Assembly: GCF_026210795.1 (NCBI RefSeq)
Contig: NC_089440.1
Location: forward strand, 806,001 to 870,000
Length of the DNA: 64,000 nt
Origin: Rhizophagus irregularis
Taxonomy: Eukaryota > Glomeromycota > Glomeromycetes > Glomerales > Glomeraceae
Direction of reading: 5' to 3'
Shown: positions 1 through 64,000 of the stretch, in pieces
Numbering within the stretch: position 1 is the stretch's first letter
Layout of the letters: each line of letters begins with the position of its first letter
Made by a program: the position numbers and the translations under genes
The notes under the pieces: model-generated
What the model saw: the letters and a program-made list of their open reading frames with translations, nothing else
What the model was told of the DNA's origin: nothing
Database searches by the model: none

Positions 1-1
1 A

Positions 2-1267
2 GTGGACGAGCTTGGTATTCAATCATTAATATCTTGTATTCAAGAATATTTAATTAAACATCATGATGAATTTTTACAACAGAATCCTATAGAAATTCTC
101 GAAACAGTTTATCAGCATGAATCATTCGAACAGTTGTGGAACCATTGTCTTGAAAAAATTTGTGAGGATCCAAGAATTTTATTTAATTCCGAAAAATTCA
201 TTAATTTAAAATCATCTTTATTAGAATTATTATTAAAACGGGATGATTTATATTTAGAGGAAATTATTATTTGGGATGGTTTATTAAAATGGGGTGTCGC
301 ACAAAATCCTTCTATTTCAAAAGATGATGATATCACAAAGTTGAAAAAGGATGATATTACAATTATGAAGAAAACTCTTCATAATTTTATTCCATTAATA
401 AGATTTTATCATATTTCGTCAGAAGATTTTCTTGATAAAGTATATCCTTTAAAAGATTTATTACCAGAAGATTTACTTGATGGTTTATTAAAATTTCATA
501 TCGCATCAAGTAGGAAATCAGATGTTAATGATATTCAACGTCCTAGACAATTAAAATGTATTTATGACTCAATATTGATCGAAAATCATCATTTTGCTAA
601 TTTTGCTAATTGGATTGATAAGAAAGATTCTTTACTTTATAATATAAAGAATAATCCTTATAATTTTAATTTACTTTATCGTGCTAGTAGAGATGGTTAT
701 ACACCTGAAGCGTTCCATTCTAAATGTGATAATAAAGGTGCAACTATAGTTGTTGCTAAAATTAGCGATTCTGATCAAATAATTGGAGGTTATAATTCAC
801 TTCAATGGGATTCAAGTGATCAAAATAGTTCCACAGTTGATAGTTTTATATTTTTATACTCTGATAGAAAGAACGCAAAATTGAGTTATAGTAATGGTGA
901 TCAATTTTCTATAAGAAATATTGCGTTAAATGGACCAACATTTGGTGGTGGTAATGATTTATATTGTGATAGTAATGGTACTTGGAGAAGTAATGGTTCA
1001 TGTTCGTATCCTAAAATTGATGGTATGCGAAAAGGAATAATTAATGTAAATGATTATGAAGTATTTCAAGTTATATTAAAAAGGAAGGACGAAAATATTC
1101 AAGTTCAAAAAATTAATCAAGATTTAAATTTAAATTTGAAAAATAATAATAATATAGTAGGAAAGACTAAACCAGATAAAATTAAAAATAATGAAGATAA
1201 ACTCGTTAAAAGAAGAAGTTTTAAATTATTTAAAACTTTATTTAATGAAAAAAGAAAACAACAATAA
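2..1267 (+). CDS. BTB-BACK-TLDc protein, 3' part (gene 1)
   Basis: The window opens inside the second exon of a BTB-BACK-TLDc gene, so the BTB half and the start lie outside. By comparison with the complete copies, residue 1 here matches the V-D-E-L motif at the end of the BTB domain. A BACK segment (QQNPIEILETVYQHESF) follows, then a TLDc domain from about residue 190 (YRASRDGYTPEAFHSKCD, later GGYNSLQWDSS and FGGGNDLYCD). The sister genes end just after FQVI-K-K. This one reads on for about 60 residues, giving a Lys/Asn-rich basic tail (ends FNEKRKQQ) before TAA. The tail probably arose by a frame change or loss of the ancestral stop. TLDc proteins are linked to V-ATPase regulation and oxidative-stress resistance in other eukaryotes, and BTB-BACK to Cullin-3 adaptors; the role here is inferred. 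Confidence 0.85.
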   Translation: MDELGIQSLISCIQEYLIKHHDEFLQQNPIEILETVYQHESFEQLWNHCLEKICEDPRILFNSEKFINLKSSLLELLLKRDDLYLEEIIIWDGLLKWGVAQNPSISKDDDITKLKKDDITIMKKTLHNFIPLIRFYHISSEDFLDKVYPLKDLLPEDLLDGLLKFHIASSRKSDVNDIQRPRQLKCIYDSILIENHHFANFANWIDKKDSLLYNIKNNPYNFNLLYRASRDGYTPEAFHSKCDNKGATIVVAKISDSDQIIGGYNSLQWDSSDQNSSTVDSFIFLYSDRKNAKLSYSNGDQFSIRNIALNGPTFGGGNDLYCDSNGTWRSNGSCSYPKIDGMRKGIINVNDYEVFQVILKRKDENIQVQKINQDLNLNLKNNNNIVGKTKPDKIKNNEDKLVKRRSFKLFKTLFNEKRKQQ

Positions 1268-1602
1268 TAATTTAAATTATATAATAATACACATAATTTT
1301 TAATTTTAAATTTTTAAATAATTAATAATTTCATAGAATTAATATTTTTTTTTATAGATTTTTAATATAGTATAAACAAAATTTTATATTAAGTTTTTTT
1401 TTTATTTTTTATTTTACAATTTTTTATTAATTTCTTAATAATTGTACAACATAATTTAAAAAAGTTTGTAGATAAATTTTTATAATAAAAACAAATATTA
1501 GAATACATAAAGCTTAACTTTGAGCGTTCGACTATTAATTAGGGATGAATCCAGGTTTGTGGGTTTGTGATATTAGTTCGATTGATTCGATTCATAACTG
1601 AT

Positions 1603-1860
1603 GGAACCGAAATTACGGAACGCCCAATTACTGAACTTACGACTTACGACGCATTTCCATTCATCCTTTTTTTTAAGGAACGAAAAAATTTTTTACGACG
1701 ATCAACTGATTCAATCAGTTCGTACTGGAAATTATCGGAACCGAAATTACGGAGCTCCCGATTACTAAACTTACGACTTACGACGCATTTCCTTTCATCC
1801 TTTTTTTTTAAGGAACGAAAAAAATTTTTTTGCGATGATCAGCTGATCAAATTCGAGAAC
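1603..1860 (+). repeat. Two-copy tandem repeat, period about 134 bp
   Basis: The string GGAACCGAAATTACGG occurs at 1603 and again at 1737. Each is followed by matching ACTTACGACTTACGACGCAT and a T-run with AAGGAACGAAAAAA. A diverged relative lies around 11040-11180 (ATTCGATTCATAACTG). This suggests a dispersed repeat family with local duplication here. Confidence 0.75.
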
Positions 1861-1892
1861 CTGTTAGAGTTCGATCGCACACTGATTTTTTC

Positions 1893-1923
1893 ATAAGGTC
1901 ATAAGGTCATAAGGTCATAAGGA
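1893..1923 (+). repeat. ATAAGGTC short tandem repeat
   Basis: About three to four copies of CATAAGGT in a row, next to the two-copy repeat. Probably a simple microsatellite. Confidence 0.8.
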
Positions 1924-2564
1924 ATTAAGGGATATAATGGGATCCGCCCTATAATTTATTTTTCCACGATTTGTTTTTTTTTTTTGAATTACATTAATAT
2001 TGAAGTCAATTGTAGATCAAATCATTTTCAAATCTAATATCTTTCTTTCCTTTTTTAGTTAGTAATCTCTTTTATTAAAATTTCTTTTTTAGCGCAAGTG
2101 GCTTTTTTACAATTTCCGCTTTTCGCCCCTCTTTCCATTTTAGCGTTAGTGAAATTTTCATTCATAACATAATAATATTAACTTCCTATAGTACATATTT
2201 ATGATGAACTATAATAGAATGGCACGTACCAATTGTTTTCACCGAAAAATTTAGCCAATCAAACTAGAAAAAGAAAAATTAAGGAACAAGTTCGAATCTT
2301 TATCCAGACTCGATATATATTTATCTTGTACATAACTTACATAACTTGTAAAAATTTTTTAAATGCGTAATATAATATAACATTTCATTGGTTGAATATC
2401 ATGTGATAGATATCATTTAAGTACGTAATACATTACAATGTAACGTATTACGTACATTACATGGAGTTTATTCAATAAAATAAAGTTTAGATGCTGATAA
2501 AAGGTCGTACAAAATTTCTTGGCTTTTGAAAATTAAATTTTTCGAATTCTCTAACAAAAAAAAA

Positions 2565-4057
2565 ATGTCTCTCGATTACTCTCAGGAAGTTATTGGCGAC
2601 TTGGAAAAAGTGCTTGAAACTAACGATGGATATGATGTTATTATCTACGCTGGTGAAAATGAAAATGTAAAAGAATTACGTGCACATTCAAGTATTTTAT
2701 GCATAAGGTCTAAATATTTTTGCACAGCATTTTCCAGAGTATGGGCCAATAAAAAAGATGGAAATTTTATTTTTGAAAAACCAAACATTTCTCCTCAAAT
2801 ATTTAAAATTATTTTAAGGTAACGTAAAATTATGAAAATTCAATGTTTAATGTTATATAATTTACATATATTTTTTAATTATCTAGATTTATTTATTGTG
2901 GAAAAATTGATTTAACAAAATTGTTGGGCCCCGAAATATTAGAGCTTTTGATGGCATTAGATGAACTTAACTTCCATTCATTAATCTCTCATGTTCAAGA
3001 ATACTTGATTAATAATCAAGATAAATTTTTGCAACAAAATCCTATTGAAATTCTTGAAGCAGTTTATCAACATGAATCATTCACAGATTTATGGAATTAT
3101 TGTCTTGAGAAGATTTGTGCGGAACCTGAAATGTTATTTAATTCTGATAATTTTATCAATTTAAAAGCGCCTTTATTGAAATTGATTTTAAAGCGAGATG
3201 ATTTGGTTTTAGACGAAATTGAAATTTGGAATAATCTATTAAAATGGGGTATTGCAAAAAATCCTTCTATTTCACAAGACATCACAAAATGGAGTAATGA
3301 GGATATTACAATTATTGAAAGGTCTCTTCATGGATTTATTCCATTAATAAGATTTTATCATATTTCATCTGATGATTTTTTTGATAAAATATATCCTTTA
3401 AAAGAATTACTACCAAAAGATTTATTTGATGAATTGGTGAAATTTAATATTGCACCAAATAGGAAACCAAATATTGACGAAATTCAACCTCCTAGAAAAC
3501 CAAAGTTCATTCATGATTCAACCATTTATGATTCAATTATAGTTAAATGTCAACATTTTGCTGTTTTTTCTAGTTGGATTGATAAGAAAGAAAATTTACA
3601 TTATAATGTAAGAAATATTCCTTATAAATTCAATTTACTTTATCGTGCTAGTAGAGATGGCAATGCACCCGCAGCATTTCATGCTAAATGTGATAACAAG
3701 GGACCCACCATAGTCATAGTAAAAATCTCAAATTCAGAAAAAATAGTTGGAGGGTATAATCCACTTTTTTGGAATTCAAGTAATCAAAATAGTTCTACGA
3801 ACGATAGTTATATATACTTATTTACTGATGGGAAAGATACAAAAAGTGCAAAAGTTAGTTACAGTAACGGTGATAATTATTCTATAAGAAATTTAGCTGT
3901 ATATGGACCGGCATTTGGTGGAGGCGACTTAATAGCATATCTAGATGGTAATAATTGGTACAGATGTTCAACAAATTCTTATCCTAAAATTGATGGTATT
4001 CCAACAGGATATTTCAAGGTAGATGATTACGAAGTTTTTCAAGTCATTAAAAAATAA
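2565..4057 (+). CDS. BTB-BACK-TLDc protein (gene 2), two exons, 474 aa
   Basis: Probable adaptor protein. Exon 1 is 2565-2818 and exon 2 is 2887-4057. The 68-bp intron begins GTAACG and ends ATCTAG, phase 2, joining FKIIL-R to FIYCGKIDL inside the BTB fold. Start chosen at the ATG after an A-run because every sister gene starts MS-[FL]-[DE]-Y. BTB spans about residues 1-120 (DVIIYAGENENVKEL, then RAHSSILCIRSKYFC), BACK about 127-240 (FLQQNPIEILEAVYQHESF), and TLDc about 300-472 (YRASRDGNAPAAFHAKCD, GGYNPLFWNSS, FGGGDLIAYLDG). BTB-BACK usually recruits substrates to Cullin-3; TLDc is linked to V-ATPase and stress functions. No membrane segment or signal peptide is visible, so it is probably cytosolic. 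Exon 1 is nearly identical to that of gene 3 at 28.3 kb. Confidence 0.9.
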
Positions 4058-5861
4058 ATAAATTCATATTCATTTAGACGGAACTCTTTTAAATATATTG
4101 AGTTATTCAGAGATTAAATAGCTTTTTTTTTGCTTGTACTTTATCATCAAATTGGCCTAATTTTATTTAATATATTATTAAAACTAAAAGATAGCAAGTG
4201 TTTATTTATTGAATAGATATTACACTAAACACTCATAAATTTTAGGAGACTTTCATGAATCACTTTAATCACTTTTCATTCTTAACCTGTAGATTTAATA
4301 ACTACCTCCTAATTATCGCATTTTTTTCGTGAAATATTCTTCTCATAAGTAAAAGATTTTTGATATTCAATTAATGTCTAAGTCTTTTATCTGAATAAAT
4401 TTAAATAATGACTATAAGATACTATATTTTAAGTAAAGTTTAAGTAAATAGTATCTTATAGTCATTATTTAAAGTTACTTTAATCTGAAAGTTATTGGAT
4501 TTAACAGAATTTTTAGTTTTACTACATAGTAAATTATTATATTAGAATCTAGCGTATAATAAAAATATCTTACGCACTATTTTTTATTCTCTTGACTTTT
4601 TTTTTATACTAATTTATATTCAACAGAGATTATTTTAACTAAATTTAACTCCCTTAACTATTATTCTACGATTAATATAAAAATATGTAACTAACTATAA
4701 AGATTAAAGAAATTTTTATACTTGCAACACAAATGAAAGATCCTGTCATAATTGAACATTAATTTACATTTTCCACCTAAATTAGTCTGACTTAAATATA
4801 AATCAAAATCAATTTTTTATCTTTGCTATCATGAATCAACCAACTAATAAAAGATCTTTTGCAATTTCAAAACAACGTTACATTTTGTAATATACTTAAT
4901 ACTCAATACTGGTAATTAAAAAAGTAAGTATATATATTTCTTTATAAAAATATCATTCCAGTTATTCTAGTGTCAATTTTAATCCCACATTGACAGAAAT
5001 AATTCGAAGAAATTAGCCAAAATTTCATTTGGATAAACTTTTTAGTTTTGTAGATTTTAATTTAAAATCGAGACTTAATTATAACGGCGGTCAAAAATCA
5101 AATCATCCGGATATTAATTCAATAAATAATTGTCTGAATTTTTCATTGCCTCTAATACGCTATATAAAAAATGGTAGCTCAAATTTATTTACGTAGTTCA
5201 TGTAAAGATTTTTATACTTCCCCCGTATTTTATTAATTAAATTCTCTACTTTCTAAACAAGAAAAAATAAAAGATGATTAAATATATATACATATATAAA
5301 ATTACTTTCGGTATTAAAAACAAAACAATTTGATTAAAAAAAAATTTTTTTTCGATTCGACTTGAACCAAAAAAAAAAAACGATTAAAAAAGTTTATTTT
5401 TCGGAAATAAAAAATAATTAAAAAAACAATTTTTCGGTATTGAATAAAAGAAAAAAATAAATTTTTTTCGGTTCCGAAAAAATAAAAAAAAATTCAAAGA
5501 AATACGATCTGCTGCGGCTGATCGCATCATCCGGGAAATGGCTTCGTTAGTGAAAATCTTCAGTTAAATCTGTATTTGAGATTGAGTGACCAACAATACA
5601 TATACATTCAATACATACATAATTATATCACATACACATAATTAACTTTAAGTGTTTCAGAGAATATTGATCACATTTACAATAATTTTCTTTCTGGTAA
5701 AATTTAATTAACCGAGCCACAAAAATCTACATATGATCATGATATCTTATCTATAATAGATACGGAATAGATTGGGCGCAATTATTTATACGAATTTTTT
5801 TAGTTATATAGATTATTCATAAACTAATTCTTTAAACAGTTTTTGCTTAAAATTTTCGTTA
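4058..5861. other. Intergenic; segment shared with 36.2-37.4 kb
   Basis: No gene seen. 4240-4512 is the inverse of 36178-36410. 4950-5860 matches 36416-37440 in direct orientation (for example TCATTCCAGTTATTCTAGTG and ATACGATCTGCTGCGGCTGA). The latter is therefore the duplicated 5' flank of two BTB copies: the dead one here and gene 4. Confidence 0.75.
4403..4470. repeat. Perfect hairpin, about 22-bp arms
   Basis: AATGACTATAAGATACTATA at the left arm is repeated in inverse at 4449-4470, with a 22-base spacer. The copy at 36.2 kb holds only one arm. Confidence 0.85.
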
Positions 5862-6166
5862 TATCTTTCTAATACAACTGAAAAGGGATATGATGTCATT
5901 ACTAGTATCTACGTTGGTGAAAATGAAAATATAAAAAATATAAAAAATATAAAAAATTTCATGCTCATTCGAATATTTTATGTACAGTACAAGCACACGT
6001 ATTTTTTGTACGGCGTTCTCTAATGAATGGACCAATAAAAAAGATGGAAAATTTATTTTGAAAAACCAAAATAGATTAAAAATAATAATTTTGTATTTAT
6101 ATGATATGCAAATTATGTTATTTTTTTTTAAAAAAAAATTTATCATAGGAGTTTCGCCAAAAATTT

Positions 6167-6277
6167 AGTTTCGGTTTCGCCCGAAACACTATTCCTATCT
6201 GTAACGGTATGTGAGCTCTTATGAAGTCCAATAATTTCGTCGCGTTCAAAAGGAGTAAGCTCACGAGTTTTTGGCAT
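6167..6277 (-). pseudogene. Tc1/mariner-like transposase N-terminal fragment
   Basis: The minus strand from the ATG at 6277 reads MPKTRELTPFERDEIIGL, continuing to about 37 residues. This matches the usual N-terminal helix-turn-helix start of Tc1/mariner transposases (MPK-T-R-E-L ... F-E-R). No DDE catalytic part follows. It lies inside the dead BTB gene and probably records the insertion that helped break it. Confidence 0.6.
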
Positions 6278-6397
6278 TTTTTACTTTAAAAGAATGAATA
6301 CTTTTGATCTTTTCCGCAACTACCGCAAGAGGTTTCTTTTGTGAAAAAAAAAAATAATTTTAATATTAGTATTATTTATATGAAAGTCAATAAAAAG

Positions 6398-6486
6398 AAG
6401 ACAAGACGATAACGATAACCATAACCATAACCATAACGACAAAGACAATAACAATAACTATAAAACCGATAACGATAACGATAACC
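6398..6486 (+). repeat. ATAACC/ATAACG hexamer microsatellite
   Basis: Imperfect hexamer tandem repeats of ATAACC, ATAACG and CAATAA type. Simple sequence. Confidence 0.8.
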
Positions 6487-7875
6487 AGTTTCTTAACTAT
6501 CTACTAGTCAAGCAAGGTACAGTACATAGCTTTCGCTACTAACGCGAACAGATGCCTAATTCTTACAAAGACATATTAGCATATGATAGCATCTTGAATT
6601 TTCACAAGAGACTTCCAAAGCAATTTTTTTTTTGTTTTAAAGCCGTTAAAGAGGGAACAACCGTATTTTTTTTTAAAAAAAAGTCGTACCGTAAGACTAC
6701 CGTAAGGTATATACCATCATAATTAATAATAAAATATACTCAACAGATCAGTGACTTATAATAACGATGTGAAAGAAATGATTTTATCATTAAAAAATCT
6801 GACGTCACTGCAACCTAATATATTTCGTATTTCGTCATAATAAGCCCCCCATACTATGATTCCAAGACTTCGTTAAAATAAGTCGTCATGGAGCTTTTGA
6901 TAGCAATAGATGAACCTAACTTCCATAAATTAATTCCTTGCGTTCAAGAATACTTGATTGAACATCGATATGAATTTTTGCAACAAAATATTATTGAAAT
7001 TCTTGAAACAGTTTGTCAACATAAATCATTCACAGATTTATAGTGAAGACAATTTGTGAAAATCCTATACTATTATTTGATTCTGATAAATTTACCAGTT
7101 TAAAAGAACCTTTATTAAAATTACTTTTAAAAATGGATGATTTGGAATTGGTCGAAATTTTTATTTGGGATAGTCTATTAAAATAGGGTATTATTGCACA
7201 AAATCCTTCTATTTCACAAGACGCCACAAATTGGAGCAAGGATGATATTACAATTATTGAGAAAACTCTTCATGATTTACTCTATTAATAAGATTTTATC
7301 ATATTTCATCAAACAATTTCCTTGATAAAATATATCCTTTAAAGGAATTACTACCGAAATTTCATATAGCACCAAATAGGGAATTAAATGTTAATATTCG
7401 ATCCTAAAAGGTTAAAATCAGAATGTATTTATGATTCAACCATAATTGAACGTAAACAGTTCGCTATTTTTGCTAATTGGGTTGATAAGAATAAAAATTC
7501 GCATTATAATTTAAGAAACATTCCTTATAAGTTTAATTTACTTTATCGTGCTAGTAGAGATAGTTATACACCTGAAGCATTTCATGATAAATGTGAGCTA
7601 CTATAGTTCTTGCTAAAATTAGCGATCCAGATCAAATAGTTGGAGGATATAATCCACTTCAATGGGATCGTAATGGGTCCACAGTTGATAGTTTTATATA
7701 TTCTTTTGAAGATAAGGAGAATACAAAAACCGCAAGGATAAACTATAGTGGTAGTGGCTGTGATTTATTATGTCATGGCAGTGGCACATGGTTTAGTTGT
7801 ATCGTATACCAACAGAGTTTGAAAATTGAAATAGATAATTACAAAGTTTTTCAGGAATCCATTGAATGTATTTAG

Positions 7876-8800
7876 TGTATTCTTAAACAAATATTGTCAA
7901 ATTACACAATCAATTTAACGTTACAAGAAAAAAAGTTCTTAAGTAAATTGAAATAACAGAAAAGTTAGTGCACGTATTTATATAACAAATTTATTGAAAA
8001 AATTGTTATACTCGTAAATCTAAGCATTTAACCGATATTCAGGAAGCGTTTCTACCTGATAACTCTATTACACAGGATCGTTATTTTCGTTAAAATATTA
8101 CTTAATTCTTTCTTATTGATAGTTAACCCATGTAATATTCCTTTATTCACCCCTGAATTTTCCTTTTTGATTATAATGTCCGTCTGTCCGTCCGGCACGT
8201 GACGTCGTGACGATGTAAGTGGTTAATTCTATTTTTATAGAACGAATCAATCAATAAGGCAAGGAAAGAAATGCTGTTTCCATGATGGTAGAGGCTTGTG
8301 GAGACATAATTTTATATATGTTGTTCTTCACTCATAAATTGTTATTACGTTTCGTTTATCTACGAGAGCACATCAAATACTGAAAAGGAACAATAAATTC
8401 TTGAATACTTCGGACTTAATAACGGTTTCCCATTTCCTAGTGTAATATACAATATAATTATATATTATTGGATAATAGCGCCGCATTAGACTATTATATA
8501 TAACTGATAATTACTCATATGAGTCATATCGGTCATATGAATAAAAGTTACTTACGTGATTACTCATGCAAATATGCAAATAATAATTTAAATAATATAA
8601 ATATGTCAGTTTTCTTCTTTGTTTTTTCTTTGTCTTCTTTTTTTAGGTCTTCTTTATCGGTCTGTTTTCTCTTTGCTTAGGTCTTCTTTTTATTCTTAGG
8701 CTCCTTTTCTTCACGTCTCCCTTTAGGTATGTGGGTTGTTGTGCGTAGGTTTGTGTATGGGTTTGTGTGTGGGTGTGTGGGTGGTGTGTATGTTTGTGTA
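7876..8800. other. Intergenic region
   Basis: No gene recognised. There is a GC-richer patch at 8178-8215 with GTCCGTCTGTCCGTCCGG and CACGTGACGTCGTGACG, which resembles transposon-end DNA but was not delimited. A G/T-rich stretch at 8728-8800 leads into the pyrimidine repeat. Confidence 0.4.
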
Positions 8801-8805
8801 TTTCT

Positions 8806-9466
8806 TTTCAGTTTCCCTTTCCCTTTCGTTTCCCTTTCCCTTTCGTTCTCCCCTTTCCCTTAGTTCTCCCTTTCCCTCTCGTATCCCCTTTCCTTCCCTC
8901 TCGTTTTCCTTTTCCTTCTCGTTCTCCCCCTTTCCCTTTCGTTTCCCCTTTCCCTCTCGTTCTCCCTTTCCCTTCCGGTTACCTTTCCCTTCCGTTCTCC
9001 CCTTTCTCTCTCGTATCCCCTTTCCTTGCCTCTCGTTTTCCTTTTCCTTCTCGTTCTCCCCTTTCCCTTTCGTTTCCCCTTTCCCTCTCGTTCTCCCCTT
9101 TCCCTTCCGGTTACCTTTCCCTTCCGTTCTCCCCTTTCCCTCTCGTATCCCCTTTCCTTCCCTCTCGTTTCCTTTTCCTTCTCGTTCTCCCCTTTCCCTC
9201 TCGTATCCCGTTTTTCCCTTTCCCTCTCGTTTTCCCCTTTCCCTTCCGTTCTCCCCTTTCCCTTTAGTTTCCCCTTTCCCTCTCGTTTCCCCTTTCCCCC
9301 TTGTTTTCCCCTTTCCCTCTCGTTTCCCCTTTCCCTCTCGTTCTCCCTTTTCCCTCTCGTTTTCCCCTTTCCCTCTCATTCTTTCCCCGTTCTCCCCATT
9401 CCTTCTCGTTTCCCCATTCCCTCTCGTTCTCCCCTTTCCCTTCCGTTTTCCCTTTCTCCCCTTCCC
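8806..9466 (+). repeat. Polypyrimidine minisatellite with 132-bp higher-order period
   Basis: About 660 bases of almost only C and T, built from units like CTCTCGTTCTCCCCTTTCCC (about 17-20 bp). A higher-order period of 132 bp is seen: the TCGTTTTCCTTTT block recurs at 8901, 9033 and (slightly shorter) 9165. Open frames exist on both strands only because stops cannot form. The minus strand is purine-only, with many G-runs. Such strand asymmetry favours triplex (H-DNA) and quadruplex structures. Confidence 0.9.
9289..9317 (-). other. Canonical G-quadruplex motif
   Basis: On the plus strand four C-runs (CCCC, CCCCC, CCCC, CCC) are separated by loops of 3, 7 and 3 bases. The minus strand therefore matches G3+ with loops of 1-7. 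Others in the array have loops of about 9. Confidence 0.7.
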
Positions 9467-11700
9467 CCCTGATCAATGTTGCTGCACCTCAACGTGGTGA
9501 TCAGGTGACAACAAGTTTTTTAAAAGACTTGGCTAAGTCAGCAACAAATAGTAATTAATATTACATAAGTCATAAATCGATTCGTTCATTTTATTAAATT
9601 GATTCATTATTTCATTTAAACATAAAAAATTAAATATATCAAATTATTTATTTAGTTAAGACTATTTGATTTGAATTATTGGGCAAAGTTTTTCCATAAT
9701 TACATTCTTAAGATTAGCACGTTGAAGAAATTTTTAACATTTAAGTTTAAACAATGATTTCTATATGTTTTAAAAAATCCTTTCAAACATATTCCTTTTT
9801 TTTTTGTAACACTGATAATCTGCTATTTTTTGTAATCAATTTTTTTTGTTTAGCGTTGTAATATTCATTAATTAAATACTTTGGTATACAATGTTTATCT
9901 GTTTCTTCTCATAAAATTAATAATTGCTTATACCATCAATAAAACTGGACTCTCGTACAGTACGTACAGTATCCGTATAATTCCGATTTACGCTCAAAGC
10001 TATAAAAAAAACTTAAACAAAGCAATGAATTAATTAATTTTAATCTTTAATTTTCAACAATAGTATGCATTTTTCATAACTATCTCTTTTCCCATTATAA
10101 TAATTTAAAATAAATAAATTAGTATCGGTTTTGATTTATCGAATACTTGTCTTGGCCAGATATAGTTAACCTATAACTATCTCTCTAGGAGTGAGTACCT
10201 TTATAACCAATTTATAATTAGGAAAAAAGCTGCTATAAAATAAAAAATGGGTTGGTTACTAAGAAAAAATTGAGTATACTTTCTTATCTGTGCATCTTCT
10301 GTTAAGTATATTACATTATAAATCCGTTACCTATGCAACGTGGAGAAAGAAATGACTTTTTTTAAAAGAATTGAATCGATACGTAAATAAGTAATTTTTA
10401 CATAAACTTTCTTATTTTTACCTATATAATCATATTTTATTTTTGACCAAGGATTAAACACAGGTTTCTCGGTTTTTATGTTAGTTTTAAGTATGTTTAA
10501 TATATGGAGGGTTGTACGAGAAGAGAAGTATTTTGCCTCACGAGTTTATCTAAATATCAATGTACTGACGCATGCATCTTATTCTTTGATATGTCAGTTT
10601 ACTATTTTTGGTATGATATATATTATAATAGTTAGCTGAATAGCCGTGTACTGATTTATTAGTAATTTTGAGATAAAAAAAAAAGATTTAGATTAATTTT
10701 AAAAAAAAATTCAAGACTTTTTGAATAATCACATTATTTAGTGGAGATTTACTCATCTTTTTTCTTTTAGTGGAAAGGTCTAATATGAACTATTTTAGTC
10801 ACATTACTCATCTTATATGTTTCTGTTCATGGCAACAACTAGTTTTTCTTCGGTTTGGTCTTCTTTGTCAGAATCCACATTTGCTATCAGCATTGTGTAT
10901 ATAACTTAATCCAAAAACTATTAATTATAATTCGCGTTAATTTTTTATATTAACTATTTAAAGTCTTAAACTTCATCGTTATATAACCTAATTTAATAAG
11001 TTTGCAAAGTCGATTTCGTATTACGATGTCAATTCAATTGATTCGATTCATAACTGTACTGGAAGCTATCGAATTCAAAATTATGAAGCACTTAATCTAT
11101 TAATCAATGAACAAAAAATTTTTACAATCGAATTTGATATTGTCATATTGCCGTAAAATCGTATTGATTTTTCATAAACGTAGGAGAATTTAAAAAAAAG
11201 TTTTGTTTTTAAAAAAAATCGCGTGCACATAATCAGGTGATCATCACGTTGTTTAAGGATCGTTCGCTACGTAGGTTAAAAGCTGCGACCAAAAGTCGCA
11301 TAATTCGAGTATATTGCCAAATAAAAATTCGACTTATTATTAATATAAATCTTAAAATATATTGTTTGTGTAATAAATTTATGTCGAGTTTTTACTGATA
11401 TAAAGTATCAAATGAAATGACTGAAGGCCCTGATTATGATTTGTTCATGAGCGAATTTTGTTTTTTCAAAGAATTAATATAGAGAAAACAGAAACTTCGA
11501 GAGTTGATTCATAAATTATGAAAAATTAATAATAATACATAAATCTTATTTTTATTTTATTTATTAAATTATAATTAGAAATGGAGAAAATTTAATAAAC
11601 AACAGCTTCAGCCTCATGTTCGATAAAGAATTAGCAGCTAATAGTAGCTAATGTTCTCATTTCTCAAACATAACTTAGATACATATGTGTTGAAAATTAA
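9467..11700. other. Long AT-rich region without a recognised gene
   Basis: No long open frame and no recognised domain. A diverged copy of the 1.6-kb repeat lies at about 11040-11180. The stretch from about 11420 to 11700 is homologous to the 3' flanks of the four-gene family farther right (TGATTATGATTTGTTCAT). Confidence 0.5.
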
Positions 11701-11710
11701 AATATTGAAG

Positions 11711-11901
11711 CAATAATAATAATAATGATAATAATAATAATGATTATTATGATAATGATAATGATAATAATAATGATAATGATAATAATAATAATGATTA
11801 TTATGATAATGATAATGATAATAATAATAATTATTATTATGATAATGATAATGATAATAATAACAATAATGGATGACGATATTATTGATGATAATAACAA
11901 C
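11711..11901 (+). repeat. GATAAT/ATAATAATG microsatellite
   Basis: About 190 bases of trinucleotide-type repeats (AAT, GAT). Open frames on both strands are only Ile/Met/Asp or Tyr/His homopolymers, and I do not read them as genes. It sits about 100 bases downstream of the 3' end of family gene A. Confidence 0.9.
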
Positions 11902-11998
11902 GAAATAATCCTCCAATAAAAATCCGAGTGCACCTTTTTCTTCGAAATAATATTTTAAAAGAATGATTTTTCAAAGGAGAGGTGGGAAAATATAGAAG

Positions 11999-12804
11999 CT
12001 AAGTGTCAGGCACTTCAATAGGCTCAGTTATTTCAGTATTCTGAAAATTTTGACTAAGAGTAATTTTGATTTTGGCATTAGACCTAAAAAGAGAGAAATT
12101 ATTATTATTATATGATAAAGGTTGGGAATATTTCTAAGCTTGAAAATGCATACTTGTTATCAATAATTCCAGTGACAATAAAATCATGTCTATTATCATG
12201 ATACTTAACGGTTTTATTTGGACAAGTACTACCAGTACTACCTCTGTGCAATTCTTTAAGTAAACTTTTGTCCAGTGATGGAAATTCCTCATATTCACGA
12301 ACATTGATATTTATTGAGTTTTCCCCGGATAATTTTACCTACAAGTGTGAATAATGCATGATCAAACATTTCTTAAACGTACATCATTCGATAGCTGAAT
12401 ATTAAGTAATTACTTACTTTCCAAGTAACTATAAGGTACAGAGGATTTGAGTTTGATCCTCTTTGCCCTATTATCTTATATGATATTATTCCTCTTGAAT
12501 CCTGACCCGAACCAGCGGTGAATTCTCTGTGTATTAAAAATTTTATTGTCACATAAACTCTTTTATTTATTACAAAACATACAGATTATTCTTACGTTGA
12601 ATCGGAAATTTCTCCTGGGTTTATGACTGTGTCTGGTGGATTTTTTACTTCTCCAGGTGAAAAAATCTTAGGTTCAGTAAGTATCAAATTTTGATGTTTA
12701 TTTTTAATGGTAAGTGTTGCACTTATTTTAACGAGCTTATCATGAAGGTAAGCGATTAATACCATGAAGACGTTTTTGGTAGTCTGAAGTTCAACGTTAT
12801 TCAT
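11999..12804 (-). CDS. Small beta-rich protein, actinoporin/cytolysin-like (copy A), 195 aa
   Basis: Four exons on the minus strand: 12804-12596, 12526-12418, 12338-12154 and 12083-11999. All introns are GT-AG and the joined frame is open. Exon 1 gives SATLTIKNKHQNLILTEP, then a P-D-T-V-I-N-P-G stretch. Exon 2 gives SYKIIGQ and PLYLIVTWK. Exon 3 gives VKLSGENSININVREY, and exon 4 gives SNAKIKITLSQ. The order (strand rich in T/I/V, P-T-I-x-P-G turn, LYLIVTWKV, closing x-G-x-I-D-N ... A-x-I-x-V strand) recalls the cytolysin/actinoporin beta-sandwich. That is pattern recognition, not a search result. No clear signal peptide is seen. It is the most divergent of four paralogs, and its last exon is longer than the others. 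Confidence 0.6.
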
Positions 12805-12993
12805 TATTATTATTTATTTGCGTAATTCTGATATAGCTAGATTAATTTTTTTTTCACTCGGAAAAGAAGGATAGTTTTTTTTTATTCGAAAGTTATTTTT
12901 CACTCGAATTCTTGGAAGAAAAGGATGAGAAGGTCACTATTTTTTACTCAGAAGAAAGGTACATTTATATACTTATTAATCATTGTCCTAATT

Positions 12994-15154
12994 AAAACAC
13001 TAAAAGATTTGTTGGTTGCCGATCGTACTAAAATAGAAAAGCTTGATTTGAAATGTATTTATATAATCAGCAAATCAATACCAAAGATGGGGGATCAGCA
13101 TCTTAAAATGGAAATCACTCAAAAACTAATCTTATGTTAACGTTAAGTTAACGTTAACCTATCATGACATGTCAATCATTTCAAGTCATGACAATAACGT
13201 GACGCGCCACCCACCCACCCATAGGGTGATATTGCACTTATATAGAATGATCTTTCTTGCTTAAAAATTATGGGATAAAATTTTTAGCAAATCATGTCAA
13301 AACTGAATAATTTTTTTGTTAGCCAAAAATGATCAACAACCGGATGACAAATTTTAATATTATGTAAATAAACAATTTGTTTGTATTACTTATTTAAATA
13401 TAGATACATTTTTTTTTTATTTTGAACCAAAAAATAAACAATAATCAAATGGTAAATTTTCATTATCGTCGTCATTACATTATCGTTATAATTAAAGTTG
13501 CCTGCCGAAATTAGGGAGTTTTGGCATGTCAAAATTGTCAAAACTATTTTGACATGTCAAAATTGTCGAAACCTAAAAATATTACGTTTCACGTAATAAC
13601 TCGGCGTCCAATGATCGTAGAAAGATGCACCATAGCTCGTTGGAATCGTCTCATAACGACGAGTCGAATGGTGGTTAGATCGTCTTTCTACGATCACTGG
13701 ATGCCGAGATATTGAGCGAAACGTCAAAAATCGGCATTTTGTATTTTGCGCTACTGCGCCGTTTGACGTTTCGTCTATTATCTCGGCATCCAATGATCGT
13801 AGAAAGATGATTTAACCACTATTCGAATCGTCGTTATGAGACGATTCCAACGAGCTATGGTGCATCTTTCTACGATCATTGGACGCCGAGTTATTAAGTG
13901 AAACGTCAAATGGCGCAGTATCGTAAAATACAAAATGCCGATTTTTGACGTTTCGCTCAATATCTCGGCATCCAGTGATCGTAGAAAGACGATCTAACCA
14001 CCATTCGACTCGTCGTTATGAGACGATTCCAACGAGCTATGGTGCATCTTTCTACGATCATTGGATGCCGAGTTATTACGTGAAACGTAATATTTTTAGG
14101 TTTCGACAATTTTGACATGTCGAAACTATTTCGGCATTTCGGCATTTCTACAGGTTTTAGTTTCGACATTTCGACAATAGCCTGTAGAGTTTTGGCAGGC
14201 AACTTTAGTTATAATGCTATCATGAAAATTTTTTCAGGGTAGTAATTCTAAAAATGATTAACAATCGGATAATATAATTGTTGTTTTATTATAATGTTAT
14301 CATAAAATTTTTTTTTCTCAACAATTGGATGATAAAATTTAAATAAATGTTATATCAAGTAATTTTTTATTTTGAAACAAAACAATAAACAACAACCAAA
14401 TGGTAAAATTTCATTATCATTGTCTTATTAGTATTATGATGTTCAATTATCGTAATTTTTCCAGAACTAAAAATGATCAACAATCGGATAGTAGAATTGT
14501 TTTATTACAATGTAATCGTGAAAAATTTTTTTCCAGAGCCATAATTCCAAAAATGATGATAGTAAATTTTAAATGATGCTTTATCAAGTAATAAACAATC
14601 TTTCTGTATTATTATTTAAAGTTAATCACATATTCTGATATATATATTTTTTTATTTTTGAACCAAAAAATAAACAACAATCAAGATAATTAACCTTAAA
14701 ATGATTAACAAGTGAAATAACTAAGCCAAAAATGATTAACAAGCAAAATAAACCGAAAATGATCATCCTTTACCAAATGAGAAAAAAATTATGTTAATAG
14801 CTAGTTAAGAGTAATTTTCTCAATTTTTTTATAGATATGTTAAATATAATCAAAAATTTTGCAAATAAAGTGAAAGTTATGGTTTGGCTAGAAAAACCCG
14901 GCGAGCGAAGCGAGCCAAATGAAATTGCATCATCATAATAAATCACATGAATATTTAATACACAATCACATGATCTACCAGTAATTTTTCCACCAGTTAA
15001 AATTTAGAAATTCTCTTTAAATCTTAAAAACTATTTATCATAATTATGATACTGTATGGTAGTATAAATCAACTTAATTAAAAAAAAAGTCAGAATTATT
15101 ACAGTTCTAATTATACTATGACTATAGCTCCCTGCCATGTTTAATGTTAACTTG
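12994..15154. mobile_element. Composite 2.2-kb insertion in the copy A flank
   Basis: In copies B, C and D the upstream flank reads continuously from CATTGTC[CT]TAATT to CTAAATTAAGG. In copy A these two halves lie at about 12980-12993 and 15155-15167, so everything between was inserted, or was lost from the others. The insert holds the nested fold-back element (13494-14206). On both sides of it are diverged direct repeats of the type AAAATGATCAACAATCGGAT and AAATAAACAACAATCAA (13320-13460, 14250-14600, 14650-14700). I saw no transposase frame. Confidence 0.65.
13494..14206. mobile_element. Nested fold-back element, TIR AAAGTTGCCTGCC
   Basis: The outer inverted ends are AAAGTTGCCTGCC (13494-13506) and its complement (14194-14206). 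An imperfect extension into TTATAA-TTA lies on each side. Inside are three 107-bp units at 13601-13707 (+), 13783-13889 (-) and 13965-14071 (-), spaced exactly 182 bp apart. Each unit is itself bounded by inverted copies of TCGGCRTCCARTGATCGTAG. The two 75-bp linkers between units are inverse copies of each other, so the whole element is close to a giant palindrome centred near 13836. Short open frames here are by-products. It is a non-autonomous DNA element; the superfamily is not clear. Confidence 0.8.
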
Positions 15155-15327
15155 TTCTAAATTAAGGAAATCCGATATTAGGCGCAGATACAAGAAATTA
15201 AAACAAGTTTAATAACCATTTCACTATATATTACCATATTTTGCTATTTTTAAAAGCCCGATAATAAGCACCCCGGCCTGCGTTATGGAGATTTGATCAG
15301 AATTATGGGGACCTTTTGTACGGAAAT

Positions 15328-15429
15328 CACTCATTCAGGTGATCATCAAAGGTTATAAACTTAACTATTCTTACTATTTATGTCACAAGTGTATAGGTAA
15401 AAACCTTTGATGATCACCTGAGTGTGGTG
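15328..15429. mobile_element. 102-bp MITE with 8-bp target duplication (hAT-like)
   Basis: The inverted ends carry CAGGTGATCATCAAAGGTT (left) and its complement (right). The element is flanked by direct ACGGAAAT at 15320-15327 and 15430-15437. The corresponding flank of copy D has no such element. An 8-bp duplication is the hallmark of hAT transposons, and the inner palindrome is perfect over about 19 bases. Confidence 0.75.
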
Positions 15430-15476
15430 ACGGAAATTTAAATGAAGATGTACAATAAACATCAATTATCCACTTC

Positions 15477-15487
15477 TATAAATAAGG
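15477..15487 (+). promoter_or_regulatory. TATA box in unit A (TATAAATAAGG)
   Basis: A conserved TATA box, followed in all four units by ACTTTCATTTTTCAACCTTACA and TTCCGAAA. It faces away from the minus-strand gene. No open frame follows. Confidence 0.5.
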
Positions 15488-16004
15488 AAGATCACTTTCA
15501 TTTTTCAACCTTACATGGCTCTTCCGAAAATATGATAACCATGTTCACTATTCCTTTCTTAGTTAGATTTGTTTGAAGAATTCAAAGCCATTAAACATTA
15601 AGTGCTAAATTTCACAATAACGTGTAAATTATAGACCCGGATGGAAATTTAAATAAAGTGTAATGAAAGTAAATTACCAATCGGAATTAATTTAACAGCT
15701 AAAAGTGAAATAGGGGAAAAATTGGGAGAAAATAGAAAGAATGAAAAAAAAAAGAATAGTTATGTTTGATATCTTTTCTCAGAAGGAAATTGGAAAAACA
15801 TCTCGATCAATAAGATTAATGAGCATAACAGTTTTTTTTTTTTTTTTGAGCAAGATGGTATTCCTTCCTTCATTAAAAAATTTACGTAAGACCACAAATA
15901 TACAATAATAAAAACCAATTAAAAAGCGACTTTAAAACATTCGAATCAATTTCAAAATTCCTATTTAAAATTTGCACCATTATTTGCACATAAAAAATAT
16001 GGTA

Positions 16005-16526
16005 TCCGGACTTTTCGCCGAAGTCCATTTCACCAAAACCTATTTCGCCGAAGCAATTTTGCCTCACCAAAGTGCCATTTCGTCGAAATACCATTTCCCG
16101 AATAGTCATTTTACTGAATGGCCATTTTGCAGAAGGACATTTTACCGAAGCCATTTCGGCGAAGGGATATTCCGAAGATATGGAATTTTTAATTTTCCTT
16201 TTCTTTTATTGAAGGTAAACAAATCATTTACACATTATATTAAGTCACGTTTGTCTATTTTTTTTTAATTAAAGATAACTAGTTTTATTAGACAAATTTA
16301 ATGTACTCATCAATTTTCCAAAACAAGTAAAAATAAAATAGTTTAAAGAAAATTTGTTCTTTGAACATTTTTTATTTTTTTTGTATCGAATTGTTAAATA
16401 TTTTCGGTAAAATACCTTTGATAGAATGGATGATTCGGGGAAAAGGGTTCGGCGAAATGTCTATTTGAAGAAATGTCATTTGACGAAATAGTCCTTCGAC
16501 GAAATGGCTTTGGCGTAACGGATTTC
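16005..16526. mobile_element. Fold-back element with TTTCGCCGAA-type arms (FB1)
   Basis: The left arm (16005-16170) is a run of degenerate units such as CATTTCGCCGAAG and CATTTCACCGAAT. The right arm (about 16400-16526) carries the same units in inverse (CTTCGACGAAATGG). The ends TCCGGACTTTTCGCCG and its inverse are imperfect. The interior is AT-rich and non-coding. It is a non-autonomous element with tandemly repeated arms. Confidence 0.7.
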
Positions 16527-17754
16527 TCCAAATATAATTATTCTTTTTTTTTTCAAGCATAGATTTACTTTTGTTTTTTATTATTATAATTCCAATTGAA
16601 TATTATTTTTAAAATTGTATAAGATCCAATAAGGTTCAAAGTTTTTTTGTAGCATTTTTTATACTGCATACTGACTGTAATTACAGTACGTGATGGAATT
16701 ATTAATTTTGAATATATTGTTATCAAGTTAAAGTGTAGACATATACAGTAAAACCATTTTATGAATATCGTAGTGAATTTAACCGAGTCAATCATGCTCC
16801 ATCATTTATATATAATAATTTGAATAAAATTTTTAAAATAAATGAACGATTGACGCATAATTTTTTTTACGTCATTGTATAGTTGGAGACACAACAAATC
16901 ATCAAGTTGTTTCAAATTGAGATTTTAAAAAATCACATGATATATATAACACTAATTTGCGATTGGTTAAAAATCAAACCATATTGGGAAATGTTTTACT
17001 TTATTAATCATCAATATTTTCAAAAATAAAATCTGGAACAAATCGTTCACAGCTTTTTTTCTTTTTTTAGCTATTTTTTGACAGTGTTGTGCTTGTCTCT
17101 TTAGTCATGCCATAAGAAAAAATTCTATGATCTACATTACCTCTCAACCAGTCATAGTTCTGGCTTAAATTATAGAATTTTGTCAAATTCTGGCCAAAAT
17201 TAGATGTTTCAAATCCTACCGTTTATTAAGAAAATACCGAACTTTACAGGCTAATAACTTTTGATCTAGATTACCAATCAGGATAATCTCAACGTCATTT
17301 TGTAGTTTAAGTTAGTAACAATTAAACTATGTTGAGTTATTTTAAATATATGCATCCAAAATATTTTTATTAAATTTCTAATTGGACAATTTTATTTGAT
17401 GAATTGTTGTGTCCCAAACCGTAGATCTTTGTATAAATAAAAAAGAATGGAATATCTAAAGAGCTCCTTTTGTGCTAAAAGAAATATGTATTTTCTAACT
17501 TATGATTGAGATCGACTGTCATGATTAATTACATGTTCGCTTACATGTGATCTATTTCACGCAATCAAATTTGAGCTGAGCTTTTACTCGATTAAATAAA
17601 TTTTAATTTTAACCTTTTTTTTGAAGGAAAATCTCATGATGAAAATTATCCTTTATAGGATGATGAACATTACACTACCTTAAAAGAATCTAGTCGCAAT
17701 GGGTGCATTATTGTGTAAAAGTTTCCATGTGCATTGTAAATTTGTAATGGTTAC
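16527..17754. other. AT-rich intergenic region
   Basis: No gene or clear repeat recognised between the two fold-back elements. Confidence 0.4.
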
Positions 17755-18164
17755 GGTACGTTTCGCCTAAGTCCATTTCGCCGGAGGCCTTTTCGAAGCA
17801 ATTTCATCGAAAGGATGGGACATTTCGTTGAATGGAAATTTCGTTGAATGGACATTTGCTAAATCCTTTTTTTCCGAATCATCCATTTCACCGAAATCTA
17901 CCTCACCGAATAGGACATTCCGCCAAAAATGTTAGCGATTTAATACCCAATTTTTTATTAATAAATGTTAAACTATAAACCGAAATAAACATTATCAACA
18001 ATGTTTTTTGTAAAAAAATTTTCGTAAATGGATATTTTGGAAAAATATAATTTGAAATTTTGGTGAAATGGCTTCGGCAAAAAGTCCTTCGGCGAAATGT
18101 CCATTCGGTGAAATGTCTATTCGATGAAATGTTGCTTCGGTGAAATGTCCTTCGGCGAAATATA
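17755..18164. mobile_element. Fold-back element with TTTCGCCGAA-type arms (FB2)
   Basis: A second member of the FB1 family. The left arm is 17755-17930 (TTTCGCCTAAGTCCATTTCG and following units). The right arm, about 18060-18164, is inverse (TCCTTCGGCGAAATG repeats). The interior of about 130 bp is AT-rich. Confidence 0.7.
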
Positions 18165-19306
18165 CTTCTGATCAGTATTTGTCAAATTAATGGTTTCTTT
18201 TGGTAGATCACGTAGAGAATACTAGGATCAGCCCACAAAATTACTAAGTAGTGAATACTGACCGTTTAGGTTTAAAAAATACGCAAATGCAGTATAAAAA
18301 TTCAACTTGTTATAAGGTTTAGAACATATTGCTTGTGTAAAATTTATACCGCGTTCTTTTTGTACGTAATAATAGAATTGCGATGAGATTATTTTTTAAA
18401 ATTATTTTTTATTTGTCATAGTTAATAGTATAATTAAACAATCAATGTTCTTTTTCTTTCTTTAAACTAATATGAATACATGTATTTCGAATAAGAATAA
18501 ACCAAATATAATACATGATTACCTTTTCTTTCCTTCCCTCTATTGCCAGTAATTAGTAATTTTTATTGTAAATTTTTTCTAATACTAGTAGATTTTTACT
18601 TTTTTTTATTCCTTCTTACTTTTTAGTGTTAATAAAATTTAATTTTTACATAAAAATCTAGTCACGTTAAGACAACCTGGATTGTGCATCGTGATTCGTT
18701 CATTAGCGAACATTTTTCATTTTTTTTTCAAAGGATTAATATAATATATAGGAGACAGATTACGAAAAGTTAATTCAAATGATAATAATAAATGAAATAA
18801 TTTTATTAGGTTTTTTTTTTATAAAAATTAAATTTATGATGATGAAAGCTTAATAACCAACGACTTTAACTTTATGTTTGTTTCAATTCAAAATGATTAA
18901 AAGTTAAATTTAACCTCACAAGTGAATGCAAGCTAGTATTCTTGATATAAAAATTATTTTATTTTAACAACTTAAGTATACTATATATATTTATCGTTCA
19001 GCTCAATAGGCCGATATTCTTATTAGGCATAACAATAATACATGATTGATATAATAAAGTGGAGTAAAAAAATGTTATGAGTGAATATTTTATAGGAAAA
19101 GCTTAAATAAAGCTTTATAAAGTGGATTAAAAATAGCATAAAAATGAAAGCTTATTTATGATGTTATAATTAATGCATGATCAAAAACGCCAAACTTTTA
19201 TTGGATGTGGGATGTGGGGCTGTATCGGTCCTGTGACCGACATAGCTACTCCCCCATCCAATATATATACTGTCTGTACATATATGTTGCATAATTAAAC
19301 AAATGT
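18165..19306. other. 3' flank of tandem unit B
   Basis: No gene. From about 18360 onward the sequence is a diverged version of the 3' flanks at 21320-22050 and 24250-25170 (TGAAATTATTTTTTAAATTT, then AAGCTTAATA-ACAACAGCTT-like). It therefore belongs to the tandem-duplicated unit. Confidence 0.55.
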
Positions 19307-20125
19307 TTAATAACCTCGTAATAATTGTTGATCAAAACTAACTTTGATTGTTGCGTTAGACCTAAAATAAACAGAAATTATTATATTAGATAAAGGTTGG
19401 AAAATGGAAATACTTTTAAGGTTTATACATACATATTATCAATTGTTCCTCTGGCAATAAAAAAAGAACTGTCATCATCCCACTTAGCAGTTCCACCTGG
19501 ATAAATCCTATTTTCTTTTTTATGCAACTCCTTGAATAAAAAATATTTTTCTTCAGGGGTCTTATTTTCGAGTGGTGGTGATTGATAATCACGTACATTA
19601 ATACATATTGAATTTTCCCCAGCTATTAATTTTACCTATAAGTGCGAATAATAATCAAATATTGCTTAAACGGCTTAAACGTACAGTACATATTCAATAT
19701 AATAACTAAAAGCAATAAAAAATTACTTACTTTCCATGTAACTATAAGGTATAGAGGGTCCCAATTTGGTCCGGTTTGGCCAATTATCTTATATGATATC
19801 ATTCCTTGCGAAGTGAACCTTCCAAGTTTAGAGACGAATTTTCTATATTAATAAAAAGTTTATTACCATATGCATACTTATTTTTTACTACAAAAACCTA
19901 CAGTTATACTTACGATGAATTCGGTGTTTGTCCTGGGGTAATGGTTGGATTCAGTGGATTATTCATTTCTCCAGGTGCGAAGACATCAGGATCAGTAAGT
20001 TTCATCTCTTGATGATTGTTACTAATGGTAACTGTTGCCATTGTTTTAAAACCTACGAATCTTCTTACAAAATGCTGCATATAGAGCAACAATATTTTAG
20101 CATGTGCAATAGTAGCAACCTCCAT
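19307..20125 (-). CDS. Small beta-rich protein, actinoporin/cytolysin-like (copy B), 193 aa
   Basis: Exons on the minus strand: 20125-19914, 19842-19731, 19635-19433 and 19361-19307. Introns are GT-AG with the same phases as copies A and D (2, 0, 2). Exon 1 carries MATVTISNNHQEMKLTDP and PLNPTITPGQT. Exon 2 carries SYKIIGQTGPNWDPLYLIV. Exon 3 starts VKLIAGENSICINVRDY and ends GGTAKWDD ... ARGTIDN. Exon 4 carries the closing strand SNATIKVSFD. The first ATG at 20125 is used, but an internal Met (MQHFV) lines up better with copy D and may be the real start. The pattern fits an actinoporin/cytolysin fold only at motif level. Membrane binding or pore formation is possible but unproven. Confidence 0.65.
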
Positions 20126-22051
20126 TTTTGTTATTTTAATCTGTGATTTTCTAAGTTCCGTCAGAGAGAAGGATACTTTTTTTTTACTCGAAGAGAATGA
20201 TTTTTTTTTTACTTGGAAAAAAAGGATATATATTTATAATTATTAATCATTGTCTTAATTCTAAATTAAGGAATTCCGATATTAGGCGCAGATAAAAGAA
20301 ATTAAAACAAGTTTAATAACCATTTCACAATATCTTACCGTACTTTGCTATTATTAATAAGATACACTTACATCAATTACATTTTTTTTTTCATTTCTAT
20401 AAATAGGGGAGATGTACAGCACTTTCATTTTTCAACCTTACACAGCTACTTCCGAAATATGGTAATCATCTTGCTATTCCTTTTTTAGATAAGTTCTGCT
20501 TTAAGAATGTAAAACCATTAAACAATAGCCGCCGCATTTTGTAAACTATAGCTCCGAATGGAAATTTAAAGAAAGTGTGGCGGAAGCAAACTTAAACCAA
20601 AATTGTTTAATTTAATAGCTAACAATGAGATAAAGGAAAAAAGAATGAAAGAAAAGTATGATTATTTTTTGGTGAGTATCTTTTCTAAGATAAGCTGAAA
20701 ATTATCTCAATAAGATTAATGAACATATTAATTTTCCTGAATAATAAATTTTTTACCTTATGGGATTTGTAGCATGCTCGATCATTGACAGGAATTTAAT
20801 CGATTAATTATTAATATATAAAGTAGTTATTGTCTATATTGTATATAATAATAATTAAATAAATTTTTATGTTAGAATAAATGAATGAATGGCACGTTCA
20901 TCCGTTCACGTCCCTTGTAACATAGGTTTGTAATTTAAATATAATTTATTTCTTTCACGTAATTGTAGATCTTTGTCTAAATTTTGTGGCTGAAAAAAAG
21001 GAGAATGAAACATTTTAAGATCCTCTTTTTTGTTAAAAGAAATAGGAAATACTACAATTTAAATATATTAACCGATTTAAGTAAACATTCGACTCAAGAT
21101 TATGGTAAGATCGTGTGATGATCATCATTTACATGTGATCTATTAAACGTGATCATAGTTTATTAGTATATTTGAACACAATTACTAGATAGTTAACACT
21201 GACCACCGTTTAGGTTAAAAAAATGCGGCCAAAGTCAGTATAATGTAAAATTTAGAACATGATATTGCTTGTTTAAAACATTTATGATGTGATAAAACCA
21301 AATGAAATAGTTGAAGATCTTGCGTAATAATATAATTGCCATGAAATTATTTTTTAAATTTATTTTATCATAGACTCGTTTAAGAATATTTTTTTTTATA
21401 TATATTTATTTCCGGGAATTAGTTAATAAAATTACCATTTATTACATACCATTATACCATAGAACCGATCAATAATTACTACACTTCTATTATAATACGT
21501 CTAGTACAATTTGATCACTCCTATTTTCCATATGTTGTTTTTTTATAATTTGAATTTTCTTTTCATTGTAAATGTTTAATAAATTTATTTTGAACAAGAA
21601 TGAATCTAAATACGATATTGGTCAATGACTGCCTACCCTCTTAGTTAGCAATTATTACTTTTTATTTTAACTTTTTTATCCTTTTTTACTTTTTAGCGTT
21701 AGTAAAATTAAATTTTGCATACAAGTCGATCGTGCAATGATTATGATTTATTCATTAGCGAACTTTTATTTTCTTCAAAGAATTATATATAGGAAACAGA
21801 GATTTCATAAATTACAAAAAAATGATAATAATCAAATACTTAATTTTTATTGGAAATTCGTTTTTTTATAAAACTATATTTATGGATGATGAAAGCTTAA
21901 TAAACAACAGCTTGACGTTATGGTTCACTTCAAAATAATAAAGGTTAAATTAACCTTACTAGTGAAGCTTAACTTTTATACTATACATATATGTTGAAAC
22001 TTAAAAATAAATAATAATCAACCATCCATTAAAACATATTTGGGGTAATAG
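20126..22051. other. Upstream region of copy B and 3' flank of copy C
   Basis: No open reading frame of note. 20126-21370 is nearly identical to 22858-24310, so this is part of a tandem segmental duplication. It includes a conserved TATA box at 20398. 21380-22051 is nearly identical to 24300-25170. Confidence 0.6.
20398..20409 (+). promoter_or_regulatory. TATA box in unit B (TATAAATAGGGG)
   Basis: A textbook TATA box 273 bp upstream of the copy B start, pointing to the right. The conserved downstream stretch (CTTTCATTTTTCAACCTTAC) would fit a transcription start about 25-30 bases later. The complement, read leftward, could also serve copy B, so the direction is open. Confidence 0.55.
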
Positions 22052-22857
22052 CTAATTTTTTTGATCAAAACTAACTTTGATTGTTGCGTCAGACCTAAAA
22101 TAAACAGAAATTATTATATTAGATAAAGGTTGGAAATACTTTTAAGGTTTATACAATAACACATGCATACATATTATCAATTGTTCCTTTGACAATAAAG
22201 ATAGATCCGTCATCTTCCCACATAGCAGTTCCACCTGGATAAATCCTATTTTCTTTTTTATGCAACTCCTTGAATAAATAATATTTTTCTTCAGAGGTCT
22301 TATTTTCGAGTGGTGGTGATTGATATTCACGTACATTAATACATATTGAATTTTCCCCAGCTATTAATTTTACCTATAAGTGCGAATAATAATCAAATAT
22401 TGCTTAAACGGCTTAAACGTACATATTCAATATAATAACTAAAAGCAATAAAAAATTACTTACTTTCCATGTAACTATAAGGTATAGAGGGTCCCAATTT
22501 GGTCCGGTTTGGCCAATTATCTTATATGATATCATTCCTTGCGAAGTGAACCTTCCAAGTTTAGAGACGAATTTTTTATATTAATAAAAAGTTTATTACC
22601 ATATGCATACTATTTTTTACTACAAAAACCTACAGTTATACTTACGATGAATTCGGTGTTTGTCCTGGGGTAATGGTTGGATTCAGTGGATTATTCATTT
22701 CTCCAGGTGCGAAGACATCAGGATCAGTAAGTTTCATCTCTTGATGATTGTTACTAATGGTAACTGTTGTCATTGTTTTAAAACCTACGAATCTTCTTAC
22801 AAAATGCTGCATATAGAGCAGCAATATTTTAGCATGTGCAATAGTAGCAACCTCCAT
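22052..22857 (-). CDS. Small beta-rich protein, copy C, splice acceptor of intron 1 lost
   Basis: Exons predicted by alignment to copy B: 22857-22646, 22575-22464, 22373-22171 and 22094-22052. Together they would give 189 aa. It is almost identical to copy B in exon 1 (one visible change, A to T before the TVTISNN motif). The 3' splice site of intron 1 is altered. Copy B reads AATATAG before the exon, whereas copy C reads AATATAA, a C-to-T change on the plus strand at 22576. Retaining the intron gives TCG then TAA at once. The gene may be dead or may use another AG. The last exon is shortened to SDATIKVSFDQKN, as in copy D. Confidence 0.55.
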
Positions 22858-23129
22858 TTTTGTTATTTTAATCTGTGATTTTCTAAGTTCCGTCAGAGAG
22901 AAGGATACTTTTTTTTTACTCGAAGAGAATGATTTTTTTTTTACTTAGAAAAAAAGGATATATATTTATAATTATTAATCATTGTCTTAATTCTAAATTA
23001 AGGAATTCCGATATTAGGCGCAGAAAAAAGAAATTAAAACAAGTTTAATAACCATTTCACAATATATTACCGTACTTTGCTATTATTAATAAGATACACT
23101 TACATCAATTACATTTTTTTTTTCATTTC

Positions 23130-23141
23130 TATAAATAGGGG
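23130..23141 (+). promoter_or_regulatory. TATA box in unit C (TATAAATAGGGG)
   Basis: Same element and same downstream block as in unit B, at an equivalent distance from the copy C start. Confidence 0.55.
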
Positions 23142-24429
23142 AGATGTACAGCACTTTCATTTTTCAACCTTACACAGCTACTTCCGAAATATAGTAATCA
23201 TCTTGCTATTCCTTTTTTAGTTAAGTTCTGCTTTAAGAATGTAAAACCATTAAACAATAGCCGCCGCATTTTGTAAACTATAGCTCCGAATGGAAATTTA
23301 AAGAAAGTGTGGCGAAAGCAAACTTAAACCAAAATTGTTTAATTTAATAGCTAACAATGAGATAAAGGATAAAAGAATGAAAGAAAAGTATGATTATTTT
23401 TGGTGAGTATCTTTTCTAAGATAAGCTGAAATCATCTCAATAAGATTAATGAACATATTAATTTTCCTGAATAATATATTTTTTACCTTATGGGATTTGT
23501 AGCATGCTCGATCATTGACAGGAATTTAATCGATTAATTATTAATATATAAAGTAGTTATTGTCTATATTGTATATAATAATAATTAAATAAATTTTTAT
23601 GTTAGAATAAATGAATGAATGGCACGTTCATCCGTTCACGTCCCTTGTAACATAAGTTTGTAATTTAAATATAATTTATTTCTTTCACGTAATTGTAGAT
23701 CTTTGTATAAATTTTGTGGCTGAAAAAAAGGAGAATGAAACATTTTAAGATCTTTTTTGTTAAAAGAAATAGGAAATACTACAATTTAAATATATTAACC
23801 GATTTAAGTAAACATTTGGCTCAAAATTATGGTAAGATCGTGTGAGATCATCATTTATATGTGATATATTTGAATTTTTAAAAATAAATAAAAATATCTT
23901 TTTATGAAACTATCTTTTATAGGATGATAAATATTCCACTATCCCTTAAAAGGAAAGAATCTAGTGAAACCGATTCTGTCTGTCCCGTAATAGGCCAATG
24001 AAAATGCATTACTGTGTATAAGTTTCCGCGTACAGGTGATCAGGTGATTAATATTTCAAAACTAATGGTTTCCTTTGGTAGGCCATTAGGATCAAGCCAA
24101 ACACAATTACTAGATAGTTAACGCTGACCACCGTTTAGGTTAAAAAAATGCGGCCAAAGACAGTATAATGTAAAATTTAGAACATGATATTGCTTGTTTA
24201 AAACATTTATGATGTGATAAAACCAAATGAAATAGTTGAAGATCTTGCGTATTAATATAATTGCCGTGAAATTATTTTTTAAATTTATTTTATCATAGAC
24301 TCGTTTAAGAATATTTTTTTTTATATTTATTTCCCTTAAATATTAATGTTTAATATTATAACTTTTTTTGTATATATTGGTGCGCTACGGGCATTAGTTA
24401 ATAAAATTACCATTTATTACATACCATTA

Positions 24430-24556
24430 CCCTATAAAAAATTTTTATCCGAATATTTCCATTATTTCTCCGTGTCTTCCGTAAAAATTCCGTGAAAATG
24501 ATACATTCACGGAAAGAACATGGAAAGATAAAACACGGATCAGATTTTTTACAGGG
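24430..24556. mobile_element. 127-bp MITE, TIR CCCTRTAAAAAAT, TSD TTA
   Basis: The ends are CCCTATAAAAAAT and the complement of CCCTGTAAAAAAT, flanked by TTA on each side. The paralogous site in the preceding unit (about 21450) is empty and reads ACCATTATACCATAG, which proves insertion. The same termini bound the larger elements at 32.6 and 53.4 kb. Confidence 0.85.
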
Positions 24557-25176
24557 TTATACCATAGAACCGATCAATAATTACTACACTTCTATTATAA
24601 TACGTCTAGTACAATTTGATCACTCCTATTTTCCATATGGAAATTTGATTTGTTTTTCCATAATTTGAATTTCTTTTCATTGTAAATGATTTAATAAATT
24701 TATTTTGAACAAGAATTAATCTAAATACGATATTGATCAATGACTGCCTTTCTTTCCTACCTTCTTATTTTAACTTTTTTATCCTTTTTTTACTTTTTAG
24801 CGTTAGTAAAATTTAATTTTACATACAAGTCGATCCACAATATGACAACCCCTGATCGCGCAATGATTATGATTTGTTCATTAGCGAACTTTTATTTTTC
24901 TTCAAAGAATTATATATAGGAAACAGAGATTTTATAAATTATAAAAAAATGATAATAATCAAATATTTAATTTTTATTAGAAATTCGTTTTTTTATAAAA
25001 CTATATTTATGGATGATGAAAGCTTAATAAACAACAGCTTGACTTTATGGTTCACTTCAAAATAATAAAGGTTAAATTAGCCTTACTAGTGAAGCTTAAC
25101 CTTTTATACTATACATATATGTTGAAACTTAAAAATAAATAATAATCAACCATTTAAAACATATTTGGGGTAATAC

Positions 25177-25941
25177 CTAATTTTTTTGATCAAAACTAAC
25201 TTTGATTGTTGCATCAGACCTAAAATAAACAGAAATTATTATATAAGATAAAGGTTGGAAATACTTTTAAGGTTTATACAATAACACATGCATACATATT
25301 ATCTATTGTTCTTCTGACAATAAAGATAGATCCGTCATCTTCCCACATAGCAGTTCCACCTGGATAAATCCTATTTTCTTTTTTATGCAACTCTTTAAAT
25401 AAATAATATTTTTCTTCAGGGGTCTTATTATCGAGTGGTGGTGATTGATATTCACGGACATTGATACATATTGAATTTTCCCCGGCTATTAATTTTACCT
25501 ACAAGTGCAAATAATAATCAAATATTTCTTAAACGTACAATATTCAATGAAATAATTATAAATAAAAGTTTACTAATTACTTACTTTCCATGTAATTATA
25601 AGATATAAAGGATTCCAATTTGGTCCCATTTGGCCTACTATCTTATATGATATCATTCCTTGCGAAGTGAAATTACCAAGTTTAGCGATGAAATTTCTAT
25701 ATTATTAAAAAGATTATTATTACATGTAATCTTATCTATTATGAAAACTTGCAGCTACTTACGATGAATTTGGTGTTTGTCCTGGGGTAATGGTCGGGTC
25801 CAACGGATTTCTCATATCTCCAGGTGAGAAATTGGCAGGATTTGTAAGTTGCATATCGTGATGATTGTTACTAATGGTAACTGATGCCCTTGTTTTAAAA
25901 CCTATGAAACTTGTTACAAATTGCTGCATGTAAGTGAGCAT
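25177..25941 (-). CDS. Small beta-rich protein, actinoporin/cytolysin-like (copy D), 178 aa
   Basis: Exons on the minus strand: 25941-25763, 25696-25585, 25498-25296 and 25219-25177, all GT-AG and in phase. It starts MLTYMQQFVTSFIGF, so it lacks the first residues of copies B and C. Exon 1 continues ASVTISNNHHDMQLTNP and PLDPTITPGQT. Exon 2 gives ISYKIVGQMGPNWNPLYLI, and exon 3 ends GTAMWEDDGSIFIVRRTID. Exon 4 gives SDATIKVSFDQKN. It is intact as far as can be seen and is the rightmost member of the tandem set. Functional assignment is the same tentative one as for copy B. Confidence 0.65.
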
Positions 25942-28340
25942 TGTGTCAGTATGTGTAATAATGACAACCTTTATTGTTATTATTTTAATCAGGAGAGAAA
26001 GATACTTTTTTATTTCGAAGAAAATGATATTTTTTTTCTTTACTCGGAAGAAAAAGATATATATATATATAATTACTAATCATTGTCCTAATTCTAAATT
26101 AAGGAATTCCGATATTAAGCGTAAATAAAAGCAAATTAAAACAGGTTTAATACCATCCCATAATATATTGCCATATTTTGCTATTATTGAGCACCCCGAA
26201 AATAGGCATCCTGGCCTGCGTTATGGAAATTTTGGTCGGAATTATGAGGACCTTTTGTCGGCATTCGTTGTTTAATTATCGTAAAATACGATATATTGGA
26301 CAAAAAACTTATGACAATTTTTTGTATGGAAATTTAAATGAAGATGCAGATGAATACAAAGACACAATAAATATTAATTAACATCAATTACATTTTTTTT
26401 CACCTATAAATAGGGGAGATGATCAGTACTTTCATTTTTCAACCTTACATGGCTACTTCCGAAATATGGTAATCATCTCGCTATTCCTTTCTTAGTTAAG
26501 TTTTGCTTTAAGGAATATCAAGAATACAAAGTCATTAAACAATAGCCGCCGCATTTTGTAAACTATAGACCCGAATGGAAATTTAAATAAAGTGTGCGAA
26601 AGTAAAATTAAACCAAAATGGGATTTATTTAACAACTAACAATGAGATAAAGGAAAAGTTGTAAGAAAATACAAGGAATGAAAGAATGGTTATATTTGGT
26701 GAATATCTTTTCTCAGAGATAAGCCGGAAAACATCTCAATGAGATTAATGAGCAATATTAATTTCCCTGAATAGTATATTTTTTTATTCATAAAACAAAT
26801 ATAGTAATAATAAATTGTTCAATTAAAAAATATGCTTCATTTTGTCCTAATAATATTATTCTTTTTCTTTGTGTATGTACAGGGATCGCATTAATCGATA
26901 ATATTGAGATAAGAGAGATAAGAGGTCACATTATAGCATAAATTTTTTTCAAAATTTGACATCAAGTAACATAAAAAGAAAATACACCATCATGAAATTT
27001 TAGGTAGATCGGTCCACGTAAGATTTGTTTGGAATTCCATACATTCCAATATATCCTACGTGGTTCCACGTAGAATTTTGTGGAAAATACCATGTGTTTC
27101 GTCACAGGGTAATTGGAAAATATTGGAACTATTCGGATTTCCGTATAATTCTACAATTATTTGATGTGGATTTCCATGTAGATTTTACGTGGAAAAATTC
27201 CTGATGCATATTCGGACGATTAAAAACCGATTTGAAGTTTTCAAAATTTCCATTTAAAATGTGTATCATTATTTACATATATGTCCAATATATTTATTTT
27301 ATTTTATTTTCAAGTGTAGATACGTGCGATGACCTGACTGAATAATTTTTTGCTTTTATGAATTTCTTTATCAATTCCATTTGAATTTGCAAAATTGTAT
27401 AACATCTAATTTTAAATATAGTGTTGTCAAATTAAGCATGTCATGACAATGATGATGATGATCCTTCAATAATGTACATATCGTAATGCAAACGTTTAAA
27501 AGTAGATAAGTAGATATATAACATTTGTCAGTTTTTATTAAATTTTTCATATGGTAGTATGACTTTCTAAGATATCAAAGATTTATACTTTCTAATTAAA
27601 ATAATCTCATAAAAGCATAGTTTTAGCCTTAATTATAAAAAGCTCTATAATCGTGTTTGTAAATATGCGGCACAGTAATGTACTTGATTGTCACATGACT
27701 AATATATTGTTATGTCTTTTGCAATCTTTATAGTATTTTATATAACTTTAGTAATAAATAAATCGACTGATGATTTTTATATGATTGAATATTAATAATT
27801 AATAATTGTCCTAAAATTTGGTATTCCAGTTATGAATTATGATTGGTTGAATTTCTTATGATTTTTTAAAAAAAAGACTAATTATAAATTAAAAATTTTT
27901 TTGTTAGCATTATTTAGAAGACATAATTTGTTTCTCCTTACTAAAGTTATTACCTTTGGGTATGTATTGTAAATCAATAAATTATGATTACTGCGCATTC
28001 GGATTATCATATTTGATCAATCTTGTGAAACTTGTCTGTGAAACCCCATTCATCGACGAATTTATCAATGAAAGAATTTCATTGTTAAACTTCCATTTAT
28101 ATTTTTCAATGAAAATATTCGTCAAAATAATAAACACGTTCAAAGTCAATCTATACAAATATGTTCATTTACAGCATTTTAAAGAAGTTATTGTTTCAAA
28201 AATGTTTAGTTTAATTACAAGTTACATAACTTAATAGAGACCATGGATTAATAAATCGGGTTCAAATAGTCACATAAAATTTCTTAATATACTTGCAAAA
28301 AAAAAGTATCCCATTAATTTCCTTTCTAACAAAAAAAAAA
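25942..28340. other. Upstream region of copy D and spacer to gene 3
   Basis: Homologous to the other units up to about 26790, including the TATA box at 26405. It shares with unit A a segment (CACCCCG ... GGCCTGCGTTATGG ... GACCTTTTG) that units B and C lack. 26990-27200 has short inverted CCACGTAAGAT/ACGTGG-type motifs suggestive of a degenerate MITE. An open frame at 27956-28234 has no recognisable domain. Confidence 0.5.
26405..26416 (+). promoter_or_regulatory. TATA box in unit D (TATAAATAGGGG)
   Basis: Fourth copy of the conserved TATA box with the CTTTCATTTTTCAACCTTAC block after it. Confidence 0.55.
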
Positions 28341-29829
28341 ATGTCTTTCGATTACTCTCAGGAAGTTATTGGCGACTTGGAAAAAGTGCTTGAAACTAAC
28401 GATGGATATGATGTTATTATCTACGCTGGTGAAAATAAAAATGTAAAAGAATTACGTGCACATTCAAGTATTTTATGTATAAGGTCTAAATATTTTTGCA
28501 CAGCATTTTCTAAAGTATGGGCCAATAAAAAAGATGGAAAATTTATTTTTGAAAAACCAAACATTTCTCCTCAAATATTTAAAATTATTTTAAGGTAACG
28601 TAAAATTATGAAATTTAATGTTTTAATGTTTATAATTTATATATATTTTTTAATTATTTAGATTTATTTATTGTGGAAGAATTGATTTAACAAAATTGCT
28701 GGGCCCCGAAATATTAGAGCTTTTGATGGCATTAGATGAACTTAACTTTCATTCACTAATCCCTCATGTTCAAGAATACTTGATTTATCATCAAGATGAA
28801 TTTTTGCAACAAAATCCTATTGAAATTCTTGAAACAGTTTATCAACATGAATCATTCACAGATTTATGGAATTATTGTCTTGAGAGGATTTGTGAAGAAC
28901 CTGAAATGTTATTTAATTCTGATAATTTTATCAATTTAAAAGCGCCTTTATTGAAATTGATTCTAAAGCGTGATGACTTGGCTTTAGATGAAATTGAAAT
29001 TTGGAATAATCTATTAAAATGGGGTATTGCAAAAAATCCTTCTATTTCACAAGACATCACAAAATGGCGTAAGGAGGATATTACAATTATTGAGAGGTCT
29101 CTTCATGGATTTATTCCATTAATAAGATTTTATCATATTTCATCTGATGATTTTCTTGATAAAATATATCCTTTAAAAGAATTACTACCAAAAGATTATG
29201 CTGATGAATTGGTGAAATTTAATATTGCACCAAATAGGAAGCAAAATATTGACGAAATTCAACCTCCTAGAATATCAAAACCTATTTGTGATTATGATTC
29301 AATTTTAATTAAGAATCATCATTTTGCTGTTTTTGCTAGTTGGATTGATAAGAAAAATAATTTACGTTATAATGTAAGAAATATTCCTTATAAATTCAAT
29401 TTACTTTATCGTGCTAGTAGAGATGGTAATGCACCTGCAGCATTTCATGCTAAATGTGATAATAAAGGAGCTACTATTGTTATTGCAAAAATTAAAAATT
29501 CAGAACAAATAGTTGGAGGATATAATCCACTTCAATGGGATTCAAGTGGATTATGGCATTCCACATTTGATAGTTTCATATATTTTTTTGCAGATGTGAA
29601 AAATATAGTAACTGCAAAAGTAAGTTATAGTAATGGCAATAAATATTCTATAGGAAATAATCCGAGTTATGCACCATTATTTGGTGGTGGTTGGGATTTA
29701 TACCATGATGGAAATGGTGTTTGGCATAGTAATAATAATCGAAATAATTCTTATCCTAGAATTGATGGTATGCCAAGGAGGGAATTTAATGTAAATGATT
29801 GTGAAATATTTCAAGTAATTAAAAAATAA
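28341..29829 (+). CDS. BTB-BACK-TLDc protein (gene 3), two exons, 473 aa
   Basis: Exon 1 is 28341-28594 and exon 2 is 28662-29829, with a 67-bp GTAACG...TTTAG intron at the conserved phase-2 site. BTB occupies residues 1-120, nearly identical to gene 2 (MSFDYSQEVIGDLEKVLET). BACK is about 127-240, and TLDc about 300-471 (DSSGLWHSTFDSFIYFFAD, FGGGWDLYHDGNGVWHSN). The TLDc half of this gene (29365-29654) is almost identical in DNA to gene 5 at 56956-57245. The N-terminal halves differ far more, pointing to conversion or recombination. Role as for gene 2: probable Cullin-3-type adaptor with a TLDc effector end. Confidence 0.9.
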
Positions 29830-30359
29830 GATTTTCTAGAAAATTAGTCATATTTAAATATAAGTAAAAATATTTTTCTTTCCATTAAGAGTGCAGTATT
29901 TGATAATTAAAAGTTTGATAAAAAATTGCTGACATAATTCCATAAGTGATATTGTGATCTAGAATTAGACGATAATTAAGAAATTTAAAATTTAGGCATT
30001 TGATTACTGTTTATTAACAATAAAATTAACAATATTACACAAATATAATGTCATTATCTTTGATTTATGATGATACATTTATACTATATGTACTATCTCT
30101 TAATTTCTTTTTAAATTAACTGTTAATTAATTCACCTTTCTTAGTGATTCAATTTGCGGAAATCCTCCATCCGTTTAACCTTATCCATTTTTTAAATATT
30201 TTACATTTATTTTTTTTTTCAGTTTTTTGTACCGAAATTTTTCTTTAAATTCTTATATTTATTTATTTTTTTTTTAAAAAAATATTTTTTTTTTCCGAAT
30301 ATTTTTAAAAATTATTTACTCATCAACTTATATTATTTTTTTTTTAAAAAAAGTTTATT

Positions 30360-30655
30360 ATTATATAAATAAGATCAAAACGCAAAAAGCAGAAAATACG
30401 AACGAATGGGTTTGAATACAAATATTTTAGTAATATTCAAGAAATTGGATCTGGAGATTTCAGAAAAGTTTATCATGTGAAATGGAAAAATTCTAAAGAT
30501 AATTCACCTATGTCAATCCAAAAAAGATTCATTAATCAACGAAGAAAAGATTCTCCTGATGAAAATAGTGATGTTTACAGTATTGGTGTATTATTATAGG
30601 AAAATATCAAGTGATCAACCTCCATTTTATATCAAAGTCCAAAGGCGTAAGGTGA
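30360..30655 (+). pseudogene. Protein kinase pseudogene fragment
   Basis: The pieces read GFEYKYFSNIQEIGSGDFRK (start of the N-lobe with the glycine loop), then jump to INQRRKDSPDENSDVYSIGV, which belongs to the C-lobe (D-V-Y-S-x-G before W-E-I). The middle of the kinase, including the ATP lysine and the catalytic loop, is missing. After GVLL the usual Trp codon is TAG, and an extra A shifts the frame of EISSDQPPF. It matches the tyrosine-kinase-like family widespread in Glomeromycotina. It lies 0.5 kb downstream of gene 3, as a similar fragment does behind gene 5. Confidence 0.75.
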
Positions 30656-30793
30656 AGAATGCGATGTCAATTTGGTTATTGTCTGAAGCAGATACGCAAA
30701 AAGTCGCAAAATGTTCGTCTATTCCGCACATGACTTAGATATGACCATATATACTGTATAGTTTATACTTTATATCTTCCCCAGTAACATCAT

Positions 30794-32296
30794 AAAAAAA
30801 AAAAAAAAAAAAAACTCTTTCCCCTTTTTTTATTTTTGTTAGCCTGTAATCATTCCCGCAATATTACAGCAGGTAGAACCAATATGTATCACAAATTATT
30901 GTACAGTTTTCAGTTCACTCCAAGTTCAAATCCACGGACAGCGACCAAGCAGAAACAACGTTTTGAACGTTCCGTTCGAAGAGTCCTAAAAGATGAAAAC
31001 ATCAATCCAGGTGGTACTTCCAGTACTTCAACAAAGCTTGCTGCAGCTAGGAAACGTAAATTCCTTTTCTTAGATTCTCAGAAACTTAGGCCTCGTGTCA
31101 AACATTTACATTATAAAAAATCAGGATTAATTCCCGATCAAGATGACTATAATGCCAGAATTCTACTTATGATCGTGCAAAATTAGTGGCACCTAATTCT
31201 TCATTTTCTCCTAGTCCATATTGTCCAATACCGGACATGCCTTTTCCTCCTCAGTATTGGGATATTATTCCACCGGATCCTATTTACGACAAGAATGATA
31301 ATTTTATTGTCCCAGGTTCTCATGAATGGTTTTCTTATATGCATAATCTATCAAAAATTCATATAGCCAATAATAGAAAGGCTGAGACGACTCAATTAAC
31401 AATAGATCAAAAAGCCAAGGCTAGAGATAAACGTTTACAAGAATTAGCTACAAATAGCGGTACAACTCCCAAACATATGAATAATAGATGGCGTGTTGTG
31501 GATAACCTTACTACTTATAATAACACTTATAATCGCATAATGACAGTGCATAGAAATTCTGCTTTACGTAAAGCATCAACACGAAAAGTCAACGATACTC
31601 TAAAAATGGAGATGGATAATATTTTTTGGCACATCCTTATGCCATACGTGATCATCATCGTCGTAGTCACAAACTCCCGGATGAATATCTTACATCAGAT
31701 GATACAAAAGAAGTCAAGATGCGTCCTCTTAAACGAGATATTTATGTCTCTTCGTCTGTTGATGATGCACGAAATATGTCGAAACGAATCCGCACAGATC
31801 CTACTTTAGCTTCAGATTCCAAGCAAGCGGGTTCATCTCGGAGCACCAATACTAACTAATTTTATTTTATTTGTATATTAGTTAGTTTTGTTTTTTTTGT
31901 TTTAATTTAGTTTCTTTTTCTACTGAATTTTATTCTTTTCTTATTTTTGGAATCATTTATATAAATAGATTTATCTATTTTCTTGTTTGTTTTTGTTTTT
32001 ACATCCTTTTTATACAATAAGAATAGTGTAAACCATTCCACTTATGACAGTATTTACAGGTGGCAGCTATTGCTGAAAGAAAAATACGGGTTAATTAGTT
32101 CACTTTTTAATTGTTTTTCTTTGGTTCCTGTTCTTCTTTCGGTAGTGGAGGGGATCAGGCTGGTTCCAACGTCTTCAAAGAAGTTCGGGTCCGTCCTGGT
32201 GATGGATGATAGCTAGAAGTAGGATAACTCTCCCTTTCGAGGGAATATGTTCTGTTGAATAGTCTGTCCGGCTTCACATAAAATAAATAAATAAAT
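30794..32296 (+). mobile_element. Retroposed non-LTR-type element with 15-bp target duplication
   Basis: Flanked by direct CCCCAGTAACATCAT at 30779-30793 and 32297-32311, a long duplication typical of target-primed retroposition. The 3' end is an (AAAT)n tail, ATAAAATAAATAAATAAAT. The element begins with an A-run of about 20. Only one protein region is present (30836-31859), with no reverse transcriptase. It is probably a non-autonomous derivative or internally deleted LINE that kept ORF1 and the 3' end. Confidence 0.75.
30836..31859 (+). pseudogene. Decayed ORF1-like coding region in the retroposed element
   Basis: Three overlapping open pieces in different frames make one continuous protein-like stretch. 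30836-31186 is basic, with TATKQKQRFERSVRRVLKDE. 31186-31620 is joined after YDRAKLVAPNSS and contains CPIPDMPFPPQYWDIIPPD and KARDKRLQELATNSG. 31626-31859 ends RPLKRDIYVSSSVDDA and SKQAGSSRSTNTN. The shifts lie just before 31172 and in the T-run at 31622-31627. No known domain recognised. The basic, Ser/Thr-rich composition fits an RNA-binding ORF1, but that is inference. Confidence 0.5.
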
Positions 32297-32604
32297 CCCC
32301 AGTAACATCATCAAAAAAAGCTCGGGCATGTGATTTTTGGGCATGTGATTTTGTTACATACGGCGCAGTTTGTGGCAACTGATCTATTTAAATATTTATC
32401 GCATATTATTTAAGCTATTATTTAAACTTTCCTTTCTTTTCGCGTCTACATTACCGATACCAAAGAATACAAATTTTTTTTTTAAAAAAAAAGTTGGCTT
32501 ATTTTATTTACAATAGCTACTTGCAGAAAATATGAAACCTGTAGAATAAACCTAATATCTTGGAAATCACCAAGTAAGCAATAATACCAGTTCAACAAGC
32601 TAAT

Positions 32605-34144
32605 CCCTATAAAAAAATCGGGATACGTTTTTTATAAAGTTTTTATACGATTTTTTTTCCTTAAAAATAACGTATCATAATAGGATACGGAAAAATGCAC
32701 AATTCCGTATCACTAAAAACATGGTTTGGATACGGAATTTGCATGGAATTCATATGGAATTTACATGATTTGATCACTGATTTTATCACGAAATTTATAC
32801 GATTTGGTCACTGAATTTACTATTTGTATTACAGTTTACTATAATATATTTATATAAATCTAATTTTACTTTATTAAATTAAATAAAAAATAAAAAATAA
32901 ACAAAATACAAATACATTATGAAAATTCCCTCCTTATTAAAACCACCTATTGCAACCAAAATTACCTATAAGTTCAGGTTCATTTGGAGTCAAACAACCT
33001 AAAAAAAACAAAAAAAAGAAACATAAGAACGTCTAATTTAATTGGAAACAAAAGCCCCCTTCATATAGTATCTGCAATCGTCCAAGTCACCAAAGGTCGG
33101 CATTCCTACAAAAAAAGAAAGAGAACTCCAGAATGTCTGACCTATATAAATGAAAAGAATTATGAAGCATCTGATGAAAAAGAAACCAAAACAACAAAAT
33201 AAATCCAAAACTGACCTACAAAAAAAGAAGACTCTGAAGCAACAAAACTGAAACAACCTACAAAGAGAAAAGAATCTGAACCCAACTTACAAAAAAAAAA
33301 AAAAGAAAATTTGAACTGACCTAAAAAAAGAAAAAAATCCTAAACAATCCTACAAAAAGGAAAGGACTCCCAAACTGATCTACAAAAAAGAAAAAAGAAA
33401 CTGAATCTTCACACAAAAAAAATCTGCTGGCCTATGAAATAAAAAAAGGGATAAATATAAATAACAAAGAAAGGGAATAAAGAATAAATCAAAAAAAAAT
33501 ATATTTTTAAAAAGAGGGTAACGAAGTTACAAAAGTTAAAAAAAATTTTTCTTTTAAAGGGAGGACGTCAAAGTTAGAAAAATAAAAAATTTTTTATAAA
33601 GAGGAAATAGAAATAGAAAGAAGAAAATTTTTTTTTAAAAAAAGAAAAGTGGGAATAGTGGGAATAAAAGAATAAAATCAAAAAAAATTTTTTTTTTAAG
33701 GGAGTGACGAAAAAAAAATTTTTTTTTAAAAGAGGGGTGACGAAAAAAGAAGAAAAATTTAGAAAAAATAACAAAAATAAGACAAGAGAAAGGAGAAGGA
33801 AGGGAAAGACAGAAAGGAAGATCGGAAGATCAAACTCATCAAAGTAAAGGTTTATATAAAAAACAAAAAACGTATCATAACAAAAAAATAAACAATCACG
33901 TGATCTCGTGTTATGATACGAGATTTTTGTAAAATTATTTTCTAAAAATATTAAGTTTAAAAATTCCGTATACATTCCGTATGATTAATTTTTTCCGTAT
34001 ACATTTCGTATACATCAGTTTTTTAAAAAAATGTTCAAAAATGAATTGCTTATTAAATATACGGAATTTGTATACGGAAACTATAGAAACGTACATAAAA
34101 TGTATACAAAACGTATCCTTTCCGTATACATATTTCTTATAGGG
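32605..34144 (+). mobile_element. 1.54-kb DNA transposon, TIR CCCTATAARAAAT, TSD AAT (E1)
   Basis: Begins CCCTATAAAAAAATCGGGAT and ends with the complement of CCCTATAAGAAATATGTATA, flanked by AAT (32602-32604 and 34145-34147). The interior has subterminal GGATACG and GTATACGGAA motifs and a long A/G-rich block. An open frame of 72 codons at 33256-33038 (minus) is low-complexity Phe/Cys. No transposase is visible. It is the inverse relative of the element at 53431-54849. Confidence 0.85.
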
Positions 34145-35039
34145 AATTTGCAACTGTTATTTGACAGCCTAATTAATGCTACCTTCTCTTCTAGAAGAGC
34201 AAAACTAGTCTGCATCATAAAGTAGTAAGGCAAAATAAGTGAACCATGCCTTTAACATGGAAGGCATACTGATAGCACTCATTATTTAAAATAATTTATT
34301 TTAAATTAATGTATTTTAATAAATTGGAATTAAATAAATTTTATTGTCAAATTAATATTACATTCTATTTTAATAAAATAATTACACTAATTTATTAATT
34401 TAAAAGAATTTGTTTTACTCTTATGAATTAACATCTATAAAATTTCATTATATTCTCAAGCAATCATCTTTGGAGTGGAGTAGGAAAGTTACTTTAGGCT
34501 GAAATACTTATCTTTGAAGATAACATTGACGTTGGAGTATCTTAGGGTTAGGGTAAGGAAAGTTGGTTTAGGCGGAAATACTTATCCTTGAAGATAACGT
34601 ATACATTGGAGTATCTTAGGGTTAGGTAAGGAAGGTTAGTTTAGGCTGAAACTTTTACCTTTGGAGTTAGTGTTGACCTTAGGAAGTTAATTTAGCAATA
34701 ACTGCGTAGTGCAATTTCCATAGCCACACTTAGCCGCAGTCAAATCACATGAATCGCGTGCCCGAGCTTTTTTTGATGGTTACGCTGGGGGAGTTTATAC
34801 ACTACATGTACGTTTTGTATTTGGAGATACTGAAATATGTATCATGTGAGATAATGTATTTTCAATAATTCAAGATTAATATTTATAATCTTTAATTATT
34901 TCTTATTTTGTCAATATAATTTTGAATATAATTTTGTATTTTTGGTTTTGACAATATGGAATTGTGTATTTTCCGACGTATCTAGATATCTTTCAGTATG
35001 CAAATTGCAAAACGTATCTATTTTTTTTAGAATTTTAGA
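34145..35039. other. Intergenic region
   Basis: No gene recognised. A two-copy repeat of about 110 bp around 34490-34640 contains GGAGTATCTTAGGGTTAGG and GAAATACTTATC. Confidence 0.45.
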
Positions 35040-35054
35040 GAAAATGAAACTTAT

Positions 35055-36165
35055 GATCAACATGAAGCTCACGATCGGGGAAAATATCAAAATAAATGGA
35101 AGAAATTACTGAAGAAACTGTTGAACAACGTGAGACACGGCTTAGTAGAGAATGTGAATGAATGTGTAGAAAAAGTGTAAAAATCATTTTAGGAAGTATA
35201 GATGAGTATAGCAATCATCAGGAACCAAGATATTATTGGACAGAAGATTTCTGTAAAGAGATTGATAAATTAGTGTCTTATTTGTAATGAGCAATTCCCA
35301 TTAATTGATATTGTACAAAAATGTGTCGTAGCTGATATCATGGTCATAATAAGGTATTAAAGAAACTTTCTTCAGAAAACTATATGGATCTGAGAGATAT
35401 ACCTGAAGAATTACAAGGACTTACTGAGATAGAGGTTGCACAGATTTCACAATCGTCTCAGTAGTAGGGTCAATATGCATACCGTGGTAATGTTATAGAT
35501 ATACCTAGAATTTACAATACGACTCACTAGATATACTTCATACATCATTGAATATTCTTATTGTTCGTCTTCCCCAGCAGCTTGAAGAGACAACAGATGA
35601 AGTCTTTGATAATGATAATAAAGAAGCTGAAAATATAGACACAATTTTGTTCCTATACCGCTTCTGTCTTCTAATAAAGAAACTGCTATCACTAATACTG
35701 ACATTAATTGAATGCAAGCTAATAATACTCCTATAATGTGGCCAAGCATGGATGTCCTATTAATAAATTTCTGACTCCAGGATACGCCTTTCCGACTTTA
35801 TGCCCAACCGGAAATGCTGATCTTTGATTTGAACATATTAGAGATGCTGTATTAAACCAGCTGAATACTTTACAAAAGAAATCATAAAAGATACATTTAT
35901 TAGGAATAATAATGTGAAACCAGAGCTTATCACAGCCAGAAATGATCCTTATATCAACTCTCATGATCAAGTTCAACTTTAAGGATAGCACACAAATGTT
36001 GACTTAAAAATTAAAACCGATCTCAACATTAGTACTGCTCTACAATGTATTGTTAAATATCGCAAGCAAGTAAAGCAGAAACAAGATCGGCAGCTTTCTC
36101 AGAAATATCGAAGCGAATTCTTAATAATAGTAGTTCTGATAATTCATCACTTGGGATATTTCAAA
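35055..36165 (+). pseudogene. Helitron-like element relic (DUF6570/Helitron N-terminal region)
   Basis: Decayed in all frames, but many collinear motifs survive: EEITEETVEQRETRLSRE at 35100, PEELQGLTEIE near 35405, QYAYRGNVI near 35470, ILIVRLPQ near 35550, PLINKFLTPGY and AFPTLCPTGNADL near 35755-35825, and VDLKIKTDLNISTALQCIV near 36000. In fungal Helitrons this order (short Arg-rich leader, DUF6570 region, Helitron-like N domain before the Rep/helicase) is usual. The Rep tyrosine and helicase parts are absent or unrecognisable. Many stops and shifts; not functional. Confidence 0.75.
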
Positions 36166-36177
36166 AGCTAAAAATTC

Positions 36178-36410
36178 TGTTAAATCCAATAACTTTCAGA
36201 TTAAAGTAACTTTATTTAAAATATAGTATCTTATAGTCATTATTTAAATTTATTCAAATAGACATTAATTGAATATCAAAAATCTTTACTTATGAGAAGA
36301 ATATTTCACGAAAAAAATGCGATAATGAAGAGGAAGCTATTAAAACTACAGGTTAAGAACGAAAGTGATTAAGGTGATTTATAAAATTTATGAGTGTTTA
36401 GTGTTATAGT
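36178..36410. repeat. Inverted dispersed copy of 4240-4512
   Basis: Read in inverse, this block matches 4240-4512 (AATCCAATAACTTTCAGATT and following). It lacks one hairpin arm and the spacer present at 4.4 kb. Confidence 0.75.
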
Positions 36411-36415
36411 GTTAT

Positions 36416-37460
36416 AAAAATATCATTCCAGTTATTCTAGTGTCAATTTTAATCCCACGTTGACAGAAATAATTCGAGAAAGCCAAAATTTCAATTGATT
36501 ATTAAAATCGAGACTTAATTATAACGGCAATCAAAAATCATCCAAGCATTAATCATTATTAATAATAATTATTAATAAACAAAAAATTCAACAAAATATA
36601 TAATAATAATAATAAAAAATCTATTTAACAATAAGAAAAAAATCATAAAATCAAAACGAATGATAAAAAAAAACCCGAAAATAAAAATTATTTTCAATAA
36701 AAAAACAAACTAATTGAAAAAAATTTTATTTTTCAGTTTAAACCAAAAAAAAAAAATAGATGAATGGGTCTGGTACAAAATCCCGAATGTCAAAATCCCG
36801 AAAATCCCGAACCGGGCAGCATTATGCTTAATGTTGGCCAATATTTCGGGATTTCGTACCATTCGGGATTTTGACATTCGGGATTTTGTACGGATCCCAA
36901 GATGAATACATATATATCTTTCGGTATTGAAAAACCAAACAAATTGATTAAAAAATATTTTTCGGAAATAAAAAAAAAATTTTCGGTATTGAAATAAAAA
37001 AGATGAAAAGAAAAAAATAAATTTTTTTTGAAAAAAAGAACCGAAAGAATAAAAAAAATAGGAAAAAATGAAAAAAATAAAAAAAAGGTAACCAGCAAAT
37101 ACGATCTGCTGCGGCTGATCGTATCATCCGAAGATTAAAACTTTTTTCGTTAGTCAATATACTGTATATGTACATCATATATATTATATACACGTAATTA
37201 TTTCAACACAATCATTTTTACATAATTAAAAATTTCCGATAAAATTAATTAACCAAGATTGGATTAGCCACAAAAATCTGCATATGATCATGATATTTTA
37301 ATATTTTATCTATAATAAATACGGAATAGATTGGGCGCAATCATTCATACGAGAGGGTAATCTAAACATCACCGAATTTTTTTATTTTAGTTATGTAGAT
37401 TGTTCATCATAAACTAATTCTTTTAAACAGTTTTTCCTTAAATTTTCTTGTTATAAAAAT
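36416..37460. other. Duplicated 5' flank of gene 4
   Basis: Directly homologous to 4950-5860, the flank of the dead BTB copy. It shares TCATTCCAGTTATTCTAGTG, ATACGATCTGCTGCGGCTGA, and the last 200 bases before the BTB start. Contains one MITE (next entry). Confidence 0.7.
36765..36899. mobile_element. 135-bp MITE with 7-8 bp target duplication
   Basis: The inverted ends share ACAAAATCCCGAATGTCAAA and more (about 37 bp, imperfect at the tips TGGGTCTGG and TGGGATCCG). Flanked by direct AGATGAA(T) at 36758 and 36900. Absent from the paralogous flank at 5.3 kb. The duplication length suggests hAT. Confidence 0.75.
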
Positions 37461-38942
37461 ATGTCTCTTGAATATTTTCAAGATCTTTCTAATGACTTGG
37501 AAAAGTTACTTACAACTGAAAAGGGATATGATGTCATTATCTACGTTGGAGAAAATGAAAATATAAAAGAATTTCATGCTCATTCGAATATTTTATGTAC
37601 AAGGTCGCAGTATTTTTGTACAGCGTTCTCCAATAAAAAAGATGGAAAATTTATTTTTGAAAAATCAAATATTTCTCCTCAAATATTTAAAATTATTTTA
37701 AGGTAACGTAAAATTATGAAAATTTAATGTTTAACGTTTAATGTTATATAATTTACATATATTTTTTAATTAACTAGATTTATTTATTGTGGAAAAATTG
37801 ATTTAACAAAATTGTTGGGCCCCGAAGTATTAGATCTTTTGATGGCATTAGATGAACTTAACTTCAATTCGTTAATCCCTCATGTTCAAAAATACTTGAT
37901 TAATCATCAAGATAAATTTTTGAAACAAAATCCTATTGAAATTCTTGAAACAGTTTATCAACATGAATCATTCACAGATTTATGGAATTATTGTCTTGAG
38001 AAGATTTGTGAAGAACCCGAAATTTTATTTAATTCTGATAATTTTATCAATTTAAAAGCTCCTTTATTAAAATTGATTCTAAAGCGAGATGACTTGGTTT
38101 TAGATGAAATTGAAATTTGGAATAATCTATTAAAATGGGGTATTGCAAAGAATCCTTCTATTTCACTAGACATCACAAAATGGAGCAATGAGGATATTAC
38201 AATTATTGAGAGGTCTCTTCATGGATTTATTCCATTAATAAGATTTTATCATATTTCGTCTGATGATTTTCTTGATAAAATATATCCTTTAAAAGAATTA
38301 CTACCAAAAGATTTAGCTGATGATTTGGTGAAATTTAATATTGCACGAAATAGGAAACCAAATATTGATGAAATTCAACCTCCTAGAAGCATAAAGCCTA
38401 TTTATGATTCAATTTTAATTAGAAATCGTCATTTTGCTGTTTTCGCTAGTTGGATCAATAAGAAAGAAAATTTACATTATAATAATGTGAGGAATATTCC
38501 TTATAAATTCAATCTACTTTATCGTGCTAGTAGAGATGGTAATACACCTGCAGTATTTCATGCTAAATGTGATAATAAAGGAGCTACTATTGTTGTTGCG
38601 AAAATTGAAAATTCAGAACAAATAGTTGGGGGATATAATCCACTTTATTGGAATTCAAGTAATTGTAATATGTCCATAATTGATAGTTTTATATATTTTT
38701 TTGCAGATAAAAATAACTATGAAACTGCAAAAGTAAGTTATAGTAATGGTAATGAGTATTCTATAAGAAATTACTCTGGATATGGACCAATGTTTGGTGG
38801 TGGTAACGATTTAATTTATAGCAGCGATGGTATGTGGTATTGTAATAGAGGTATTTATAGTTCTTATCATAAAATCGATGGTATGCCAACAGGAGGATTT
38901 AATGTAAATGATTACGAAGTTTTTCAAGTAATCGAAAAATAA
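37461..38942 (+). CDS. BTB-BACK-TLDc protein (gene 4), two exons, 468 aa
   Basis: Exon 1 is 37461-37702 and exon 2 is 37778-38942. The 75-bp intron is GTAACG...AACTAG, phase 2. BTB begins MSLEYFQDLSNDLEKLLTTE. Compared with the sister genes, a 12-bp in-frame deletion removes E-W-A-N (CTAATGAATGGGCCAATAAA became CCAATAAA), so the BTB loop is four residues shorter. BACK contains FLKQNPIEILETVYQHESF. TLDc contains YRASRDGNTPAVFHAKCD, DSFIYFFADKNNYE and FGGGNDLIYSS. No defect otherwise seen. Its 5' flank is shared with the broken copy at 5.9 kb. Predicted role as for gene 2. Confidence 0.9.
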
Positions 38943-39576
38943 TATTTTCTTGAACATCATACTTAAGTATAAAAAATAAAAAATATTTCATAAAGAGCGA
39001 AATATTTGATAAATGTACAAATTTAAGAAAGTTTGTTAAAATATTGTTGACATAATTTCATGATTGATATTGTGATCTAGAATTAGAATACAAAAGTGAA
39101 AATTAAGAAATTTAATTCTTGTCACCTTTTTTTATATTAGTTGGAACATTATAATGTTTGCATATTTTAATGAGCGTTTAGTCAATTGAAGGTTTTAAAA
39201 TACTTTGCTATACAACTTATAAATTTCATTTTATGATATTTAACTATTAATAAATTTACATTTCTTAGTTGCTTCAATTTGCGGAAATTCTCCATCCGTT
39301 TCAATTTTATCCGTAGGAATCTGATGGATTATTATGTTTGGAAGATATCGGATATCGGATTAATTGATTAACTAGAATATAGTCACATGGCTGTTCGTTA
39401 TAGAAGATATAATAATATTATATGGCTAATATATAGAGGCTGATTAAGTTCGTTCGGATTCGTTATATAGTGTTTTATTATAAAAGTTTGTTATATCCAG
39501 TGAAATTATTTATAAAAAATCAGTTCCGGAAATTCCGGTTCAGTATAGCGAGATTTCGGTTCTTTATAACCAGTGG
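38943..39576. other. 3' flank of gene 4
   Basis: No gene. The first 350 bases are related to the 3' flanks of genes 3 and 5 (GATATTGTGATCTAG is shared). Confidence 0.5.
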
Positions 39577-39822
39577 CGACTGTAACTTTCTAGGGCCTTG
39601 TAATTATGTTAAATCAATCATTATTAGTATAGTTCCTTAAAATACTAATATTAAGGTTTTTTTTAACAGTAAATCTTCCATCCTTTTTATTTGCCCATTT
39701 ATTAGAGAGGGAAGTACAAAAATATTGCGTTCTAGCACATAAAATACCCGAATGTGATGAAATTCTTTCATATTTTCACCCCAGCGTAGATAATAACTAA
39801 AGTAATTTTTCAAAATAGTCAA
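39577..39822 (-). pseudogene. Antisense BTB gene fragment
   Basis: The minus strand holds relics of BTB exon 1: DYFEKLL, then VIIYAG, KEFHHIR-like (HAH lost), and NGQIKRM/WANKKDG-like. It is followed, without the usual intron length, by GATTGATTTAACATAATTAC and GGCCCTAGAAAG, equal to the start of exon 2 (IDLTKL-QGPEVLK). Stops and shifts are frequent. It lies opposite to gene 4, 0.65 kb behind it, and extends the count of BTB copies to at least seven loci. Confidence 0.7.
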
Positions 39823-40079
39823 GTACTACTACTTGATAGTATTCATGAGACAATTGTGACATATTTTTATAATATAGTTTTCGAGAAAATGTTGGAAGTA
39901 TCTATATAATAATTTGGATTTTTGTACGACCGTGATTAAATTAAAATTATCATGCTTAACTAGAGTAACTTGGTAATTGTTAGTGAGTTATAATCATTAT
40001 ACTGTCAGATTGACTCGAAAATTTTGGGTCGGGTCATCAAACGTTTTTATAATTAAATATAAAAAAAAATGATTTTTTT

Positions 40080-40325
40080 TTATTAAAAACGTCAGAATTG
40101 ACGTTTTTATGATTAAAAAATCATTTTTACGTTAGATTTGATTAAAAATCAAAAAAATTGATTTTTTTGGTTAAAAACGTAAGACTTGGCGTTTTTGTAA
40201 TTAATAATCAAAAAAAAAATGATTTTATTAATTAAAAACGTCAGACTTGACGTTTTTGTAATTAAAAAATCAAAAACTGAATTTTTTTAGTTAAAAAACG
40301 TCAGACTTGACGTTTCTGTGGTTAA
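40080..40325 (+). repeat. Palindromic array AAACGTCAGACTTGACGTTT
   Basis: About four copies, spaced 60-90 bp, of a 20-base near-palindrome, separated by AAAAATCAAAAA-type A/T blocks that are themselves inverted. Confidence 0.75.
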
Positions 40326-40344
40326 AAATTAGAGTTCTGAACAG

Positions 40345-40475
40345 GTTGTCCAAATTCAGGTAACCTGACAGGTTGACCTGAATTTATCAGGTCAGGTTTA
40401 GCAATTTCGATTTGGCATCAGTTCAGGTTGTAACATCAGTAAAATCTGAATGACCTGTTGACCTGAAACTAACAA
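40345..40475. repeat. Left CAGGTCAGGT-type arm
   Basis: Repeated CCTGA and TCAGGT motifs (GACAGGTTGACCTGAA, TATCAGGTCAGG). Corresponds to the set at 41755-41925. The two sets bracket the 92-bp and 80-bp arrays. Confidence 0.65.
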
Positions 40476-40569
40476 TACTATTATTTTATAATAATATATT
40501 AAAAAAAACATTGGGAAAATGATTTTTCTATAAGATTATATTAGAAAAAAACGTTTTTAAAATTATTTT

Positions 40570-41075
40570 TAAATTAAAACTAATACTAAATTAGCTAAAT
40601 TAGAATTAAGCAGTATTAAGAAAAATTCGCGAGAATTTCCCTTGATACTGCTTAATTTTTTAAATTAAAACCTAATACTAAATTAGCTAAATTAGAATTA
40701 AGCAGTATTAAGAAAAATTCGCGAGAATTTCTCTTGATACTGCTTAATTTTTTAAATTAAAACCTAATACTAAATTAGCTAAATTAGAATTAAGCAGTAT
40801 TAAGAAAAATTCGTGAGTATTTTCCTTGATAATGCTTAATTTTTTAAATTAAATCTAATACTAAATTAGCTAAATTAGAATTAAGCAGTATTAAGAAAAA
40901 TTCATGAGAATTTCCCTTAATACTGCCTAATTTTTTAGGTTAAAACCTAATACTAAATTAGCTAAATTATAATTTAAGCAGTATTAAGAAAAATTTGCGA
41001 GAATTCTCCTTGATACTGCTTAATTTTTTAAATTAAAACCTAATACTAAATTAGCTAATTAGAATTAAGCTATTA
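40570..41075 (+). repeat. 92-bp satellite, six copies, each a palindrome
   Basis: ACTAAATTAGCTAAATTA starts at 40585, 40677, 40769, 40860 and 40952, and in slightly shorter form at 41045 (periods 92, 92, 91, 92, 93). Each of the first five units contains AAGCAGTATTAAG and its inverse CTTGATACTGCTT around a centre AATTCGCGAGAATT that is itself palindromic. Copies differ at few positions. Confidence 0.9.
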
Positions 41076-41194
41076 GGTTGTAACATAGATTTTTTCGAAT
41101 GTCATGATTTTATTGAAATGAACAAGTTCAAAATAAATCATATTTCATATGCTTTACATTTTATAGTCCTAACTCCCCTTTAAACAGAACTCTT

Positions 41195-41745
41195 GTTTTA
41201 TTGAAAAATATTGCGAAGACGTTTTTTCTATAGAAAAAAACATTTTGCAATGTTTTTTTTTTGATATTTTATTGAAAAACGTTGCAAAATATTTTTTCCT
41301 AATATAATGATATAGAAAAAAACGTTTTCACAACGTTTTCCAATAAAATATCAAGAAAAATGTTGCGAAATGTTTTTTCCTAATATAATGTTATAGAAAA
41401 AATGTTTCGCAACATTTTTCTTGATATTTTATTGGAAAACGTTGTGAAAACGTTATTTCTATATCATTATATTAGGAAAAAATGTTTGCAACATTTTTCT
41501 TGATATTTTATTGCGAAATCAATTTTTCTATAAGATTATATTAGGAAAAAATGTTTTGCAACGTTTTTCTTGATATTTTATTGAAAAACGTTGCGAAAAC
41601 GTTTTTTCTATAACATTATATTAGGAAAAAATGTTTCGCAACATTTTTTTTGATATTTTATTGAAAAACGTTGTGAAAACATTTTTTATATAACATTATA
41701 TTAGAAAAAAACATTGCGCAATGTTTTTTTTCAATAATTTAATAA
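41195..41745. repeat. About 80-bp array with AACGTTGCGAAAACGTT
   Basis: Units of TATTTTATTGAAAAACGTTG, AAAACGTTTTTTCTATA and ATTATATTAGGAAAAA recur. Anchor ATTATATTAG lies at 41466, 41535, 41615 and 41695. Orientation flips in the first part of the array (near 41400), which makes the whole block an inverted repeat. Confidence 0.7.
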
Positions 41746-41754
41746 AAATCATTT

Positions 41755-41925
41755 GGGTTAACCTGAAATTTTTTAGGTTTCAGGTCAGGTCAGGTCAAAC
41801 AGATAATCTGATATAACCTGACCTGACCTGACCTGACCCGTTTGACCTGAAAGTATTCGGGTCATTTCAGGTAACCCGTTTTGACCTGAAAATATTCGGG
41901 TCATTTCAGGTGACCGGGTAACCTG
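41755..41925. repeat. Right CAGGTCAGGT-type arm
   Basis: TTCAGGTCAGGTCAGGTCAA, then ACCTGACCTGACCTGACC, which are inverse to each other, followed by repeated ATTCGGGTCATTTCAGGT. Such subterminal repeats are common in non-autonomous hAT elements; the assignment is tentative. Confidence 0.65.
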
Positions 41926-42019
41926 ATTTATAAAAAAAAGAAAAAACGTTGAGAAACGTTCTTTTTAAATTAATTGTATATTAAAAAACGTTTTTGCAAC
42001 GTTTTTTTTATTTAATAAA

Positions 42020-44030
42020 ATGCTAAAAAATGCCGTTTTGGCATTTTTCCATCAAATAATATGAAAAAATGCCATTTTGGCGATTTTTTCATAAAAGAAG
42101 TGGAAAAAAATGCCGTTTTGGCATTTTTCCATAAGATAATATGAAAAAAGCCGATTTGGTGATTTTTTTCATAAAAGAAGTGAAAAAAAAATGCCGTTTT
42201 GGTATTTTTTCATTAAATATTAATATGAAAAAAATGCTGTTTTGGCGATTTTTTTCATAAAAGAAGTGAAAAAAAATGTCATTTTGGCGATTTTTTTCAT
42301 AAAAGAAGTAAAAAAAAATGCCGTTTTGGCATTTTTACATAAAATAATATGAAAAAACGCCGTTTTGGCGATTTTTTTCATAAAAGAAGTGAAAAAAAAT
42401 GCCAAAACGGCATTTTTTCATTAAATAATATGAAAAAAATGCCGTTTTGGCGATTTTTTTCATAAAAGAAGTGAAAAAAAATGCCAAAACGGCATTTTTC
42501 CATTAAATAATATGGAAAAATGCCGTTTTGGCGATTTTTTTCATAAAAGAAGTGAAAAAAAATGCCAAAACGGCATTTTTCCATAAGATAATATGAAAAA
42601 AGCCGCTTTGGCGATTTTTTTCATAAAAGAAGTGAAAAAAAAATCCCGTTTTGGCATTTTTACATAAAATAATATGAAAAAACGCCGTTTTGGCGATTTT
42701 TTTCATAAAAGAAGTGAAAAAAAATGCTAAAACGGCATTTTTCCATAAGATAATATGAAAAAATTGCCGCTTTGGCGATTTTTTTCATAAAAGAAATGAA
42801 AAAAAATGCCGTTTTGGCATTTTTCCATAAGATAATATGAAAAAAGCCGCTTTGGCGATTTTTTTCATAAAAGAAGTGAAAAAAAATGCCGTTTCGGCAT
42901 TTTTCCATTAAATAAAATGAAAAAACGCCGTTTTGGCGATTTTTTTCATAAAAGAAGTGAAAAAAAATGCTAAAACGGCATTTTTCCATAAGATAATATG
43001 AAAAAATTGCCGCTTTGGCGATTTTTTTCATAAAAGAAATGAAAAAAAATGCCGTTTTGGCATTTTTCCATAAGATAATATGAACAAAGCCGCTTTGGCG
43101 ATTTTTTTCATAAAAGAAGTGAAAAAAAATGCCGTTTCGGCATTTTTCCATTAAATAAAATGAAAAAACGCCGTTTTGGCGATTTTTTTCATAAAAGAAG
43201 TGAAAAAAAATGCTAAAACGGCATTTTTCCATAAGATAATATGAAAAAATTGCCGCTTTGGCGATTTTTTTCATAAAAGAAATGAAAAAAAATGCCGTTT
43301 TGGCATTTTTCCATAAGATAATATGAAAAAAGCCGCTTTGGCGATTTTTTTCATAAAAGAAGTGAAAAAAAATGCCGTTTCGGCATTTTTCCATTAAATA
43401 AAATGAAAAAACGCCGTTTTGGCGATTTTTTTCATAAAAGAAGTGAAAAAAAATGCTAAAACGGCATTTTTCCATAAGATAATATGAAAAAATTGCCGCT
43501 TTGGCGATTTTTTTCATAAAAGAAATGAAAAAAAATGCCGTTTTGGCATTTTTCCATAAGATAATATGAAAAAAGCCGCTTTGGCGATTTTTTTCATAAA
43601 AGAAGTGAAAAAAAATGCCGTTTCGGCATTTTTCCATTAAATAAAATGAAAAAACGCCGTTTTGGCGATTTTTTTCATAAAAGAAGTGAAAAAAAATGCC
43701 GTTTCGGCATTTTTCCATTAAATAATATGAAAAACGCCGTTTTGGCGATTTTTTTCATAAAAGAAGTGAAAAAAAATGCCAAAACTGCATTTTTCCATAA
43801 GATAATATGAAAAAATGCCGCTTTGGCGATTTTTTTCATAAAAGAAATGAAAAAAAATGCCGAAACGGCATTTTTCCATTAAATAATATGAAAAAACGCC
43901 GTTTTGGCGATTTTTTTCATAAAAGAAGTGAAAAAAAAATGCCAAAACGACATTTTTCCATTAAATAATATGAAAAAATGCCGTTTTGGCGTTTTTTTTT
44001 TAATAATATTATATGAAAAAATGCTGAAAC
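42020..44030. repeat. 81-bp minisatellite with 243-bp higher-order repeat
   Basis: Units alternate GCCGTTTTGGCGATTTTTTT, CATAAAAGAAGTGAAAAAAA and TGCCAAAACGGCATTTTTCC, so each half is an inverted copy of the other. The variant ATGCTAAAACGG recurs at 42724, 42967, 43210 and 43453, exactly 243 bp apart, which shows a three-unit higher-order repeat of recent origin. Because 81 is a multiple of three, a 352-codon frame stays open on the minus strand (43718-42660). I regard that frame as a by-product, since its residues are low-complexity repeats. Confidence 0.9.
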
Positions 44031-44199
44031 GTTTTTTCTACAATTTTTTTTATTTTTTTGCAATATTTTATGAAATTTTAATGATCAACAAAAAAATGAA
44101 ATTATGCAAATATTGAATGATGCAACAATTTAACAGGGAATTTTAGTGGCACAGGAAGAGTTTTTGCGAAAAGTTGGCATTAGAAGTTTTTTTCATTTT

Positions 44200-44265
44200 C
44201 ATTGTCATTGACATTGACATTGACATTGACATTGACATTGTCACTGACATTGACATTGTCATTGA

Positions 44266-44269
<4 letters not shown>
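44200..44269 (+). repeat. TGACAT hexamer microsatellite, LINE target
   Basis: About ten copies of CATTGA/CATTGT. The last 17 bases (ACATTGTCATTGACATT, 44253-44269) are repeated at 52506-52522 across the retrotransposon. Confidence 0.85.
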
Positions 44270-44306
<37 letters not shown>

Positions 44307-44522
44307 GGTTAACGAAAAATTTATTTATTATAAAAAGAAACATTACAGCACGTGTCATTAGTTTGATAACAGTAATAGAATAAATCTACATAACAATAAT
44401 ACAAAACTAAACATCTAGAATATACTAAAAATTACTATATTCCTGATGAACCAGGATAACTAAACAAAAATAAGAAAAAATTAAAAAAATCAACCCATTT
44501 GGGCGAAAATAAAAGAAAATAT

Positions 44523-47500
44523 TTAAAAAATAAAATAAAATAAAATAAAAGAAAAAATTATTTGAATAGTATACTGATTAACACGAACTATAAAATCCAA
44601 AGGTTCTATATTAAAATATATATTATTCAAAAGCCCTTCTACCTTTTGATAGACTTTATGATTAATATCTTTTTTAACTATATTTTTATCATAACTATAA
44701 TGTTTTTTATCTTCTTTAGTAACACCTAAACTTATTTCTTTATCTTTTTGTAAATCACATCTATCAACCCAAATTTTATGTGTAGAATCAAAAACGAAAT
44801 CTAAAAATTTAACTCCAGTTTCAAATATATGAACTTTAGTCATTTTAATTTCTTGTCGTAAGAAATCAGCTAATAATTTAGGAAATAAGCCTTTAATAAT
44901 ATCCACGAAAGTTAATTTATTATTATTAACTTTAACTTCCCCAAATGATTCGTTTATAAATAAGTCAATTATTTTAGCTTCATCGAAGGTATATATATCG
45001 TATTCTTTGATTTTTTCAATTAAACATATAATCGAATAATATATAATATTTCTCATTCTTTTACGATTTGAATAACAACGCCAAACATGTCCAAAAGTTT
45101 CTTTTTTACGCTCACAGACCGGACATTTCCAATCCTTATATATATCAAAATTAGTCAATTTTCTTTGTTCTACAGTTGGAATTTCTTCAATTAAATTCTT
45201 AATTTTATAACGACGTCGTTTAGTTGTGTGAAAATTAGTTTGTAAAACATTTTCATTTTCCTTTAAGAATTCAAAAGTAATTGCCCATTCTACGCTATCT
45301 ATTGTATATTTTCGATTTCTTCGAAGATTAAAAAATTTTTCTAAATTTAAAATTTCATTATAATATCGTATGAAACGTCTAATCGGTTTTTCGATAATAA
45401 TATTATTCCATGTAAGCATATATTCGATTTTATCGAGTTGAAAAAAATTAAAATTAACCGAATATACCCTATTTCTATCTGAATAACGACCTTTAATTTG
45501 TTGATCTAAAAAATTGTGATATAAATCATCGTCATGTGCTTTGATTTTAGTAATTTTTGGTATAATTATTTCATTTAAGTCTATAAATTGTCGAATTAAT
45601 GCCCAAATATAAATGTTATTTTGTGTTTTTAGTAATTTACGTGTATTATAAATTTCAGTTTTGCATATAATATCATTAAAATAATTAAAAATAAATTCAT
45701 TATCTGTAATTATCTCAACATTACTAATATTATGAACAATAATCAATGCGATTATAAAACTTGTCACTTCTGCTTTACTTGGAGAAATCCAATGTTCAAT
45801 GTTAACGTAAAATTCATCAATTAATTTATGATCTTTATCGTAAAAATGTAAACCAGCTATACCATCAATATTCTCTGTTCCATTATTTATAACAGAACCA
45901 TCTATATATACGAAAATTTGTTCTCCCAATTGTTGGATTAATTTGTAGTTGATGACGTTTAACTTTTCGATCGTTAAGTTCTTATTAAATTTTTCTTTTT
46001 TAACATATTTTTCTATACAATTATGCGTTGATTTTTGCATATTAGATTCAAAAATATTTAATCTAATATCATCTTGTTTAAAAAGCATTGGTTCTATAAT
46101 AAAATTATGTTCATGCCATATATTTGACTCAATATGTGATTGAATAATATCTGGTACTATATATGAATCAGTTTCATGTATTATCATTGCATGTGAATGT
46201 AAATAATTTTCAAGAAAATAAACATCTTCTATTCTCAATTTAACTAAACAATTACTTTGCTTATGTATTCTTTCAAGGGGACCAAGGGTGCTTGTTTCAT
46301 CCAAAAAACATCCTAAACATTTTTTTAAACCCATAAATAAGTCATCTGGATTATTAACCGTTATATAATGTTCCAATACTATATCGTTAGATCCCAAATT
46401 GTAATTTTTACCATAAACTAAAATTATATCGTTATGTAACTTCTTTTTTCCAAAAATAAAACCATTATTTATAGGTTCTGAGTCTAAATTCATTTTAGTT
46501 AAAATTGTTCCTTTTAAATTATGAGCAAAACTAGTGCCTATTTTATTCGTAGCTTCAATAGAAATTCGTCTCTTTATAACTTCATTGTTATCTAAAATAC
46601 AATCTTCTATAATTTTCCAACTTTTTTCAATTAAAGATCTATTTGGACTAAAAAATTTTTTAAATCGTTTTCCCAAAATTTCTTTTAACGTTAATAAATT
46701 TTTTCCATCTAACGTTAAAATTTGATCGGCAAACATAATATTGAGTTTTTTTATTGATCTTAAATTTTTGAAATAAATTTCTTCAGGTAAAATATCTTTA
46801 ATTAAAATATTCCCTCCAATTATTTCCATTTTATCTATCGTATCGTTAATAGCAATGCTAAAATTTTGAGTCTTTAACATTTTGATACACTCTAATATAT
46901 AATGATTTTTTAATTGCGTCGTGAAAATTTTCTTATATCTAATAATATCTTTTTCTTGTAATGAATAAATAGGATTATCGTTTAAAAATAACAATTGTTG
47001 AAGATTATATAAACAAATTTTTGTGATCATTCCCAATTCATTTTTATCATTAATTTGCAAGATAAAATTAGTCGTTTTTGCTTGTAATTGATTATCCTCA
47101 ATATTTTTAACATTAAACATTTCTTTTAAGTGAACTATTGAATTCGGTGTAGTTTTCATAAATTTTAACTTATGTTTAAATAAAATACGAAATTTAGCCA
47201 TAATTTTGTTACATTCATATTCTGATAAAATAATTAGTTGTGCCCTATACTCAATTCTTGGAATGATTAAGACATTAAAGATAAAAGCCATTTGTTTATC
47301 TGTTAATTTTTTTCGTAAGATCATTGAATCGCAGCAATTATTAATTTCATTTTTAATTTGATCAATCACATGATTTCTTCGATTAAAAGCGTTGAACCAC
47401 ACTCCTAGTAATCTAATTGATCCTTTTTTACTAGTAGGTTTAATATTAACTATCGATTTTCCAAAACTCAAAAATAATGATTCTGGGATATATTTTTTTC

Positions 47501-50204
47501 TTAATAATAATTCTGATTTATCCTTATTGATTTTTATATCATTAAGATTATAAAAAGTGTCAGCAATTGATAAAATTTTTTCTAAATTTTCCTGGTTTCC
47601 AGCCATGAAATTTGTATCATCCATATACGCTAAACCTGGAAAGTTAAAATTAATCTTTTCTTCGACATTATCATAAATATTATTAACTTTAAAACCATCT
47701 ATATCGTAACCTAGATTTGAATTCTTAATTTTTGTCAATAAAGGATCGTAGTAAATAATCCACAAGAGCGGTGAAATTATCTCCCCTTGATCAATCCCGC
47801 ATTGCATATTAAAGGCGTCTGTTAAACCATAAGGTGTAAAAACTTTGTTTTTCCGTCCAAATGATAGACCTGTTAATAAATTAATTAATTCTACTGGAAA
47901 TTTAATTCTTTTCATTGCTTTTTCAAGCATAAAAACATTAATCCGATCATAAGCCTTTGACATGTCAAGAGCAAGAATCCATAATTCTTTATCACGTTCG
48001 TTACTATGTTGAATTATCTCATTAATTATTCGTAATGGTTCAAAAGTTGAATTTAGGGGCAAGCCCGCGTATTGGTATCCTTGTAAAATTTGATGTTCTA
48101 CCATTATCTTCGAGATACGTTTTGTAATTATTTTCATCATAACTTTTCTAGCTGTTTCCAATAACGTGATTGGCCTAGTATTATTTAATCTATACCCCCA
48201 AGGTTTCGGCTTTGGGATCGGATATATATTTGCTAGTTTCCAGTCATCAGGCATTATTTGATTACATAAAACATCATTTATAATATCTCTTAATAAATGA
48301 TTAAATTCTGACGGAGCCTTTTTAATTTCATCATATGCAATTCCTGTTGGCCCCACTGCTTTTTTAATTGGTAAATCTTTGATTACGATATCCCATTCAT
48401 CATCGGTTATTGGTTCAAGACAATTATTATAAATTAATTCATTAATTGATCTTATAGGTTCATATTCATCAGACCACTCTTGTAAATCATCTATTATACG
48501 ATTTTTCGACCCTGCTGCATTTTGAAAATGATCTTTAGTTATGTCTTTGATTTTATTTTCATCAGTAACTAAAATACTGTTTCCATCTTCGTCATCAATT
48601 AAAACTCTATCTATAAAAATTTTTTTCATTTCATTTTCAGTAATATTATCAATCATTCTTCGTTGATTATCTGCCAAATCTGCACAACGTTTATCTATGG
48701 CTTCTTTAATTTTATCATTTTTTAGATTAAACATTTCCAATGAAAATTTTGAAAATAAAGTATCGTATATCTCATTTAATTCCTTAACATATTGACCTAT
48801 TAAAAATCGACTTAATCTATGTTGTAATAAGAGATATGTTGAATTCACTTCATCTATTGAATGTCTTTTAACTAAATGTTTTAAATAATTATTGTAGTAT
48901 TTCCAATTTAGAGCGAGTTTTTCAAAACTCAATTTCTTTTTAAATTTTCTTCTTAAATATACAATATATCGTAAATCTTTATATAATTGTGTATGTTGAA
49001 ATGTTTTGTCACGGTCAACATTAACTATAATTTCTTTAGATCGAATATGTTGTTGTTTAATTTTCAATAAATTATTTTTAAAAAACGACCACTTTTCTTC
49101 AATCGAACCATTTAAATTAAAAGAAGTAGCAACCTTTTTTAAGTCATCTTGAAAATTTAAAAGATCTTTTTCTTCAGTATTATCAAAATCAAAAATATAT
49201 CTAATTAAATTTACATTAGTCGTATTCATTTTTTTTGTCTGTAAAATCGGATAAATCAAATCTTCATTAATAAAATCAAAAGTTAATAAGGCATGATCCG
49301 TTTTAATTATATCTCTTATATTAATAATTTTTGCCTTCGATGTTTTCGTAAAAAGATTTTCTGATATCCATATATAATCAATTCTTGATTTGAAACGACC
49401 AAAGTAAGTCATTATATCTTTTGTATTGTCCATATCATAAGTTTCCTTATGAACATCCCATAAATTAAGATTTTCTAATTTCTGAAAAATTTTCAACATT
49501 TTTGGCACAGATTGTTTATTATCAAGTCGTTTTTTAAAGCTTCTATATTGTAAATTAAAATCACCACAACAAATGATTTCCATTTTTTTAGATTTAGCTA
49601 ATTTAATCTGATTAATCACGTGTGTATTCATATTAATTTTATTGTTCATATCTACACCCGTACGATGATTAGCTAAATTATAAAATAATATTAGACGTAA
49701 TTTTTTGTTGTTTTTAAAGGAAAAATCAACTATTAATATACGTCCATTAATTTTTTCTATATTGAATATGTGTTTTTCTAAATTATTTCGTATTATAAGC
49801 ATAACTCCTTTTCCAATAGCATTTTTATTATCATTATGTGAAATAATTTTATATCCAGCTTTATCTGCGTTGAAAAAATAAATTTCTTTATCAGCTTTTT
49901 GTGTTTCTGTAATTCCCATTATATCGACACCATTTTTTTTTATATAGTCGAAAATATTGTTCAATTTATATTCTGTTAAGGTACATATATTAAGCACCGC
50001 TATTTTTGTAAAATATTTCTGATTATCGTGCTCATTAAACATATCTATATTATTGTTAATTTGATTCGGAATTGTATTGTCTTCTGAAATTTCCATGTTT
50101 GTTTTTTTCTTCTTTTTCTTTTTTCTTTTATAATTAATTAAATGTGGGGGTGGATTGTTAGAATAATTATTAATTAAATTGTTATTATTAGGTTGTACAA
50201 TCAT
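44523..50204 (-). CDS. LINE ORF2: endonuclease, reverse transcriptase, RNase H (1893 aa)
   Basis: Catalyses target-primed reverse transcription of the element. An APE-type endonuclease covers residues 66-310, with ITETQ (E100), CGDFN (214-217), SRIDYIW (273-279) and TDH (302-304). Reverse transcriptase is about 600-940: PIPKPKPWG and NTRPITLLE, LDMSKAYDR (746-754), GIDQGEIISPLLW, and catalytic YMDD (860-863). RNase H is about 1428-1572: YIDGS (D1435), SKAE (E1479), TDNE (D1501), and a final D in NFLDQQ (D1567). A zinc finger CPVC-x8-HVWRC lies at 1694-1710. The N-terminus has an Asn-rich leader and a run of Lys (28-34). All key residues are present. It starts 6 bases after the ORF1 stop, so it is probably translated by reinitiation from a shared mRNA. 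Confidence 0.93.
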   Translation of the reverse strand: MIVQPNNNNLINNYSNNPPPHLINYKRKKKKKKKTNMEISEDNTIPNQINNNIDMFNEHDNQKYFTKIAVLNICTLTEYKLNNIFDYIKKNGVDIMGITETQKADKEIYFFNADKAGYKIISHNDNKNAIGKGVMLIIRNNLEKHIFNIEKINGRILIVDFSFKNNKKLRLILFYNLANHRTGVDMNNKINMNTHVINQIKLAKSKKMEIICCGDFNLQYRSFKKRLDNKQSVPKMLKIFQKLENLNLWDVHKETYDMDNTKDIMTYFGRFKSRIDYIWISENLFTKTSKAKIINIRDIIKTDHALLTFDFINEDLIYPILQTKKMNTTNVNLIRYIFDFDNTEEKDLLNFQDDLKKVATSFNLNGSIEEKWSFFKNNLLKIKQQHIRSKEIIVNVDRDKTFQHTQLYKDLRYIVYLRRKFKKKLSFEKLALNWKYYNNYLKHLVKRHSIDEVNSTYLLLQHRLSRFLIGQYVKELNEIYDTLFSKFSLEMFNLKNDKIKEAIDKRCADLADNQRRMIDNITENEMKKIFIDRVLIDDEDGNSILVTDENKIKDITKDHFQNAAGSKNRIIDDLQEWSDEYEPIRSINELIYNNCLEPITDDEWDIVIKDLPIKKAVGPTGIAYDEIKKAPSEFNHLLRDIINDVLCNQIMPDDWKLANIYPIPKPKPWGYRLNNTRPITLLETARKVMMKIITKRISKIMVEHQILQGYQYAGLPLNSTFEPLRIINEIIQHSNERDKELWILALDMSKAYDRINVFMLEKAMKRIKFPVELINLLTGLSFGRKNKVFTPYGLTDAFNMQCGIDQGEIISPLLWIIYYDPLLTKIKNSNLGYDIDGFKVNNIYDNVEEKINFNFPGLAYMDDTNFMAGNQENLEKILSIADTFYNLNDIKINKDKSELLLRKKYIPESLFLSFGKSIVNIKPTSKKGSIRLLGVWFNAFNRRNHVIDQIKNEINNCCDSMILRKKLTDKQMAFIFNVLIIPRIEYRAQLIILSEYECNKIMAKFRILFKHKLKFMKTTPNSIVHLKEMFNVKNIEDNQLQAKTTNFILQINDKNELGMITKICLYNLQQLLFLNDNPIYSLQEKDIIRYKKIFTTQLKNHYILECIKMLKTQNFSIAINDTIDKMEIIGGNILIKDILPEEIYFKNLRSIKKLNIMFADQILTLDGKNLLTLKEILGKRFKKFFSPNRSLIEKSWKIIEDCILDNNEVIKRRISIEATNKIGTSFAHNLKGTILTKMNLDSEPINNGFIFGKKKLHNDIILVYGKNYNLGSNDIVLEHYITVNNPDDLFMGLKKCLGCFLDETSTLGPLERIHKQSNCLVKLRIEDVYFLENYLHSHAMIIHETDSYIVPDIIQSHIESNIWHEHNFIIEPMLFKQDDIRLNIFESNMQKSTHNCIEKYVKKEKFNKNLTIEKLNVINYKLIQQLGEQIFVYIDGSVINNGTENIDGIAGLHFYDKDHKLIDEFYVNIEHWISPSKAEVTSFIIALIIVHNISNVEIITDNEFIFNYFNDIICKTEIYNTRKLLKTQNNIYIWALIRQFIDLNEIIIPKITKIKAHDDDLYHNFLDQQIKGRYSDRNRVYSVNFNFFQLDKIEYMLTWNNIIIEKPIRRFIRYYNEILNLEKFFNLRRNRKYTIDSVEWAITFEFLKENENVLQTNFHTTKRRRYKIKNLIEEIPTVEQRKLTNFDIYKDWKCPVCERKKETFGHVWRCYSNRKRMRNIIYYSIICLIEKIKEYDIYTFDEAKIIDLFINESFGEVKVNNNKLTFVDIIKGLFPKLLADFLRQEIKMTKVHIFETGVKFLDFVFDSTHKIWVDRCDLQKDKEISLGVTKEDKKHYSYDKNIVKKDINHKVYQKVEGLLNNIYFNIEPLDFIVRVNQYTIQIIFSFILFYFIF

Positions 50205-50210
50205 TAAGAT

Positions 50211-52403
50211 TTAAAAAGTGGATTCGAACTGGTTGGCTGCATTGCTAGTACCCCCAATACTTGCAATTTTGTTTGTAGTAGAATCATTTTGTTCTTTATC
50301 AGAAAGTTGTCCAGTAAGTTTCGTGATCATATTGAACATATTATTTAATAAACTATCTTGTTTTTCTACTCTTGATTCTAAGTTAAGCACTAAGTTGTTG
50401 TCATCATTTTCACTTGAAGATGAGTCAGGTTTGGCACGCTTATTATTATCGTTAACAATTGGTAATTTGTCAGCCTTTTGTTGGAGACCTTTACGATTAT
50501 TATTATTTTTAAAGGTTTCTTTAATTGAATTAATTTCTTTTCTAACTATATCATTTTCTTTTCTAAATTCGGTAATCATTGCATTTAAAGTAGTAAGTTG
50601 TTTTTTGATCTCTGATAAATCATTTTGTGAAGATGTATGTGTGTTGTTATTTGGCTCATGCATAGAGCCTCCTTTCCTAGTACCGCCTTGAATTGGGTTG
50701 TGGTTGTTGTCACTTATATCTTCTTCGTCACCCCAAGCTTGCATTTCTTCTTCACTAAAGGTATAAGTATTGTTATTACGTTGTCGGTTGATAATATTAT
50801 TTTGATTCCAATGTCGTTGTCGATTATTAGGATATCTATTTCCCTTAGTAGCATCGGCGTATGAATTGAATTTAGATTTATTACGATTTTTAAACTGTTG
50901 GAGCAGTTGATTACGATTTAATTTATTTGAACGTTGTCGTAATTCCGTTTGACATTCCTTCGCTACATGTCCCGTATATCCGCATCTATGACAAGATTTG
51001 GTATCTAACGGGGACCATTCTAGTTGTTGACCTTCATATTCATATACATTATTGGTTGCAATACTAAAATCTTTATCATTTCGAAAATATACAAAAGCAT
51101 ATTTCATAGGTTTATATGTCACGGGGTTGCGTGGAATAAAGATAGACGCAGCGCTGGTTTCAGTAACCAATGGTTGTAAATCACGTGCACAAGTATTGAA
51201 CGGTAAACCATTGATTTTTGCTGCAAATTGGAACCTTTCAGATTTTTTATCATCAGATAGCAAAACAGGTACCACTGAGAGACATTCTTTGAACGCCCAT
51301 ACACTCCATTGAGCATAAAAAGGTTGTACGCTAAGTTCGTCTTTGTAGGTTATAAAAGCTTGTCTGTATATACCTTTAAGTCGTGTAGTAATGCCATCTT
51401 CTTCTAATTCTCCATATCGACTAAAAACAGCCTTTAAATTATAATTTTCCATATATAACGGTATATTGAATACCTTGATAGTACGGCTTTCACGACTTTG
51501 AAAAAGTTGTTTTCGTTTTTCTTGTAAATTATCTACTTTCTTAAAGGAGTAAACGACATTATTTTCATCGCCATCGGTTGCACTAGGCATTTTAAAAGTC
51601 ATATTACATAAGCTATTTAAATCGACTTCAGTGTTGACTTTAATACTAATCACGTGACAGTATTTTTGTTCTTGACTGGTATCATCAGTCATTTTAATTG
51701 GTTTCTTTTCTTCAAAAGTGGTAACGACGTCAATTTTTGATTTGATAATTTTAACAATATAATGACAAAATTGTGTACTTTTGGGCGCCTCCGGAATCGT
51801 ACAAGTTGCTTTCCATGTGTTATGTTTAGATAAGACGATTGGTGAAGATTCGGCGTCAGCCATTTCTTTTTCAGGCAATTGATTATCGGCAGATGGATCA
51901 ACAAAATGTGAGTCATCCTGCATCGACTGATCATCTTGATCTTGTGTGTTGATCTTTCGTAGTACATCTGAATGATCTTCATTAGCTTTTCCTTTGTTCG
52001 CAGTTGGTGTTGCAGAGGTTGATTGTGTCACAATAGGATCAACATTTTTCGGGGTCTCGGCAGGTTTGGTTTTCTTTTTTTGCTGCGTATTTTGTGGATT
52101 ATAAGCAACGAAAGGGTCAAGTTCTTGTCGTTTGAAAGTCGCTTGTTGTTTTCTATTATATGGTAACCTTGCAGAAGCCGCTGCTTGGTGTTGTTGTTTT
52201 TTCTTCTTCTTGTTTTCTTGACGTAAGGTAGCTTTAGACTTAACTGTAGTAAACTCCTCGTCATTAGGAGTGAAAGTAAAATTATTCGAAGTATCTTGCG
52301 CAGAAGAAGTTGTACCAACAACTCCTTCCATAGTTTCTCCCTGCTCCTGGTTGTCTATACCCTTCTGGGCCGCACTACGAGTAGTCCTAGCTGAGGTGGA
52401 CAT
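50211..52403 (-). CDS. LINE ORF1: nucleic-acid-binding gag-like protein (730 aa)
   Basis: The RNA-binding partner that packages LINE RNA. The N-terminal 190 residues are polar and disordered, rich in Lys, Gln and Ser. Two RRM-like folds follow: about 305-360 (TIKVFNIPLYMENYNLKAVF) and 390-450 (AKINGLPFNTCARDL, then KYAFVYFRNDKDF). A CCHC zinc knuckle, CHRCGYTGHVAKEC, lies at 471-484. The C-terminal third has an Asn/Arg-rich stretch and a probable coiled coil (about 595-640, EIKKQLTTLNAMITEFRK). The stop is followed by ATCTTA and the ORF2 ATG. The RRM calls are by eye; the knuckle is certain. Confidence 0.88.
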   Translation of the reverse strand: MSTSARTTRSAAQKGIDNQEQGETMEGVVGTTSSAQDTSNNFTFTPNDEEFTTVKSKATLRQENKKKKKQQHQAAASARLPYNRKQQATFKRQELDPFVAYNPQNTQQKKKTKPAETPKNVDPIVTQSTSATPTANKGKANEDHSDVLRKINTQDQDDQSMQDDSHFVDPSADNQLPEKEMADAESSPIVLSKHNTWKATCTIPEAPKSTQFCHYIVKIIKSKIDVVTTFEEKKPIKMTDDTSQEQKYCHVISIKVNTEVDLNSLCNMTFKMPSATDGDENNVVYSFKKVDNLQEKRKQLFQSRESRTIKVFNIPLYMENYNLKAVFSRYGELEEDGITTRLKGIYRQAFITYKDELSVQPFYAQWSVWAFKECLSVVPVLLSDDKKSERFQFAAKINGLPFNTCARDLQPLVTETSAASIFIPRNPVTYKPMKYAFVYFRNDKDFSIATNNVYEYEGQQLEWSPLDTKSCHRCGYTGHVAKECQTELRQRSNKLNRNQLLQQFKNRNKSKFNSYADATKGNRYPNNRQRHWNQNNIINRQRNNNTYTFSEEEMQAWGDEEDISDNNHNPIQGGTRKGGSMHEPNNNTHTSSQNDLSEIKKQLTTLNAMITEFRKENDIVRKEINSIKETFKNNNNRKGLQQKADKLPIVNDNNKRAKPDSSSSENDDNNLVLNLESRVEKQDSLLNNMFNMITKLTGQLSDKEQNDSTTNKIASIGGTSNAANQFESTF

Positions 52404-52505
52404 ACCGTTATATTTAACGAAATAAAATAATTATGAGAATATCGAAAAGAATTTTTCTAAGTTTTTCTTTGTAAAAAAAACGAAATGAAGGAACGGGAGA
52501 GAGTT

Positions 52506-53430
52506 ACATTGTCATTGACATTGACATAAAGTTATATAAGATTAATCTGAGAGTTTTTTACCAAAAAGGAAATTTTTTTATAAAAAGGGAAATGATTTTC
52601 AATTTCAAGGCAATTCAGCAGGTGTTTTAATAACAAATTGAGAAATGATTTCCATAGAAAATCTCGTGACAAAATTTATAATAAATTTAAAAATAAATGA
52701 TCAACAAATGATCAACAAAATCGTTACTAGTTTTATAAAAAACGCCCAATAATATCTTTTTATTGTTTTAATTTGTTGTGAGCATGTCAAACTTTTCACG
52801 AAAAAATATAAAATTTTGAGAAATAACGACAAGTAAAAAATATACACGAATTTGAACGTTGTTGGGCTTTCGTTTTTTATTAAGATACGCCATTGAACAA
52901 TTTATTGAGCTCATTTTCTTCATAGATTTCTGATAGTTGGTCTCCAAAAAACACTCTTTTTGCTAGGTACGAAGAGTTATAATTTGATGTGTGTGATTAA
53001 ATGAATGGATAATTGTTAAATGATACACACTAATTTTAAATTGTGCTTATTAAATTTATAATGTTCTTTCGATCATTGAGTTTTTTGCTTTTCATCACGT
53101 GTTTTAACAAATATCAAACACTTCTAGGTACGTCATAATGTTCAAATCATAATATGATGATGACCCTGGATTTTTGGACTATTCTTTTTTCAATTTTCTC
53201 AATCCCATTTTTTTTTTCTTTTGATAAAAAATAAAAACTGAAAAATCTCGATGAAATTAATCTTAAAAAATTCTTTTATTATTGATTTTTATGATTTTTG
53301 CTTATTTTATCTTTTTTTTCTTGGTAAAACGTAGCGTCACGTTTCTTTTTGAATATTTACTGCGTCATTGTCATATTTTATAAAATGAATCAATAAATAA
53401 AAAAAAAATTAAAAATTAAAAAATTAAATT
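52506..53430. other. Intergenic region
   Basis: AT-rich. No gene or clear repeat recognised apart from the target duplication at its left edge. Confidence 0.4.
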
Positions 53431-54849
53431 CCCTATAAAAAATATGTATACGGAAAGGATACGTTTTGTATACATTTTATGTACGTTTCTACAGATTCCG
53501 TATACAAATTCCGTATATTTAATAAGTAATTCATTTTTGAACATTTTTTTAAAAAACTAATGTATAAGAAATGTATACGGAAAAAATTAATCATGTACGG
53601 AATTATCATAACACGAGATCACATGATTGTTTATTGTTTTGTTATGATACGTTTTTTGTTTTTTTACTTTTTTATATAAAACCTTACTTTGATGAGTTTG
53701 ATCTTCCGATCTTCCTTTCTGTCTTTCCTTTCCTTTCTCTTTCTCTTGTCTTATTTTTGTTATTTTTTCTAAATTTTTCTTCTTTCTTCATCACCCCCTT
53801 TTAAAAATAATTTTTTTTTTCGTACCTCACTTTAAAAAAATTTTTTTTTCGTCACTCTCCTTTGAAAAAAAATTTCTTCTTTCTATTTCTATTTCCTCTT
53901 TATAAAAAAAATTTTATTTTTCTAACTTTGACGTCCTCCCTTTAAAAAAAATTTTTTTTTTTAACTTTCCTAACTTCGTTATCCCTCTTTTTAAAAAAAT
54001 ATTTTTTTTTGGTTTATTCTTTATTCCCCTTTTTTCTTTATTTATATTTAATTTCATAGGCCAGCAGATTTTTTTTGTGAGAATATTCAGTTTCTTTTTT
54101 TTTTTTGTAGATCAGTTTGGGAGTCCTTTTCTTTTTGTAGGATGATTCAGGATTTTTTTCTTTTTTTAGGTCAGTTCAAATTTTTTTTGTTTTTTTGTAT
54201 GTTGGGTTCAGATTCTTTTCTTTTTGTAGGTTGTTTCAGTTTTGTTGCTTCAGAGTCTTCTTTTTTTGTAGGTCAGTTTTGGATTTATTTTGTTGTTTTG
54301 GTTTCTTTTTCATTAGACGCCTCATAATTCTTTTCTTTTATGTAGGTCAGACATTCTGGATTCTCTTTCTTTTTTTGTAGGAATGCTGACCTTTGGTGAC
54401 TTGGACGATTGCAGATGGGGGGTTTTGTTTCCAATCTTTTTTTTTTGTTCTTTTAGGTTGTTTGACTCTAAATGAACCTGAACTTATAGATAATTTAGGT
54501 TGTAATAGGTGGTTTTAATAAAGAGGGAATTTTCATAATGTATTTGTACTTTGTTTATTTTTTATTTTTTATTTAATTTAATAAAGTGAAATTAGATTTA
54601 TGTAAATACAATTATAGTAAACTGTAATACAAATAGTAAATTCAGTGACCAAATCGTATAAATTTCGTGACAAAATCAGTGATCAAATCATGTAAATTCC
54701 ATATAAATCCCGTGCAAATTCCGTATCCAAACCATATTTTTGGTGATACGGAATTGTGCATTTTTCCGTATCCTATTATGATACGTTATTTCTAAGGAAA
54801 AAAATCGTATAAAAACTTTATAAAAAACGTATCCAATTTTTTTATAGGG
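53431..54849 (-). mobile_element. 1.42-kb DNA transposon, TIR CCCTATAAAAAAT, TSD ATT (E2)
   Basis: Inverse relative of the element at 32605-34144. Begins CCCTATAAAAAATATGTATA and ends AATTTTTTTATAGGG, flanked by ATT on both sides (53428-53430 and 54850-54852). It contains the same ATACGGAAAGGATACG subterminal motifs and a pyrimidine-rich core. Its Phe/Cys-rich frame (54195-54380) mirrors that in E1, but low complexity makes coding doubtful. Confidence 0.85.
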
Positions 54850-54852
54850 ATT

Positions 54853-55930
54853 TTATAATTTTATATTTTCTTTTATAATAAAAAAGTGAAAACCATATTT
54901 ATATTTTGATTATTTACTGTTCTACTAAAAAAAAAAAACAAATTGAAAAATAGACCCTATATTTTATTTATTAGAAAAAAGCGAAAAAAGTTGAAAAATT
55001 GAAAAATAAGTACTTTAAAAGCTTTTTTTTTAAAAAAAAATTTTATTATAAAAAAAAAGAAATAAATTTCAAGAAAATTCTTTTTTTTTTTAGTTAAAAA
55101 TTTCATATATAAAATTTTCAAAGAAATAAAAAATTAGATTTATCCCCGAATGAAAAATTTTTTAATGAGCGAGTCATTACTACCTCCTAATTATATTTTT
55201 CAATAAAGTGTACATTTATCTTAAAAGAGTTACGTATTACTTCAAAAATATAAAGTTTAATTTAAAAATTTCAACTATATTTTTACATTTGATTAACATT
55301 ATTTTATTATTTACGTACAGTAAGTATGTAATATCAGTTAGGATAAATTTGTTCTGAATATCATAAAATGAGTGTTGTTCAAAAAATGGCTATATATAAT
55401 ATAGTAATATAAAAGTAATAGAATAAAAATGATAATATGATTATAAATATACACTAGCAATCAATTCCACAAGATAAAATAAAATGAGATAAACAAAAGT
55501 ATAAACGCTAAATTTCATGACCAAATGTTTGCTATTTTTGTCTTATTTTCAACTTTCGTCTTAATAAGCTTTAATAAATATTTTCGCTTTAAATAATGAT
55601 GCAGTCGATAAATCTTTCACGCCAACATCGGCGGACCGAATAAATTTCGTTCAAGAAACTTTCTGTTTGACTTTTTTGATCTCCCTATTGTATCAAAAAA
55701 TTAAAGCGGAAAAATGGTTAACAAAACAAGTTTTTACGGATAAAAAAAAAAACCTTTACGTTGAATTTTTAGTCACATGATTGGATTTTTGTAAAAATCA
55801 TATCCCATAAAAATAGAAATTATTTTTGCTGATCATGCAAAAATCTTTTATAAATTTAGTAACCTATTGTTTCAATGAATTATTCTTTTTAAACTTTGTT
55901 TTTGTTTATTTATTTTATTGTTATAAAAAT
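54853..55930. other. Upstream region of gene 5
   Basis: AT-rich, no gene seen. An in-frame open stretch reaches back to 55826, before the chosen ATG, but it is not shared with the sister genes. Confidence 0.45.
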
Positions 55931-57411
55931 ATGTCTTTTGAATATTTTCAAGAACTTTCTAATGATTTGGAAAAATTACTTACAACTGAAAAGGGATATG
56001 ATGTCATTATTTACGTTGGAGAAAATGAAAATATAAAAGAATTTCATGCTCATTCGAATATTTTATGTACAAGGTCGCAATATTTCTGTTCAGCTTTCTC
56101 TAATGAATGGGCCAATAAAAAAAATGAAAAATTTATTTTCAAGAAACCTAACATTTCTCCTGAATTATTTAAAATTATTTTAAGGTAACATAAAATTATA
56201 AAATTTATCGTTTAGTACTTTAATAGTTATATAATATTAAATATTTTTAATTATTTAGATATATTTATTGTGGGAAGATTGATTTAACAAAATTACAAGG
56301 TCCTGAAGTATTAAAACTTTTGATTGTAGTGGATGAACTTAATATTCAATCTTTAATCTCTTGTATTCAAAAATATTTGATTAAAAATGAAGATAAGTTT
56401 TTGCAACAGAACCCTATAGAAATCCTTGAAACAGTTTATCAACATGAATCATTTACAGGTTTATGGAATTATTTTCTTGAGAAGATTTGTGAAGAACCCG
56501 AAATGTTATTTAATTCTAATAAGTTTACCAATTTAAAAGCGCCTTTATTAAAATTACTTTTAAAACGGGATGACTTGGGTTTAGGAGAAATTATAATTTG
56601 GGATAATTTATTGAAATGGGGTCTTGCACAAAATCCTTCCATTTCACAAGACTTGACAAAATGGAGCAAGGAGGATACTACAATTATTGAGAGATCTCTT
56701 CATGGATTTGTTCCACTAGTTAGATTTTATCATATTTCTTCAGATGATTTTATTAAAAAAGTTTATCCTTTAAAAAAATTATTACCAGAAAATTTAGTTG
56801 ATGATTTGGTAAAATTTCATATTACACCAAATAAAAAATTATCAAATGATAATATTGGACTTCCCAGACAATCTAAGTTTATTTATGACTCAACTTTAAT
56901 TGAACGTCAACATTTTGCTATTCTAGCTAGTTGGATCGATAAAAAAGAAAATTTACATTATAATGTAAGAAATATTCCTTATAAATTCAATTTACTTTAT
57001 CGTGCTAGTAGAGATGGTAATACACCTGCAGCATTTCATGCTAAATGTGATAATAAAGGAGCTACTATTGTTATTGCAAAAATTAAAAATTCAGAACAAA
57101 TAGTTGGAGGATATAATCCACTTCAATGGGATTCAAGTGGATTATGGCATTCCACATTTGATAGTTTCATATATTTTTTTGCAGATATGAAAAATATAGT
57201 AACTGCAAAAGTAAGTTATAGTAATGGCAATGAGTATTCTATAAGAAATGATCCGAATTATGCACCAATATTTGGTGGTTGGGATTTATACCATGATAGA
57301 AATGGTGTTTGGTGTAATAGTTGGTGTAGTTCTTATCCTAAAATCGTTGGTATGCCAACGGGAGCATTTGAAATGAATGATTACGAAGTCTTTCAAGTAA
57401 TTAGAAAATAA
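55931..57411 (+). CDS. BTB-BACK-TLDc protein (gene 5), two exons, 468 aa
   Basis: Exon 1 is 55931-56184 and exon 2 is 56259-57411, with a 74-bp intron (GTAACA...TATTTAG) at the conserved site. Start chosen at MSFEYFQELSNDLEKLL, which aligns with gene 4. The BTB half and BACK (VDELNIQSLISCIQKYLIK) resemble genes 4 and 1. From about residue 315 the TLDc part (YRASRDGNTPAAFHAKCD, DSSGLWHSTFDSFIYFFAD) is almost identical in DNA to gene 3. It is therefore a mosaic. TLDc ends YEVFQVIRK. No disruption seen. Role inferred as for gene 2. Confidence 0.9.
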
Positions 57412-57900
57412 TATTTTCTTGATCATACTTAAATATAAAAAGTAAAAAATATCTCATAAAGAGCGTAATATTTGATAATTAAAAGTTTGATAAAATATTG
57501 TTGACATAATTTCATAAATGATATTGTGATCTAGCTGATATTTGCATAAAATACAAAAGTTACTGTAGAATATTTTGCTCATCCATCATTCGTAGTCATT
57601 TATGTGAGCAATAATATAAAATTTAATTTGAGGTTTTGATGATGAAAACCATTTTAACTTTGACTTCACATATACTTCGTAATAAATAAAGTCTAAAAAT
57701 GGTTATTTATATTAATGTGTTAAATTTTAAAAAAAGGATTTACACGTTTATCAATTTGAAAACCCTTTTTTTTTTAAAAAAAAAAAATATTTTTTATTCG
57801 AATATTTTTTAATTTTATCTTTTTTTTTCGGTTCCAAAAAAAAAATTATTTACTCATCAACTTATTTTTTTTAAAAAAAGTTTATTACTATATAAAAAAA
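57412..57900. other. 3' flank of gene 5
   Basis: Related to the flank of gene 3 (TTGATAATTAAAAGTTTGAT, GATATTGTGATCTAG, then TTTACTCATCAACTTAT before the kinase fragment). No gene. Confidence 0.6.
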
Positions 57901-58361
57901 TGCAAAAAGCAGAAAATACGAACGAATGGGTTTGAATACAATTATTTTAGTAATATTTAAGAAATTAGATCCGGAAATTTCAGAAAAGTTTATCGTGCGA
58001 ATGGAAAAATTCTGATCATTGTAAAAGATCATTCATTAGGTAATTATAAAAAATAATCTACAATTTTTAGTATCTATATAAATTTTATATCTTAGACTTC
58101 AACCTCCAATGAGAAATATAATTTCATAGTAATAATATTAATTATTGATTTTTAAAAATTTGTACTGTACCAGATATGATAAAAAATATTCAATTCGACT
58201 TGGTGGTGGAAAAAGAATATAATAGTTTAAATAATTATTTCATTTATTTGTTAGAAAATTATAATGATCAATTAAAAAAAAAATATTTGTTGGTCATGGA
58301 ATACGCTGATAGTGAAATTCTTCATGATTATTTGAAAAAATATTTTCGGCAATCTAGTTAG
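57901..58361 (+). pseudogene. Protein kinase pseudogene, N-lobe and hinge
   Basis: Starts with the same block as at 30.4 kb (GCAAAAAGCAGAAAATACGA). The translation gives EYNYFSNI, a stop, then EIRSGNFRKVYRA (damaged glycine loop). After about 150 bases of non-coding sequence, an open frame at 58176-58361 reads MIKNIQFDLVVEKEYNSL. It continues to KYLLVMEYADSEILHDYL, which is the hinge of tyrosine-kinase-like proteins in these fungi. The catalytic loop is not present here. Confidence 0.7.
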
Positions 58362-60500
58362 TTTCTGTCGTGTCATCCCTAATACAATATATTATAAATT
58401 TTTTAATTAAAGGGCTTTAATATATTTATGATATTATTTATCTTATTAAGCAAATATTTCTTTTAAAAATGTTCTTTCTTTTATAACTAATTGTAATTTT
58501 TTTTTAATTTTTATAACAATAAAAAAAGATTTTTATATAAAGTTTAAAAATTTATTAGTATTTCTATTATTTTTTATAGTTAAGTCCACTATAATAAAAA
58601 TTTTTTCGATGATATCACAATAAAATTTTAAGAGTAATGTATTTTATCATTTTATCTGAGGATGAAAATTCTTCATTAATTCCTTTACTGTATACTGTAT
58701 ATTATTCTAGAAGATTGCAAAGTTGACAATAACTTTAGTTCGTAAAGGAATTAAAGTCAAAGAAATTCTATGCGAACTTGAGAGAGTTCAAATATAATAG
58801 ATCATGAAGATGGATATCATCTTATGACAGAAGGAGTTGCTTAAGAGTCAGCACATAGTAACCTTCGCGAGAAAATCACTGAAGAAATTCGGCCTCTTGA
58901 AGCAGTTTATAAATGCGATCACAATAATTATTTTAGAAGTCAATTAGATAGTTTTGCAGAATGTGAGATAACAGTCTTCAACTGATCCAGTAGGAGACAG
59001 AGAGAAAATACCAGCAAAATAAAAGTTTTAGGTTAAGACGGGGTAGCGTTCCACATAATTTGTAGGTTATATAAAAGATTAATCATTTGTATTTACTTAA
59101 TTCAATTAAAATATTTTTTTCAATATATTCCTGGTACTTTTATCATTGCATTACATTATAAAGGGAGGATGCTACTATCTTGGAATGGATCTTAAGTTAG
59201 ACGATCTTTTAGAAAAGGTAACGTTTTAGACTTTTAGTCATACCAGATACCTACATTTATTTATTTCATATATTAAAGTATATTAATCACTTATTTAGAA
59301 ACAAGATAATGTTACGCCATACATATGCAGTTAAAACATTCCAAAGTTATTACAGTTATTGAACAAGACATTTTCTAAGCGAAAGGCGTAGTTGTTGGGA
59401 AACAAATATTTTTGATAATTTGTTCATATTGTATGGTATTTTCTTTTATTTATTATATTTATTTTTTTTTTCATTTCAATAGGGATACTTCTGATGCGTG
59501 GGGCAAATTGTGTCTCCACATTATATGATGAAAAAAAAGAACCTGCTAAAGTTGGTGGATTATATGTTAATCTTAAGATTCACTCGTTTGCTTTTCTTGT
59601 TTAGAATCAGACCATTAGAATCATAGGTATTTTATTTCTTTCCTTTTTTTAAACCATTGTGTATTTCTGAATGTGTGAAAAGTAAATGACTTAAGTAATG
59701 CCAGATATTTGGTCCAATTGTGCAGATGGACAACACTAGCTTGCTTTCAAAAATCACGTGAATCTGATAAGGTGTTGATGGTTATCCAATATGTATATTT
59801 TTCTCAGAATATTTTTTTTTTAAAAAAAAAAAATTGATTGAGACCAAATCCAAATGCTCCTAAGATAATATAAGTTTAGTATATTAAAAATTCTTTTTGA
59901 TTATCACAATATTACTCATAATTATGATAAAATGAATGGTCATAGTTCATTAGCTAAAAAATTTTATCTTTTTCTATACTCACCACCATGATAGTATATC
60001 CTTTTTGGATTATTTCAATTGATTTTTCATCGTAAAACGATAAATTTTATTTTTGTTCATTAACAGAATATCAAGAAAAAAATATCCATTACTTAAAAGA
60101 GATTAATTTCCTAGCACAAAAAGTCACATTGTGAAGATCTTGAAAAATATGATTGTGAATTTTCACATGGAAGTTGTGCACTTGTGCTATTGAAGCGAAT
60201 ACATTAGTACATCAGAATCACAGGAAATTTGGGACAGGCTGAACAAAACTTATGACCAGAATAATTTATTGAAGAATGAGAAATTTCCTCCTCCAAGTTC
60301 TATTTCTTCTTCTGATAAATCTGAGAGATTATTGAAATTCGTAATCACCTTCTTACTACGTACAATACCACGCATAAATTGAATCAAGAGATCAATATTG
60401 ATGGGATAAAAAAAGTTCATCGCATTATGCTAAAGGAAACTTCAATGGACCATGGAATAATAGAAAAAATATGCAACAAGCAGGAAAATTTCGAACAATG
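58362..60500. other. Region with possible decayed exons
   Basis: No intact gene. Short protein-like stretches occur: 58802-58950 (EDGYHLMTEGVA, stop, ESAHSNLREKITEEI) and 59500-59600 (MMKKKEPAKVGGLYVNLKI). A further stretch at 60080-60400 is of similar quality. None is recognised. They may be relics of another gene inserted into, or recombined with, the kinase copy. Confidence 0.3.
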
Positions 60501-60519
60501 ATACGGTGATCATTTTCAA

Positions 60520-60725
60520 ATTTACCTATGTCGATCCCAAAAGATTCACTAATCAACGAAGAAATGATTCCCCCGATGAAAATAGTGATGTTTACAGTAT
60601 TGGTCAGAGGTGCAAGGCGAAGAACGCGATGTCGATTTGGTTATAGATATTAAAGAAGGTCTTAGAGAATAACCTGTTCCTGGTGCGCCAGAAGATTATG
60701 TAGAAATTATATACTGGCGAGTAAA
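60520..60725 (+). pseudogene. Protein kinase pseudogene, C-lobe remnant
   Basis: Homologous to 30512-30655 (INEEMIPPMKIVMFTVLV in one frame, NSDVYSIG in another), and extends further to EERDVDLVIDIKEGLRE and PVPGAPEDYVEI. These match the end of the C-lobe (x-R-E-x-P-x-P-x-T-P-E-D-Y). The GVLLWEISSDQPPF stretch is deleted. It is probably the 3' end of the copy that starts at 57.9 kb. Confidence 0.7.
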
Positions 60726-61931
60726 ATATTAAACTAACTAGTTTTCTTATAAAAAGAGAAAAAAATAAATCAAAAATGGGTAAGTGATTTCCTTTATTTT
60801 TTTTTGATTTTTTGATTTTTTTTTTTTTTTGAGAACAGAAAAGAATAAATAAAAATGATTTCTTTTTCAAAAAAAAAAGAATAAAGAAGGTTAGTTTTTT
60901 CATTCTTCACTAGTATTTAAATTTTATCCGAGTTTTTTTCGCCTGAATTGAGAATTATGGTGTAAAATCTAAAAACTAAAAAATATGGCAAGATCGCATT
61001 TTAGGAATATGATATCTAATCCAGAAAATATGCCAAAGTTATGATTGTAAAATTTTAATTATAATCATCAACTCGATGTAAAAAACCTCAGCATTAGTAG
61101 TTACATATAATTTAATGGTTTCATATAATATTTTAAAAATTTATTTACTTTATTTCACAGTTTTTTTTTTAAACATTTGAACATATACAAATAATTGATT
61201 ACTACCGATTTTAATTAAATAATAGGTTTCAGCTTTCATCTATATAATAAAAAAAAAGTGGAGACGTTTAGACTACTTCCTGTATAAATAATGTTGAATT
61301 GTGCAATGTATGGTTGTCTGCGCCTGATCTATCCCGTTTACTGTTAGGTTGGACAATTTGATCGGATAGCTTGATCAGCGAGTGCCGTATTACGATGAAC
61401 AATTTGATCGGACAATTTGATCGGCACTTTCCGTCCATGATGATTACCAATGTGTAAAAAAATTTAACTGCCATTACAATTATAAAATATAGGGCTAAGG
61501 TCTAGTAAAACAGTCGTTATTTGTCCGACACATAGCCAAGGACTTTTAAGTTACAGTCAAGAGTCAAGACCATGCAATATCTGTCTATCGTGTAAGAACT
61601 AATCTTATTTCACGGAGTCACTGGAATATCATGATTTTCACACAGCCGTGAAAATCATTGATATCCTTGAAATAACTATTACAAATTTCATTCTCTGACA
61701 TCGATGATCCATAATCCTGATACAAAAATCCTGTCAGTTCTAAAATCTTGCAAATCAAAATCCCAATGAGGATCACAGAATCCCCGTCGGTTAAAAATCC
61801 TGCTGGTAAAATCCTGAAATTTAGAAGTCTGAAATTCAAATAAATTTGTAATACGTACTATGCAAATTACCTTTAAATTCTTTGTTAAACCAATTAATAT
61901 AATTATTAGTAACATTATTAAACGCAAAATA
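60726..61931. other. Intergenic region
   Basis: No gene. 61700-61830 has AAAATCCTG and GGGATTTT-type motifs, seen again near 62580-62700 and loosely like the MITE at 36.8 kb. 61330-61440 holds a repeated ACAATTTGATCGG. Confidence 0.4.
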
Positions 61932-62115
61932 CAGTCAAACCTTTATATAACGATATGTCGGGACATATATGAAATTTTTAGAAAATATCGTTATATCAAA
62001 GTTATACCGATATTTATATGTCCTCACATATAGTGGGAAAATAAAATTTTATCGGTATAACAAGTTTTTAATAGTATATCGGTATATCGAATATCGGTAT
62101 ATCGAGGTTAGACTG
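61932..62115. mobile_element. 184-bp pogo-like MITE, TSD TA
   Basis: The ends are CAGTCAAACCTTTATATAAC and the complement of CAGTCTAACCTCGATATACC, each next to TA. The interior has repeated TATCGGTATA. CAGTCAAACCTC with TA duplications is typical of pogo/Tigger-related elements. Confidence 0.75.
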
Positions 62116-63314
62116 TAAATGTTATTATTAACGCAAAATATTCGTAATTTCATTACAATTATTAAAAACAAATGATTTAGAAATTTAATAAGATTATATT
62201 TATAAATTTCCATTTATTTTTATATTTTTTTAAGCAAATTAATTAGAAATTTCAAATTCATAATCAAAATTATAAAAGCAAGGTTATTTGATGATCAATA
62301 ATCGGCATAATTCTTTATCAAACGTTGCTCATCAACATCTACTTGTTCTAATTTTTTGTTATACCATAAAGCTTCACATTGTTTTAAAAAAAATCGATTT
62401 TCTAGAATACTTTTTTTTTAAAAAAAAAATACAATCATACAAAAATATATTAATTGAAATTTGCGACAATCTAAATAGTAATTTATTAGTGATGCAAATA
62501 GCTGAATATAAATAAACTAAGACTCGCATCATTTTTTAAATTATAATTCGCCTAATTAAAAAAAAATTATTATTTTTTAAATTTCGGGATTTAACTGTCA
62601 GAATTTTATATTGTCAGGTTTCTATAATTGTTGGGATTTTGATCTGTCGGAATTTTTAGGACTGTCAATATCGGGATTATGAACTAAGATTATGGATGTC
62701 AAGAATCCAGTAAACCGTAACTTATATTGCAGATCATGTGTTTATTATAATGCTTTGAAACGCAACTTATTTACGAAATGAATGTCAATTCTAGTTAATA
62801 ATACTTATTAGATTAAAAATTTGTTTGATGTTCTAGAATGATGATTCTCAAATAATGTGATTGCAATTAAAGAAAAAAGCATGATTACATTGATAGAATT
62901 ATTTATTTATAACGATAAAAAAATATTTGTTGGTTGTCACGCCTAAAAATTTTCAATGTCAAAAGTTTTTCAAAAAAATTCATTCGATACCATAAGTATG
63001 ATAAATACTTTTAGACACATAATCAGTATGTTAAAAATTAATTTTGTAATTCATAATAATTTTAACAAATTTGGAATTTATCTCAAAAAATTTACACCGT
63101 GCTAAAAATCACATGTTGGTCTGATGTGTAGATTGGTCATCTAAAATTAATCGTCCATTTTTAATAATTTAGAAAAAATGAAATCTTTTAATGGAACTCA
63201 GAATACTGAATTTTGTTCTTTATTAAAAGGAAGTAACTCTGAAACCAAGCTATTAACAATTACATTATAACGAGATATTTAATAATCATATACCTCCAAC
63301 TAAATGTTTTCAAG
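62116..63314. other. Intergenic region
   Basis: An open frame of 75 codons at 62288-62515 has no recognisable domain. AT-rich, nothing else seen. Confidence 0.4.
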
Positions 63315-63758
63315 ATGAACCGAAATTTTATTTTTGTCTTCATTTTATTTGCTACATTTTCCATGATCAATGCCGTTCCAACTTCGTGAAAGAGAAACGC
63401 GAAAGATGTTGACTTTACTCACTGTAACAGTCACATCTGGCCCTCCTGTTTCTTACAATCCCGCGAGTTTTACTGTTTCCGGTAAATTAAGTAAAGGTGA
63501 TATAACTGTAAGACAAACCTTCCTTAGAATTGAATATGATGAAGCGGATAGTATCTCTCCAAAAACTCCTTTAGGCAACATCCATTATCAGGCCCTAGGC
63601 CAATCACTTAAAGCAGGAGAACAACTGAATTTACTATTACTGCAAAGTAAATGAGACACCTACCACATAGTATTAAAGTTGCTGTTGTGGATCAACCCAG
63701 TGATCCAAAAGATCCATATGAGGTCCATGCTTGTGCAATTGATACGGTTTTACCTTGA
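63315..63758 (+). pseudogene. Broken secreted MD-2/ML-type lipid-recognition protein gene
   Basis: The ATG at 63315 opens a signal peptide (MNRNFIFVFILFATFSMINA), then V-P-T-S and TGA. Shifting frame at this point restores FQLRERET, then TLLTVTVTSGPPVS, SFTVSGKLSKGDIT, and QALGQSLKAGEQ. Another shift near 63625 is followed by FTITAK and, later, IKVAVVDQPSDPKDPYEVHA before a TGA at 63756. The order fits ML-domain (MD-2-related, NPC2-like) proteins, a secreted family expanded in Glomeromycotina. At least two frameshifts and a stop make it a pseudogene. ML proteins bind sterols or lipids. Confidence 0.75.
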
Positions 63759-64000
63759 ACGAAAGCATAGCTCAATGTTAGTTACCCTTAAAAAAAAAAA
63801 AAAGTAGTTAAATTACTAAATTTACACTACAAAACTTAACTTTTGGGGTTAAATTTTACACTATAATATAAAATTTAACTTTCAATTAAAAAAATTTGAA
63901 TAAAAAAATATGTATTTTCATATAAATATATTTTGATTAATATATTTTTTCGATTAAAAAAAATTAAAACCTTTCTGTTTCAAAGGTAACATTATCAATT

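What the first reader, a model, noticed from the sequence alone, without database searches (positions are those of the whole stretch)
11999..25941. Four-gene tandem family of small proteins with an actinoporin-like motif order
Four minus-strand paralogs (A-D) keep the same four-exon layout and phases (2, 0, 2). The protein pattern (T-V-T-I-S-N-N ... L-T-x-P ... P-T-I-x-P-G ... LYLIVTWKV ... RGTIDN ... A-T-I-K-V) resembles the cytolysin/actinoporin beta-sandwich. No such gene set is known to me in arbuscular mycorrhizal fungi. The function is inferred only from motif order.
Basis: partly seen in the sequence, partly recalled or inferred. Interest (0 to 1): 0.75.

Follow-up and report, generated by a model that had tools for sequence, protein, structure and literature searches.

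The report
Divergent actinoporin-fold gene cluster in mycorrhizal fungus
An arbuscular mycorrhizal fungus carries a tandem cluster of small genes whose proteins are predicted to have the fold of sea-anemone pore-forming proteins, but whose membrane-recognition loop has lost its usual aromatic residues; classic relatives were already reported in these fungi, so this is a new, divergent branch and not a first discovery.

Summary
Four minus-strand genes (A-D, 11999-25941) encode 178-195 aa proteins in four exons, intron phases 2,0,2. Copy C has lost the normal intron-1 acceptor; its database protein uses an in-frame acceptor 24 nt downstream. C is also a B/D hybrid. A fifth copy lies about 437 kb away. 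The genome is taken as Rhizophagus irregularis.

"No such gene set known in AM fungi" is too strong: six PF06369 loci lie elsewhere in this genome, and two papers report such proteins in these fungi.

Verdict: new variant of a known kind; most likely an actinoporin-fold binding protein with altered ligand. Pore formation is unproven.

The parts
11999..12804 (-). copy A, 195 aa; exons 12596-12804, 12418-12526, 12154-12338, 11999-12083
   Evidence: 192 of 195 residues identical to database protein P0012
19307..20125 (-). copy B, 193 aa; exons 19914-20125, 19731-19842, 19433-19635, 19307-19361
   Evidence: 186 of 193 residues identical to database protein P0008
22052..22857 (-). copy C, 181 aa as annotated; exons 22646-22857, 22464-22551 (shifted acceptor), 22171-22373, 22052-22094; B/D hybrid
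   Evidence: identical to database protein P0010 (OCT59_003743)
22576..22577 (-). place of the usual intron-1 acceptor in copy C: AG in B and D, AA here
   Evidence: sequence context; B and D
25177..25941 (-). copy D, 178 aa; exons 25763-25941, 25585-25696, 25296-25498, 25177-25219; N-terminus 11 aa shorter than B
   Evidence: identical to database protein P0009 (OCT59_003744)
22220..22330 (-). switch zone in copy C: sites upstream follow B, sites downstream follow D

Best explanation
The four genes are a tandem expansion of a Rhizophagus-group branch of actinoporin-like proteins. Each protein is predicted to be an N-terminal helix followed by an actinoporin beta-sandwich with a second helix near the C-terminus. 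Supported by the evidence: four-exon genes that agree with annotation, the actinoporin fold (predicted), and common descent with actinoporins through a sister group in Glomeromycotina. Inferred: the sandwich still docks on a membrane or a surface ligand, but not by the usual phosphocholine grip, because the loop that carries the aromatic cluster is replaced by a conserved W-K-V-K...N-S. Most likely (inference) it is a binding protein with a changed lipid or glycan target, used in defence or stress, as has been proposed for fungal relatives of the fold and for moss bryoporin. Whether the N-terminal helix can still open pores is open.
Against: The window branch alone does not reach PF06369 or PDB actinoporins by sequence (hhalign to PF06369 ORFs 1.3%, E 0.041), so homology rests on the intermediates and on predicted structure. 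The window-branch-only model gave no Foldseek match at E<=0.001, and four of its five models had pLDDT 33-60. N-terminal amphipathicity of copies A-D is within shuffles (103-187 of 500 as high). The sister group also varies in the loop: 7 of 11 with the segment have at least one F/W/Y, 4 have none. No expression, secretion or binding data.
Confidence: 0.6

Rival explanations
1. They are functional pore-forming proteins that work like classical actinoporins, binding a membrane lipid and inserting the N-terminal helix into an oligomeric pore.
Against: Loop aromatics lost; N-terminal amphipathicity of copies A-D within shuffles; D lacks the first 11 residues of B and its helix has pLDDT under 50.
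Confidence: 0.2
2. They are lectin-like binding proteins without pore activity, comparable with fungal fruit-body lectins of the same fold, recognising glycans of grazers or microbes.
Confidence: 0.3
3. Decaying paralogs of an old actinoporin-like gene without a present function.
For: Copy C has lost its usual acceptor; D has a shortened N-terminus; B-C dN/dS 1.07.
Against: dN/dS 0.42-0.70 among A, B, D and E; full-length relatives in R. clarus and R. diaphanus, in R. clarus with near-consecutive locus tags.
Confidence: 0.1

Closest known systems
Actinoporins / PF06369 (equinatoxin II, sticholysin II, FraC, Fav)
   Same: Predicted overall fold, N-terminal helix plus beta-sandwich plus second helix
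   Different: 8-18% identity in the structural alignments; no Pfam match; loop aromatics absent in 12 of 13
Bryoporin (moss actinoporin, 7pud; PMC9526159)
   Different: Bryoporin keeps Phe105, Tyr107, Tyr110 and Trp113 of the sphingomyelin site (passages); the aligned positions here are not aromatic
Glomeromycete actinoporin-like proteins of PMC8778704 and the PF06369 xenolog of R. irregularis in PMC11291939
   Same: Same fungal group, same fold family; six PF06369 loci sit in this genome
   Different: The window branch is one side of a branch with 100/100 support, is not detected by PF06369 and lacks the aromatic loop. Whether the papers' proteins are the six loci was not checked
Sister group in Glomeromycotina (P0015-P0027; Rhizophagus, Glomus cerebriforme, Gigaspora, Dentiscutata)
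   Same: hhalign 98.7%, E 2.6e-16; introns 1 and 3 at matching places and phase in the genes read by eye
   Different: W-K-V-P in 8 of 13; at least one F/W/Y in the loop in 7 of 11; also found in Gigasporaceae
Nakanori, fungal fruit-body lectins, aegerolysins (ostreolysin, pleurotolysin A)
   Different: Lower scores than crystal and cryo-EM actinoporins; no sequence match

Membership tests
PF06369 Anemone_cytotox (Pfam) | profile score over the curated cut-off | tested here: not met
   0 families at E<=10 for A, B, D and E; 0 of 13 A4 members, C (P0010) among them, match PF06369. Positive control: own-genome ORF on C10 scores 97.9 bits
Actinoporin / actinoporin-like superfamily | actinoporin beta-sandwich flanked by helices | tested here: met
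   predicted model only; weaker with the window branch alone
Actinoporin / actinoporin-like superfamily | sequence homology to a proven actinoporin | tested here: met
   only together with or through the sister group: A5 to 7pud E 5.4e-9, A6 to 7pud E 5.2e-7, A4 to A6 E 2.6e-16; window branch alone no hit
Actinoporin (sphingomyelin-binding type) | aromatic residues of the phosphocholine-binding loop | tested here: not met
   no F/W/Y in 12 of 13 window-branch proteins with the segment; the helix-2 part of the site was not tested
Actinoporin (sphingomyelin-binding type) | P-[WYF]-D motif in the loop | tested here: not met
   0 of 14 window-branch proteins, 0 of 5 copies; but only 1 of 6 own-genome PF06369 ORFs has it in the loop, so it does not set the branch apart
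Actinoporin (pore-forming) | amphipathic N-terminal helix | tested here: inconclusive
   helix predicted at low confidence; hydrophobic moment clearly above shuffles only in some relatives
Actinoporin (pore-forming) | RGD-type oligomerisation motif | tested here: inconclusive
   0 of 14 window-branch proteins, but also 0 of 6 PF06369 ORFs, which are exon pieces
Actinoporin (pore-forming) | pore formation in membranes | not testable with these tools
   needs purified protein
Aegerolysin PF06355 | Pfam match | tested here: not met
Fungal fruit-body lectin PF07367 | Pfam match | tested here: not met

The most novel reading that the evidence does not exclude
Glomeromycotina hold an old radiation of actinoporin-fold proteins of their own, of which the window branch has replaced the phosphocholine grip by a conserved W-K-V-K...N-S surface and reads a different ligand, perhaps a plant or fungal lipid or glycan met in symbiosis. 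This radiation would be older than, or separate from, the plant-to-fungus transfer reported for a PF06369 protein of R. irregularis.
Probability: 0.35. Interest if true: 0.65.

Novelty: new variant of a known kind. Interest (0 to 1): 0.5.

Why it matters
It widens the actinoporin fold into a group of fungal proteins that Pfam does not see, links them to known actinoporins through intermediate sequences, and gives a natural set of proteins with the lipid-recognition loop rebuilt. That makes it testable which part of the fold sets the ligand, and whether obligate plant symbionts use such proteins in defence or in contact with roots.

Tried and rejected
Pfam scans (0 families for A, B, D and E at E<=10; among the 13 members of A4 two weak matches to other families, one member each, E 0.043 and 0.064). 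Single-sequence PDB search with E: only a bacterial sulfite oxidase at E 0.071, read as chance. Window-branch profile against PDB: 0 hits. Window branch against own-genome PF06369 ORFs by hhalign: E 0.041, score 19.1 against a shuffled maximum of 18.1 in 30, taken as not significant.

Literature, 9 searches: locus tags (0 papers); actinoporin-like+fungi+Rhizophagus; actinoporin+Rhizophagus irregularis; actinoporin-like+mycorrhizal; actinoporin+horizontal gene transfer+moss+fungi; bryoporin+sphingomyelin; arbuscular mycorrhizal+pore-forming+aegerolysin; PF06369 (87); Glomeromycot+actinoporin. I read passages only, by find, in seven papers: PMC8778704, PMC10942635, PMC7181705, PMC9526159, PMC11291939, PMC6272156, PMC9505663. 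The other papers were seen in listings only. None of what I saw describes this branch; supplementary tables, where PMC8778704 lists its proteins, were not seen.

Own-genome searches score only the best candidates, so the number of copies is a lower bound. The sister group is not recovered as a single clade (2 changes), so the window branch could be nested in it; long branches make the order unsure. A5, A8 and the tree leave out P0003, P0005, P0010, P0011, P0014, P0020, P0022 and P0025 (partial, near-duplicate or odd ends); A4 leaves out P0005 and A6 leaves out P0025.

Full report
What is there. The window is C12:806001-870000 of an unnamed 146.7 Mb genome. Four minus-strand genes lie at 11999-12804 (A), 19307-20125 (B), 22052-22857 (C) and 25177-25941 (D). 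Each has four short exons; phases are 2, 0, 2. Database proteins agree with the joins: D and C are identical to P0009 and P0010, A matches P0012 at 192 of 195 and B matches P0008 at 186 of 193 residues.

In copy C the AG that ends intron 1 is AA; the annotated protein starts exon 2 24 nt later, in frame, and lacks 8 residues. C is B-like upstream and D-like downstream, with the switch in exon 3 around 22330-22220, as expected from unequal exchange in a tandem array (inference). D begins 11 residues later than B. A fifth copy, E, sits at C12:380195-381014, about 437 kb from A. Protein searches of the whole genome found this branch at these five places, with weaker hits on C24 and C7; only the best candidates are scored, so this is a lower bound. 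Nine of ten copy pairs have dN/dS 0.30-0.70; B-C is 1.07.

Relatives. Two searches of 5.8 billion proteins found the window branch as 14 clusters in Rhizophagus irregularis, R. diaphanus, R. clarus and Glomus cerebriforme; a third, with a gene on C7, found a related group of 13 in Rhizophagus, G. cerebriforme, Gigaspora and Dentiscutata. These searches reach only relatives that share short exact words. Pfam gives no match for the copies. In the sister genes that I read by eye, introns 1 and 3 lie at corresponding places with the same phase, an independent sign of common descent. In a tree of 25 proteins the window branch (9 rows) and the PF06369 ORFs (6 rows) are each one side of a branch with 100/100 support; the sister group (10 rows) is not resolved as one clade, and long branches are flagged.

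Sequence link. The window branch alone finds nothing in the PDB and is not significant against six own-genome PF06369 ORFs (1.3%, E 0.041). The chain through the sister group works: window branch to sister group 98.7%, E 2.6e-16; sister group to PF06369 ORFs 92.8%, E 4e-7, score 48.4 against a maximum of 20.7 in 30 shuffles; sister-group profile to bryoporin 5.2e-7; joint profile to bryoporin 5.4e-9. Counted by eye on the printed alignment, 9 of the 11 residues invariant in the joint alignment are identical in bryoporin.

What differs. Passages of PMC9526159 name the bryoporin counterparts of the sphingomyelin site, among them Phe105, Tyr107, Tyr110 and Trp113; a passage of PMC8778704 names the P-[WYF]-D motif. 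In the HMMER alignment these fall in the segment after W-K-V. Of 14 window-branch proteins 13 have the segment; 12 of these have no F, W or Y there and one has one F. In the sister group 7 of 11 with the segment have at least one. The six PF06369 ORFs have 2 to 5, one of which is the Trp at which the search pattern was made to end. W-K-V-K is present in 13 of 14 window-branch proteins and P-[WYF]-D in 0 of 14; but P-[WYF]-D is in the loop of only 1 of the 6 PF06369 ORFs, so its absence does not set the branch apart. The helix-2 part of the site was not tested: the alignment is weak there. The N-terminal stretch of copies A-D is not more amphipathic than its shuffles (103 to 187 of 500 as high), though E and some relatives are (2 to 23 of 500 in E, P0003 and P0006) and so is the C10 PF06369 ORF (2 of 500); in most rows the script cut the stretch at a default of 28 residues, which for D takes in part of the first strand. 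So the scaffold is kept and the loop part of the headgroup grip is gone.

How it most likely works. Inference: a binding protein of actinoporin fold with a changed target, in defence or stress. A passage of PMC9526159 says that such proteins of fungi were proposed to act in target-cell recognition, and its abstract that bryoporin is upregulated by stress and fungal infection. That fungal lectins of this fold are often cytosolic defence proteins is recalled. Pore formation, secretion and the ligand are not shown; no signal-peptide program was at hand.

Noticed in passing
window 2879-4054, 28654-29826, 37770-38939, 56251-57408 (+): Four related ORFs with a TLDc domain, three of them with a BACK match; a BTB domain ORF lies at 55817-56188 just before the last.
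   Followed up: partly
window 44526-52430 (-): Non-LTR retrotransposon-like pair of long ORFs: 1895 aa with reverse transcriptase and endonuclease domains, and 739 aa with a weak RRM match.
   Followed up: partly
window 13533-14139: Large inverted repeat, two 277-nt arms 94% complementary with 53 nt between, in the gap between copies A and B.
   Followed up: no
window 16020-18177: Degenerate copies of a short TTCGGCGAAATGTCC-like unit in both orientations.
   Followed up: no
window 8723-9500 and 42660-43754: Repetitive stretches that give long ORFs on one or both strands, probably tandem repeats and not genes.
   Followed up: no
L039 and L040: Sister-group genes on C24 and C7; in one C7 gene the intron-1 donor seen in its neighbour is altered, and the C24 gene reads out of frame near its end in this assembly, while intact relatives are in the database.
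   Followed up: partly
L014 (C19): PF06369 locus with one in-frame TAG within the matched stretch.
   Followed up: no
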